From Saururus chinensis (lineage: Eukaryota > Streptophyta > Magnoliopsida > Piperales > Saururaceae): DNA of 64,000 nt. Each line of letters begins with the position of its first letter. Position 1 is the first letter of the stretch. Positions 1-64,000 of this stretch are shown here, in pieces. The stretch lies in NCBI GenBank assembly GCA_035235625.1, contig CP141146.1:15556501-15620500 (forward strand), given 5' to 3'. The notes under the pieces are model-generated. The model was not told the DNA's origin and ran no database searches. It worked only from the letters and a program-made list of their open reading frames with translations. A program made the position numbers and the translations under genes.

Positions 1-54
1 TACTTTATAAATTGTGTATTGTTAGTAACAATCCATAAAAAATAGTAAAACATA

Positions 55-1268
55 TTATAATTCATCCACTTTTGGATCGAATTCCTGATCGATTCGCCCA
101 CGAAGAATTAATGCACAAATCTTAGGCTTGACCAATTTTAAGATTTCTGCTTGGGTAAAAGCAGGTTGAAGAACTCCTCCAGCCAGCTTCGCTATATAAT
201 ATATGAAGAACACAACACAATCTTTTTTCATCTCTTGATATTGATATTTTTTGATATTCATCATTGGCCACTTTGTTGCACCCTTTATGTGAAGGACCAT
301 CTCCATTTATACGGCAACATGTTTTCTAATATGGTCAACCTCTGCAAAGTGGTGATTGTGGTCAATTAGCGGGTTATACCACCTAAACCTCTTCTCCCTA
401 CATCAGTCAATGAGTAGAAGAAATTGGCCAATGATATAGATCAGAATGAAACCACTATCGGTATTAACATTTAGCCTCATCATCAAGTTCCCAGTGATTT
501 TGGGGCACATCTCCTCATTGTCATGCTGCGTCCCACCGTTGTAGTAGTGTTGGATCGCGAATCTGCCGAAAAAACAATTGGGATAAAGCATGGGATATCT
601 AATATTGCGCTCATCCAAAAGTTTGCCGAAGACAACTATTACATAAAATCATCAACAAAATATTAATGTTAGTGATAACACAACATATGATACGTTGTGC
701 CACTACAAACATGACATGTGAATTAATCGTGTAATAAATAACACAACATAAAATATGTCTTGTAATCACAAATATGCTAGTTATACACAATAATATTGTC
801 TTAAAATTATCGTGTTACTTATACAACGATATGTGGATGTTTCGTATTATAAATAAAACGATGAATAAAAGTGCCCTTTGCCACTTTTCACCTATCGTGT
901 GATTAATAACACTATGAAATGCAACGAATGTTCAAGAACACAATATTATCTCATTCGTTATGCAATCTTGTCTAAGCATAGACACATAGTTACTGTAGAG
1001 AAGCGTCATCAAAAGCTATTCCTTGTATGGGTGTGCAAAAAAATCCTGGATGGTCTCCTAATCTTCACCCCATAAAATTTCCATGTGGAACACCATCTGT
1101 AGATCTAAGGTAGTTGTGTGGCACCATAGCCACCTCCTCCTTTTCCTTCTGCTACTCAACGTGCTCTTCAATGTCTATCACATGTTTGATACTTTCTCGT
1201 AGTTCATAATCAATTGGAGGGGTATCTAATATAGTGGCATTGGTGGAACAACATTTGAGCCCACCATT
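55..1268 (-). pseudogene. Ulp1-like protease gene of MULE, 3' part (unit 0)
   Basis: Minus-strand remnant of the second MULE gene, a DUF1985/Ulp1-like protein. The last exon (306-55) reads through a Ulp1-type C-terminal box with the pattern Q-x4-D-C-V-V-F-F-I-Y-Y; the putative catalytic Cys codon is 217-219. The preceding exon (about 618-403) holds the segment GFILIYIIGQFLLLID, which lies where Ulp1 proteases have the catalytic His before a hydrophobic residue; here it is Gln-Phe. An intron of about 300 bases filled with TCGTGTTA-type repeats separates this from upstream coding text at about 1,030-1,268, which is cut at the unit junction. Family assignment rests on motif spacing and on the fuller copy at 42,700-46,394. 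Truncated and without a start, so non-functional. Confidence 0.6.
665..930. repeat. Type-1 palindrome array (unit 0 MULE intron)
   Basis: Intron of the Ulp1-like gene made of degenerate copies of TCGTGTTA/TAACACGA. Examples are GTGATAACACAACA at 670-683, a TCGTGTAAT...ATAACACAAC pair at about 727-746, an intact CGTGTTA at 811-817 and TCGTGTGATTAATAACAC near 894-911. Equivalent to 20,310-20,610 and 43,325-43,620. Confidence 0.7.
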
Positions 1269-2047
1269 TAAAAATAGTAGGTTAAAAATCTTACAAGGGT
1301 TACTCCATAAGGTTGAGAGATAAGGAGAAATTAAAATTCCTTCAGTTAAATTAAAGAAGGAGAAGCCAAAATTCCCTAATTTTTTCTATTGACCGGAAAA
1401 CTATATCAATTGACATTGCCAGGTGCATTCTATACCCCATTTAATTAAATTTTATAAACAAGAAAACAATTTTTCGTCCCATATAGATCATCTTTTCATA
1501 TATATATATACTTAATTGCTCAGTATATTTATTTATAAGTTTTCTCTTATAATTATTTTAGATGACTTAAAGTGTATACTTAAGTGCCATTAAAAGATTC
1601 TTTATACTTTTTTTTCAATTGCAGAAATTTTTGTGCTTTTTAGTGTGGGCCCCATAGTCTAAAAGAAGGTGATCGTTTGGTTCATAACAAGATACATGGA
1701 TTTCAATCAGTCACACGATGGCAATTGAAGGTCCACTCGGCCCATTTGCATCATACATTATACTCGAGCTAGGATTCCAACTTTGCAGAGTTGCCTAAAA
1801 TAGTTACTTTCCTAAAAATTAAAGGCGGCTAGAGTTTTGCCGCCTTTCCAAAGAATGTGGACGTTGGAAATACGCTAATGAACTTCATCATTCTTGCATG
1901 ATATAAATTAAGAGCGTGATACCTGAGTTGGCCATGTTTTCTTTCCCAGCACATGTTTGTGTTTCTTATCTTTTAAGCTTGGGGAAGTAATCGGAGGAGC
2001 GGTTAGGCAATTACTAGGGTGGAATTTTTGCCCAGAGGAAGAACAGG
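1269..2047. other. Upstream region of IWS1-like gene, copy 1
   Basis: Noncoding sequence between the MULE junction and the predicted start codon, conserved with 20,924-21,711. It contains an AT-rich stretch with a TATATATATATA run near 1,499-1,510 and no long reading frame. It presumably holds the promoter of the IWS1-like gene, but I cannot point to a specific element. Confidence 0.4.
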
Positions 2048-3964
2048 ATGGCTGAGAAGGGGGGAGATGGGAACCAGAAATTGGTCAGGTGGCGGCTGAG
2101 GTTCCAGGGAGAAGTCATATGCTCTGGTTCATGCTTCCAAAGTCTAGGTGAATGGGGTACTAATGGTCGAAAGGTATTACGTTCTTTTCTCCTTTTTTTC
2201 GGTTAAGTATTTCGTCGTAGCTAATAATACCATCAATAATTGCGTCTTGCTGATTTCAATGGCCTATTTTACATTGAAGGAGTTGATTATTAGAATTCTT
2301 TACTATTTGACATTGAAGGAGTTGATTATTGGTCATCTTTTGCTTCACGATTCACATCAAAGTAATTGACTAGATTTTTGATGACTTGGTTTAATGAATC
2401 CGTACTCTTTTCTGTTGTGTTGTACTAAAATTTTGTTACTGTTTACGTAAAGAACTTCGTGTTATTAATGTTCTTGTAATTATCATCTAATTGGCCTGCT
2501 TCTTTGATTAATCGAATTTTAGGTTCAAAATTTTCATTAATCCAACTTGTTAATTTGGTTCCGATCGTTCTTGTTTACTGTTTAACGAGAATGTCAATGA
2601 TGTTCTAATCCCATGGTCATTCTTTATTTTACTATTTCCATAACCAACAGGCAGGGAAGACTAAGATTGTTAGAAATAAGAAGAGGAAGATCCAGAAAAC
2701 ATCAGAAGATGTATCGGTGCAACTCCAAAACACACTGGCTGAGCTTGAACTTGCAGCTGACAAAGATGCAGAACTCAACAGGCAGTCCAAGCCCGCCACT
2801 ATGAAAATAGAGAAGATGCAATTGCTAACTGACCTGCTTTCAAAGTAAGATAACATTCTATGGTTCTCTTTCATGTTCTGCTTGCATTACACTTCCTGTT
2901 AGTCTTATGCATCTCCTCAATTGTACTGCAGGATGCAACATCAGATAGAACTGCTAGATCATAACGTACAAAATATTTTGAGGAAGTGGTTGGAGCCTCT
3001 GCCAGATGGAAACTTACCCAATGCAAACATGATAAGCACAATACTTAAGGCTCTTGCTAAGGTACATGCAGTACGCTTATGAACATATTTATCCCTTCTT
3101 TGATCATATTGCAATTAAACCACATGGTATGGATTATTTTACATGTTTGCTTTTGATGCAGTTTCCAATAGATTTAAAACAGGAGGAGACTCGAAATCAT
3201 TTCAAAATCAGTGGTCTTGGAAAGGTATGCTTAAGTTGTGGTTTGAAGACTAATATTCTTTTGCTTTCTCCCTATTTTTGCCTGTGTTAGTAATGGAAGT
3301 TCGTTTTTTTCAATCATGTTCTGTGCAGGCTGTCAAGTTTTTATCAAAATCTGACAAAGGGATCAGTCCCAACAGGGAGCTTGCCAAGGATTTGCTCGAG
3401 CAATGGGTACTTGAAGCATTTCATATCAACCATATATGTCTAAGGAATTCACTACTAATTATAATGACAATATATATTGGGAAATGGTCTACAGAAGCAA
3501 CAAATATTGGGTATAAATATGGGCTTTGTAGAAAGGAGAAGTAACGATCACAGGCCACCAGCTCCAGGGTAGTAGAGTACATAACTTGATTTTCCTACAT
3601 TGAATAAACTTATACTAGGTGTTATTTGTAAGTTTCAATTGAACCTTTTTCCTTGATGTAGGTCATCTGTTGGAACTCCTGGTGACTGTATGGGGAAAGC
3701 ATCATCCCTTGGCGTACAAATGCATCCGATGTGTTCTGACAAAGCTCCTGCGGGACACAATTCCTGCCGGACCAATGTCAGTTTGAGTATAGTTTTATTT
3801 GCTAGTAACATGAAATATGGATCAAGGCAAGTGCATACTTGGTTTGTGACTGATGGTATAATACTCTCTTACGCGGGCAGATCCTTAAAAAGTTCAAGCA
3901 CATGAAGGCTATGAATGGAAGACGACCGCTGCAAGCAATCAAGATGAGAGCAACCGGCAGATAG
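2048..3964 (+). CDS. IWS1: IWS1/SPN1-like transcription elongation factor, copy 1
   Basis: IWS1 (SPN1) binds SPT6 and elongating RNA polymerase II in the nucleus through a TFIIS N-terminal (LW) domain. An eight-exon model stays in frame with GT-AG introns: 2048-2173, 2651-2844, 2932-3061, 3162-3224, 3329-3406, 3495-3568, 3662-3776, 3881-3964, giving 864 coding bases (287 residues). Exons 2-5 (about residues 90-197) carry the LW domain, including RKWLEPLPDGNLPNAN, FPIDL, SGLGK and FLSKSD, close to plant IWS1 as I know it. The last exon (LKKFKHMKAMNGRRPLQA) matches the conserved basic C-terminus. Plant IWS1 is usually around 500 residues, so the acidic N-terminal region is missing. Exon 1 and exons 6-7 match weakly, and exon 1 may be wrong. 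The lack of stops suggests a short but possibly expressed paralog; a processed pseudogene is excluded by the introns. Confidence 0.72.
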
Positions 3965-4204
3965 TTAATTACTCTTGCGCTTAATTAGGATGATCAAGTT
4001 TTTCCCCATTTGTGTAAACAATGCTTCAATTATTATTCTACGCATACAGCATGGTATGATATGTAATGCAGCAATTAGTTGAGGTGGCTGCTCAACATGT
4101 AAATGATTTGTAGATACAAGTTCATTATGAATTAATATGATTTGTTTTTTAGAATTTCAATTAACATTCATAGTATTTATTACTTCCTAGATTTATGTAA
4201 AGAG

Positions 4205-4500
4205 TGGTCCATTATTATCATAATTTAAAAATTGCATTAACTTAAAGAGGGATGAGTACAAGATTAAGTCAATACAAATAGACTCCCCCTTGTAGAGAAC
4301 CAAAAGAAACCGCGCCAAATGGTGGACACAAGCACTTTAGGACAAAGGCATAGAAACCGGAAATGGAATATAACTACAAAAAAGGCAACATTAATCACTC
4401 CAAATGTCTTGGTGGAAGATTTGATCCTGCCAGATGAACGTATCCATAATACACCGGGTTTGTAAAATGATGGTTGTTGTAACATTATGAGTATCATTGC
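4205..4500 (-). repeat. Dispersed repeat R, copy 1 (possible LINE tail)
   Basis: Repeat starting with a TTAAAAATTGCATTAACTT-like edge, followed by GTACAAGATTAAG, CAATACAAATAGAC and GAACCAAAAGAA blocks. Four copies occur in the window: here, 4,835-5,300, 23,850-25,400 (split by a hAT element) and 29,812-30,276. Each follows an IWS1 3' end, so R was copied with the gene. The minus strand holds a 77-residue hydrophobic reading frame that vaguely resembles plant LINE 3' ends; that identity is a guess. Confidence 0.5.
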
Positions 4501-4509
4501 ATTTGTATT

Positions 4510-4790
4510 AGAGAATCTGCCTATTTGGTTTGAGTACTGATGGCCGTTGCAAACAATGAAGATGAAGGCAACGACACATGATAATTATTCTTGCGCTTAA
4601 TTAGGCTGATCAAGTTTCACCCCATTTGTGTAAACAATGCTCCTATCACTATTCTGTGCCTACAACATAGTTATGAGATGTAAAGCGGTAATTAGTTGAT
4701 GTGGCTGCTCAACATGTAAATGATTTGTAGAAACAAGTTCAGGATGAGATATGAATATGAGTCGTTGTAAAATTTCAATTTACATGCTAA
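4510..4790 (+). pseudogene. Relic of second IWS1 copy (last exon and 3' flank)
   Basis: Sequence around 4,538-4,585 (GATGGCCGTTGCAAACAATG and following) matches the last exon of the degraded IWS1 copy in unit 2 (27,150-27,192), and 4,590-4,790 matches its 3' flank. Everything upstream, equivalent to 25,330-27,130, is missing. The junction falls near 4,517. Unit 1 therefore once carried, and then lost, the second IWS1 body. Confidence 0.6.
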
Positions 4791-4834
4791 GTATTTATTA
4801 CTTCTAAGAATTATGTAAATAGAAGGACATTTTT

Positions 4835-5300
4835 TTAATTAACAAATTGCATTAACTCAAAGAATTAAGGAAGAGTACAAGATTATGGCAATACAAATAG
4901 ACACCCTCAAAGAGAACCAAAAGAAGCCACTCCAAGAGGTGAAGACAAGAGTGTTAAGCTGAAGCCATAGAAACAAAAAGAGGACTATAACTACAAAGGA
5001 GGAAACATTAATTGCTCTAAAAAGTCTTTAGGGAAGTAACACTAACACAAGATTTCATCCTTTTCGGAAGAATGCATCCATAATTGACCGAGTTTGTAAA
5101 ATGATGGTTGTTACAATACTACGAGCATCTTTGCGTTACTATTTAGAAATCCGCCTGCTTATCTCACTCCAAAGAATAGTAACATAAACACCAAATAGTG
5201 TTTGGTGGAGGTTCTTAGTATATTACATTGTGTGAAATGGAGAATCCATCTCACTTTCCCCTTGAAGTCAAGAGAAATCCACATAATGTGGCATTTAAAT
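4835..5300 (-). repeat. Dispersed repeat R, copy 2
   Basis: Second copy of repeat R in unit 1, following the IWS1 3' relic just as copy 1 follows the intact gene. It includes the AAATTGCATTAACTCAAAGAA edge and extends to the Stowaway element. Closest to 29,812-30,276. Confidence 0.5.
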
Positions 5301-5304
5301 AGTA

Positions 5305-5498
5305 CTCCCTCTGTCCTAAACTATTATCTCTATTTTGGATAAAAAAGTTGTTTTGTAATAATAATTTCATTTTGTTAAATTTAAGTAGTTAGGTACTTAA
5401 GAAAGAGTATCATAAGCTTATTTTTCCTTATCTTCGGGTTTCACCATTCAATATCCTACCATTTTCCACATGTAGCTATTAATATAGGATGGAGGGAG
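5305..5498. mobile_element. Stowaway MITE
   Basis: A 194-bp element with Stowaway-type ends: left CTCCCTCTGTCCTAAA, right reverse complement CTCCCTCCATCCTATA, flanked by TA on both sides (5303-5304 and 5499-5500). No coding capacity. Stowaway MITEs are mobilised in trans by Tc1/mariner transposases. The unit 2 ortholog (30,277-30,473) has lost its right end. Confidence 0.9.
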
Positions 5499-5720
5499 TA
5501 TTGATCTCCTAACCCCTCATAAAATAATTAAAGGCTCTAGGCGATTAGTGGGTAACTAAGGTACCCCCTACGTCTGCAACTTTGTTGCCACCATTAGGCC
5601 ATTCCACCCTTGTTACTCTCAATGGCCACCACCCATCCCATTGTGCTCTCCATTGCCTCTCCCTCATTCATACCTTTTGATGATCTTTGTTTAATAGGGT
5701 TGAGTGCTATTTGATCCATT
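5499..5720. other. Left flank of element 2
   Basis: Noncoding, C-rich sequence containing TTGTTGCCACCATTAGGCC and CACCCATCCCATTG blocks. It is conserved at 30,480-30,700 and, more loosely, at 25,550-25,900 after the third IWS1 copy. No open reading frame. It may include the left edge of element 2, but I found no clear terminal repeat. Confidence 0.4.
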
Positions 5721-5948
5721 TAACATATGGGTCAAAATATTTTAACAACTATTTTAAAATATTTTGAAAAGTATGTTAAAACAATTCTCTAAGTATATGT
5801 CAACATGTGTTAACATAGTCATTCGAACATTTTTTAGACACTTGTCAAAATGTTTTAAGACATTTGTTAAAACATTTAATAATTGTGTCAAAACATTTTA
5901 ACGACCGTGTTAAAATGTTTTTAAAGTACATATCTAAACATATTTGAA
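5721..5948. repeat. Type-2 palindrome array upstream of element-2 gene
   Basis: About ten degenerate copies of TGTCAAAA-n2-TTTTGACA. The best are GTCAAAATGTTTTAAGACA at about 5,846-5,864, GTGTCAAAACATTTTAACG near 5,886-5,904 and GTGTTAAAATGTTTTTAAAG directly after. The array ends at the first coding text of the DUF1985-like gene. Colinear with 30,700-30,930. Confidence 0.7.
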
Positions 5949-6513
5949 TGGATCTTGAACATGAGAAAACAAAAGAGGAAAAGGCTGAAGGTTATAGTGG
6001 TGTCATACGTGCCACATAGGGTGGACAACACAAGGCCAATAATAACGAGCAACAGACTTATAGCTCAAAAGATGGAGTTTGGGTCATACTACAAGTTTTA
6101 TGCAGGGACAAGGTTAACATGTTGAAAGTAATTTCTATAGGAATTAATATTGAGTTGGTGTAAAGAGTTCAACACTTTTAAGATTAAGGGGAAGCTTGTG
6201 CACTTTACGGCAAATGATGTTTCCTTCATCAAGAGCCTATGGTTGGTGGGGAAGCCGGTGTGTATTTTGAAAGTGAAACACACTGCGAACAATTCACTCT
6301 ATGAGAGATATTTCTCTATGAGAAATGAGAAGTTGGAGATGAAGAGGGTGAGGTCCTCTTAGACAAGCTAAAAAGGAAGGCTGACAATGGGGACGGTTTT
6401 TTGTTGCTATCTTAATGACCTCTCATCTCTCAATGATTACAACTGGGCAGAATCTGTATATAAATTCCCACAAGACTCTTTCACGGACTACCATCTCACC
6501 CTGAATAAGAGGA

Positions 6514-7770
6514 TGCAGATATTTTAATATCTATCTAATCAACCTAGCGGATCACTAGATTGCTATTAAAACTAGTACTTCGATACATAAGAATTAAGAG
6601 TTCTAGTCTCTTTGCACAAAATTGTTTTAAGTGAAAATAATTAAAACCTAATGATCACTCACATTTCACTCTCGAAATATCAATCAATCAATCTACACAT
6701 GAACACAACCATTTATATAGAAAACCTCAACTAGGGTAAAAAACTACAACACTTCTAAAAGAACCAAATCAATGCACAAGAAACTAAGACTTTTACATAT
6801 ATATAAGCAAACCACCAACCTTATTTAGACTCTAACATAAGCCCCTCTTGTTCAAATTGTTGTTGCTGGTCATCAAGTCTTCTCTAAGCACCTGAACTTT
6901 ACCCCTCCTTACCTTATTTTTGTCTCCTTCTAGTCTTTAACAAACTCCTCTTGTTGTCTTGACTTTGGCCTTGTGGAAATATTTAATCTTCCATTGAAGA
7001 CATGCTGCAAGTCCACTTTGAATACTATTTGTATAATATCCTTTAGTTGTGGATTGTCTTCTTCAATTCACCATAGATTTTCACTTCAAAGCTCAACTAA
7101 ATTCTCCTTTGGAAAACATTAAGCAAAGGTGCAAACTTTTTTCTCTTTTCTCCTCTAGGTTTTCGTCTATAAAATTTTGTGATTTCATAACCCTTTTATA
7201 GCTCATTAATTAAGTTGGCTTAGGACTTTCACTTAAATTAAGAACGAAATTGAAATCAAAAGGTCTTAATTTAGGTAAACTGTCTTTGAAACAATTGATC
7301 GCTGTAAACAACGATCGATTAGTCACTATTTTTAATGCATATGATATTTTAAACAATCGATTGATAATTCTCGGTTTCATTTTCCACGAGGCTGAAATAA
7401 TAGGCAATCAATTGTTCTTTTCTTCATTGTTTGCAACGATCGATCATTATGCTAAATATTTACCTTTTTGCCCTGTTTACTCTAAATCTTTCCTAAACCT
7501 CTAAAATAACTTTTGAAACTTTTCCAAGTAATTTTTGTATGCTAATGTGATCTAAATAAGATTCAAAATATTTCACATTCTTCAGTCTTCCACCTTGAGC
7601 AATAAGAGTATGTCTGCTCCTATTTTTCAAGTCTGTTAATTCCAAATCTAACTCGACTACAATGACCTCAACTAAAATTCTAATACTCACTACATAGACA
7701 AGGTTTATTGACATAATTTTGACAAAGAAATCAACCAATAAACTAGACATATGACTCATATATTCTTATA
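6514..7770 (-). mobile_element. Probable solo LTR of copia-like type (unit 1)
   Basis: Insertion of about 1.26 kb within the element-2 gene, shared with unit 2 (31,474-32,738), where the ends read TGTAAGAG...TTCTTACA, i.e. TG...CA with a short inverted repeat. Ends are degraded in this copy. It contains several AATCGATCG-like words, as does the copia LTR at 53,181. A clear 5-bp target duplication is not visible. It predates the segmental duplication because both units have it. Confidence 0.45.
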
Positions 7771-8099
7771 GATGGATGGAAAAGGAACATCTTGTGGCTC
7801 ACTGATTGGGGCCGCAATTGTGCTCCATGTAATTACTCTTTTTTTTTGTATGTAAATATTGATATTGTCAGCTCTTTAAGTTTGCTCCAATTTCTTTTTC
7901 ATTTATTTTGAGGTTGTTTGTGCTTGCTATGGATGTTTAAGCATGCAACCACTTTTGTACCAGTTGTCCCCTATGTGTTGATGAGGTCATTGAAGACGAT
8001 GACGAGGGAGGAGAGGGGAATGGTTAGGGAAGAAGTCACTGAAATTAGTTGGAGATGGTAGTTTTACAAAAATGTTCTTGATTCTATGTTTTCACATAG

Positions 8100-8290
8100 G
8101 GTAATGTCATCTGTTTTAGTTGTTCAAAATTATCTTTTGAAACTATTTTAAAACTGTGGTGATATTGTTATTTCAACTATGTAAAAACGTTTTGACAACC
8201 GTACCCAAATGTTTTGAAAACTATGTCAAAATGTTTTGACATGGTCATCAAAATGTTGTGACATGGTCGTCAAAATGTTTGGGAACCACT
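8100..8290. repeat. Type-2 palindrome array (element-2 intron)
   Basis: Intron-like stretch with TGTCAAAATGTTTTGACA (8,224-8,241; 8-bp perfect inverted arms around two bases) and neighbours such as GTCATCAAAATGTTGTGACA and CGTCAAAATGTTTGGGAAC. Flanked on the right by coding text starting near 8,345. Colinear with 33,080-33,260. Confidence 0.75.
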
Positions 8291-9850
8291 TATATACGTG
8301 CAATTTTGGCTACTAATTTTACTCTCATTCATTACATTTTAGATTATTTTGGATCGTATAACTATTAAGGGTGAGGAAGCTCTAGTTGGGATGGTCGGTG
8401 GGACTGGGCATCAGGTGGAAGAGCGGGTTGAAGTAGGTCTAGGTTCAACTCGAAGTGTACCGAATAATTTGGACATTGCTTGGGGTGCCTTGATTGAGGC
8501 ACAATTAGTCTATGCAGAATTGGTTGGAGCACCATATGCAAACATTGTTTCGAGGCTCACAGACATAGTTGCTAAAGTAAAATGGTTGAAATAGTTGGGT
8601 GAGGGAGAGAGGCGTGGAGTCACCTCATTTTCTGGATGGGGCACAATGCCACCCAAGAAGAGCCCTGCCCCACCCAAGAAGCTGTTAATCCCTCCTAAGA
8701 ACTTAGCAGCCCCTCCCAAGAAGATGGCAGACCCACCTAAGAAGAGGACTCTGAAGAGATCGAGTAAGAAGGTCGTGAAGAGCAGAGAGGAGACCCTTCC
8801 TACTAAGGCAATCCCTCATGCTGAGGAGCCCCTTCCTAAGGAAACCCTTGCTACTGAGGAGATCCCTCATGTTGTGGAGCTAGTGCCAAAGGGGACCACC
8901 GTTGCGGATCCCATTGGTAGGAAGAAGAGGGTTGCTGACATTAAAATTTAGCACAACTCACTCTAAAGAGGGTGAAGATGAAGGCTATGAAAAGATGATC
9001 ATGATTGAGGAGGAGGAGGCTGCAGCTAGCCTAATTGCATCTCAGTAGAGAGTTTTATTGAGGTTTTCAACATCGAAGAGCAGCCATTGAAAATTAAGCT
9101 CCACAGTCCACTTAAAAATTTGAGTGAGATAGTCCTAGGGACCATTTGAAAGCTCATGGCAAATAGAACCCACTGAATCGCCAGAGTTGTATCAAACAAT
9201 GACTTGGTGGATATTCTTAGGGATGCATATATCTCATCCAATGTAACCACTTTTACTAGCCTCACTGTATCTTTCAAGTAGTCAACATTTCTTAAAGATT
9301 AACTTTATGCTTTTATGGATGCAGGTCATTGATATGTACATGTATATGCTTCAAGAGAGGGAAAATAAATTGTTCACAAAACCATCCCCGAAATACCATT
9401 TTGGAACCTTCACAATGCAATACTATCTCAACCAGGTATGATTTAATGTTATGTCTTTCTAATGGATAGGTTTCTAAAGTATAAAGTGCATTTGATTGTC
9501 TTGCTTCTACTATTGACACTAAAGACTCTATCAAGTGAGAAGATGGTTGATTTGCTAAGGACCTGGTCTGGCATCGATAAAGATGAAGTGTCTTGGTAAT
9601 TGATGTGTTCCAGGGAGAAACCAAATGATTTGACTCCATGGGCAGGTATGGACACAAGAAGAGGTAACCTTTCATTAGAAAACTGGTAAGTAATTATTGG
9701 TTACATTGAGGATCACATGGGGTTCTGCACATAAATTTATTGAGGGTCATAAGTCTGAAGGGTCCATATCAATCTAGTGGAGTTAATTGTAGATTTTTTC
9801 TCATGTGTACTGTGTACTACATAAGTTCCCAGTTGCATGTTTGACTACAC

Positions 9851-10025
9851 TTAGGTATATGGGTCAAATTTTACCTTATTTTAGATGCTAAGCTAACAAG
9901 AAATGTATAACTCTAGGAATAAAAAAATAGGAAGTTTAAGCAAAAGTGACATACACTAGCATGAAAAATCAGATTGATAACATGAATTATAAGAAACTTT
10001 TAAACTAAAATCCTTAACTAACTAT
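9851..10025. other. Noncoding stretch after element-2 gene
   Basis: AT-rich sequence conserved in unit 2 (34,900-35,039). I see no coding signal or repeat structure here. Confidence 0.3.
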
Positions 10026-10685
10026 TGAGAGTTTAATATTCATCATGCCTCTATGCATGGGAATATTCATTAGGCAACAAAAACTAGGTATCTAGCATTC
10101 TCAAACTATCAACAATTCAATCCACAAAGCATGCAAATCACACATGAGCACACAAGGATTTAATGTGGAAAACCACAACTAGGGTAAAAAAAATCATGAC
10201 AACCCCTCTTGGCCTAAAATCAATATACTAGTTAGTCTGACACTACATAGGCACATACAAACCACCAACCTTTGTTGTATGACTCTGACAAAAAAAAATC
10301 ATTTTTTCTTAGATCTTCAACAAATTCTTTTTGTTGTGCCGATTGATCGATCGATCCCTTATATTTTATAGTGATCGATTGATTAAATATTTTTTTTACT
10401 ATTTTACCCTAATTTAGTCATAAACTCAGAAAATCACTTAATTCACTCATTCTTAGCTAATCTAAGTGAATTGTGTATGTAAGTGTGTGCAAGAATCTCT
10501 TTTACCTTCAACACTCTTAGTCTTTAGCATTGATTGATAAGAACACATCAATCAATTCCAAATCCGACATGACCACAACTAAATCTAGTAAGATTCCTAA
10601 GACTAAAAACATACATGAAGTTTTGACATAATTTTGATAATCAAAATTAACCAATTACAGTACATATGCCTCATATTCTCTTTCA
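10026..10685. mobile_element. LTR-like insert related to 6,514-7,770
   Basis: Segment starting TGAGAGTTTAATATTC and ending ATATTCTCTTTCA. Internal words (ACTAGGGTAAAAAA, ACCACCAACCTT, TTTGACATAATTTTGA, repeated GATCGATC) are shared in the same order with the insert at 6,514-7,770, so the two belong to one family. Flanks share only CTAT, so the boundaries are tentative. Unit 2 has the same insert (35,040-35,471) with an internal deletion of about 215 bp. Confidence 0.4.
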
Positions 10686-10895
10686 CTATCGCCAAGTCCA
10701 ACCTCATGAACTTAAAGTTGTTTCCTGTCATTAGAAATTTGTTAACCAGTTAAAGACAATAAGAACCATATGTGCAAGACAAAGAATATTTTTATTCAAC
10801 CAACAACTACAAATAAGAAACATGTCTCAATGCATACTTCCATGGGTTCTTGATGAGCAAGCTTTGTGTTTTAATCTATGCAATAATGCATTGAG
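10686..10895. other. Noncoding stretch before solo LTR
   Basis: Conserved with 35,472-35,681. Ends in the 5-bp target TTGAG at 10,891-10,895. No coding signal seen. Confidence 0.3.
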
Positions 10896-13064
10896 TGTAA
10901 CGCCCGACCCAAGCCGGGGTCTAGAAAATCTCGAATAAAATTATTTCTTCCTTAAACAAGGAATTATCGTCTGTGTGCGAGAGGTATAACATTCAACTAT
11001 GCACTACGGAGCTTCAAAGCTTCCTCGTACGTAGACTCAAGTTGCAACGTTCATGTACACACAACGAAACTTCATAGTTCGTCATGTGTAAAATAAAATA
11101 AAACTTATAATTATAATTAATTTGGATCGGTCCAACGTTGCCTTGCCATTGGTTGCCTACATATGTATTGGATAACATTCACAATATTATTCCAATACGA
11201 TCAGATACAAACATATTTCTGCCTAACGGCTACTACATACATCATGCATCTCAAAATCATATATGTTAAAATATGTATATACTGATATTCAATTGGAGTC
11301 ATACTGAAACTCGTAATCTATCGGAGTTAAGTGGAAGTTAATAAATTAACGAAATCACACATCTCACTCTACTATAGAGTGGAACATAACACATTTACAC
11401 GTCTCACTTTACCCTAGAGCGAGCCCGAACACATCACATGTCTCGTTCCATACCAGACGAGACATGTCACATTTAGTCACATCTAAACACAACATATCAA
11501 AACACAATAGATCAAAGCATAGCAGGGTACTTTAGATCATATCAGATAAAGCATAACAAAATAATTCAAATAAGAATACATCAGATCATAGAAAATCATA
11601 CATCTTATTTAGTATATTATTATCACTAATTATGATGTGCAAGCATATAAGTCATTTAACATCCTAAGTTAACTACTTAGGATGCATACGTATTCTTATA
11701 TGTATATTAAAACAGAAGATCAGAAATACTTACTTATAGGAGACACTTGAAGCGGCAGTGTTTAGAGTTATTCATTTCTTCAGAGCGTCCTCCATTCAAG
11801 TTCGGATATGGCAGGCAGAATCTCCTTTGAAATTGGCAGATGTAGCACCCCTTTGCCTGGAGACGCTCCTTACTTTCCGTACTCGGAGGTGACAGACAAA
11901 ACATCCAATTTTCAGTGCAGTTTTTCTCCTTCTGTACTTATGAACTATGGGCATAGCCTCCACAGCTTGGGGATGCCACTCTTACATGGTGGCTCTTTGG
12001 TGGAGGACAGAGCCTCCCCTACTCCGGGTTGCTTCTCATGTTGTGGCTCGGCAACTGCGGATAGAATCACCTCTTGTTCTTGGCCCATTTTGCTTTCTCC
12101 GGTGCTGGAGGACGATAGGCAGGGCCTCTTCTTACTTTGGGAGGTTTCTCTCTTATATGGTCATCAAATTAGAAAATGGACCCCTCCATTATGTAGAGCA
12201 TGCTTAATTTAGTCAAGAACACCTCTTGAACGGACTAAATCGGACTCAGAACGGTTAGAAACGGAGAAAACGAAGTTGTCTGGTGCTCAAGAAGATGTGT
12301 AGAGTCTCTTCTTGTCTCAGAATGTTTCTTCCTTGTACAGTCTCTAACTTGTAGAAAGGACCCATCCATTGCGTAGAGCATACTTGATTTACTTAACAAC
12401 ACCTTTTGAATGGGCTTATTCGGACATAGAACGATGAGAAAGAGAGAAAATGAAGTTCTCCTTTGAAAACAACCTAAAAAGCCCTATTTATAGGGTCTTA
12501 GCGCGCCAAAACCACGATGCCGTGCCCCCAATTTCGTGGCGGCTCGCACTATTTTGATGGAGTACCCGCGGTTTCGTGAGGACGCATCATGCCACAGCGA
12601 CCGTGCACACTGTGGTGCATGCGCCGGCCCAACGACATGCATTTTATTGTGCGTCGTGTGATCTTATCGTGCGTCGTGTGATCCTATCGCGCGTGCCATT
12701 CTTCTTCTTTTTGTTTCTTTTTGATATATATCTTCAAACATGCATATCTCTTTACTTCGGACTCGAATTTGCGCATTCTTGGTACCGTTGGACTTGTATT
12801 GATAAGCCCTTCGATACTAGCCCACTTAAAGCAGTATATCATGCCATTTTAAGTGAGTCTCGCCTATATTGCATGCTTCTCGAGGTCGCAACTTTCGGTC
12901 CCGACCTTCGTTTCGTGCATTCTTTGATTTGTTACACCCGTTTCTTCGAGCTCTACACATATATGGAGATTTCAACCTCTAAACGTTTCTATGATTTATC
13001 TAAAAAATATCTGTTTACCCCTAACCCCTTAGGTTAGACATAATCAGAAAAGCGGGGCGTTACA
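10896..13064. mobile_element. Solo LTR, gypsy-type (2,169 bp)
   Basis: Insertion present only in unit 1. It begins TGTAACGCCCGACCC and ends GGGGCGTTACA, with a short inverted terminal repeat and TG...CA ends, flanked by a perfect 5-bp duplication TTGAG (10,891-10,895 and 13,065-13,069). The unoccupied site is visible in unit 2 at about 35,677-35,681 (TTGTG). No internal gag-pol remains, so this is a solo LTR left by LTR-LTR recombination. The TGTAACGCCC start is typical of Ty3/gypsy LTRs. Reading frames inside it are fortuitous. Confidence 0.88.
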
Positions 13065-13239
13065 TTGAGGCATGCTTTTTCCCTACAATTTTGGCCAAAA
13101 TAGATAATCCTTTGTGTCTTTCACATATGGTTATGAGCTCCTATTGTCTTCTACTGATAAAAATTAATCTAAAGATAAGAAATTACTAAAATGTCAAGTA
13201 CCTATGGTATCTGCTTCTCAAACCCTAATCTAAGTTAGT

Positions 13240-13960
13240 CTAACCCTCGTCAAAGTGAAAGTCTAGTGGCTTTCACCAACTAACTAAAATATTGTAATAG
13301 TTGTGTAAAACTAATTTGACATCAATGTCAAACTAATTTATCACAAACGTTAAATCATTAAAATGTCATAAACCCTAAATTGACAATCGTGTTAAAATGT
13401 CGGGAAGCTATTGTCAAATCGTTTGAACACTATTGTTTTAACAAAGTCATAACTTTGTCCACCGACTAACCAAAATATTTTAACAGTTGTGTTAAATTGA
13501 TTTGACATTAGTGTCAAAATTTGTTTAATACAACCTAAATCATCTAAATAGTCCTAAACACTAAATTGACGAGGGTGTTTAAATGTTTGCACTTTGTTCT
13601 CAAATTGTTTTAACACTATTGTTTTAACAAGGAAGAAGCATAAAAAATCAGACTCAAAATATTTTATCCAAATGTGTTAGAACAAAATCAAAATTAATTT
13701 TTTAAATGCATTTGTCAAAACATTTTAATCATGAGATGCAAATGATTTGAAAAATTTTCTAAACTTTTTTTTTAACAACATCAAAATAATATAGTTCAAA
13801 AAATTTAATAAAATTTCTCAAAAAATTTTAACCATATGTTTCAAACGATTTGACAACATTCTCAAATTTTTTATAACATTAAAATCAAACTGTTCAAAAA
13901 TGTTAATCGCATTACTCAAAATGTTTTAACCTTAAAATTCAAACATTTGAAAAAAGTTCA
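13240..13960. repeat. Type-2 palindrome array, 3' of element-2 gene
   Basis: Long run of degenerate type-2 words, for example TTTGACATTAGTGTCAAAAT (near 13,500), AATATTTTAACAGTTGTGTT, and AAAACATTTTAATC. More decayed than the array at 8,100-8,290. Conserved at 35,880-36,580. Confidence 0.6.
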
Positions 13961-14639
13961 AAAAAAGAACTCTTCCCAAAAACTTATGTGCCCAAGTCTA
14001 TGGCCATTTCCCAAGACCAATCTGTTGAGAAATCCACCATTTCCGTTTGACATCGAAACCCCCAACAACTTTTTGAATCTGCTATCTGAATGTGGGGTAC
14101 TCATTCGGACCAAGAGCTCTTCAATAGAGGGTCCCTAGACTCCTTGGCAAGGGTATGCAACCAAAATTTGAGGCTCTTCGCCAGTGATGTCACTGTAGTC
14201 TCTCCTTACTCGGCGAGATCAAGTGGAAGAAGATAGTTGGTCTTCCTCATCTGCATCATTGGGCATATGACTAAGTGACTAGATGATATAGTCTTTTTGT
14301 AATCTACCTAGTGAAGGTTGCTTTTCTATTTTTTTCGCTCACATTCAACTGATGCATTAATGAGGAGTAGTGTTGCACTAACTGAATAGAGGCATGAGGT
14401 GGTGAGGGCAAAAGTGTCATAATAAGGGTTAAACCTGAAGATTGGTAATTTCTTTCGAAAATTGTGAATATTTGGAATTCTTCGCACAATGACCTGAACT
14501 TTTGTAATACCTTTTAACCTATATGAGGTTTGCAAATAGCATAAGAAGGCTTTTTAGAGGAAAGGGGAGGCTCAATACTTGATAAGATGCAAACCAATTT
14601 GGAAGTTAGAAGATTCTTGCAATTTCACCTTTATGTAGG
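13961..14639. other. Unassigned stretch conserved in both units
   Basis: Sequence colinear with 36,581-37,250. Short frames exist on both strands (63 residues at 13,947-14,138; 61-69 residues on the minus strand near 14,304-14,535), but they differ in frame between the units, so I do not call a gene. It may be the right part of element 2 or the end of the LINE next to it. Confidence 0.3.
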
Positions 14640-14862
14640 CAACTAGTAGTTAAAAAGATGAAGATTTTGGAACTATTAGGATCTAGACCACAAAAGGTTG
14701 CACATTCCTCCAAAATAGATTTGAGGTGCTAAGCTAATAACATGGGGTCATGGGAGATGAAGAGAATATTGTTAGCGCATAGGAGATGAGAATCAAGGGG
14801 CATGTCTTTAACGACTCGAGGTTGGATGAGTCTTTCATCTTTCTTATGGATGATTGAAGAAA
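14640..14862 (-). mobile_element. LINE reverse-transcriptase fragment (unit 1)
   Basis: Minus-strand remnant orthologous to 37,250-37,474, where the RT box SYLLFANNILFF (from the usual SHLLFADD) is readable. In this copy the text is more decayed. It ends at the MULE insertion point with the 9-bp word TTGAAGAAA (14,854-14,862). The other half of the LINE is absent in unit 1 because the MULE is cut at the unit junction. Confidence 0.55.
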
Positions 14863-15266
14863 GAGTTTTTTCCATATTACCTAGATAAAGAAGCCAATAT
14901 TCCATATTCCCTTAATGTTAAACACAAATGCCAAATTACTTATTTCTCAATGAAACTGCTCTTACATTTTAAATAAACCCACTATCCATACATATTATAA
15001 TAAATGAACACTGGAATAGTACGGTGTCATTCTGGTGGGGAGGATTCAACAGTGGCCGTTGAAAGTCACTGGCGAGAGGTGACCGATGATGACTCACTAA
15101 AAATCCATTTTTTTTATGCTTCAGAAGCTGTCCAGGGCTCCAAAGGCTTCATTACGGTGGATTAGATCACCCTTTAACCCCCATTATGGATAGGATTGGT
15201 ATTTTCATACATTACAATAGAGAGGTAGGCAATGATGACATGTATACAGGTGGAAGTGCGCGATTG

Positions 15267-15794
<528 letters not shown>

Positions 15795-16289
15795 TTAATT
15801 TAATCATAGGGAACTCCCAAGCACACGAATTATCTATAAATCAAAATAGATATCACCATTAGTAGAAAGGAACTAAACATTTAATAGAGCTAAATCACTG
15901 GTGGTAATGACTAAGCCCAGCTCTAATTTTGGATTGCAAACGAGAGTTAATGATACACAATTCACTTTTGAAATTGTCAGGTAACAATGAATTTTAGATA
16001 ACAATGATAAAGTACTCCGATTAATCATACATAAGGGCTTCAAACATAGGAGATCATGTGACTCTGGCGAGATTTGTTCCTGACCATTCGTGTGGAACGC
16101 AAAGGAAGTCAATTGACCATCCTCTAGTATTGCACCTTTGGATTATGAGAAAATGTTATGGGCTGTTTGAAGATTCATTAGACATTACACCGAAAAGCAT
16201 AGCAAGTTATATTTCGAAGCATTGGGGTATAACTATGAACTACAAGAAATGTTGGCATGTAGATAAAGAATACTTATGATATTCATTCA

Positions 16290-16600
16290 ATCATGTTTGC
16301 AGAAACACAACATTTCCATATGGCATGTTATCCGGAGCACGATGCTCTTACGGTCGCATTTTCTTACAACACGACCTATTTAACTATAGCGTTAACATGA
16401 GCACGATGATTACACAGTTTAGGTTTACAATACCACGACTACTAAAGTTGTCGTGTTATTGCGAACACGATGTATTAACTTGTCGTATAATCTTTATAAG
16501 AATGTTAACAACTTAATATTCAGTCGTGTAGGTAAAGCACTGACTTATTTAATATATGGGGACCTAGACAAATTTTATTGCATATTTCCTGCATACGAAA
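16290..16600. repeat. Type-1 palindrome array A1
   Basis: Transposase intron. Best site TCGTGTTATTGCGAACACGA at 16,451-16,470; others are ACAACACGACC near 16,368 and CGTTAACATGAGCACGAT near 16,390. Confidence 0.75.
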
Positions 16601-17479
16601 TTTAGATAGAAAGGATTAATCCAGGAAGTGTAGTTGTTCCAACCAGATCATGTGATATTCCCGGATTTATAGGGGGTTACGATTTTAAAAGAGTCTTTTG
16701 GATGTGTGGGCCAGTTGCAAGAGCCTTCATAACAACATTGAGTTCATTACTAATGGTAGATGCGACTTTCTTGAAGGAAAAGTATCCTGGTCAGCTATTG
16801 ATAGCAATTGCACTAGAAGGAAACAATAATATAATATGCATCGCATTTGTAGTTATCGAGAATGAGTGTGAGAAAATGTGGTGCCAGTTTCTTGAATTGC
16901 TTAGAAATAATCTATTTTCTCATTCTCCAGCCAAGTTGGATATAATTTTTTCTGATAGAATGAAGGGCTTGGGCAGTATTTTCGCTCTACACACCACAGA
17001 TATTACATCTATCACATGGCAGCAAATATGTTGGATAGATTGAAAGACAACTGCTTAAAGAACCAGCTCCATGTGGCAACTGAAACTTTCATATATAACG
17101 TGTTTGATGAAACAATGAACAACATTAAAGATTATAATCCTGAAGCATTTGCTTGGCTAAATAAGATAGGTTTAGAGCACTAGGCCAATGTTGCAATTCC
17201 AGGAAAAAGATATGGAACACTCAGCTCAAACAAGTTTGGAAGTACAAATGCAATGTTCAAAAGAGCCAAGTTGATGCCTATAACTCAGTTAATTGAGCAT
17301 ACATGGGAACACAACCGCACTCTTTGAGAAATGTCAGACAAATGGAAAAATATAACTGAAGAAATGAAGCACATCGAAAACAGAAGAAATGAAGCAAGGA
17401 ATGTGCATGTATTACTGGTATCAATATATGACTTCTAGATTAACTCACTATATCACCATGTAAAATGCCACTTACTATC

Positions 17480-17645
17480 ATGTGTACAATCATACATTAT
17501 TGTCCATCTTGTGTAAGTTTAACTATTAAAATAACACGTTTGTTGTGATTGTAAGGCTAATGTTGATGGGTCGTGTTGTCAATTACACAACACTAATCCT
17601 TTAACGTTGTTCTCATTCACACGATATTCATTTAATAGGATGTTT
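17480..17645. repeat. Type-1 palindrome array A2
   Basis: Transposase intron between the DDE core and the SWIM finger. Includes AAATAACACGTTT, GGGTCGTGTTGTCAATTACA and CACACGATATTC. Confidence 0.7.
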
Positions 17646-18134
17646 TGAATATGGTCGAATGTAGCTGCACGTGCAGAGTTTCAGCATCTCTGACTACCGT
17701 GTAAACATGCAATTGATCACAGACACTTCTATGTGTCTAACTACTACGAAAAATAGTACTCCATAGAAATATATAGAATAACATATCAAGAGCCTTTATA
17801 CCAACGACATATATGCACTAGTGGGCACCCACTAGAGCTCTTCCTACATTCAATCCACCTATCACACTCAAGCAGTGGGGGCGTCCACGAAAAAACCAAA
17901 TAGAGTCACAACCAAAGGTCAAAGCCCCACACAAATGTGGAGCCTGCGGGCAGTTTTGTCAAAACCGCAAATGTTTTACAAGTGCACAAGAGGACCCTCT
18001 GAATGTGACTAATGGCCTAAGTACAAGCAGAAGGAGGGCAAACAAATGACTAGAAAAACAACACTAGGAAGGGGAACACCAATCGGGGTTGCCTTTTCCA
18101 CCCCCTTTCTTTAGATGAATTGAGGAAATGCCAT

Positions 18135-18420
18135 TTTACAGTCGTGTTCTTAGAAACACAATTTTGTTTATGCATCATGTTATTGATAGCACGACCTAGT
18201 TAAGGATCGTGATGTCGATAACACGATATTTTGATTTTTTTACTATACATTCTATCTATATACATATCATGTAATGGAAAACATGTCCAAAGGGTTTACA
18301 TGTTACCAAGTACACGATAAGAAAAGACTTGCAATGAATATTATATTTTTCTTGCACAGCGTGTCACCAATTACACGGTATCGCTAATGTCGTAATATCG
18401 ATAATATGACAATAGCATTA
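18135..18420. repeat. Type-1 palindrome array A3
   Basis: Follows the zinc-knuckle exon. Includes CAGTCGTGTTCTTAGAAACA, GTCGATAACACGATATT (near 18,215) and TTACACGGTATCGC. Confidence 0.7.
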
Positions 18421-19149
18421 AATAAATGATCAATTTCTGAAGAGTCACTCCATAAGTCTAAATCACCAATTCGCGAGGACACCTCCCAAATTTTCGTTGT
18501 TGGCCTTGACCCAAATCATCCATTATAAGTTTGGACCTCTGGTTAGAACAAGTTACCATTCGGTGAGATTGGGGGGACACTGCCGGGATAATGCTCGGGA
18601 TGGATCAAAAACCATCTGTATCTATGAGCACAGTATGGTCAACCGTCTGGGCAAAATGCATGACGATCTGGACATTTAAATAATGCAAGATCATGGCTTC
18701 ATCAGCCTCTGAGGCAGATGAGTAGACCGGTGCAGTCCTCATCCGCCTCTGGCGAAGACGACTCATAATCATGCATTATTTCAATGTCCAGATTGTCGAA
18801 TCACATTTTACCTAGTGGCTTAGTAGGTTGTGGTCATAGAGACAGTTGGTGTACGATCTTTTGTAGAATCTTCATTTTAATTTATTATATTGACTTTGTT
18901 TTTCTCTCTCACTTGCAGTTGGTGGCGGACAACTGCCTACAAACCCTTCAGAAGATAGATGCTGAAACTTACAGACATAGCATGGAGGGGAACACAAATG
19001 GTGGTTGATTGATGGATTTTTTTATTGTTTTAATGTTTTTTTAAAGAATACTATCTTTGTAGTGGACTCATTTTTGTAAAGAATACTATTAATAAAAGAT
19101 AGTATGTTTTTCCCTACAACTTTGTCTTGCTTTCCATTTTTGTAACTTT

Positions 19150-19640
19150 GTCCTTCTCGCGTTATCAGTGACATGATAAATGTAGTCATGTTTTTTATGA
19201 CACGATCCTCACACTAATATGTCACGACATAAATAGACTTCGTTTGATTGGCTAGATGACCAACTCGAAGATTGTGTTTTTCTTATCACGATGTAAATAA
19301 CGGTCAAATGAATGGCCTAAATATATTTTGTCTGATCGGATACACAACCAACTGGAAGATCGTGATCTTACTAACACAATGTAAAGAACGATTGTAGACA
19401 TAGGCCTTGGCGTGTTGTTGTTTACATGAGTTGTCACCTAACTTAGATGACTTAATATGGCTTCATGTTATTAGTAACACGACTTACATATATGCGTCGT
19501 ACTAATTACCTAATATGAATCCTGCATTAGGCGTACGTACATGAGTTCGTGTTAGCAGTTATACGACAGAAGTAAGTCGCATAGTTGATTAGACGATCAA
19601 CTACCACAGATTACATGATAGGAATTATATTAAAACAGTT
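19150..19640. repeat. Type-1 palindrome array A4 between convergent genes
   Basis: Spacer between the two MULE genes. TCATGTTATTAGTAACACGA at about 19,463-19,482 is the CpG-decayed partner of the perfect palindrome at 42,483-42,502 in MULE B. Confidence 0.75.
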
Positions 19641-19679
19641 GAGTCTACTTTATAAATTGTGTATTGTCAGTAACAATCC

Positions 19680-20923
19680 ATAAAAAATAGTAAAACATAT
19701 TACAATTCATCCACTTTTGGATCAAATTCCTGATCGATTCGCCCACGAAGAATTGATGCACAAATCTTAGGCCAGACCAATTTTAAGATTTCCGCTTGGG
19801 TAAAAGCAGGTTGAAGAACTCCTCCGACCATCTTCGCTATATAATATCTGAAGAACACAACACAATCTTTGTTCGTCTCTTAATATTGGCATTTGTTGAT
19901 CTTCGTCATTGGCCACTTTGTTGCACCCTTTACGTGAAGGGCCATCTCCATTTATAAGGCAACATGTTTTCTAATATGGTCATACTATGCAAAGTGGTGA
20001 TTGTGGTTACCCTTTAGCAGGTTATACCACCTAAACCTCTTCTCCCTACATCAGGCAATGAGTAGAAGAAATTGGCCAATGACATAGATCAGAATGAATC
20101 CACTCCCGGTGTGAACATTTAGCCTCTTCATCAAGTTCCCAATGATTTTGGGGCGCATCTCCTCATTGTCATGCTGCGTCCCACCGTTGTAGTAGTGCTG
20201 GATCGCAAATCTCCTAAAAAAAACAATTGGGATAAAGCATGGGATATCTAATACTGCGCTCATCCAAAAGTTTGCTGAAGACAACTATGACATAAAATCA
20301 TCAACAAAATATTAATGTTAGTGATAACACAACATATGATACATACGTTGTGCCACTACAAACATAACATGTGAATTAATCGTGTAATAGATAACACAAC
20401 ATAAAATATGTCTTGTAATCACAAATATGCTAGTTATACACGATAATATTGTCTTAAAATTATCGTGTTACTTATACAACGATATGTGGATGTTTCGTAT
20501 TATCAATAAAGAGATGAACAGAAGTGCCCTTTGCCACTTTTCACCTGTCTTGTGATTAATAACACACTATGTAATGCAATGTATGTTCAAGAACACGATA
20601 TTACCTCATTCGTTATTCAATCTTGTCTAAACAAAGACACATTGTTACTGTGGAGAAGCGTCATCATGGGCTATTCCTTTTATGGGTGTGCAAAAAAATC
20701 CTAGATGGTCTCCTAATCTTCACCCCATAAAATTTCCATGTGGAACATCATCTTTAGATCAAGGTAATTGTGTGGCACCATAACCACCTCCTCCTTAGTC
20801 CTTCTGCTCCTCAGTGTGTTCTTCTATGTCTATCAAATGTTGGATACTTTCTTGTAATTCTTAATCAATTGGAGGGGTATCTGATATAGTGGCATTGCTG
20901 GAAGCAACATTTGAGCCCACCAT
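19680..20923 (-). pseudogene. Ulp1-like protease gene, 3' part (MULE A)
   Basis: Minus-strand copy of the gene at 55-1,268. The catalytic-type Cys is kept at 19,862-19,864 (KDCVVFF), but a TAA stop at 19,880-19,882 lies just upstream, between the conserved Tyr and Glu of the box. The exon at 20,284-20,051 carries FAIQHYYNGGTQHDNEEM and GFILIYVIGQFLLL, again with Gln-Phe where a His is expected. Cut at the unit junction at 20,923, so the N-terminal domain is lost. Confidence 0.6.
20310..20610. repeat. Type-1 palindrome array A5
   Basis: Intron of the Ulp1-like gene. Includes GTGATAACACAACATATG, TAATCGTGTAATAGATAACA and TTATCGTGTTACTTATACAA. Confidence 0.7.
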
Positions 20924-21711
20924 CTAAAAATAGTAGCTTAAAAATCATACAAGGGTTAGTCCATAAAGTTGAGAGATAAGGAGAAATTAAAATTCCTCTA
21001 GTTAAGTTAAAGAAGGAGAAGCCAAAATTCCCTAATTTTTTCTATTGACCGGAAAACTATTTCAATTGACATTGCCTGCAGGTGCATTCTATACCGCATG
21101 TAATTAAATTTTATAAACAAGAAAACATTTTTTTGTCCCATATAGATCATATTTTCATATATATACTTAATTGATCAGTATATATATTTATAAGTTTTCT
21201 CTTATAATTATTTTAGACGACTTAAAGTGTATACTTAAGTGCCATTAAAAGATTCTTTATGCTTTTTTTTTTCAATTGCAGAAATGTTTGTGCTTTTTAG
21301 TGTGGCCCCCATAGTGAAATATGAAAGAATACGCCTCGCTTTGGTCCATTACAAGATACATGATTTAAATCAGTCACACGATGGCAATTGAAGGTCCACT
21401 CGGCCCATTTACATCATACATTATACTCGAGCTAGGATTCCAACTTTGCAGAGTTGCCTAAAATAGTTTCTTTCCTAAATATTAAAGGCGGCTAGAGTTT
21501 TGCCGCCCTTCCAAAGAATGTGGACGTTGGAAATACGCTAATGAACTTCATCATCCTTGCATGATATATATTAAGAGCGTGATACCAGGGTTGGCCATGT
21601 TTTCTTTCCCAGCACATGTTTGTGTTTCTTATCTTTTAAGCTTGGGGAAGTAATCGGAGGAGCGGTTAGGCAATTACTAGGGTGGAATTTTTGCCCAAGA
21701 GGAAGAACAGG
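20924..21711. other. Upstream region of IWS1-like gene, copy 2
   Basis: Noncoding, nearly the same as 1,269-2,047 with small indels (for example near 21,310-21,345). No separate feature recognised. Confidence 0.4.
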
Positions 21712-23602
21712 ATGGCTGAGAAGGGGGGAGATGGGAACCAGAAATTGGTCAGGTGGCGGCTGAGGTTCCAGGGAGAAGTAATATGCTCTGGTTCATGCTT
21801 CCAAAGTCTAGGTGAATGGGGTACTAATGGACGAAAGGTATTAGGTTCTTTTCTCCTTTTTTTCGTCATAGCTAATAATACCATCAATACTTGCGTCTTG
21901 CTGATTTCAGTGGCCTATTTGACATTGAAGAAGTTGATTATTAGAATTCTTTACTATTTGACATTGAAGGAGTTGATTATTGGTCATTTTTGGTTCACGA
22001 TTCACATCAAAGTAATTGACTAGATTTTTGATGACTTGGTTTAATGAATCCGTACTCTTTTCTGTTGTGTTATACTAAAATTTTGTTACTGTTTACGTAA
22101 AGAACTTCGTGTTATTAATGTTCTTGTAATTATCATCTAATTGGCCTGCTTCTTTGATTAATCGAATTTTAGGTTCAAAATTTTCATTAATCCAACTTGT
22201 TAATTTGGTTCCGATCGTTCTTATTTACTGTTTAACGAGAACGTCAATGATGTTCTAATCCCATGGTCATTCTTTATTTTTCTACTTCCATAACCAACAG
22301 GCAGGGAAGACTAAGATTGTTAGAAATAAGAAGAGGAAGATCCAGAAAACATCAGAAGATGTATCGGTGCAACTCCAAAACACACTGGCTGAGCTTGAAC
22401 TTGCAGCTGACAAAGATGCAGAACTCAACAGGCAGTCCAAGCCCGCCACTATGAAAATAGAGAAGATGCAATTGCTAACTGACCTGCTTTCAAAGTAAGA
22501 TAACATTCTATGGTTCTCTTTCATGTTCTGCTTGCATTACACTTCCTGTTAGTCTTATGCATCTCCTCAATTGTACTGCAGGATGCAACATCAGATAGAA
22601 CTGCTAGATCATAACGTACAAACTATTTTGAGGAAGTGGTTGGAGCCTTTGCCAGATGGAAACTTACCCAATGCAAACATGATAAGCACAATACTTAAGG
22701 CTCTTGCTAAGGTACATGCAGTACGCTTATGAACATGTTTATCCCTTCTTTGATCATATTGCAATTAAACCACATGGTATGGATTATTTTACATGTTTGC
22801 TTTTGATGCAGTTTCCAATAGATTTAAAACAGGAGGAGACTCGAAATCATTTCAAAATCAGTGGTCTTGGAAAGGTATGCTTAAGTTGTGGTTTGAAGAC
22901 TAATATTCTTTTGCTTTCTCCCTATTTTTGCCTGTGTTAGTAATGGAAGTTCCTTTTTTTCGATCATGTTCTGTGCAGGCTGTCAAGTTTTTATCAAAAT
23001 CTGACGAAGGGATCAGTCCCAACAGGGAGCTTGCCAAGGATTTGCTCGAGCAATGGGTACTTGAAGCATTTCATATCAACCATATATGTCTAAGGAATTC
23101 ACTACTAATTATAATGACAATAATATATATTGGGAAATGGTCTACAGAAGCAACAAATATTGGGTATAAATATGGGCTTTGTAGAAAGGAGAAGTAACGA
23201 TCAGAGGCCACCAGCTCCAAGGTAGTAGAGTACATAACTTGATTTTCCTACATTGAATAAACTTATACTAGGTGTTATTTGTAAGTTTCAATTGAACCTT
23301 TTTCCTTGATGTAGGTCATCTGTTGGAACTCCTGGTGACTGCACGGCGAAAGCATCATCCCTTCGCGTACAAATGCATCCGATGTGTTCTGACAAAGCTC
23401 CTGCGGGAAACAATTCCTGCCGGACCAAGGTCAGTTTGACTAGTAACATGAAATATAGATCAAGGCTAGTGCATACTTGGTTTGTGACTGATGGTATAAT
23501 ACTCTGTTACGTGGGCAGATCCTTAAAAAGTTCAAGCACATGAAGGCTATGAATGGAAGACGACCGCTGCAAGCAATCAAGATGAGAGCAACCGGAAGAT
23601 AG
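21712..23602 (+). CDS. IWS1: IWS1/SPN1-like transcription elongation factor, copy 2
   Basis: Same eight-exon gene as at 2,048-3,964, also open from ATG to TAG: 21712-21837, 22301-22494, 22582-22711, 22812-22874, 22979-23056, 23148-23221, 23315-23429, 23519-23602 (864 bases, 287 residues). Exon lengths are all identical to copy 1. Differences are mostly substitutions, for example Lys to Glu in FLSKSDEG, and several in exon 7, where the donor reads ACCAAG|GTCAGT and fits the splice consensus better than copy 1. The LW domain (exons 2-5) is intact and should bind SPT6-type partners if expressed. As in copy 1, the long acidic N-terminus of typical plant IWS1 is absent and exon 1 is weakly supported. 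Confidence 0.72.
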
Positions 23603-23849
23603 TTAATTACTCTTGCGCTTAATTAGGATGATCAAGTTTTTCCCCATTTGTGTAAACAATGCTTCTATTATTATTCTATGCATACAGCATGGTATGAGAT
23701 GTATTGCAGCAATTAGTTGAGGTGGCTGCTCAACATGTAAATGATTTGTAGATACAAGTTCATTATGAATTAATATGATTTTTTTTTTAATTTCAATTAA
23801 CATTCATAGTATTTATTACTTCCTAGAATTATGTAAAGAGAGGTCCATT

Positions 23850-25400
23850 ATTTTCATAATTTAAAAATTGCATTAACTTAAAGAGGGATGAGTACAAGAT
23901 TAAGGCAATACAAATAGACTCCCCCTCGTAGGAAACCAAAAGAAACCGCGCCAAATGGTGGACACAAGCACTTTAGGACAAAGGCATAGAAACCAGAAAA
24001 GGAATATAACTACGAAAAAGGAAACATTAGTCACTCCAATTGTCTTCATGGAAGATTCGATCCTACCAGATGAACGTATCCGTAATTACGGCTAGGAATC
24101 GGTTCTGGTCGGGTTGGCCTTGACCCTCACTGAAATCAGGTCGGGTAATGACCCAACCTTATTTTTAAATCGAGTGAAAAATCTAAACCCTAACCTTACT
24201 TGAGTCGGGTCGGGTCAGGTATGCTGGTAACCCTACTTTTTTTCTTCAATTTTTTTGTTTGACTCATATTATATACCTTCTATTTTCTAAGGTCAAACAC
24301 AAATGAAATTAAATACATTATAACATTAATTTGTAATATTTGGTTCTTTGACTTTTGTAGCTGATACTTTTATCGTAGTAGTAATCAACGAAGACCTTAG
24401 AGGTATAATATTGCATTTTCTCTATTCTAAGAGAATGATAACAAAACAGACCTTCAACGTCTGCATGATCAGCCCACTTGGCTTTCGATAACTCACATAC
24501 CAACGCAAAACAGATTAAACATTATTTCTTTAATGGCCAGAGAGAATTATGCATTTCAGCATGTCTTAATTTCAAAATTCTAGTAACTACTTCTCTATAG
24601 CTGCTCATAACTATACCCTCTTTAGCAACTAGTAACACTTAATTACAATTTTCCTCATTCGAAAATTGTCCCTCATCGAGCTTTATTATCCGCCTATTTG
24701 GTTCCATATTATTAACATGTTCTCAATTATGACTGTGAGGCCTTTAACACAGAGCTAAATCTAGTATGTGATGTATCCTTCTGAAGGAGAGAAGATAAGT
24801 AATAAATACAACAAAATATGACATATTTTTATTTTATTCACCACACCTAAAGAATAATAGAAAAGAAATTAAACTATATATAAATTAACAACACTTTGAT
24901 GATATTGTCCTCTGTTATCCCAAAATGGATGTCTACTAAAAAGTAAAATATATGTGATCACACCTATCCTCCAAACATCTTATTCATGCCAAAATTTATG
25001 TTTAAGCACTTCTAGTTTAACATAGTATGCATTAAACAAATACTATAATAATAATATAAAAAATTCTAATAGACTAACAATATAATAATAATGTTCTTTA
25101 TTATTTGTAATTAGGTAAAAGTCAAGTTGTGCGGGTCGGGTTCGACCCGACCCTAAATTCAAAACGGGTCAAAAGCCTAAACCCTGACCCTGACCCTACC
25201 TGTCATCGGGTCAGATTCAGGTCTGGTAAACGGGGCGGGTTGGATTTTCCCAGCACTATCCGTAATACACCGGGTTTGTAAAATGATGATTGTTGCAACA
25301 CTATGAGTATCATTGCATTTGTATAAGTAACATAACGCCAAATAGTTTTGTAGATGATAGTTGCACAGTATAACATTGTGTGGAGTCGAGAATCCATCTC
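23850..25400 (-). repeat. Dispersed repeat R, copy 3, split by hAT element
   Basis: Left part 23,850-24,086 and right part 25,259-25,400 are one copy of repeat R (compare 4,205-4,500) interrupted by the hAT element at 24,087-25,258. The intact site in unit 1 reads GAACGTATCCATAATACACC. Confidence 0.55.
24087..25258. mobile_element. Non-autonomous hAT-type element, 1,172 bp
   Basis: Flanked by a perfect 8-bp duplication TCCGTAAT (24,079-24,086 and 25,259-25,266). Ends are imperfect inverted repeats: left TACGGCTAGGAATC, right reverse complement TAGTGCTGGGAAAATC. Both subterminal regions are rich in GGGTCGGGT and its complement. No transposase is present. 8-bp duplications and TA-G-G ends fit the hAT superfamily. 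Unit 1 shows the empty site near 4,440. Confidence 0.82.
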
Positions 25401-26236
25401 ATTTTCCTCTCAAAGCGTACAAAAGCAAGCCTCATAATGTGGCATTTAATTAGTATTAATGCCTTAACCACTTATGAAAAGGCACAATTGACGATCTGTG
25501 ATTTTATAATAAATTTAGGGCTCTGTGTGTCTCTCGGGAACTTAGGTTTTCCCCCTATTGCACTTTGTGCATTGCACACCATGTTGACGGTGTATTTCAC
25601 CACTCACCAAATAACCCATCAACGTGAGATTATAGAAGCACTGACAGTTACGCCATGCTAATGGGTCATGTCTTAAGTGGTAGAACACAATGCCACCGCC
25701 AGGCCTTTCTGCGACCAGCTGCCACCCCTGTTAGTCTCAATGGCCTTCGCCCATCCCACTGAACATCATAAGGCTAGTCTCATGCCTTCCCTCTTGCCAT
25801 TGTGTCCTCTCCATGATCTTCGACTAAGACTCTCCCTCCTCCACACCTTTCCACAATCTTTATTCCGTAGTGTTGATCATCGTTGGATCCATTTACCTCC
25901 CGCATCATACTCTGTCCATGGGTGCATCATCTGCGTCCCCTCATCAATGCTTTCCCAATCATCCTATGTCTACACCTTCTACCTTCATGATACTAAATTT
26001 GCATGTAGAATGTTTCGCGTAGTCAAGTACACATTAATTAAAATTATGGTGTAGTAGATGTCATGATAGACAACATAATACAAGATGTTGTGGTTGAAGA
26101 ATACGATAGTATTTATGATATGTATTACACTTCATGTTAGTCTTATGAGTAAGATCACATTCTCTGGCTTCTCTTTCTAGTTCTGCTTGCATTACACTTC
26201 CTGTTAGTCTTATGCATCTCTTTATTTGTACTGCAG
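25401..26236. other. Noncoding stretch before the degraded IWS1 copy
   Basis: Contains a C-rich block at about 25,670-25,900 resembling the left flank of element 2 (5,550-5,720). Reading frames of 93-125 residues at 25,380-26,054 show no recognisable family and lack counterparts elsewhere. Unit 1 has deleted this stretch. Confidence 0.35.
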
Positions 26237-27192
26237 GATGCAACATCATATGGAGGTGCTAGATCATAACGTACTAACTAATTGGAGGAAGTGCCTGGAG
26301 CCTCTGCCAGATGGAAACTTACCTAATGCAAGCATGATAGGTACATGCAGTATGCTCATGAACATGTTTATCCCTTCTATGAACATATTGCCATTAAATC
26401 AGATGGTATGGATTATTTACATGTATGCTTTTGATGCAGTTACTAATAAATTTAAACCAGGTGGAGAGGCGAGATCAATTCAAAATCAGTGATCTTTGGA
26501 AAAGTAAGCTTAAGTTGTGGTTTGAAGACCAATATTCTTTTGCTTCCTCCCTATTTTTGCCTGTGTTAGTAATGGCAGTTCCTTTCTTTCTCGTGTTCTG
26601 CAAGCTGTCAAGTTCTTATCAATGTCCGACAAACGGATCAGTCCCCACAGGGAACTTGCCAAGGATTTTGTCGAGCAATGGGTACTTGAAACATTTCATA
26701 TCAACCATATATGTCTAAGGAACTACTAATTATAATCACAATATAAATCGGGAAATGGTCTACAGAAGCAATAAATATTGGGTAGAAGAATGGGCTTTGT
26801 AGAAAGGAGAAGCGACGATCATAGGCTACCATCTCCAAGGTAATAGAGTACATACATTGATTTTCTTACTTTGAATAAACTTATACTAATTGTTGTTTGT
26901 AAGTCTCAATTGAGCCGTTTTCAACGTGTGACTGTTTGTTCTTGATGTAGGTCATCTGCTGGAATTCATGGTGGTTGCATGGCCAAAGCATCATCCCCTT
27001 GGCGTACATATGTATGCTGCGATGCGTAATGACAAAGCTTCTGCTAGACATGGTTCCTGCCGGACCAAGGTCAGTTTGAGTATATTTCTATTTTCTAGTA
27101 GCATGAAATATAGACAAAGGCTAGTGCATATATATTTGGTTTGAAAGTACTGATGGCCGCTGCAAGCAATGAAGATGAAGGAAACTGACAGA
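26237..27192 (+). pseudogene. IWS1: Degraded IWS1 copy 3
   Basis: Remnant that begins at exon 3 (GATGCAACATCATATGGAG...) and lacks exons 1 and 2. Exon 3 is shortened after NLPNASMI by loss of about 26 bases. Exon 4 reads LLINLNQVERRDQFKIS, closer to typical plant IWS1 (a DRR-type motif) than the same exon in copies 1 and 2. The exon 5 acceptor is damaged (TTCTGCAAGCTGTC), exon 6 has in-frame stops, and the last exon ends in a frame different from the intact genes. It follows copy 2 head to tail, so the ancestral unit carried two IWS1 genes. Confidence 0.8.
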
Positions 27193-27539
27193 TGATAATA
27201 ACTTTTGAGCTTAATTAGGCTGATCAAGTTTCTCCCCATTTGTGTAAACAATTCTCCTATCACTATTCCGTGCCTACAGCTAGGGGTGTTAACAAGTCGA
27301 GCCAGCTCGTCAAGTAAGGATGCCTCGACTCGACTCGACTCGAATATGGCTCGACTCGAAGTGGCTCGGCTCGAACTTGACTTGAACTCGAATATTTTTG
27401 AGTCGAGCTCAAGTATACCCTGGCTCGACTCGAATAAAACTCGAACTTAGCTCAAACTCGACTCATACTCAACTCGAACTCGAATAAAATTTATAAATAT
27501 ATCTTATAATACATATAAATACAAATTAATAGTTACACA

Positions 27540-27561
27540 CACAAACAAACAAACAAACAAA

Positions 27562-27613
<52 letters not shown>
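27540..27613. repeat. Compound microsatellite
   Basis: (ACAA)n followed by (CA)n and (TA)n inside the hAT element. Confidence 0.95.
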
Positions 27614-28436
27614 ATTATTAAGTTAAAAAATGGGATACATTATTGACTATAGTACATATCAAACTATATGTCAATCATTATACAAAAATGTAATTATGTC
27701 TAACAAATTATGATATATCTTTTCAAATTTTATGTAGAAAATAATGTCATAATTCTTAAAATTTTAAATTTTACAATAATTTTCTAAAAGTGTTTTTTTT
27801 TCTTTGCTTTGCTATTTTTTTTTCCTGTTGCATGGATTTTGCCTGTTTTTTACATCTAGTTGATAAAGATTCAAATTTGGAAACTGGGCTTGATTGAATC
27901 CGATGTTTTATTTTTTCTCTCGGTGATATTGGTCCAATATTTTTATTTGAGATTATTTAAATTCTATTGGTTTAAACAGCTAATCTGTATTTTTGGAGGC
28001 TATCACTATAATTTAAGAGTTAATTTTTAGATTTTTTTTAGTAAATTGTATGCTTATGTTTTGAACTTCTTCTTGTCGGATCTATTGAGGGAATCGAGTG
28101 CTAGAAGAATCCGCCTTCTTGGATGAAAAAAACCTCCCCTTGAACACCATTCGCCTCCACCTCAAAAGAAGAAGACGATGCTGCCAATTAAAGCTACTTT
28201 AGAAACTCGGACCCGAACCAACCCATATGGAACCGACCCAAAATTGACCTGGTTCGGGTTGGGTTGGGTCCTTTTATGGGTAGGGTCGGGTATTAAAAGT
28301 ACAAATCAGAATGATTTTCGGGTAGAGTCTGGTTCTGTTCATAAAATACCCAAGACCCGACCCGACCCAATATTTAACCCAGTAACCCAAACCCAACCCG
28401 GCGTATTAACCCTGAAACCCTAATTTACACAACCCA

Positions 28437-28461
28437 TATATATATATATATATATATATAT
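28437..28461. repeat. (TA)n microsatellite
   Basis: About twelve TA repeats inside the hAT element. Confidence 0.9.
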
Positions 28462-29811
28462 CTTCATTTCCCAATATATATTCATTTCCCATCCTCTCCG
28501 CTGCTTTACTTCTTCATCTGCCAATCAGCTCAATCCCCGATTCCTCCACACCCTCTCCATAGGTATTGTATATATCCCACAGTAGATTCTCTCTTTCTCT
28601 CTCAATCCAGCCTGATCTCTCTTTCCATCACCCATGCCCACTCCCTCTAGACCTCCGTTGTCGTCTACACAACTTATAGTACCCTTGTTGGCGAGATCGG
28701 TCTGTCCACCCTCACTGCCTGTGATGAGGCTGCTGCTCCCACCGTAATCATTTTCTCGACCAGAAACCTTTGACCCCCATCAACTGTGGCTGGATGTGAG
28801 AGGACCTAGTTCGGACCGTCAATGGCAGGCTCAGAGGGCTGATTTTGTAATCAAAGCTGAAGCTTTTACCAATCGGGGAGTAAGTCGGTGAAGATGGGAA
28901 GGAGGGCATATGCGATCATGTACCAAAGAGGGAGCTCCCTACTGGCGATGATGATTAGACGATGGTTCTATTCTCTGCATGTGGGTTGATGAGGAATGAC
29001 TCTATTTTTTGCCCGTGTTTGATTAGAGAACGTCTTTGTAATATTTTTTCTGCGGCAGATTCCAGGTTGAGTTTTTCTTGAGTGTTATAAATTGAAATTT
29101 TTTCCTTCTTGACCAAAAGATGTAAATTCAATGCTGATATATGCCAATGTCCCAGCCTCTCGAATATTAGTTTGATTATTACAATGTCTGATTTCACCCT
29201 CTCCGTGTGAACAATACAGTGCGTAAATATGATAGCGTAGACGGTGTTATTGCTGCTTCGACCCAAACCTAAATAATCTTTGTTACCAGTCTGCCATTAA
29301 TTGTCTAACTACCTATAATGAGTTCAGAAATCTTACATTTTTTGGCACTAGACGTTCCCAAAATGGGTACTAAATAAATTTGTTGATAAATTTTTTAGCA
29401 TTTGATATACTTGAAAGAGATGCAACCCTACTTGAAACCGAGCTGAGATTCAGAGATTGAGCCCGATTTGAGCTACTTCCCTTTGTGTAATGGAACGAGT
29501 TCGAGCTCGAGCTCGTGTTTTTAGTTCGAGTTGAGCTCGAGCTAGTAAGCTTGAGCTCATTCGAGCCACGAGTCTAGTTTGAGCTACAGGAGCTCAAACT
29601 CGACTCAACTCGGCTCGTTAGCACCCCTACCTACAACTAGTTATGAGATGTAAAGCGGTAATTATGGTAATTACTTGAGGTGGCTGCTCAACATGTAAAT
29701 GAATTGTAGAAACAAGTTCAGGATGAGATATGAATGAGCCATTGTATAATTTCAGTTTACATACTAAGTATTTTTTACTTCTAAGAATTATGTAAATAGA
29801 AGGACCATTTT

Positions 29812-30276
29812 TTTAATTAAGAAATTGCATTAACTCAAAGAAGGAAGAGTACAAGATTCTGGCAATACAAATAGACACCGTCAAAGAGAACTAAAAGAAG
29901 CCACTCCAAGAGGTGAACACAAGAATGTTAAGCTGATGCTAGCTATGAAACCAAAAAAGGACTAATAACTACAAAGGAGGAAACATTAGTCGCTCTAAAA
30001 GTCTTTAGGGAAGTAACACTAACATAAAATTTCAACCTTTCCGGAAGAAAGCATCCATAATACACCAAGTTTGTAAATTGATGGTTGTTGCAACACTACG
30101 AGCATCTTTGCGTTAGTAGAAATCCGCCTGCTTATCTCACTCCAAAGAAAAGTAACATAAACACCAAATAGTGTTTTGTGGAGTTTCTAGTATATTACAT
30201 TGTGTGAAATGGTGAATCCATCTCACTTTCCCGTGGAAGTCAAGAGCAATCTACATAATGCACCATTTAAATAGTA
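29812..30276 (-). repeat. Dispersed repeat R, copy 4
   Basis: Follows the 3' flank of IWS1 copy 3 and matches 4,835-5,300 throughout, ending at the Stowaway remnant. Confidence 0.5.
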
Positions 30277-30473
30277 CTCACTCTGTCCTAAATTATTAGC
30301 TAAATTTGGGAAAACAAATTTGTTCTCCATTAATAGTTCTATTGTGTTAAATTTTAAGTGGTTGGGTACTTAAAGAAAGAGTATCATAAGCTATTTTTTC
30401 CTTATCTTCGATATGGGTTTCACCCTTCAATAAAACCTACCATTTTCCACTTGTAGTTGTTAATATAGGACGT
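30277..30473. mobile_element. Stowaway MITE, right end lost (unit 2)
   Basis: Left end CTCACTCTGTCCTAAA after TA; body colinear with 5,305-5,498. The right terminal repeat is shortened to TATAGGACGTA, so about eight bases of the end are deleted. Confidence 0.8.
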
Positions 30474-30699
30474 ACTTGATCTCCTAACCCCTCATGAAAT
30501 AATTAAGGGCTCTAAGCGACTAGTGGGCAACTAGGGTTCCCCCTACATCTGCCACTTTGTTGCCACAACTAGGCCATTCTCCGAGCAACTGCAACCCTTG
30601 TTACTCTCCTCCACCCATCCCATTGGGCTCTCCATCGCCTCTCCCTCATCCATACCTTTCGATGATCTTTGTTCCCTAGAATTGACTATCATTTGATCC

Positions 30700-30930
30700 G
30701 TTTAACATATGGGTCAAAACATTTTAACAACTATGTTAGAATATTTTGACACATAGGCTAAAATAATTCTATAAGTATATGTCAACATGTGTTAACATAG
30801 TCATTCAAACGTTTTCATACACTTGTCAAAACATGTTAAGACATTTGTTAAAACATTTGATAATTGTGTCAAAACATTTTAACAATTGTTTTAAAATGTT
30901 TTTAAAGTACATATCTAAACATATTTGAAT
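30700..30930. repeat. Type-2 palindrome array upstream of element-2 gene (unit 2)
   Basis: Colinear with 5,721-5,948. Includes TGTCAAAACATTTTAACA at about 30,867-30,884 and TGTTTTAAAATGTTTTTAAA directly after. Confidence 0.7.
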
Positions 30931-31473
30931 GGATCTTGAGCACAACAAAACAAGAGAAGAAATGGCTGAAGTTGATAGTTGTGTCATGTGTGCCATACAG
31001 GGTGGACAACATAAGGCCAATAATAACGAGCAACAGACTTATAACCGAAAAGATGGAGTTTGGGTCATTCTACAAGTTTTATGCAGTGACAAGGTTAACA
31101 TGTTGCAAGCAATTGCTAGAGCAATTAGTATTGAGTTGGTGTAAAGAGTTCACCTTATGCCCTTTACGGAGAAGGGTGTTTCCCTCATCAAGAACCTACG
31201 GTTTGTGGAAAAGATAATGTGTATCTTGTTAGGGAAACACACTCCAAATAGTTCAATCTTTGAGAGATATTTCTCTAGGAGATATGAGAAGTTGGAGATG
31301 AAGAGGGTGAGGCCCTCTTAGAGAAGCAAAAAAGGAAAGCCAACAATGGGGAGGGTTTTGTGTTCCTATCTTGATGACCTCTCATCTCTCAATGATTACA
31401 ATTGGGCAGAAGTCGAATATGAATTCCTACGAGACTCTATCATAGACTACCATCTCACCCTGAATAAGAGGAT

Positions 31474-32738
31474 TGTAAGAGTTTAATATTTGTTTAATTG
31501 ACTTAGCGGATCGCTAAATTGCTCTTAAAACTAGTACTTCGATAAGTAAGAATTAAGAGTTCTAGCCTTTCTGCGTAGAATATTTTTTAAGTGAAAACAA
31601 TTAAAACCTAATGATCACTCACATTTCATTCTCGAAATATCAATCAATCAATCCACACATGAATACAATAATTTACGTAGAAAATCTCAACTAGGGTAAA
31701 AAACTACAACAGTTCTAAAGAAACCAAATCAATGCACTAGAAACTAAGACTTTTATATAGACATAAGCAAACCACCAACCTTATTTAGACTCTAACACAA
31801 GCTCCTCTTATTCAGATCATTGTTTCTGGTCATCAAGTCTTCTCTAAGTACTTGTAATTTTCCCATCCTTACATTGTGTTTGTCTCCTTCTAGTCTTCAA
31901 CAAGCACCTCTTGTTGTCTTAACTTTAGCCTTGTGAAAATCTTTAATCTTCCATTGAAGACATGCTGTAACTCCTCTTTGAATACTCTTTGTATAATCTC
32001 ATTTAGTTGTGGATTGTCTTCTTTAATTCACTATAGATATTCAATTCAAAGTTCAAGTCAATTTTTCTTTCAAAAATAATAAGCAAAGGTGTAAACCTTT
32101 TTTTCTTTTCTCCTCTAGGTTTTTCTCTCTAAAATTTTGTGATTTCATAACCATTACATAGCTCATTAAGTCGGTTCAGGACTTGTACTTGAATAATAAA
32201 TGAAATTGAAGTTGGGAGGTCTTAATTTAGGTAAGCTTTTCTTGAAACAATTGATTGCTCTAAACAGCGATCGATCGGTCACTGTTTTTAATGCGCATGG
32301 TAATTCAAGCAATTTATCGATTACAATAGCGATCGATAACTCTCGGCTTCATTTTACGCAGGGCTGAATTAATATACGATCAATTGTTCTTCTCTTCATT
32401 GTTTGCAACGATCGATGTTATGATAAAATTTTCCCTTTTTGCCATTTTTACCCTAAATCTTTCCTAAACCTCTAAAATCACTTTTGAAAAATTTTCAAGT
32501 AATTTTTATGCTAATGTGACCTAAATAAGCTGAAAAACCCTTCACATTCTTCAATCTTTCACCTTGATCAATAAAACATGTATGCTCCTATTTTTTAAGT
32601 TTGTCGACTCCAAATCTAATTCGACCACAATTACCTCAAATCACATTCTAAGACTCATTATATAGATAAGGTTCATTGACATAATTTTGACAAAGAAATC
32701 AACAAATAAACTAGACATATAACTCATATGTTCTTACA
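31474..32738 (-). mobile_element. Probable solo LTR of copia-like type (unit 2)
   Basis: Insert with ends TGTAAGAG and TTCTTACA, giving TG...CA and a 7-bp inverted terminal repeat; 1,265 bp; ortholog of 6,514-7,770. Interior has several CGATCGAT words (32,250-32,420). A matching 5-bp target duplication is not evident (AGGAT versus AATTG), so it may be old or of another class. Confidence 0.5.
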
Positions 32739-33079
32739 AATTGATGGAAAAGAAAATTGTTGTGGCTCACTGATTGGGGCCGCAATTGTGCTCCATGTAA
32801 TTACTCTTTTGTTTTGTACATAAATATTTATATTGTCAACTCTTTAAGTGTGCTCCAGTTACTTTCTTGTTTGTTTTGAAATTGTTTGTGCTAGCTATGG
32901 TTGTTTGAGCATGCAACCACTTTTGTACCAGTTGTCCCCTATTTGTTGATAAGGTTATTGGAGTGGATGACAAGGGAGGAGAGAAGAATTGTTAGGGAAG
33001 AAGTTACCAAAGGCAGTTGGAGATGGTAACAATAATGTTCTCGATTCTATGTTTTCAACATAGAATAATGTCATTTGTT

Positions 33080-33260
33080 TTAGTTGTTCAAAATTTTCTA
33101 TTGAAATTGTTATAAAACTGTGGTGAAATTGTTATTTCAACTATGTAAAAAAGTTTTGACAACCGTACCCAAATGTTTTGAAAACTATGTCAAAATATTT
33201 TGACATGGTCATCAAAATGTTATGACATAGTCATCAAAATGTTTGGTAACCACCTATATA
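33080..33260. repeat. Type-2 palindrome array (element-2 intron, unit 2)
   Basis: Includes TGTCAAAATATTTTGACA near 33,188-33,205 with 8-bp arms, and CATCAAAATGTTATGACA. Confidence 0.75.
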
Positions 33261-35039
33261 CGAGCAATTTTGGTTACTAATTTTACTCATTCATTATATG
33301 TTAGATTATTTTGGACCTTATAACTACTGAGGGTGAGGAAGCTCTCTTTGGGATGGTCAGTGGGACCGGGCATCAGGTGGAAGAGCAGGTTGAAGTAGGT
33401 CTGGGTTCAACTCGAAGAGTACCGAATAACTTGGACATTGCTTGGGGTCCCTTAATTGAGGCACAATTAGTCTATGCAAAATTGGTTGATGCACTGTACG
33501 CAAACATTGTTTCAAGGCTCATAGACATAGTTGCTGAAGTAAAATGGTTGAAGTAGTTGGGTGAGGGAGAGAGTTGTAGAGCCGCATCATCCTCTGGATG
33601 GGGCACAATCCCACCCAAGAAGAGCCCCTCCCCACCTGAGAAGCTTTCAATCCCTCCTAAGAACTTAGCAGCCCCTCCCAAGAAGAGGGAAGACCCACCT
33701 AAGAAGAGGACTCTGAAGAGGCCGAGTAAGAAGGCCGTGAAGAGCAATGAGGAGACCATTCCTACTGAGACGATCCCTCATGCTAAGGAGCCCCTTCCTA
33801 AGGAAACCCTTCATACTGAGGAGATCCCTCATGTTGTCGAGCTAGTGCCAAAGGGCACCACCGTTGCGGAGCCTAGTGGCAGGAAGAAGAAGGCCGTTGA
33901 CATTTAAATTCAGCACAACCCGCTCTGTAGAAGGTGAAGATTAAGGCTGTGAAAAGAACACCATGACCGAGGAGGAAGAGGAGGCTGCAGCTAGCCTAAT
34001 TGCATCCTAGTCGGAGAGTTATATTGAGGTCTTCAACATACAAGAGCAGCCATTGAAAATCAAGCTCCACAGTCCACTTAAGAATTTGAGTGAGATGGAC
34101 CAGGGGACCATTAGAAAGTTCATGACAAATAGAACCCACTCTATCACAGGAGTTGTATTAGACAATGACTTGGTAAATATTCTCAGGGATGCATATATCT
34201 CATCTAGTGTAACCACTTTTACTAGCCTCACTGTATCTTTCATGTAGTCCACATTTCTTAAAGTTTAACTTTATGCTTTTATGGATGCAGGTCATTGATA
34301 CATACATGCATATGATTCAAGAGAGGGCAAATAAATTATTCACAAAACCATCCCCAAAATACCATTTTGGAATCTTCGTAATGCAATACTATCTCAACCA
34401 AGTATGCTTCAACATTATGTCTTCCTAATGGATAGGATCTAAAGTATGAAGTGCATTTGATTGTCTTGCTTCTGCTATTGACACTAAAGACTCTGTCAAG
34501 TGAGAAGATGGCCAATTTGCTAAGGACCTTGTCTGGTATAGATAAAGATGAAGAGTATCCAAACTATATATATTCATTCCTACATGTGATAACGATCACT
34601 TCCACCTCTTGGTAATTGATGAGTTGTAGGGAGAAATCAAATGATTTGACTCCATGGGCAAGCATGGACACAAGAAGAGGTAACCTTCTGTTAGAAAACT
34701 GGTAAGTAATTATTGGTTACATTGAGGACCATATGGGGTTCCATGCATAAATTTATTGAGGGCCTTATTCAGAAGGGTCTATATCAATCTAGTGGAGTTA
34801 ATTGTAGACTTTTTCTCATGCGCACTGTATACTACATAAGTTCCCAGATGCATGTTGACTACACTAAGGTATATGAGTCAACTTTCACCTTACTTTAGAT
34901 GCTCAGCTAACACGAGATGTATAACTCTAGGAATAAAAAATTAGGAAGTTTAAGCAAAATTGACACACACTAGCATGCAAAATCAGATTGATAACATAAA
35001 TTAAATGAAAGTTTTAAACTAAAATCTTTAACTAACTAT

Positions 35040-35471
35040 TGAGAGTTTAATATTCATCTAGCCTCTATACATGGGAATATTCATTAGGCAAAAAACTAAT
35101 TATCTAGCATTCTCAATCTATCAACAATTCAATCCACAAAGCATGCAAATCACACATGAGCACACAAGGATTTAATGCGGAAAACCACAACTAGGGTAAA
35201 AAAAACCATGATAACAACTTTTGGCCAAAATCAATACACTAATTATAAGTACGACACTGCATAGACACATGCAAACTACCAACCTTTGTTGTATGACTAA
35301 CCCAAAAACTCATTTTTGTTTAGATCTTCAACAAATTCTTTTCCTTGTGCCGATCGATCACAAATGAATCTAGTCAAATTACTAAGACTAAAAAACATAC
35401 ATGAATTTTTGATATAATTTTGATCATCGAAATTATCTAAGTATAGTACATATGCCTCATATTCCCTTTCT
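35040..35471. mobile_element. LTR-like insert with internal deletion (unit 2)
   Basis: Ortholog of 10,026-10,685. About 215 bp between the GATCGATC cluster and the AAATCTAGT-like word are missing compared with unit 1. Confidence 0.4.
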
Positions 35472-35879
35472 CTGCCGCCCAGTCCAACCTCATCAACTTA
35501 AAGTGGTTTCCTGTAATTAGAAATTAGTAAACCAGTTGAATACAATAAGAACCGTATGTGCAAGACAAAGAACATTCTGATTCAACTTATAACTACAAAG
35601 AAGAAACATGTCTCAATGCATGCTTCCATGGATTCTTGATGAGCAAGCTTTGTGTTTTAATCTATGCAATAATGCATTGTGGCATGCTTGTTCCCTACAG
35701 TTTTGGCCAAAATAGATGACCTTTGGTATCTTGCACATATGGTTATACACTCCTATTATCGTTCACTGATAAACATTAATCTAAAGACAATAAATTACTA
35801 AAATGTTAAGTACCTAAGGTTATTTGCTTCTCAAACTCTAATCTAAGTTAGTCTAACCCTAGTCAAATTAAAAGTCTAG
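35472..35879. other. Noncoding stretch conserved in both units
   Basis: Matches 10,686-10,895 joined to 13,070-13,240, and includes the empty site of the unit 1 solo LTR at about 35,677-35,681. No gene seen. Confidence 0.4.
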
Positions 35880-36580
35880 TGGCTTTCACCAACTAACTAA
35901 AATATTTTAATAGTTATGTAAAAATAATTTGACATCAATGTCAAAACAATTTACCGCAATATTAAATCATTTAAAGAGTCATAAACCCTAAATTGACAAT
36001 CGTGTTAAAATGTTTGGACAATGTTGTCAAATCATTTTAACACTATTGTTGTAAACAAAGTTATAACCTTTTCCATCGACTAACCAATATATTTTAGCAA
36101 TTGTGTCAAAATGATTTGACATAAGTGTCAAAATAGTTTAACACAACGTTAAATTATTCAAATAGTCCTAAACCCTAAATTGATGAGGGTGTTAAAATGT
36201 TTGGATTTTGTTCTCAAATTGTTTCAACACTATTATTTTAACAAGGAAGAAGCATCAAAATAACAATCAAAATATTTTATCCAAATGTGTTAGTAGAACA
36301 AAATCAAAATCAATTGTTTAAATGCATATGTCAAAACATTTTAATCCTGAGGTTCAAACGATTTGAAAAAATTTTAAAACTTTTTTATAACAACATCAAA
36401 ATCAAATAGTTCAAACAATTTAATTACATTTGCCGAAAAGTTGTAACCATAAGTTTCAAATGATTTGACAACATTGTCAATTTTTTTATAACATTAAAAT
36501 CAAACTATTCAAAAATATTAATCGCATCAATCAAAATGTTTTAACCCTAAGATTCAAACTATTTGAAAAAAGTTCAAAAA
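35880..36580. repeat. Type-2 palindrome array, 3' of element-2 gene (unit 2)
   Basis: Ortholog of 13,240-13,960. Includes TTGACATAAGTGTCAAAATA and many AAAACATTTTAA-like words. Confidence 0.6.
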
Positions 36581-37249
36581 ACAACTTTTCCCAAAAACTT
36601 ACGTGCCCAAGTAGATGGTCATTTCACGGGACAAATTTGTCGATCAATCTACCATTTTCGCTTGACATCGAAATCCCCAACCATTTTCGAATATGGTAGC
36701 CCAATGCAGGCTACTCATTCAGACCAAGAGCTCTTCAATAGAGGGTCCGAAGACTCCTTGGTGAGGGTATACAACTAAAATTTGAGGGTCTTTTCTAGTG
36801 ATTTCATTGTGGCCACTCCTTACTCGGTGAGATCAAGAGGAAGAAGAAGAGCAGCCAGTCTCCTCATTTGCATTATCGGACATATAACGAAGTCACTATA
36901 TCATATAGTCTCTTCGTAGTCTACTTGTCGAAGCTTGCTTTTCTATTTTTTTTCACATTTAACTAATGCTTTAACAAGGTGTAACGTTGCACTAACCGAA
37001 TAGAGGCATGAGGTGGTGAGGTCAAAATTCTCATAATAAGGGGTAAACTTGAAGATTGGCAATTTCTGCCGAAAATTGTGAATATATGGAATTCTTCACA
37101 CAATGAAATGAACTTTGGTAAAACGTTTTAGTCCATATAAGGTTTGTAAATAGTATAAGAAAGCTTTTTAGAGGAAAGGGGAGGCTGAATACTTGATAAG
37201 AAGCAAACCAATTTGGAAGTTAGAAGATAATTGCAATTTTACCTTTATA
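36581..37249. other. Unassigned conserved stretch (unit 2)
   Basis: Colinear with 13,961-14,639. A 71-residue frame at 36,563-36,778 is not preserved in frame in unit 1, so no gene is called. Confidence 0.3.
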
Positions 37250-37474
37250 TAAGCGACTAGTAGTCAAAAGATGAAGATTTTGGAACTATTAGAATCTTGA
37301 CAACATAAGGTTGCACATTCCTCCAAAATAGATTTGATGCTCTGAGCTGATGGCATGGGGTCTTGGGAGAAGAAGAGAATATTGTTGGCAAATAGGAGAT
37401 AAGAACAAGGGGCATATCTTTAATGACTAGAGGTTGGATAAGTCTTTCATCTTTCTTATGGATGATTGAAGAAA
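37250..37474 (-). mobile_element. LINE reverse-transcriptase fragment, downstream half
   Basis: On the minus strand the RT catalytic box reads SYLLFANNILFF (from SHLLFADD in active plant LINEs), at about 37,355-37,395, followed by SAQSIKSILEE as in the palm-thumb region. Both aspartates have become Asn, so the enzyme was dead or decayed after insertion. The fragment continues, after removal of the MULE and one target copy, into 47,309 and beyond. Confidence 0.8.
37466..37474. repeat. MULE B target-site duplication, left
   Basis: TTGAAGAAA, identical to 47,300-47,308. Nine bases is the usual Mutator length. Confidence 0.9.
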
Positions 37475-38274
37475 GAGTTTTTTCCATATTACCTGGCTGA
37501 AGAAGCCAATATTCCATATTCCTTGGATTTGAAACACAAATGCCATATTACCTGTTTCTGGACAAAATTGGCCTTCGGTTTTAAATAAACTCACTACTCA
37601 TACATATTATAATAAATGAACACTAGAATAGTGTGGCTCTATTCCGGCGGGGAGGATTCATTGCTGGACATTGAAAGCCACCGGCTCAAGGTGCAAGCGG
37701 TGACTCACCGGCGAGTGTCGTTGTTAAGTAAAAACCCATTTTTTTACACTTCAAAAGTTGTCTAGGGCTCCAAAGGCTTCATTTCGATGGATTTGATCAC
37801 CCTTTAACCCCCATTATGGATATGATTGGTATTTGCATACATTACAATAGAGAGGTAGGCAATGATGGCGTATATATAGGTGTAAAGGCACGGTTGATGA
37901 ACATTGATCCGTCGGTGAGGTTCAGCGAGTTACTACTTCAAGTCAAAGAACGACTTGCTGTCAATGGTAATGTGACTTTGAAGTATTTAATTTCATCTTC
38001 CCAATCATCATTTTATATGAATTAAAAGATGATGAGAACTTGCAATCAATGTTTTCCAGTCATAAGTAGGCAAATAAGGAGGTATTATCATTGTATGCCA
38101 AGATGAGAGAGCCCGATAACAGTAACAAATCGCGATTAGTAGAAAAGAACCAGACATTCGATAGAGCTAAATCACTAGTGGTAATGGCTCAACCCAGCTC
38201 TAATTTTGGATTGCAGACGAAAATCAATGATACACAATTCACTTTTGAAACTGTCAGATAACAATGAATTTTAG

Positions 38275-38560
38275 ATTACACGAGATTGTACTTTACGTGT
38301 ACTTGAGCAAACAATATCGAACCTATCGTGTTCAGTTCAAAGAATATCATGTAAAGAAAAAACATGATATTTATAATATCATATAAGTAATGATATGACC
38401 TACATATGAAATATAACACTAATTCTTTTCAGTGTAGATGTAATAACATGAGTTGTAAATATCGTGTTATCGCTAGCACCATACAATTTGTAAATGTGTA
38501 ACCGAATACATGATGTCGAGTTATATCGCATATTGATTAACACGTTAATATCCAAGGCAG
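38275..38560. repeat. Type-1 palindrome array B1
   Basis: Intron 1 of the transposase. Clear half-sites are TATCGTGTTCAG near 38,336, AATATCATGTAAAG, and TCGTGTTAT at 38,462-38,470. Confidence 0.7.
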
Positions 38561-39454
38561 ATTGAGAGAACCGGAAAATTTGAACTCAATAAATCCACAA
38601 CATTCTTCTTACAACAATTTGATGCCTAGACTAGATTAGAAGAAATGTCCCCAATGATGAGTGCGATAAGGACTTTATTTTATACCTATGAACCCTCATA
38701 CAACCCTTGTAATTACAATGGTGAACAATTTGAAGAAGTGTGGGGTGATGATCAATGGAACGAGAATGATATAATTGTCTTTGAAAGTGTGTCTGACCAC
38801 AAAGAATTTGGACATAGCGAGGTACTCTGTAACTTTGATATTGAGGTCAAGGCAGAGTGGGTAACAGTCGATGATCTCAACCTGTTGGAACCGAATATTG
38901 GTGAGGGCGAGCTAATGACTAGCAGTTTGCACGCAAAGGACTACCAAAATCTACTCAAAATGGGTGCACATTTTGTAAGCTTGTTACATTTCAAGAGGGT
39001 TTTGATCGACCTAGTAATAGAGGAGAATTTCACTTATCGTGCTATGGATGAGGACAAGACTACTTACACCATAAATGCTCCAATCAGTCATGTAATTGGT
39101 ACATAAGGGCTTCAAACATAGGATATCATGTGACTGTGATGAGATTAGTGTCTGACCATTCATGTGGAACTCAAAGGAAGTCAACCGACCATCCTCTAGT
39201 ATCACACATTTCGATTGCGAGAAAATGTTATGGGTTGTTTAAAGATTCAATAGACTTACACCAAAAAGCATAGCAAGTTATATTTCCAAGCACTGGGGTA
39301 TAATTGCGAACTACAAGAAATGTTGGCGTGCATGTAAAGAATACTTATGATATTCCTTGAATCGTGTTTGCAGAAACATGACATTTCCATATGGCATGAC
39401 TGCGAACTACAAGAAATGTTGTTGTGCATGATGCTCTTACGGTCGCATTTTCTT

Positions 39455-39610
39455 ACAACATGGCCTATTTACCTATCGTGTTAACATTGACACGATGATT
39501 ACATAGTTCCGGTTTATGGAAACACGACTACTAAAGTTGTCATGTTATCGGGAATATGACGTATTAACTTGTCATATAATCTTTATTAGAATATTAACAA
39601 TTTAATATTT
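39455..39610. repeat. Type-1 palindrome array B2
   Basis: Transposase intron before the DDE core. Near-perfect TCGTGTTAACATTGACACGA at 39,476-39,495; also GTCATGTTATCGGGAATATG. Confidence 0.75.
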
Positions 39611-40589
39611 GATCGTGCAGGTAATGCATTGACTGATTTAATAGATGGGGACCTAGATGAATCTTATCGTAAACTTCCTGCATAAGGAATTCAGATATAA
39701 AGGATTAATCTAGGAAGTGTAGTTGTTCCAATCAAATCATGTGATATTCCCAAACCTATAGGGGGATACGAATTTAAAAGAGTCTTTTGGATGTTTAGGC
39801 CTGTTGCAATAGCTTTCAGAACAACATTTAGGCCATTTCTAATGGTAGATACGACTTTCTTTAAGGGAAAGTATCCTAGTCGGCTATTGATAGCAATTGC
39901 ACTAGACTGGAACAATAGTATGCTATGCATCGCATTTGTAGTTGTTCAGAACGAGTGTGAGAAAACATGGTGATAGTTGCTTGAATTGCTTAGAAAGAAT
40001 CTATTTTCTAATCCTCCAGTCGAGCCGGATACAATTGTTTCTGATGGAATTAAGGGCTTGGAAAATGTTGTTAAGTAGTATTTTCCCTCTACACACCACG
40101 AATATTGCATCCATCACATGGCAGCAAGGATGTTGGATAGATTCAAAGACAACTACCTAAAGAACCAGCTTCATGTGCAGCTGAAACTTTCAGACAGAAC
40201 GTGTATGATGAAACAATTAACAACATTAAAGAACATAATCCTAAAGCATTTGCTTTGCTAAATAAGATAGGTTTAGAGCACTGGGCCAATTTTGCATTTT
40301 TAGGAAAAAGATATGGAACACTCAACTCAAATAGGTCTAAAAGTGTTAATGCAATATTTAAAAAATGAGGTCGTTGCCTATAACTTGGTTAATTGAGCAT
40401 ACAAGGGAGCACACAACAGTACTCTTTGAGAAATGTCAGAGAGATGGGCAAAATATGACTGAAGAGTTAACCCCATTTGCCCATAAACACATGAAAAACA
40501 AAAGAGAAGAAGAAGGAATGTGCATGTATTGATGATATAAATGTATGAATTCCACGTTAACTCGCTATATCACCAAGTAAAATGCACCT

Positions 40590-40760
40590 ACTATCATGTG
40601 TACATTCATATGCTATTTTCCATCTCGTGTAAGTTTAACTATTAAAATAACATGATAGGTGTGATCGTAAGGCTAATGTTGATGGGTCATGTTTTTGATA
40701 ACACGACACTGATCCTTTAACGTGATCTCATTCACACGATATTCATTTAACATGACATTG
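40590..40760. repeat. Type-1 palindrome array B3
   Basis: Intron between DDE core and SWIM finger. TCATGTTTTTGATAACACGA at 40,687-40,706, CACACGATATTC, and AAATAACATGATAG. Confidence 0.7.
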
Positions 40761-41149
40761 TGAATTTGGTCAAACATAGTTGCACATGCGGAAAGTTTTA
40801 GCATCTCAGGCTACCGTGTAAACATGCAATTACGGCAATTGATCACAGACACTTCTATGTGTCTGGCTACTTCGAAATATGGTACTCAAAAGAAACATGT
40901 AGAATGACATATCGAGAGCATTTATACCCAAAGATGGATAGGCACCAGTGGGCATCCACTAGAGTTGTTCCTACATTCAACCCACCTATCCCACTCAAGC
41001 AGCAGGGGTGTCCACAGAAAAACCGAATAGAGTAACAACCAAAGGTTAAAGCCCCACACAAATGTGGAAAATGACATAAGGAAGGGGAACACCGATCGGG
41101 GATGCCTTTTCTACCCCTTTCTTTAGCTGATTGGAGGAAATGTCATTGT

Positions 41150-41420
41150 ACAATCATGTTCTTAGAAACACAGTTTTGTTTATGCATCATGTTATCTATA
41201 GAACAACCTAGTTAAGGATCATGATATCGATAACACGATATTTTGATTTTTTTACTATGCATTCTATCTATATACTTATCCTGTAATCAGTGCCCAAAGG
41301 GTTTGCGTGTTACCAATTACATGATAAGAAAAGACTTGTAATGAATATTATATTTTTCCTCCAATGCATGTCACCAATTACACAATAATGTTAATGTTGT
41401 AATATCAATAACACGACAAT
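41150..41420. repeat. Type-1 palindrome array B4
   Basis: Follows the zinc-knuckle exon. ATCGATAACACGATATT around 41,227-41,243, plus ATCATGTTATCTATAGAACA and ATCAATAACACGAC. Confidence 0.7.
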
Positions 41421-42164
41421 AGTATTAAATAAATGATCAATTTTTGAAGAGTCACTCCATAAGTGTGAATCACCAATTCGTGAGGACACCTCCCCAATTT
41501 TCAACGATGGCCTTAACCCATATTAGCAATTATAAATCCAGACCTCCGGTTAGATCAAGTTACCATTCAGTGTGACTGCCGAGAGACTACCAGGATAATA
41601 CTGGGGACGGATCAAACACCATATGTCTCCATGAGCACAACATGGTCAGCCGTCTGGGCGAAATGCAGGACAATCTGGACATTTAAATGACGCTCGGTCA
41701 TGGTTTCCTCAACCTCTGAGGTGGATCAGTAGACTGGTGTGGTCCTCATCCGTCTATGGGGAGGACTACTCATAATCGTTATTTCAATATCCCGATTGTG
41801 TAATCGCATTTTACCTGGTGGCTCACTAGGTTGTGGTCATAGAGATAGTTAGTGTACAATGTTCTATAGAATCTTCATTTCAATTGTCTATTCTAGTGAC
41901 TGTGTTTTTATCTCTCACTTGCAGTTGGTGGTGGATGAGCGCATGCAAACCCTCAAGGAGACATATGTTGAAACTTACAGACAGAGCGTGGAAGGGGAAC
42001 ATAGATGGTGGTCGATTGATGGATTTTTTATTTTTTTAATATTTTGTAAAGGATACTATCATTGTAATGGACTCATGTTTTGTAAAGAATATTATTAATA
42101 AAAGACAATATGTTTTTCCCTACAACTTTGTTGTGTATCCATTTTTGCAACTTTGTCCTTCTCA

Positions 42165-42640
42165 CGTTATTAGTAACACGATAAACATATAGTTCTGTTC
42201 TTGATGACACAATCATCACACTAATATGGCATGATGTAAATAGACTTCGTCTAATCGGCTACTCAACAAATTGGAAGATCGTATTTTTCCTATCACGATA
42301 TAAATAACGGTCAAATGAACGACCTAAATATATTTTGTCTGATTGAATACAAGACCAACTGGAAGATTGTGATCTTACTAATGCGATGTAAACAACAGTC
42401 GTATGAATGATGACACGACATAGGCCTTGGTGTGTTGTTACTTACACGAGCCGTCACCTAACTTAGACAACTTAATATGGCTTCGTGTTATTAGTAACAC
42501 GACTTTTGTATATGTGTCGTGATGATTACAAGATATGAATCCTACATTAGCCGTACGTACATTAGTTCGTGTTAGCAGTTACACGACTGATGTAAAGTCG
42601 CATAGTTGATTACACGATTGGCTACCACATATTACACTAT
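42165..42640. repeat. Type-1 palindrome array B5 between convergent genes
   Basis: Spacer between the 3' ends of the two MULE genes. Holds the best copy in the window: TCGTGTTATTAGTAACACGA at 42,483-42,502, perfect 8-bp arms around four bases. Also TCGTGTTAGCAGTTACACGA at about 42,568-42,587 and AGTAACACGATAAAC at about 42,170. Confidence 0.8.
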
Positions 42641-43324
42641 ATGGAATTAAATTAAAATAATTGAGTCTACTTTATAAATTGTTTTTTTTTTCAATAACAA
42701 TCCTTAAAAACTAGTAAAACATATTACAATTCATCGCTTTGGGATCGAATTCATGATCGATTCGCCCACAAAGAATTGCCGCACAAATCTGAGGCCTAAC
42801 CAATTTTGTGATCTTCACTTGGGCAGAATCAGGTTGAAGGACTCCTTCGGCTAGCTTTGCTATGTAATATATGAGGAACGCACTATAGTCTTTGTTTGTC
42901 TCTTGATATGGGCATTTGTTAATCTTCGTCATTGGCCACTTTGTTGCACCGTTTATGTGAAGGACCCTTTCCATTTCTACAACAACATGTTTTCTAATAT
43001 GGTTGGCCTCTGCAAAGTTGTGATTGTGGTCACCCTTTAGCAGGTTATACTACCTAAACCCCTTCTCCCTGCATTGGGCAATAAGCAAAGAAAAATAGCC
43101 AGTGACGTAGATTGGAATGAAACCACTCACAGTGTTAACATTTAGCCTTTTCATCAAGTTTCCAATGACTTTGGGGAGCATCTCCTCCTTGTCATGTTGT
43201 GTCCCAACATTATAGTACTGCTGGATAGCAAATCTTAAAAAAAAAACAGTTGGGATAAAGCATGGGATATCTAATATTGCGCTCCTTTAGAATTGGCTAA
43301 AGATGTCTATGACATAAAATTATC

Positions 43325-43620
43325 AATAAAATATTAGTGTTAGTGATAACATGATGTACGATACATCGTGTCACTACAAACACGACATGTGAATTAATAG
43401 TGTAACAGATAACACGACATAAAATATGTCGTGTAATCACGAATACGCCAGTTATACATGATAATATCGTCTTAAAATTATCATGTTACTTATACAATGA
43501 TATGTAGATGTTTCGTATTATCAATAAAGTCATAAATAGAAGTGGCCTTTGCCACTTTTCGCCCATCGTGTAATTAATAACACGCTATGTAATGCAACAT
43601 ATGTTCAAGAACACGATGTT
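43325..43620. repeat. Type-1 palindrome array B6
   Basis: Intron of the Ulp1-like gene. TCGTGTAATTAATAACACG at 43,566-43,584, GATAACACGACATA, TGTCGTGTAATCACGA. Ortholog of 665-930 and 20,310-20,610. Confidence 0.75.
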
Positions 43621-44394
43621 TCCTCATTCGTTATGCACTGTTGTCTAAGTAGAGACACATAGTCAATGTGGAGAAGCATCACCATGGGCCATTCCTTGTG
43701 TGGCTGCCCCAAAAAGTCCTAGATGGTCTCCTATTCTTCGCCCTGTAAAATCTCCATGTGGAACACCATCTATAGATCAAGGTAGTTGTGTGGCACCATA
43801 GCGACCTCCTTCTTGTCCTTATGCTACTCAGCATGCTCTTCCACTTCTATCACATGTCGGATACTTTTTCGGAATTCCTTATCAACTGAAGGGGTATTCG
43901 ATATAATGGCACTAATAGAATCAACATTTGAGCCCACCATTTCCGAGGTAAGAGACTTTGCAAAAAATGCCTCTTGTGCAGGGATAATATATGGGGCAGG
44001 GATGGATGCCAATGGAACTTCATCCTCTGGCTTTGCCTTTTGCTCCTCCTTTGCTGGGCACTTCATCTTTGTAATCTTCTCAGCAATATAGCTACTATCC
44101 TCTTAGGCACAGGAGGTAGGAGGGATGCGATGGGGCCAACATCTAAAGCTTTCTGCTTCTTTATCTTCGGCTTCATTTGCTTCAGTGGCACTGCTTCCTC
44201 CTCTCGGCCTTGACCTAATTTTTCCTCCCAGGATTGTACCTTTTCCTCCTCCCAGTATTGAACCACTTCCTCATTAATTTTCCTGAGGAATTTGGTGATT
44301 ATGGTCTTTTCAACCTTTAGACCCTTCTTCTTCTTTGGGGAGCTAGCTTTTGACCCCCTTTTCTCTACATATAACATGTAACAATTTGTATTAG

Positions 44395-44605
44395 TAAATA
44401 CACGACATGCAACCAAATCATATTATTGACATGACATGTCCACCTATCGTATTGAAAATAATACGTAATATATGCGGTTGTGTCATCGATCAAACGTCCA
44501 CTACCATATCATTTTCTTATAAAACGACATTGTATGTTTTCATGTTATCGATGACACGATGACCTACAAATTAACATGATAATAAAAAAGGTCGTGTAAT
44601 AAAAA
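44395..44605. repeat. Type-1 palindrome array B7
   Basis: Intron. TCATGTTATCGATGACACGA at 44,540-44,559; also AATACACGACATGC. Confidence 0.75.
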
Positions 44606-45404
44606 ATATACTTGTGCAAAATGAAATCCTCATCAATAGACTGAGGTACATGTTTTCTTTGCTCTTCACGAGCAGATTGTTGAACAACTTCACTTGATTT
44701 GGAAGCTCTGGCCTTAACCTGAACTGATGTCTCTCCTTCGGTTGTTGGCGGAGGGGTTGCTGCATGTCAGATCTCCAGTTGAGGGGGTACATGCGGCTGC
44801 TCGGCCTCCAGTTCAGGCGGGGGTTGCATTTGTTCTATTAAGCTCATTACCACCTTAAAAGCGTTTTTAACCCTCTGGAGCGCAACTTGCACCGTGTTCA
44901 TGCTCCCACCCCGCTCTCTATACAAGATGGCCTTCTCCAATACAACATCAACGATCCCAGTCATGACATCAACTGGTATGACAAAGTTGTCAATGACGAC
45001 TTTGACGGATTGTAATTTCCCTTACATCTGACCACGATGGGGTTGAACATGAACCATTTTGCTCTTTATTGTGATATATGTGGCTGCCTTCTTCGCCTTC
45101 AGAGCTTGCATTTGGCCATTGATTAAGTGGGCCTCTTCGGAAATTGGAGTGATTTGCATAACCACTTGTGAATTGACCTTGAGCCGCACGAGTATCTCCT
45201 CGTACCACTTCCTCATCCTTTGATGAGCTAACAGCTTCTTCCTCGCCTTTTCATCAGTCGGGTCAAATTTAGCGGTCTTCTCCACGTCCATCGACATTTG
45301 CGTAAACTCAGGCTACCTCTTATACCTCGGGCTACATGGAGGAGCAGTTGGAGCCCATATAGAGGTATGCTAAAAAAAATCATACCTAGTGAACAAGGCA
45401 AAAC

Positions 45405-45670
45405 AATCTTGTTAATTGTGTTCATATGTCATGTATGTCGTGTCATGGATAACATGTTTATTAAACTCACCGTGTTATCAATTATATAGTACTTTATCAT
45501 CTTACCGATAACACGATATGTACACTTTCGTGTTAAGTAGCATTTTTGCTTAAACACGATACATACACAATTGTGTGATTCATATGACGATAAACCTAAA
45601 GTGTGTATATGATATCATGTTATCAATACCATTTGCATCATACCCATCGTGTTATGGATAATATATTTAC
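45405..45670. repeat. Type-1 palindrome array B8
   Basis: Intron next to the DUF1985-like exon. TAACACGA at 45,509-45,516 followed by TCGTGTTA at 45,528-45,535 (outward-facing pair), and ATCGTGTTATGGATAATA near 45,648. Confidence 0.75.
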
Positions 45671-46439
45671 TTGTAGTACAAATGAAGCCCCAACGAGAAT
45701 TACGGCGGTGGCGGAGAGCTCACCTTGTCTATTTCTGATGTTTCGGTGGTTTGATGATATGCCTCGAATCAATATGTCATGAACGGCCCCAACCCAATTG
45801 TACCTCCCCACAACTGTCATGTCATCTATCAAGTCACACAGGGATGGGGAGATAGATATGTTGCTCTGTATGAATAACACGAGGTCCCCCATGTGTACAA
45901 TGGCACCCCATGCTAAGTCCTCATTGAAGACAATCCGTCTATTGTCTGCCACTTTTTTCAACATTTCTTCAATCAAATTCTTCTCCAATCCCTTCCCTGT
46001 GAAGAACTTTCTGAAGAATTGCCTCTTGCTTTGGGCAGCCTTCCCATCGCCACTATCCAACTTCAATGGTTTCCCTTTAACACTCAAACTTGTGATCAGT
46101 GTGACTTCTTTGACTGTAAGGTGTAGTATTTTGCCCCGAATGTTGAAAACTTCTTTTGAGTCGTACCAACACTCACCTATTAAAACATCCAGGAGTGGTC
46201 TGGAGGTAATTATTTGCATGCAATCGTATACTGGATAGAACCCAATTTCGTCCAAGATTGCCTTGCATCCCGGCCTCGATTCAACGAGGTCTTTTGTTAG
46301 TCTAAGTCCAGTGGGAAACTGTTACTTCCTAGACCTGGTCTCCTCCCATAGATTATCTTCTTCTTCTTTCTGATGCCTTCACTGATTTTGCCATTTGACT
46401 GTATTCTTGTAGCTCTTTATCTATAAAAGATGTTATACA

Positions 46440-46810
46440 TATGTATATCAACAATGAGTCGTGACCAAAATCAAAGAGTCGTGTTGATTTACATTATGTA
46501 GCTAACGTACAAATACACGCTTAAGTTCCTATATCGTGTTATGGGTACACGATATGATACCTTCTCATAAACGATAGCACAACAATTGAATGTCGGCTTT
46601 CGAGTATCGTGTTATTCATAACATGTTATGTATGCTATGCATACACGATAGGAGGACATCTATATCGTATATTATATTATCGATAATACGATATAGTACA
46701 TATCGTATACTTTATAACATGACCAACTACTGAAGGGATGAAAGTACTAACTATGTCGTGTGTTCCATAACACGATATATGAAACATCGTGTATATGAAT
46801 CTACGATTTA
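46440..46810. repeat. Type-1 palindrome array B9, 5' flank of Ulp1-like gene
   Basis: Upstream of the predicted start codon. TCGTGTTATGGGTACACGA at 46,534-46,552, TATCGTGTTATTCATAACAT near 46,605, TGTCGTGTGTTCCATAACAC near 46,755. This places the motif in the likely promoter of the DUF1985-like gene. Confidence 0.78.
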
Positions 46811-47240
46811 GAGCTAGAGAAAGCCATTATCACTAAAATTGATCCAAGCCAGATTAACCCCTCGATCGGCCGGTGTTTTTTGTCGAAGTTCATTGTTTTA
46901 CTAGGATTGCATCAGTATATGCTCGGACAGAACCTCACTTCACAGCAAAACTCAATTTGGGGAGGAAAATAATAAGATTGCATGTCGGAAAGAAAACGAA
47001 TGTTGCGGTGTTTTTTCGTGTCTCACTTATCGCACTTTGGAAATCGGCTATCGGATTTTGGAATTCACTGGTGAGATTGGTCGGAATCGGAACTCACACT
47101 ACGTTTTCGCTTCTCACTGATTGGACTGTTGAAATTGCCAGTTGGTACGGGTAATAGGTTTACATTATATATAACCCTAACCCAGGGGTATTTTTATCTA
47201 AAATTTATCAATATCGTGTAAGTTCTCGATGATATTTTTT
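46811..47240. other. Subterminal region of MULE B
   Basis: Noncoding sequence between array B9 and the right inverted repeat, with GATCGGCCGG and several ATCGG/CCGAT words. The plus-strand 93-residue frame at 46,873-47,154 has no recognisable family. Confidence 0.4.
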
Positions 47241-47299
47241 TGAAAAATCCAGGAAATATAGAATATTGGCTTCTTCAGCTAGATAATATGGAAAAACTC

Positions 47300-47308
47300 T
47301 TGAAGAAA
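47300..47308. repeat. MULE B target-site duplication, right
   Basis: TTGAAGAAA, identical to 37,466-37,474. Confidence 0.9.
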
Positions 47309-48600
47309 ATACCTCCATGTAAGGAATAAATAATAAGCATAGGGAGAGATGACAACCTTGCCGCAAATCACATTTGCTTTTGAAATACCCATAATTGGAG
47401 TCGTTGATTAAACTCTTAAAGTGGGGGTCCAGTTGCATTCTTTGATTTAAGTGATCCAAATCTAATCTAATTGAAACTAAGCTCTTTTAGGACCAACAAA
47501 ACAAAGTCCCACCTTACCATATAAAATGCTTTTCTGAGATTAATCTTCAAACAGAATCTTCTTCGGCCGTTGTTGGTGAAAATTTCTAAAAAGTCCTTGA
47601 TCAAGGAAGATGTACTCCCGAATCAATCTCTTCTTAACAAAAGCTGTCTAACAAGAATGGAGAGCACAACTGAAAGATGGATATCCATAATTCTTTAGAT
47701 AATCTTGTAAATGAAGTTACATGAAGAGATGGACCAGAACTCATCAAAGCTTTGCGCATTATTGTTCTTTGCGAATCAGAGTGAAGAAGGTATGATTTGC
47801 TATTTTAGAATAGTGCCTTTGTCAAAGTAGTCTCTCATGGCATCAACAGGATCGGGTCCCATCAAATTACCAAAAGTGAGGAAGAACTCCCTGGAAAACC
47901 CATCAGGCCCGAGGGCGGCTTTGTTGTTGGGACTGGACATAATAACTGCTTCTTTTTAAGCCAGGACACCCCTTTAACACTAGATATTCACTGTCCGTAT
48001 ATATTTAAACAATAAATATAAACTAACTAACTATTTCTAGGCAGGGTGGGCTGGGTCAAACGGGGGTAGCAAACTACTCATCCATACCTTAAGCTCATTT
48101 TCACACGTTGACGAGATAAGGAAAGCGGCTTGTTAGGGGACACTTTGATAGAGAATGAAATAGAGCTCGCCATGCATGCGGCCATGCCATGAGTGGAAGG
48201 AGCAAAATATGGTCCGACAACTGATTCAACTTCTTTGCCAGTGTCATTCGGGTTTTCCGAGCACTACCCATTTGAATCATGGACTTCAAAGAAGTTTCCA
48301 ACACTCTGAGCTGCTGCCATGGAATGAAAAAACCGTGTGTAGTAGTTCCTTCTTTTAGGCAATTAAAATGACTTTCAGCGTTGAAAACTCTCTTCAATCT
48401 CCTCTTCAAGGAACAATTTTGATCTGTCCCTTCTCCCAAAATCTGAATTGGAGGGATCTGTCTAGTTTCCAAACCTCTGAGATGCTACCATGGCATGGAA
48501 AAACTGCGTGTAGTAGTCGCCTTCTTTTAAGCAATTAAAATGAGACTCGGTGTTGAAAACTCTCTTCGATCTCCTCTTCAAAGAACAATTTTGATATGTT
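47309..48600 (-). mobile_element. LINE reverse-transcriptase fragment, upstream half
   Basis: Plant L1-type LINE on the minus strand. Reading down the minus strand: KAALGPDGFSREFF (about 47,930-47,885, the start of the RT domain), AFVKKRLIREYIFLDQ (about 47,650-47,600), MVRWDFVLL (about 47,515) and GYFKSKCDLRQGCHLSL (about 47,400-47,350, from the usual LRQGDPLSP box), then YMEVFSS at the MULE insertion point. The part above 48,000 is probably the region between endonuclease and RT and includes a direct repeat of about 125 bp (48,303-48,430 and 48,474-48,600, offset 171). Many frameshifts; dead element, cut by MULE B. Confidence 0.82.
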
Positions 48601-49066
48601 CCTTTTCACTAAGAACGGGGCTATCTACACCCCCAAATACCACTCACTACCCCATTATTTTTTTACCCCTTGTTAATTTAAAATAATTTCTTAATATACC
48701 TAAATTAAAATTTTAATTTAATTTAACTTTATTACCACTCCAGATTACTCATTCTATACCCTATTAACTTATGTCCTAACTTTCCCTAACGGCTTTCTCT
48801 TCTTCCTCTTCGCAAGTTTGTTGCCCATCGTTCTTCCCCTCCAGTTTCGGTCCTTTCGGATGTCATAACCTCACATTACCCTCATCGGTGGTGGAAATAC
48901 CTCCCATCAATTCCGAATGGTCGGTTGACTCAAACCTTCTCCTTTTCCTCTCCACCATTTCCTTGACCTACATCTCTTCACCATTGGCGGCGGCAGCCTT
49001 GTATGCTAAAAACTGGCACTTGATCCCCCATCTTCACTGGCGCTGCCTTCAATCGGGGATTCCTAC
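48601..49066. other. Unassigned stretch
   Basis: AT-rich sequence, then a CT-rich stretch with a 73-residue frame (48,888-49,109) of no recognised family. The stretch ends at a solo LTR start. Confidence 0.3.
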
Positions 49067-51984
49067 TGTCATGACTTGGATTTTTAAAAGCGTTTTTAAA
49101 ATAGTATAAATGGTAAGTCACGAGAAAAAAAAATTTCTTTCTTAAATACAAAACAAACCATTCAATTAAATATTCATGTCATGATAACTAGGGTTCACAA
49201 ATACAAATATCAAATCATATAATACTATTACACATCTAAAAAATTCAATAAGAATAGTTCAACTATCTAAGTACAAGTCTGTCATCCGTATCAAAATAAA
49301 TAGCTAAGTTGACTCTCATGCCAAAGATACACTTACGTACTGGAGTTACAGAAACGAAGAACTTCATCATGTGCTCGACAATCTTGGTCACACTTGTCAT
49401 CGTGTGGAGAACCTGCAACCAACCAAACCAAACAACAACAACAACAGAACTTCTCCGCCCTTAGAAGAAGAGCTTCCAAATGACAAAATATTTTATTAAT
49501 ATTTTTTGGGTTGGGCCAATATCACCCGATGTTAGTTGTCTACGTACTCATTAGATAACATCCCCAATGTTTCTAACAAGATCGGATCCAGACGTAGTTC
49601 TACCTAAAAACTACACTATCCTAAGAAGCATAGCATCACATATGCAATGCTTAAGTATTTTCAACTTACATTTTATGCAAGTCCTTTAATCGTTTCACTT
49701 GTCTAATTAAACAAGCAATATCAAACAATGTTATGAATTATCTGACAACCCTTGTTCAATAATTAATACTATCAAATATGTATTAACTCAGAGATAACTA
49801 AACTTTTGAAGAAATCTCTAGATATAGGACTCTAACATCGGAGTAAACTGCTTAACAGCAGCTTGACCCAAATCCCGAGAGCTCTAAATAGCCTGCCACG
49901 AATCTGGAGAAGAGGATCCTAAGTGTGCTCATGGACACAGATTGATGAGAAGCACAAGTCTTCAATGATACTCATACAACTCTGCTTTTTGTACGCACTA
50001 TATGGTCTTAGGAAGACATGCAAGAAACCCACGATAGAGACCTCTCTGGCCAATATCCAACTCTGCGGAAGACCCGCAGTAGAGACCTCTTTGACCAATA
50101 CCCAAACTTTCATGGCAGTGAAGAAACCTTATCACGATCTCCACCATCCCAACTTAGGGAGAAAATATCTTCTAAGACATTACTAATATATACATAGAAG
50201 CCTCATATCTATATGACCATTGAGTTTCTCAAACATTCAAAACTTAAACTAAATTATTTTCATCTAGTCAAGTATTCGCCCAACCATTTAGGTCCTCTTT
50301 ACCTTGTAAAGCGGCAAAATAAATAGCTCATCCACTAAGCTATGACCTAAAGAATATCACATAACCACCCTCGGTTCATTAACCAAGGTAAAATTCTATG
50401 TTAGGTCCCCGTTCACTCAATAAACAGGTCTCAAACCATATTGATGGTATTTTAATCTTTATCTTAATTAAATGTCCCCCCCCCCCCCCCCCAATTTAAT
50501 GGAAACCAATATCTCTTGATTAATCTGAAGTTACCAAATAACACATCAATAATAAAAGCATGCATCAGAATAAATTAACATAAATAATATGCAATCACAT
50601 AAGTGCATAAATAAATAATAAATGAAGGCCCATTGCACTCATTTGCAGGTCTAGGGTTGGGCAAATTCAAGCCTAATAGTGTAAATAACTCTAATGCATC
50701 GCACTAGTTATGTATATAATACCCTAGTGGATTTCTGTGCTTCGTTGCAGACACGTGTAATGCACTACCCTAAACCCTGAGAATTAGGGTTATTCCCCTT
50801 GTTTCCTGCGACCTGTTAAGGTCTCCGCGTCACTTACTGGTCACACCCCTTCCCTTCGAAGTCATTTAATGTCATTCTAGGGTACCCTAATGCTTTGTAG
50901 TTAGGTTAATAATTTCGGTAGAAACAGAACATGATGCCCCTAAGGGCAATAGGGTAATTCTACCACCTAAGATATGGTACCCTCCCTTAGGTTATTTAGT
51001 CATCTCTCTACCTTTTTATTTATTTTAAGTCATTAACCTCTCATAAGGCTCCACTCTCAAACTAACTCGCGCTTCTATTTACACGAATGTGGGCGGGTCC
51101 ACTCAAAGGGTATTTTTATCATTTTATTCAAAGCCTTATTGACATTCAATAGGTTCAAAACTGGGCTCAATGGTACTACATGACTTTATGGACTCGGTGT
51201 AATTTTCTTGGGGTATGACGGGGTAGTGAACCCCTTGAACAAACCTTAGTTGACTTAATGGTAAGGGTAAAATAGTCAATTACCCACTCACTAGGATTTT
51301 TCCTCACTATGAGGTTTGATCAATACTTAGGGTGTACATTAAGCTCTTATTGAAATTTTTTTTCCATTTTTAAATCAAATCATAGGCCCTCGAACCGGAA
51401 CCCTTAAGTCGGGTAAGTAGTTTTCACACGGTAATTTAACTACAAGAGGTAAAAGGGTCATTTTATAGTCTCTGGGATTTTTTCCTAATTTAAAACTTGG
51501 TCAGGACACTCCCATCCTTGTCTAGATTATGAGTAATTTTATAGATTTTGTTTAACATTTTTATCTTCATGAACCGGACCCAGTTCAACCCCTTCTTTTA
51601 TTTCTTTTTTCTAAACAGACCCAGTTCGGTTCGGGTTGCTGGACATCTTCCCTGCATCCGGCCAGAGGCAAGGCAGCGATCCCAGTGGGTCTGACCCCCG
51701 CCACCACCCGGTGGCTGGCCCGGGCCAAAGCCGCCTCCTTTGTTTTTTGTTTTTTTTTGTGAGACAGTGACAAAAGTCGCCTCAATTGACAAATTCCTCA
51801 TCCCCACCCCCACCCCCACCCCCCTCTAATTGCCAATTGTACCCCTTCACACTAAGACTTGACCCTGTAGACCTTATATGGTTACAAAACATGCCAATCA
51901 AACAATTCCAAAGTAAACAACCAAATGAAACAAGCACACACATAAAATTTTTTTTACCTACGATTAGGAACTAGGGATGTTACA
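49067..51984. mobile_element. Solo LTR, gypsy-type family G2, copy 1 (2,918 bp)
   Basis: Starts TGTCATGACTTGGATTTTT and ends AGGGATGTTACA. The interior shares long blocks with the LTR at 58,087-60,721, such as ACTGCTTAACAGCAGCTTGA, TAGCCTGCCACGA and CATGGACACAGATTGA in the same order, so both are one family. Flanking 5-mers (CCTAC and TAATA) do not match, so one border may have been changed by recombination. Contains a run of 17 C (50,476-50,492) and a (CCCCCA)n stretch (51,803-51,830). Short reading frames inside are not genes. Confidence 0.75.
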
Positions 51985-52231
51985 TAATATCTCTGTTCTG
52001 CTGATTCTCAGTATTTTTCTGTATATGGGTTTCGTTGGTTTCTGTCCATTGTCCTCAGATTTAGCTGTTTCCGATGCATACGTCGATAACCCATTTGCAT
52101 TTTCTGTAGAATAATTATTATACATGTGTTACTCAGTCCATTGGCTTGTGCAGGTAAAGAATGGTATCCAGCTCCAAAAGACTAAACAGAGCTAAAGCAA
52201 GAATCGCATAGCCCTTCAGAAAAGAGGCACT

Positions 52232-52957
52232 TTAGTCCAATTTTACTCTCTCCATCTCGCCAATGACCTCCTCAAACTGCATGCGGTAAGGTGTTAAAAG
52301 AAACTATTGGAGACATACTAAAAATATAACATAATCCTAGATTTGCCAGTAGATACCTTAAGAATCTACCTCTTGAAATAGTCACCATAACGCTTTGTAG
52401 ATTTAGTTTCAACAACATGTATCGTGTCCTGTATTTAACAAAGAAAAATTCATTTATGTAAATCTGTGTTGGAATGCATGCGGCAGTAGCAATCCCAGTG
52501 CCACTATGCAATGTTTTTAATAAGTGTAATTAGAGTTATGTAAAAGCATCACCACAGTAAAGTTTTTTTTCTGAATAAACCTGCCCAAATTATACACACC
52601 TTACTAATATAGAAATCCACATCAGCACTGGATATGATTTTTCCATCATTGTCGACTACATGAGTTTTATGCCTGTAAGTCATCAAGATTGCCCTGTAGC
52701 GAAGTCAAGAAATTCAACAGGCAGCTTAATATGCATTTCCAAATTCATGTCGGAACAGGTCAGGCTCCAACAATTCCTGATAGAGTTAGATATCAAAGTT
52801 TAAAAGAACTGACCTAAGGATAGGTTCATCGACTTCCATGTAGGTTGCAAGCTTTGCAATAGAAATGGTTTACAACTTCAAGAAGCTGCAAACACCAGAT
52901 AGTAACTGTTGCTGCTTCACCTCATATAAGAACATCTTCAACTGTAGCCTATCCTGC
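52232..52957 (-). pseudogene. EIF3L: eIF3 subunit L, 3' exons
   Basis: Minus-strand remnant of the translation initiation factor eIF3 subunit L, a scaffold subunit that helps recruit the 40S ribosome. Four 3' exons are readable: about 52,957-52,815 (ISIAKLATYMEVDEPILR), about 52,698-52,608 (AILMTYRHKTHVVDNDGKI and ISSADVDFYIS), 52,428-52,370 (TIHVVETKSTKRYGDYFKR) and about 52,277-52,232 (FEEVIGEMERVKLD, stop). Borders look like GT-AG. A TAA stop lies just before TISIAKLA where family members have an aromatic residue, so this copy is probably dead. No upstream exons are found beyond the copia element. Confidence 0.75.
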
Positions 52958-53180
52958 AAAAAGTTTTGGATATTTACTAATATCAAAGAGAGATCCTCAA
53001 CTCCAAACTTACCAAGACCAAAAAATAGAGCTTTCGATACTAGTTACAAAAAAGTAAGGAGAAAGTAATTCCTCCTAGAAGAAAAAGTGAGATTTGTACT
53101 CACAAATCTTACAAATTGGTTAAAACAATGTCACCAGAGTAAGAAAATGACAAATAACAGTGGTAACAAAAGCTACTCAT

Positions 53181-53815
53181 TGTTGGTTTTTGACATGATA
53201 TAAAATTTCTGGTGTTGAGCCAATCGATCGCCTTGTTGCCCGATTGATTGCCCCGTTCGATCAGTTATTGCCCCAATCGATCGGCTTAACGGATTTCTGA
53301 AAAAAAAAAAAAAAACCATTTGTGATGATTAGTGCGACGGTTATTAAAACTTAGCCGTTTCGGCTTTGTGGGAGCGTATTATTATCAAAGACCGATGGTA
53401 GAGTAATCTATTCACAGAATGAAAACAGAGAACGTCTCTTCTTCTTCATCGGTCCTTTCTCTGGTTCTCTGAGAAAATTCTGAAAGATCACTCCTTCTGT
53501 ACTCTCTGATTTTCTGAGTCTTTCATTGAGCAATAGAAACCTCTTTGAACGAGATCTAGTCAGTCTGATTGGAAGTGCACCATCATCCTGACAGAGTGGT
53601 TCGTTGTATCTCATGAACAGAACGTGATTCGCCTGTGCACGGAGGGCGGAGTATCTGTTTCAAGGACAGCGTGTAAAGCACCTCAAACCGGGTTCAAATT
53701 TCTTTCTCTCTAGTATTTTATTCATATATTAAGAGATATATGTTTATGTGAGATTGATTACATGATTGTTTGAGAATAGTATTCAATTGCCCTCTTGCAT
53801 GTGACAACCCCAACA
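53181..53815 (+). mobile_element. Copia element, left LTR
   Basis: 635 bp, starts TGTTGGTTTTTGACATG and ends GACAACCCCAACA. Pair of the LTR at 61,016-61,648, similar throughout with scattered differences and small indels, so the insertion is not recent. Contains four ATCGATCG-like words near 53,222-53,285. Confidence 0.92.
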
Positions 53816-53840
53816 ATCTTGAAACAGATAATATTGTTGA

Positions 53841-56800
53841 TTGAATACTACTACAATTATGGGTGTTGACAAATCTCTGAAACCTAAGAAATTTGATGGC
53901 AAGAATTTCATAAGATGGCAGACAAAGATGAAATTTCAGCTGACTCAATTGAATATTTTCTATGTGATTGCCGATGTTGTTGCTGATAAAACTGTATCTT
54001 CGGAATCTGATAAGACTACTAGTTCTTCTGATGTTGGAATTGTTAAGACTCATGATAGTGATAAATTCAAACAAGATGATGAATTGTGTCATGGTCAAAT
54101 TCTTAGTGTTTTAAGCAATGAGTTATATGATCTGCATGTAAACACTAAATCTGCCAAAGAATTATGGGATACCCTTAATAAAAAATTTGGAAAGGAGCAT
54201 GAAGGGGAAGAGAAGTATGTTGTGGGCGAGTACTTTGACTATAAGATGGTTGATAACAAATCTATTAGAGACCAGGTAGTCGAAATACAAAATTTGGTGG
54301 CTAAGATCATTGGGAAAGCCATTCCTGTTAACGAGAGGCTCCAAGTTCCTGCTCTTATTGACAAACTACCACCCTCATGGCAGGATTTCAAAATTAACTT
54401 GAAGCACAAGAGGGATGCAATGTTCGTCAATGACCTTATGGTGGCCATTCAAATTGAAGAGAAACACAGGGGTAAGATGAAAATCTGACAGAGTTCTTCT
54501 TCTGGGGCCAATGATAATGCTCAAGCTAATGTTGTGGAAGGGAAACCTAAGTTTTATGGCAATAAGAAGTCTAAGAATTAGCCTCTCAAACCTGGATCTA
54601 ATATCCAAAAGGACAAGAAGTCAAAAGTTTGCTGGGTCTGTGGGAAACCTAGACACTTTGCAAACAAGTGCAATGAGAAGAAAGGCCAGGACCAGAGTCA
54701 TGGTGGGGCTGCACATTCTACTCAGGCTAATATGGTTACTTTAGATGACAGGTTAGTAATTACTAATTCTGAAATTAACTTGGCATGTGAACCTACTGAT
54801 TGGTGGGTTAATACAGGGGCAACTGTTCACATTGGTGTTGATGTTTTATCTTTTTCTTTCTATCAAGAAGTAAAGGATAGGACAATGACGATGGGGAACT
54901 CCTCTGTAGCTAGAGTTTATGGAGTTGGAAATGTGGACATCCGGTTTAAATTGAGGAACACGCTGACTCTCCATAATGTGTTGCACGTGCCAAGTGTGAG
55001 GAAGAACCTTGTTAGTGGAGTACTTCTTAGTCAAGAGGGATATAAGTTAGTGTTTGAGTCAAATAAAGTTGTAATAACTAGACATAGTACTTTTATTGGT
55101 AAAGGCTATGTGTGTGATGGCCTCTTTAAATTAAATTTTGTTTCTTGTAATAACTCTTTATTTCAAGTTGAAGACTCTTTAATTTGTCATGTTGATTCTT
55201 TTGATATGTGGCATATGAGGCTAGGATATGTGAATTCACAAAGTATTAAGAGAACGATGAATTTTGATTTGATTCCAAAAGTACATGATGAATCTCTTGA
55301 TAAATGTGAAATTTGTATTCAAGCAAAATAACCTAAAAAACCATATAAATCTATTGATAGGTCTTCATGTTTGCTTGATTTAATTCATTCTGATATTTGT
55401 GAGTTGAATGGATTTCTAACTAGGGGTGGTATGAGATATTTCATTACTTTTATTGATGATTACTCTAAATTTTGTCATGTTTACTTTCTTAAATCTAAAG
55501 ACGATGCTTTTGAGAAGTTTAGGATTTATAAGATGGAGGTTGAGAATCAAGCTGAGAGGTGGATCAAGAGACTGAGGTCTGATCGTGGTGGGGAATATTG
55601 TTCTCTTAAATTTTGCAAATTTTGTGAAGATCAAGGAATAATACATGAAACTACAACGCCTTACTCTCCTCAATCTAATGGTGTGGCTGAAAGAAAGAAT
55701 AGAACTTTCATTTACATGATAAATTCTATGCTTTCCTCTTCGGGTTTACCCAAGAATTTATGGGGAGAAGCGATTCTTTCAGCATGTATAATCTTATACC
55801 GTGTGCCTCATAAAGGACAAAATAAAACCCCTTATGAATTAATGAAAGGAAGAAAACCAAGCTTAAAGTTCATTAAGGTTTGGGGATGTCTTGCAAAAGT
55901 AAAAATCCCTAACATGAAGATGGATAAGTTAGGTTCGAAAACTTATGATGCAGTGTTCATTGGTTATGCACAAAATAGCAGAGCTTATTGGTTTTTAGTA
56001 ATTGGGTCTGATAGGCTAGACTATGTACCCAATACTATTAAGGAGTCCGATGATACAATATTCTTTGAGAATGTATTTCCTATGAAGGAAAAGAGTAAGG
56101 CTGTAGTGCATGAAGGTGTTTCATCGTCTTCTATTCCTAGAATGGAAGATTCTGGAACCAATGTGGATGTTAGGAGATCTAAAAGAATCAAAATAGAGAA
56201 GAACTTTGGAGATAACTTTTATACTTTTATGGTGGGGAATGATTATCCTTTGACTTTTAATGAGGCTATGTCATCTAGCGAAGCTCCTTTATGGAAGGAG
56301 GCGGTACAGAGTGAGATGGATTCAATACTTGCACATGGGACGTGGGTTTTAACGAATCTACCTCCATGGTTTAAACCAATTGGGTGCAAGTGGATATTTA
56401 AAAGAAAATATTATTATGATGGATCCATTGAAAAGTACAAAGCTAGATTAGTGGCTAAAGGTTATAGTCAAAAGGAAGGTCAAGATTTCTTTGACACATT
56501 ATCATGTGACCATGATAACTACAATTCGAGTGCTTATTACATTAGCAGGTCATTATAACCTCGAGATCCATCAAATTGATGTAAAAATAGCATTTTTAAA
56601 TGGTGAATTAGAGGAGGAAATTTATATGGAGCAGCCTGAAGGTTTTATAGTCCCCGGTCAAGAAAGAAAAGTATGTAAGTTAGTAAGATCTCTTTATGGT
56701 TTAAAGCAGGCTCCTAAACAATGACATCAAAAGTTTGATGATGTTCTTCTTTCTAATAACTTTGTTGTGTGTACTTCTGATAAATGCTTGTACTAGAAGT

Positions 56801-57788
56801 CTTTTGATCATTCTTTTGTAATGCTATGCTTGTAAGTGGATGATATATTATTGTTTGGTGATAATGTGGATTATATCAATAAGGTTAAGGGTTTCCTTAA
56901 CGAAAATTTTGATATGAAAGATTTGGGTCTTGCCAAGGTTATACTGGGCTTAAAGATTGATAGGACTTCTCAAGGAATAGTTGTGAGTCAATCACACTAT
57001 TTGGAGAAGTTTCTAAAGAAGTATGGATACTTCGATAGAAAACCTGTCAATATGCCATATGACGTGAGTGTAAGACTAAAGAAAAATTGTGGGGAAAGTG
57101 TGTCATAACTTAGATATTCACAGCTGATAGGAAGTTTGAATATCTGGCTAATTGCAGTAGACAGGATATATCCTATGTTGTGGGAAGACTAAGTAGATAC
57201 ACTAAGAGCCCTAATGAATCTCATTGGATTGCCATTGAGAGAGTGTTCAAATATCTAAACGGAAGTGTAAATTACGGTTTACATTATTCCGGGTTCCCTG
57301 CTGTATTAGAAGGATACAGTGATGTAAATTGGATATCAAATTCTGATGAAACCAAGGCCACTAGTGGTTATGTGTTTACACTATGTGGTGGGGCGGTTGC
57401 ATGGAAATCTGTCAAACAAACAGTGATAACAAGATCTACTATGGTTGTAGAGTTGGTAGCTCTTGATAAAACTGGAGGAATGGGGGAATGGCTTAGGGAT
57501 CTTTTAATAGATATACCGTGGTTGAATAAGCCAATTCCTGGAATTTTGATTCACTGTGATAACCAATTAGCTCTTGATAAGGTTAAGAGTAAGAATCATA
57601 ATAAGAGGTCCTCCAGGCATATTGAACTAAGGTACAAAATCTTGCGCAAGTTGACCACCTCCAGAGTCATTACCTTAAGTTTTATACGATCAGCAGTAGA
57701 TAATTTGGCTGATTCGCTTACAAAAGATTTGTCAACAGAGCAAATCCTTAACTCATCAAGGGGAATAAGGCTGAAAGCCTATGATTAA
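53841..57788 (+). pseudogene. Copia gag-pol polyprotein, broken
   Basis: Gag (53,841-54,488) begins with a typical KFDGKNFIRWQTKM segment and ends in a stop. The zinc knuckle CWVCGKPRHFANKC lies at about 54,630-54,672. The protease box reads WWVNTGATVH, with Asn for the catalytic Asp. The integrase (about 55,190-56,000) keeps the HHCC region and the acidic residues (IHSDICE, RSDRGGEY, NGVAERKNRT). RT starts near 56,290; a frameshift near 56,500 breaks it, and a stop replaces the Tyr before VDD at 56,833-56,835. RNase H (57,180-57,788) has GYSDVNW and a changed STMVVEL box. Further stops at 55,329-55,331 and 56,722-56,724. The element cannot move on its own. Confidence 0.9.
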
Positions 57789-58086
57789 GTCATTGTCAGT
57801 AGCAACCCAATCTCTCTAGGTGGAGATCCCACTACAAAGATTCAATGGGTAAAAACAAGATGATGTGTGACTTGGAGAGAGCACTATTAAATATTGTATG
57901 CTCATTCATGTGTTACGATGAGAGTGTTCTTAATGTATATAAAATAGGTTGACAAAAGTCTTAATGAGGTCAAAGCTTATATAGCAGGGTATTGTTATGC
58001 ATATTACCCTTGGAGACTGTCACCTATATAAGTGCCACTGAGGTCACAGTTAAAGAGAATGAGGGCTTGTTCTCTAACGTACAACT
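57789..58086. other. Copia 3' noncoding region, left part
   Basis: Sequence between the RNase H stop and the nested LTR; continues at 60,727-61,015. No coding signal. Confidence 0.5.
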
Positions 58087-60721
58087 TGTCACAGCCGGGG
58101 TTTTCTAAATAACATTTTCGAAGTAAATGCAGCGGAAAATTCGAGTAATAATTTTTTTCTTTCTTCAAGTCAAATCATGCAAACCATCGACTAAAATAAA
58201 CCCCAATCTGTGACAGCTATTTTTCAACATATTGATAATATCAAACCATGAATACTCATAATAGTTGATAGAATTCATTAAATAAAGAGCCAAGTCTCGT
58301 CCATGTGCAAAAAATCTGATAACTAATAAAGAATAACAAATAAAGTATGTAATGGCAACTCTCGTGCCTTATTACAATCTACTGAAATAAAGCAAATCCT
58401 ACTTTGAAGCAATGAGTTCCCGCTCCACAAATCCAGCTACACTGCTACTCCTCCTCTGAGGTACCTGCATCACGAAGATGCATGAGTATACCCACTTATA
58501 CTCAATAGGATCAAACAAGTTTATAAAACCCATCAAGGGACTAAGCTTAGGTTTTGTAATTATCATTCATAAGCCACTAAATTTTTTATTCTAAAGATAT
58601 CTAGCTCAATTAAAACCAAGTCTTTGACCCATTCTCAAAGTATTAAAAGCCTCAATATCAGAGACTAAACCACCAAAGTAACACAAAACTGATGCAGAAG
58701 TTAATCTCTGCAACAACTCTTAATATCAGACTCCAACCTTGGAATAGACTGCTTAACAGCAGCTTGACCCAAACCCTCAGGGCTCTCAATAGCCTGCCAC
58801 GAGTCTGAAGGAATGGATCCCAATTGTGTTCATGGACACAGATTGACAAGAAACACAAGCCTTCCATGATGCTCATGTAACTCCGCTTTTTGTACGCACT
58901 ATATAGTCCTGGGAAGACCTACGGGAGACCCACGGTAAAGACCTTCTGGTCAATACCCAAGCCGTTGTGGCAATGGAGAAGCGTATCGCAATCTACACCA
59001 TTCTCCAACTATGGGAAAAATAAGTCTTTGTAGACTTTTTAGATAAAATTCCAAGGAGCCTAAGACTCTATGGCTCAAGGTTCCACATAAAACAAGCACA
59101 GTCCAAAATAATTTATTTATGTCACATGTTCACTCAAATGAACGAATATGTTCTCACACCGTTCATTAACCCTTAATCACCCCTGAAGGTAAATTAGTAT
59201 ATTTAAAATATTAATGAAGGTACTATTAGTCATTTAAACCCCTCATGCCCCATTGCAGGGTTTTAACTAATTATTTATTATTTTTCACCATTTAAAAAAA
59301 TATGCTAGTAGATGTATTTTAACAAAATATAAGAAATTAAGGTGGTTTGGCCTGAACCGGCCCAATTTCCTGTGAACCAGGCCGGTTCAGGGGTAAATAA
59401 TGGATGGGTCGGACGAACTGCTCCTCGACCCATCGTCTTCCTCACCACGTCCCTGCTGAAACAACAAAAGGCATACCAGAGCAAAGGAAATCCGGCCAGC
59501 TCTCTTCCGCCAGACTTTCCGCCCTGGTCTTGCCGAAAAAATTTCGCCTTGACCCCCCAACCCTTCTGGGCGGTTCTTACAGCACCAAGCGCCACCCCTA
59601 ACTCTCTGTCCTGCTCCCATCCTGTGTACAGGGAGGAAAAGATGCCCTAGTGGTGACCTGATGCTCTTTCGGCAGCCCAAGGCTGCAAGAAAACCGTCGT
59701 TTTCACCCTCCTAGCAACACTACAGAACTGAAAATAATTAATTTACTGTATTAACCTCCCAACTCCACCGGCCGATCCATTCTAAGTGCACCAACAGTGA
59801 AACAGAGACGCTTCTATTTCACTAGTCGGTGAAACAGAGGCTCTCCGACCGGCGAGTCTAAGTTCCGGGCGAACAGTTGCGAAATCAGCAATGCTTCTCC
59901 CGTTAATCCTCCTCCTTGGCTCACTAGGCTTGTCATACTTTTCGCCGTTATAGCAAAATTTGAAACGAACGGTAGCAGAAATTTCTACAGAGGTTTCTCT
60001 CATTCCTCTGCTGCCACGAATAGGCAAGTCTACCCTAGAAGCCAAAGGCAATTCCAGCACTCACCCGGGCCTTGCTGTGACGGAGAAAGACCCCCTTCAT
60101 CAGCATCGGTCAGTGAATGGCCGAGCCATGCTTCTACACTCTTCTTTTTTTATATATATATACAACATCACATTATACTATTACCCACGAGCAAACCAAA
60201 GAGTTCGAATTCAATAATCTCTTACGAGGAACGTAATAGGATCATGTTTGTAGGAAGAAGTAACGATCATGCAATTATATTAAGCAAACTCCCATGTTTT
60301 GGATATTATAAATAAGGATCCTACCTTTCCCGACGGTGTCTTCGTGCACGCTCCTCCTCCTCACCTCCTTTTCCAACGACGAACCTTCTTATCCGGCCAC
60401 CAAAACCTCCAAGCCCTCAGCCTTAATGGCTTTCTCACAGCTTATGAAGAAGGAGATGGAGGCTAGGGTTCTTTTAAGGTGGGTTTAAATAAGAGGAGGG
60501 GAGAAGCCTTGTTCTATATGGAGAAGGTAGTGGTACGTAATGCCAATTACCCCTACGCCAAGTCACCCCTAAGTGGTCCCCACTAGGTGACCCTACTCAA
60601 TTTAAGCTCTTAATAAATAAATAACCCTAACTATGCTAATTCTTCATCAATTAATTCTAAAAAAACATAGAAAATAGCCCAAAAAAATCAAAAAATTACC
60701 TTGAAAATCCTGAATGCTACA
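58087..60721. mobile_element. Solo LTR, gypsy-type family G2, copy 2, nested in copia (2,635 bp)
   Basis: Starts TGTCACAGCCGGGG and ends CTGAATGCTACA, flanked by a perfect 5-bp duplication CAACT (58,082-58,086 and 60,722-60,726). Shares internal blocks with 49,067-51,984. It inserted into the copia element, so it is the younger of the two. Overlapping frames at 59,300-60,060 on both strands are GC-rich LTR sequence without protein homology that I recognise. Confidence 0.88.
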
Positions 60722-60726
60722 CAACT

Positions 60727-61015
60727 CATGAAAAGATACAAGGCGCATGGCTATAAAACGCTACCCCGAATTATCTCGAAAAGTGAGTTATTCTAACTGT
60801 TAGGTTTGTCAAAGCTCTTGCTTTAAGGTTCAAGTTCAAGACTTAGTTCACTTCTAACTTGTGAGAGTGGCGGCTTACCAAACTAGGTGTAGGTTCAAAC
60901 GCTTAAGGTACCTATCGCCAAAAACTTGGAGTACTATTGCTCAATGTCTCATTCATGTGTCTATTGCATTTTTTATGTGTGTTTGAACTAGTTTTATATT
61001 AGGTCATAGTGGGGT
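60727..61015. other. Copia 3' noncoding region, right part
   Basis: Leads to the right LTR; the short purine run AGTGGGG at 61,008-61,014 is in the place of a polypurine tract. Confidence 0.45.
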
Positions 61016-61648
61016 TGTTGGTTTTTGATATGATATTAAATTTCTGGTGTTGAGCCGATCGATCACCTTGTCGCCCGATCGATCGCCCCATTCAATCGGT
61101 TGTTGCCCAGATCGATCGGCTTAATGGATTTCTGGAAAAAAAAAGAGAAACAATCGCGATGATTAGCACGACTGTTATTAAAATTTAGCCATTTTGGCTT
61201 CGTGGGAGCGTATTATTATCAAAGACCGACGGGAGAGTAATATATTCACAGAACGAAAACAGAGAACGTCTCTTCTTCTTCATCGGTCCTTTCTTTGGTT
61301 CTCTGAGAAAATTCTGAAAGATCACTCCTTCTATACTCTCTGATTTTCCGAGTCTTTCATTGAGCAATAGAAACCTCTCTGAACGAGATCTAGTCAGTCT
61401 GATTGGAAGTGTGCCATCATCTTGACAAAGTGGTTCATTGTATCTCGAGAACGGAATGCGATTCGCCTGTGCACGAAGGGTGGCGTATCTGTTTCAAGGA
61501 CAGCGTGTAATGCGCCTCGAACCGGGTTCAAATTTATTTATCTCTGGTATTTATTCATATATTAGGAGATATATGTTTATGTGAGATTGATTACATGATT
61601 GTTTGATAATAGTATTCAATTGCCCTCTTGTATGTGACAACCCCAACG
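61016..61648 (+). mobile_element. Copia element, right LTR
   Basis: 633 bp, starts TGTTGGTTTTTGATATG and ends GACAACCCCAACG; the terminal CA has become CG. Followed by the target duplication CTCAT. Confidence 0.92.
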
Positions 61649-61653
61649 CTCAT

Positions 61654-62420
61654 AAGATGTTATTGAGCAACAGAGATTATTGAATGGAATGTACAATCTA
61701 GAGCACCCAATAAATCAATGGTATTCAAAATATGTACTCCACTATTGACTCAGATATGATCAGACAAACTTAAAATGAACTAACACAACTTCTATGTAAT
61801 ATTAAACTTGACCATTATCTAGATTGATACAAGTTAGCTAGAAACTTCTAGCTGTTAATTATTTGTCAGCAGTTGTAGCTTGTTGAAGTAGTAATTAGTT
61901 AAATGGTGTGACTGAGAGGAGTTGTAGGCTTTGGGTTTGCTTTGTTTGAGGTTCAAGACTAATTGAGCAAATTTGGAGGGTTAGGAGCAATTTCGACCTA
62001 CGAACTAGCTAAGGGGAAGGTGATTAAGCTTCTAACTGCCTTAAACACTTACACATGGGTTCTCACCAAAACTATCCCCTGGCACATGGCCAACTTGCAA
62101 GTTTGGAGCCAAACTTGACTGTTGGAGTGTGGATTTATCACCGTTACCCACGGATTCTTCTTAGTTTGTTGAATTATATTAGTTGGATTTGTTTCAAAGT
62201 TGTAGCAGTTCATTTTTCTCAATTGTGAAAACAACTATTTGCCTAAACTGTTTTGACTCTAAATTGAAAACATTAATTTACCTAAACTGTTTTGCATTCT
62301 TCTACAGTTGATGGAAGACTCTGAAGTATTTCAAGAAAGAAATTCCTTGGATTGATACATGCCATTGGTGAAACGTGGAACTTGATGAGTTTTTTTTAGT
62401 ATTCTTATTGTAAGAAACAA
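61654..62420. other. Unassigned stretch right of copia
   Basis: AT-rich sequence with only short frames on both strands. It was contiguous with 53,175 before the copia insertion. I see no exon of the eIF3 gene here. Confidence 0.3.
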
Positions 62421-62434
62421 ATGTTTGTTTTAGT

Positions 62435-62730
62435 ATTCTTATTGATGGAAGCTGGGTTTATTGAGTGGGTGAAGGTGAATTACTCTGGCCATGCAAGAAA
62501 GGTGATGGATGAGAGGCTAATGAAGACAAACATTGCATATGAGCCAGTGAAGCAGGCAATTGCGATTGGCTTGATGTGTGCAGATATTTCAGCAAACTGG
62601 CAGCCTAGCCTGGCCTAGGTTTCCCACATGATCAATAGAGTGTGTGGAGCTAGTGTTCTTTCAGACTCACCAATTGACCAGAGAAGCAATGGAGAAACAA
62701 GTCACAGTAGGATGGATCAGTTAAAATGAA
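62435..62730 (+). pseudogene. Receptor-like kinase C-terminal fragment
   Basis: One open stretch reads EWVKVNYSGHARKVMDERL, AIAIGLMCADISANWQPSLA, then, after a stop in place of Gln (TAG at 62,617-62,619), VSHMINRVCGASVLSDSP to a second stop at 62,728-62,730. The spacing of a Trp-Val start, a D-E-R-L segment and an A-x-G-L-x-C-A block matches subdomains X-XI of plant receptor-like kinases. No catalytic part is present upstream, so this is a 3' fragment. The subfamily is not clear. Confidence 0.6.
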
Positions 62731-63640
62731 AGGCTAGATTGATAAAGCCTTTCTTGTAGACAAGTGAAGAGATACCCTATAGTTTGTCCTATGGATTATT
62801 TTGCCTACAAATGCAACCGGACTGTGATCTTTGAGAGTCAGTTGGAGCACAGTAGACATTTCCCCAGCTAAATCTTGGATTTGATTGTTCATTGTTGTAT
62901 GCAACACCCCATGCTTGTTGGTTAATTATTTATCAGAGTTTAATTTTTAAGTGTCATAGAAGCTTTAGCTATCAATAGAGTGTCTGTAATTCGTTAAGGC
63001 TAAATAAAACGTAATAGCAAATGTACCACTATAGAACTCTGGAGATTTTCAAATCACCAAAAAAAAAAGCCTTTGAAGATTTTAATATTAGAGTTTAGGG
63101 TATGTCTTTTCTCTCCAAATTTTATTTTGTTGGCCTTATCTCTTAGTGATGATCAGTAAATTCATAGGTAACAATGAAAAAAGTTATGAATTTGAGTGAA
63201 GATATATTACAGAAAAATAAGAAAATGAGTATTAAATACTAAGCTTTGATATTTGAGTGAGGAATTAATATCTCCCCAATCTAAATTCTATATTAGCAGC
63301 TGTTTAGTTAAACAATTTTCTCAACTCTGAAAATCGGTATACTTCATAATGCACAGTTGGGCTGAACTGAACTACCAGCAGAGCGAAGGTAACTTGAATG
63401 AGAATAAAGAGGATGGCAAGTGGCCAATCCTCCTAATGTAGTCTGCTCGCTCTTATGTCTTTGCTGCTTGACGCCTCTGCATTTGGGTAGAAGATAATAC
63501 ACAATAGAAATGCTAAATGCAACTTCAGGGAGAAAAACGCCACCAATATACCCCCCCTTTACACTAATGAATTTGTATAAAAATTCACTTATGGGTGTGA
63601 AAATTCACTTTTGGGTGTAAGTCTGATTAATAGAATTCAA
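62731..63640. other. Noncoding AT-rich stretch
   Basis: No reading frame or repeat recognised, apart from AATTCACTT duplicated at 63,584-63,612 just before the tandem repeat. Confidence 0.3.
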
Positions 63641-64000
63641 TATAGTCCCAACGTTTCATATGGTGGGGGCCCACCGTATAAAATGTTATTTTTGTGGGGA
63701 GAGGGGTGGGGGGAGCCTACCATATACGACTTTGTAATCTGTCGGGGGGCGCCCACCGTGAGAGTTGTTCTAGAAGGTTACCGGGGCTCCAATGTAGGCA
63801 CTTTGCTTGCTCAGTGGGTGCTCACTGTATAAGACTTTGTAATCTGTTAGGGGACGCCCACCGTGAGAGTTGCTCCAGAAGGATTCTCGGAGCTCCAATG
63901 CAGACCCTCTACTCTCTCGGTGGGTACCCATCGTATGAGACTTTGTAAACTATCGGGGGCGCCTACTATGAGAGCAGTTCCAAAAGGTTTGTCGGGGCTC
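63640..64000. repeat. 105-bp tandem repeat, continues past the window
   Basis: Units align at 63,758, 63,863 and 63,968, each holding CGCCCACCGTGAGAG-, AGAAGG- and GGGGCTCCAATG-like blocks; a partial, diverged unit precedes them from about 63,650. GC-rich compared with its surroundings. The 73- and 84-residue frames over it are repeats, not genes. Confidence 0.85.

Follow-up and report, generated by a model that had tools for sequence, protein, structure and literature searches.

A family-specific, helically phased motif in noncoding parts of a Saururus chinensis MULE as a candidate target of a VANC-like protein

According to Sasaki et al. 2022, eudicot VANC systems have reportedly diversified as DUF1985, DUF287, Ulp1 and motifs were gained and lost, and their specificity is said to arise from motif sequence, density and helical periodicity, with non-autonomous elements also reported to matter.

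In Arabidopsis, VANC21/VANDAL21 (Hiun) is a MULE with an extra DUF1985 gene, whose motif, YAGTATTAY, is described as dense in introns and upstream regions and rare elsewhere (PMC5735166, PMC10398659). In the cited parts of these sources, the VANC21 and VANC6 motifs are given as lacking CpG and VANC21 sites as arrayed in one orientation (PMC5735166), VANDAL21-related families using other motifs (PMC5735166, PMC10398659). A second arrangement is KIU (KAONASHI Ulp1), an Ulp1-domain gene reversed relative to the MULE transposase (PMC2528002, PMC13317346); TIR MULEs with ULP have been reported in melon and grapevine (PMC2528002), and a 2026 review describes KIU-carrying VANDALs as recognising noncoding motifs of related elements (PMC13317346). 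As far as the cited parts go, the action of DUF1985 VANC proteins, some with Ulp1, via family-specific repeated motifs is thus already in print (PMC5735166, PMC13317346).

The element considered here, found in a 64,000-nucleotide stretch of Saururus chinensis DNA (the window), resembles VANDAL21, so far as these sources describe it, in having a family-specific short motif, a high motif density in noncoding parts and tandem-duplicated arrays. It differs from VANC21 in that its motif forms a 20-bp CpG-containing palindrome as well as direct half-sites, in both orientations. An earlier note on this DNA had called the motif unreported; among the 20 listed of 603 matches in a literature search for its letters no title was that of a transposon paper, which is not proof of novelty, and TAACACGA is not seen in the portions of the KIU/ULP-MULE literature cited here (PMC2528002, PMC13317346).

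The element, its copies and its genes

MULE B (37475..47299, plus strand) is a degenerate TIR element delimited by GAGTTTTTTCCATATTACC-type ends, a 9-bp duplication and TIR arms. TTGAAGAAA flanks it at both ends as the 9-bp target-site duplication that is a hallmark of MULEs, and the arms, with aligned cores at 37479..37546 (left, plus strand) and 47229..47296 (right, minus strand), are 82% complementary over 68 nt. These clear TIRs depart from the absent or degenerate ones of VANDALs, from VANDAL21 in particular, and from Arabidopsis KI-MULEs, described as non-TIR in the cited parts of PMC2528002 and PMC13317346. Nonetheless, some VANDAL-clade elements are described as having TIRs (PMC6446971), so those of MULE B do not exclude it from that clade. 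MULE A (14863..20923, plus strand) is a segmental copy of the MULE B insertion that shares its 5' flank and whose alignment stops at B's 43,940, and unit 0 (1..1269, plus strand) is a further partial copy. All three are segmental copies descended from one insertion, and therefore not three independent cases; the relatives L036, L037, L039 and L049 occupy other positions in the genome.

On the plus strand, a MuDR DNA-binding domain-like stretch (38954..39073; PF03108, E 0.012, below the cut-off, with E 3.2e-5, just under it, in L039) is followed by a MULE transposase domain (39839..40123; PF10551, E 5.2e-16, stops read through) and a SWIM zinc finger (40760..40843; PF04434, E 4.4e-6), the last two identifying the element as a MULE. 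No codon-position bias is seen in the transposase blocks taken whole, and the transposase exon borders consequently rest on the domain matches.

The second gene lies antisense to the transposase, as does the Ulp1 gene of KIU MULEs in the cited descriptions. Its N-terminal part is a DUF1985-like ORF (45641..46321, minus strand) whose PF09331 match (E 0.006) falls below the cut-off, which again sets the element apart from VANDAL21 as described; its C-terminal part, broken and Ulp1 (Peptidase_C48)-like (42714..43334, minus strand), is indicated by codon bias and by a PF02902 match (E 0.025 on ORF 42714-43049, under the cut-off). Across the family, the DUF1985 profile matches two of three members and Peptidase_C48, antisense to the transposase, three of four, each with a best E of 4.8e-4 and all under the Pfam gathering scores. 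Codon-position substitution bias is seen in the minus-strand gene blocks between arrays (p 6e-7 to 5e-4), including the DUF1985-like block 45667-46562 (p 6e-7) and the Ulp1-like block 42618-43334 (p 1e-6), and in none of the nine motif arrays of MULE B. The most variable class corresponds to the ORFs' third positions, also in the DUF1985-like ORF; selection has marked this gene at the codon level.

Other comparisons gave faint matches or none. Plant mobile domain (PMD) was weakly matched in one relative (E 0.067 to 0.22), and hhalign against other DUF1985 loci of the same genome returned a weak match (E 0.033, probability 1.6%). The DUF1985-like ORF had no match in a large protein set, nor its product part among solved structures, where the Ulp1-like part found only SENP5 (E 0.6) and an unrelated chain (E 0.67). 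No family match came from read-through scans, whether of the entire minus strand of B or of the part resembling Ulp1 in both B and A, and the structure model of the Ulp1-like part, with a mean pLDDT of 37.9, was set aside. At the Ulp1 cysteine position, Cys is present in L049 and Tyr in B and L048. The earlier note had advised looking for intact relatives; none with an intact minus-strand gene appeared among the loci examined.

Motif arrays in the window

With a position matrix trained only outside the window, and taking hits of at least 6 bits as sites, 84 sites were detected in the window (49 in B, 27 in A, 7 in unit 0 and 1 elsewhere), against a mean of 6.8 in ten dinucleotide shuffles. Site density is 4.99/kb in MULE B versus 0.02/kb in the remainder of the window, and exact TAACACGA occurs 17 times on both strands of B, 0.41 being expected from its trinucleotides. 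When grouped by eye, the sites reproduce the nine arrays in B, five in A and one in unit 0 reported previously.

Arrays 1 (38379..38513) and 2 (39362..39559) of MULE B are followed by array 3 (40687..40739), which is flanked by the MULE and SWIM matches in one frame and so may be exonic, and by array 4 (41154..41416), downstream of the transposase matches. Array 5 (42162..42617) lies between the convergent 3' ends and holds the best copy, TCGTGTTATTAGTAACACGA, at 42,483-42,502; beyond it come arrays 6 (43335..43585), 7 (44386..44611), 8 (45438..45666) and 9 (46563..46806), with the DUF1985-like ORF downstream of the last. A lone, weak site at 41,776 belongs to none of the nine arrays. The earlier placing of the best copy, and of arrays between the 3' ends and upstream of the DUF1985-like gene, is thereby confirmed.

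The accompanying claims that the motif is essentially absent outside the MULE and from coding blocks hold in part. Inside the three copies lie 83 of the 84 matrix sites, whereas 5 of 28 exact TAACACGA half-sites are found beyond them, isolated, at 2457, 13387, 22107, 34908 and 36000. None of the 49 B sites falls in Pfam-matched coding DNA, a value that 10% of circular rotations also reach, and 4 of 49 do so when the coding set is widened by codon-biased windows, a count reached by 4.7% of rotations; the statement is therefore right descriptively, but since the sites are clustered the depletion is only moderately significant, and array 3 may be exonic.

Geometry and family restriction in the genome

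Genome-wide, TCGTGTTA-N4-TAACACGA occurs 167 times versus once for the control, and among inverted pairs with spacers of 0-30 the spacer is exactly N4 in 167 of 183 (controls, 1 and 6). The resulting palindrome, TCGTGTTATCGATAACACGA, is a two-fold symmetric 20-bp half-site pair with three CpGs 8 bp apart. The palindrome is thus real, but a description as one palindrome is too narrow, direct half-site pairs being commoner (1,241 versus 64 controls) and spaced by 31-32 bp in 85 of the first 100 matches listed. At 44-74 bp, none of the first 100 direct pairs listed is spaced by 54-59 bp; the best scanned period of that histogram, 12.5 (R 0.68), scores close to 10.5 (R 0.66), so that on its own it fixes no period. 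Sites run both ways in MULE B and in the N4 palindromes, while 27 of 29 share one orientation in L043.

All 11 motif-anchored loci, comprising nine places or groups among the 167 palindromes and two direct-pair arrays, carry a family TIR or gene homology. Of six random control regions, five contain 0-1 TAACACGA; the 16 copies in the remaining one, L043, are accounted for by a family TIR identified there. The motif, said earlier to be private, is accordingly private to the transposon family and not to one element, as gene-bearing relatives and elements lacking a gene match carry it at other places in the genome. These data bear on the reading in which a host transcription- or chromatin-factor site was amplified by the family as an enhancer, nucleosome-positioning or insulating element: strict symmetry and helical phasing would suit any dimeric binder, but with no palindrome outside the family where looked at, every anchored locus being family-related, and a single matrix site in the 46.8 kb of other window DNA, we regard it as quite improbable. 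Such a host site would be predicted to occur close to host genes.

A motif common to all DUF1985 loci was considered and rejected, TAACACGA being present in 0 of 30 loci examined (of 150 scored matches from 957 candidates, taking the match and 1.5 kb on each side), two of which had one matrix hit each. Many of these loci carry AAAACTRK 8-bp arrays instead, which may be coding or noncoding.

Phasing, conservation and a possible binder

Adjacent sites are phased at 10.5 bp in MULE B (R 0.74, n=39), L036 (R 0.75, n=39), L037 (R 0.90, n=25), L039 (R 0.73, n=28) and L049 (R 0.75, n=32), and hence sit on one helix face in these five gene-bearing copies. Gaps of more than 40 bp in B, L036, L037 and L039 remain in phase (R 0.64, n=44). 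Tandem-repeat arrays that diverge quickly, a VANC trait, are present, with units 31-32 bp apart: between such neighbours linkers are 32% identical and palindromes 63%, indicating that gene-bearing copies keep the spacing without the linker sequence. L049, about 25% diverged, has counterparts of all nine B arrays at corresponding places (matched by eye), and 29 of the 40 B sites that could be aligned correspond to sites in it. Non-CpG motif columns, defined by sites found in L049, differ between B and two relatives by 0.168 and 0.200, against 0.249 and 0.252 for array linkers.

Two short elements with family TIRs and arrays, L038 (2.4 kb, target duplication 8/9 bp) and L040 (2.0 kb, target duplication TTATGTAAA, 9/9 bp), gave no gene match when one was looked for. 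Their arrays are 31-bp tandem units with alike linkers, so their phasing is not independent evidence, and their period scan peaks at 8.0, its lower edge. Neutral satellite-like repeats, generated by slippage and unequal exchange and bound by nothing, would explain such units, and some L037 linkers, unlike most in gene-bearing copies, also resemble one another; VANC targets too are said to expand by tandem duplication, in the cited part of PMC5735166. For the gene-bearing copies this reading was rejected, given mostly unrelated linkers beside persisting spacing and palindrome, phase held across gaps above 40 bp, motif columns better conserved than linkers, and one word at nine separate places of an element; while retained for the short elements, it is very improbable as a general explanation.

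What is seen, namely the motif, its family restriction where looked at, its geometry and phasing, matching arrays in a relative, carriers with no gene match and codon-level selection on the minus-strand gene, agrees best with a VANC-like reading, one of the two that the earlier note had offered and here supported in part, although the DUF1985 and Ulp1 matches lie under gathering scores. We would put at about 0.6 the probability that these arrays make up the cis component of a VANC-like, sequence-specific anti-silencing system; the binding, its protein and the anti-silencing are what we infer. An element-encoded protein, most likely the minus-strand DUF1985/Ulp1-like one, would recognise TAACACGA half-sites either as the symmetric 20-bp pair or as direct repeats. 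As the sites are separated by whole helical turns (about 3, 5, 6 and 8), bound molecules would be aligned on one DNA face along the noncoding parts. The bound arrays would keep the element free of methylation, allowing its genes and transposase to be expressed; short derivatives with TIRs and arrays would gain this protection in trans and afterwards be mobilised in trans as well.

Those same short elements, which need movement in trans and retain TIRs and arrays, also suit a different binder, the element's own transposase, assembling a transposition complex. In CACTA (En/Spm) elements, short subterminal motifs in both orientations are bound by TnpA, which acts on methylation too; the present word is likewise repeated both ways inside a DNA transposon, and the transposase region recurs widely across the genome (43 scored matches). 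The superfamily and transposase differ, however, and the arrays here are internal, spread among coding blocks with no concentration at the element ends: sites span 4632-5602 in L040 (4244-6243) and 825-2092 in L052, with TIR matches at 186 and 2657. Since arrays surround the minus-strand gene as much as the transposase, this alternative appears unlikely.

If true, the VANC-like reading would provide a plant anti-silencing protein with a sharply defined target site (exact half-site, exact spacing and helical phase), in a TIR MULE accompanied by short elements. How transposon proteins recognise and demethylate their own family could then be tested directly using a single 20-mer and a single protein. 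A wider version, which we hold to be rather doubtful, would be a TIR MULE lineage with a methylation-reading anti-silencing platform, in which a dimeric element protein would bind the three-CpG palindrome only if unmethylated, aligned arrays would act as a cooperative switch, elements with TIRs and arrays would be its parasites, and other DUF1985 groups of this genome would use other words. The CpGs within the site permit asking whether binding reads methylation. Among half-sites with an altered CpG, 369 of 432 (85%, a raw share without a neutral CpG baseline) have TG or CA, the pattern that methylation of dead copies would be expected to leave.

Motif arrays in MULE B and its copies in the window

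The genome searched, a plant's to judge from its gene families, comprises 516 Mb in 11 contigs, the window being G000:C7:15,556,501-15,620,500. The limits proposed for MULE B in the earlier note (37,475-47,299) coincided exactly with GAGTTTTTTCCATATTACC-type ends and with a 9-bp duplication, TTGAAGAAA, flanking both sides. The same insertion is present in partial form as MULE A (14,863-20,923) and unit 0 (1-1,269): window positions 1-4450 match 19,646-24,086 at 94.5%, positions 16,028-20,923 match 39,100-43,940 at ~83%, and the 5' flank is common to MULE A and MULE B. Judged from these alignments, the three are one insertion copied within a tandem segmental duplication, and thus count as a single case. 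This duplication occupies 1-47,000 in units of ~20-25 kb on which the MULE copies lie, the likeness being 94.5% between unit 0 and A and ~83% between A and B. Elsewhere in the window, a Ty1-copia-like element (53,180-61,647) shows a gag match at 53,841-54,485 (E 1e-23) and a 91% direct repeat, 53,180-53,814 / 61,015-61,647, that may represent its LTRs.

The most over-represented 8-mer in MULE B was TAACACGA (17 occurrences vs 0.41 expected). Seven loci lying outside the window were used to train a 20-bp matrix (consensus TCGTGTTATCGATAACACGA). At a threshold of 6 bits or more it gave 84 sites in the window, B holding 49 of them, A 27, unit 0 seven and the remaining DNA one, versus a mean of 6.8 in 10 shuffled windows. 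Those in B group into nine arrays between coding blocks. The noncoding placement claimed for these arrays stands as a real pattern, with 0/49 sites in Pfam-matched coding DNA and 4/49 in a wider coding set, its significance being only moderate because sites cluster (10% and 4.7% of rotations, respectively, equal these values).

Genes of the element and comparison with VANC systems

The plus strand of MULE B carries matches to the MULE domain (E 5.2e-16, stops being read through for the transposase match) and SWIM (E 4.4e-6), together with a MuDR DNA-binding-like stretch (E 0.012, and 3.2e-5 in the relative L039). The minus-strand gene comprises a DUF1985-like ORF (E 0.006, against 4.8e-4 for the best relative) and an Ulp1-like end (E 0.025, again against 4.8e-4 for the best relative). 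Both matches lie under the gathering score, and stops and changes of frame interrupt the gene in B. Among relatives, the Ulp1-like part contains GHF and afterwards YNPL or NNPL, and L049 reads DCGVF where B has DYSAF; the cysteine of DCG is catalytic in Ulp1. When six relatives (L036, L037, L039, L047-L049; not every relative spans every block) were aligned with B, codon-position substitution bias emerged in all four inter-array blocks of the minus-strand gene (p 1e-6, 5e-4, 8e-6, 6e-7), such bias being absent from 9/9 motif arrays (p 0.06 to 0.90). Since this bias is accompanied, in each block, by third codon positions of its ORFs being the most variable class, we infer that the minus-strand gene was under selection during family divergence.

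Published work describes VANC as DUF1985 proteins that bind family-specific words dense in noncoding DNA, methylation being lost (PMC5735166, PMC10398659), and places Ulp1-carrying members among them (PMC13317346). The present family matches in its dense noncoding family word, and its minus-strand gene resembles DUF1985 and Ulp1 at scores below the gathering score. Unlike VANC21, it has a palindrome that is strictly two-fold symmetric and includes three CpGs, presents the motif in both orientations and is a TIR element; the co-occurrence of TIRs with ULP genes is already on record (PMC2528002). From these features, anti-silencing by the predicted minus-strand protein, which would act through the motif arrays, appears the likeliest mechanism, with a probability of about 0.6.

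Family members and site geometry

Eleven motif-anchored loci were considered: the palindrome list supplied L004, L035-L040, L052 and L053 (L001-L003 are contained in L035 and L036), and the direct-pair list L050 and L051. All 11 showed family TIR or gene homology. Both genes were matched in L036, L037 and L039, whereas L035 matched B at one end only but the short element L040 across 1.2 kb. The short elements L038 (3,986-6,359) and L040 (4,244-6,243) possess both TIRs, arrays and target duplications (8/9 and 9/9 bp, respectively), despite which neither gave a gene match. One of six round-coordinate regions (L043) had an array, adjoining a family TIR, and arrays occurred in all three transposase-match loci fetched of 43 listed (L047, L048 and L049, with 20, 27 and 42 sites). 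By alignment offset, nine arrays of L049 lie at B-equivalent positions. Of the B sites scoring at least 8 bits, 40 can be aligned with L049, and 29 of these are sites there too. The main rival explanation, binding of the arrays by the transposase, is weakened by their internal location in full and short elements alike, and anti-silencing by the minus-strand protein is preferred. At L050 (G000:C1:11,623,348-11,623,676) and L051 (C1:9,041,844-9,042,076), arrays adjoin family transposase sequence and mainly keep one half-site per 32-bp unit, in a single orientation.

The genome holds 183 inverted pairs spaced 0-30 bp apart (control 6), 167 of them with an exact 4-bp spacer (control 1). Direct pairs amounted to 1,241 at spacers of 5-35 bp (control 64) and 860 at 36-66 bp (control 47). 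Among the first 100 of the 1,241, 85 lie 31 or 32 bp apart start to start, as do 39/47 clusters when each is taken once. For the first 100 of the 860, start distances fell at 44-49 (5), 50-53 (11), 60-67 (76) and 71-74 bp (8), with none at 54-59 bp; a period scan of this histogram had its maximum at 12.5, R being 0.66 for 10.5. Inside single elements, adjacent sites displayed 10.5-bp phasing in B (R 0.74, n=39), L036 (0.75, n=39), L037 (0.90, n=25), L039 (0.73, n=28) and L049 (0.75, n=32). In B, L036, L037 and L039 the phase persists across gaps >40 bp (R 0.64, n=44, p ~1.5e-8), the 11-12-bp linkers between neighbours being 32% identical (~27% predicted from composition by hand calculation) and the palindromes 63%. 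Linkers are conserved in L035, L038, L040 and L043, whose arrays are, on that evidence, young tandem units, and recent duplication extends to L037, some of whose linkers are alike. VANC work by Sasaki et al. in 2022 reportedly adds helical periodicity and non-autonomous beneficiaries. Further direct-repeat sub-families appear on G000:C1 (e.g. 23,614,395 and 2,845,807), one with TAACACGA pairs 51 bp apart and related spacers, another with 34-bp units (TAACACGACCTAATACGAG...).

CpG decay and other DUF1985 loci

In a survey of 878 half-sites from 17 partly non-independent stretches, the CpG was intact in 446, and 369 of the 432 changed ones read TG or CA. Between B and L047/L048, CpG motif columns differ at 0.381/0.324, non-CpG columns at 0.168/0.200 and array linkers at 0.249/0.252. 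These decay figures fit a functional word whose CpGs would have been methylated and then lost after silencing.

The best 30 of 150 scored DUF1985 matches at other loci (3.4 kb each) contained no TAACACGA, and at many of them arrays of an 8-bp unit, AAAACTRK, lie beside the DUF1985 match. If these arrays are noncoding, that DUF1985 group would own a separate word, as in Arabidopsis. At L005-L034 (e.g. L012:1-1130), the 8-bp arrays, AAAACTGG/AAAACTAT, run on the same strand as the adjoining DUF1985 match and recur within larger units of roughly 130-170 bp.
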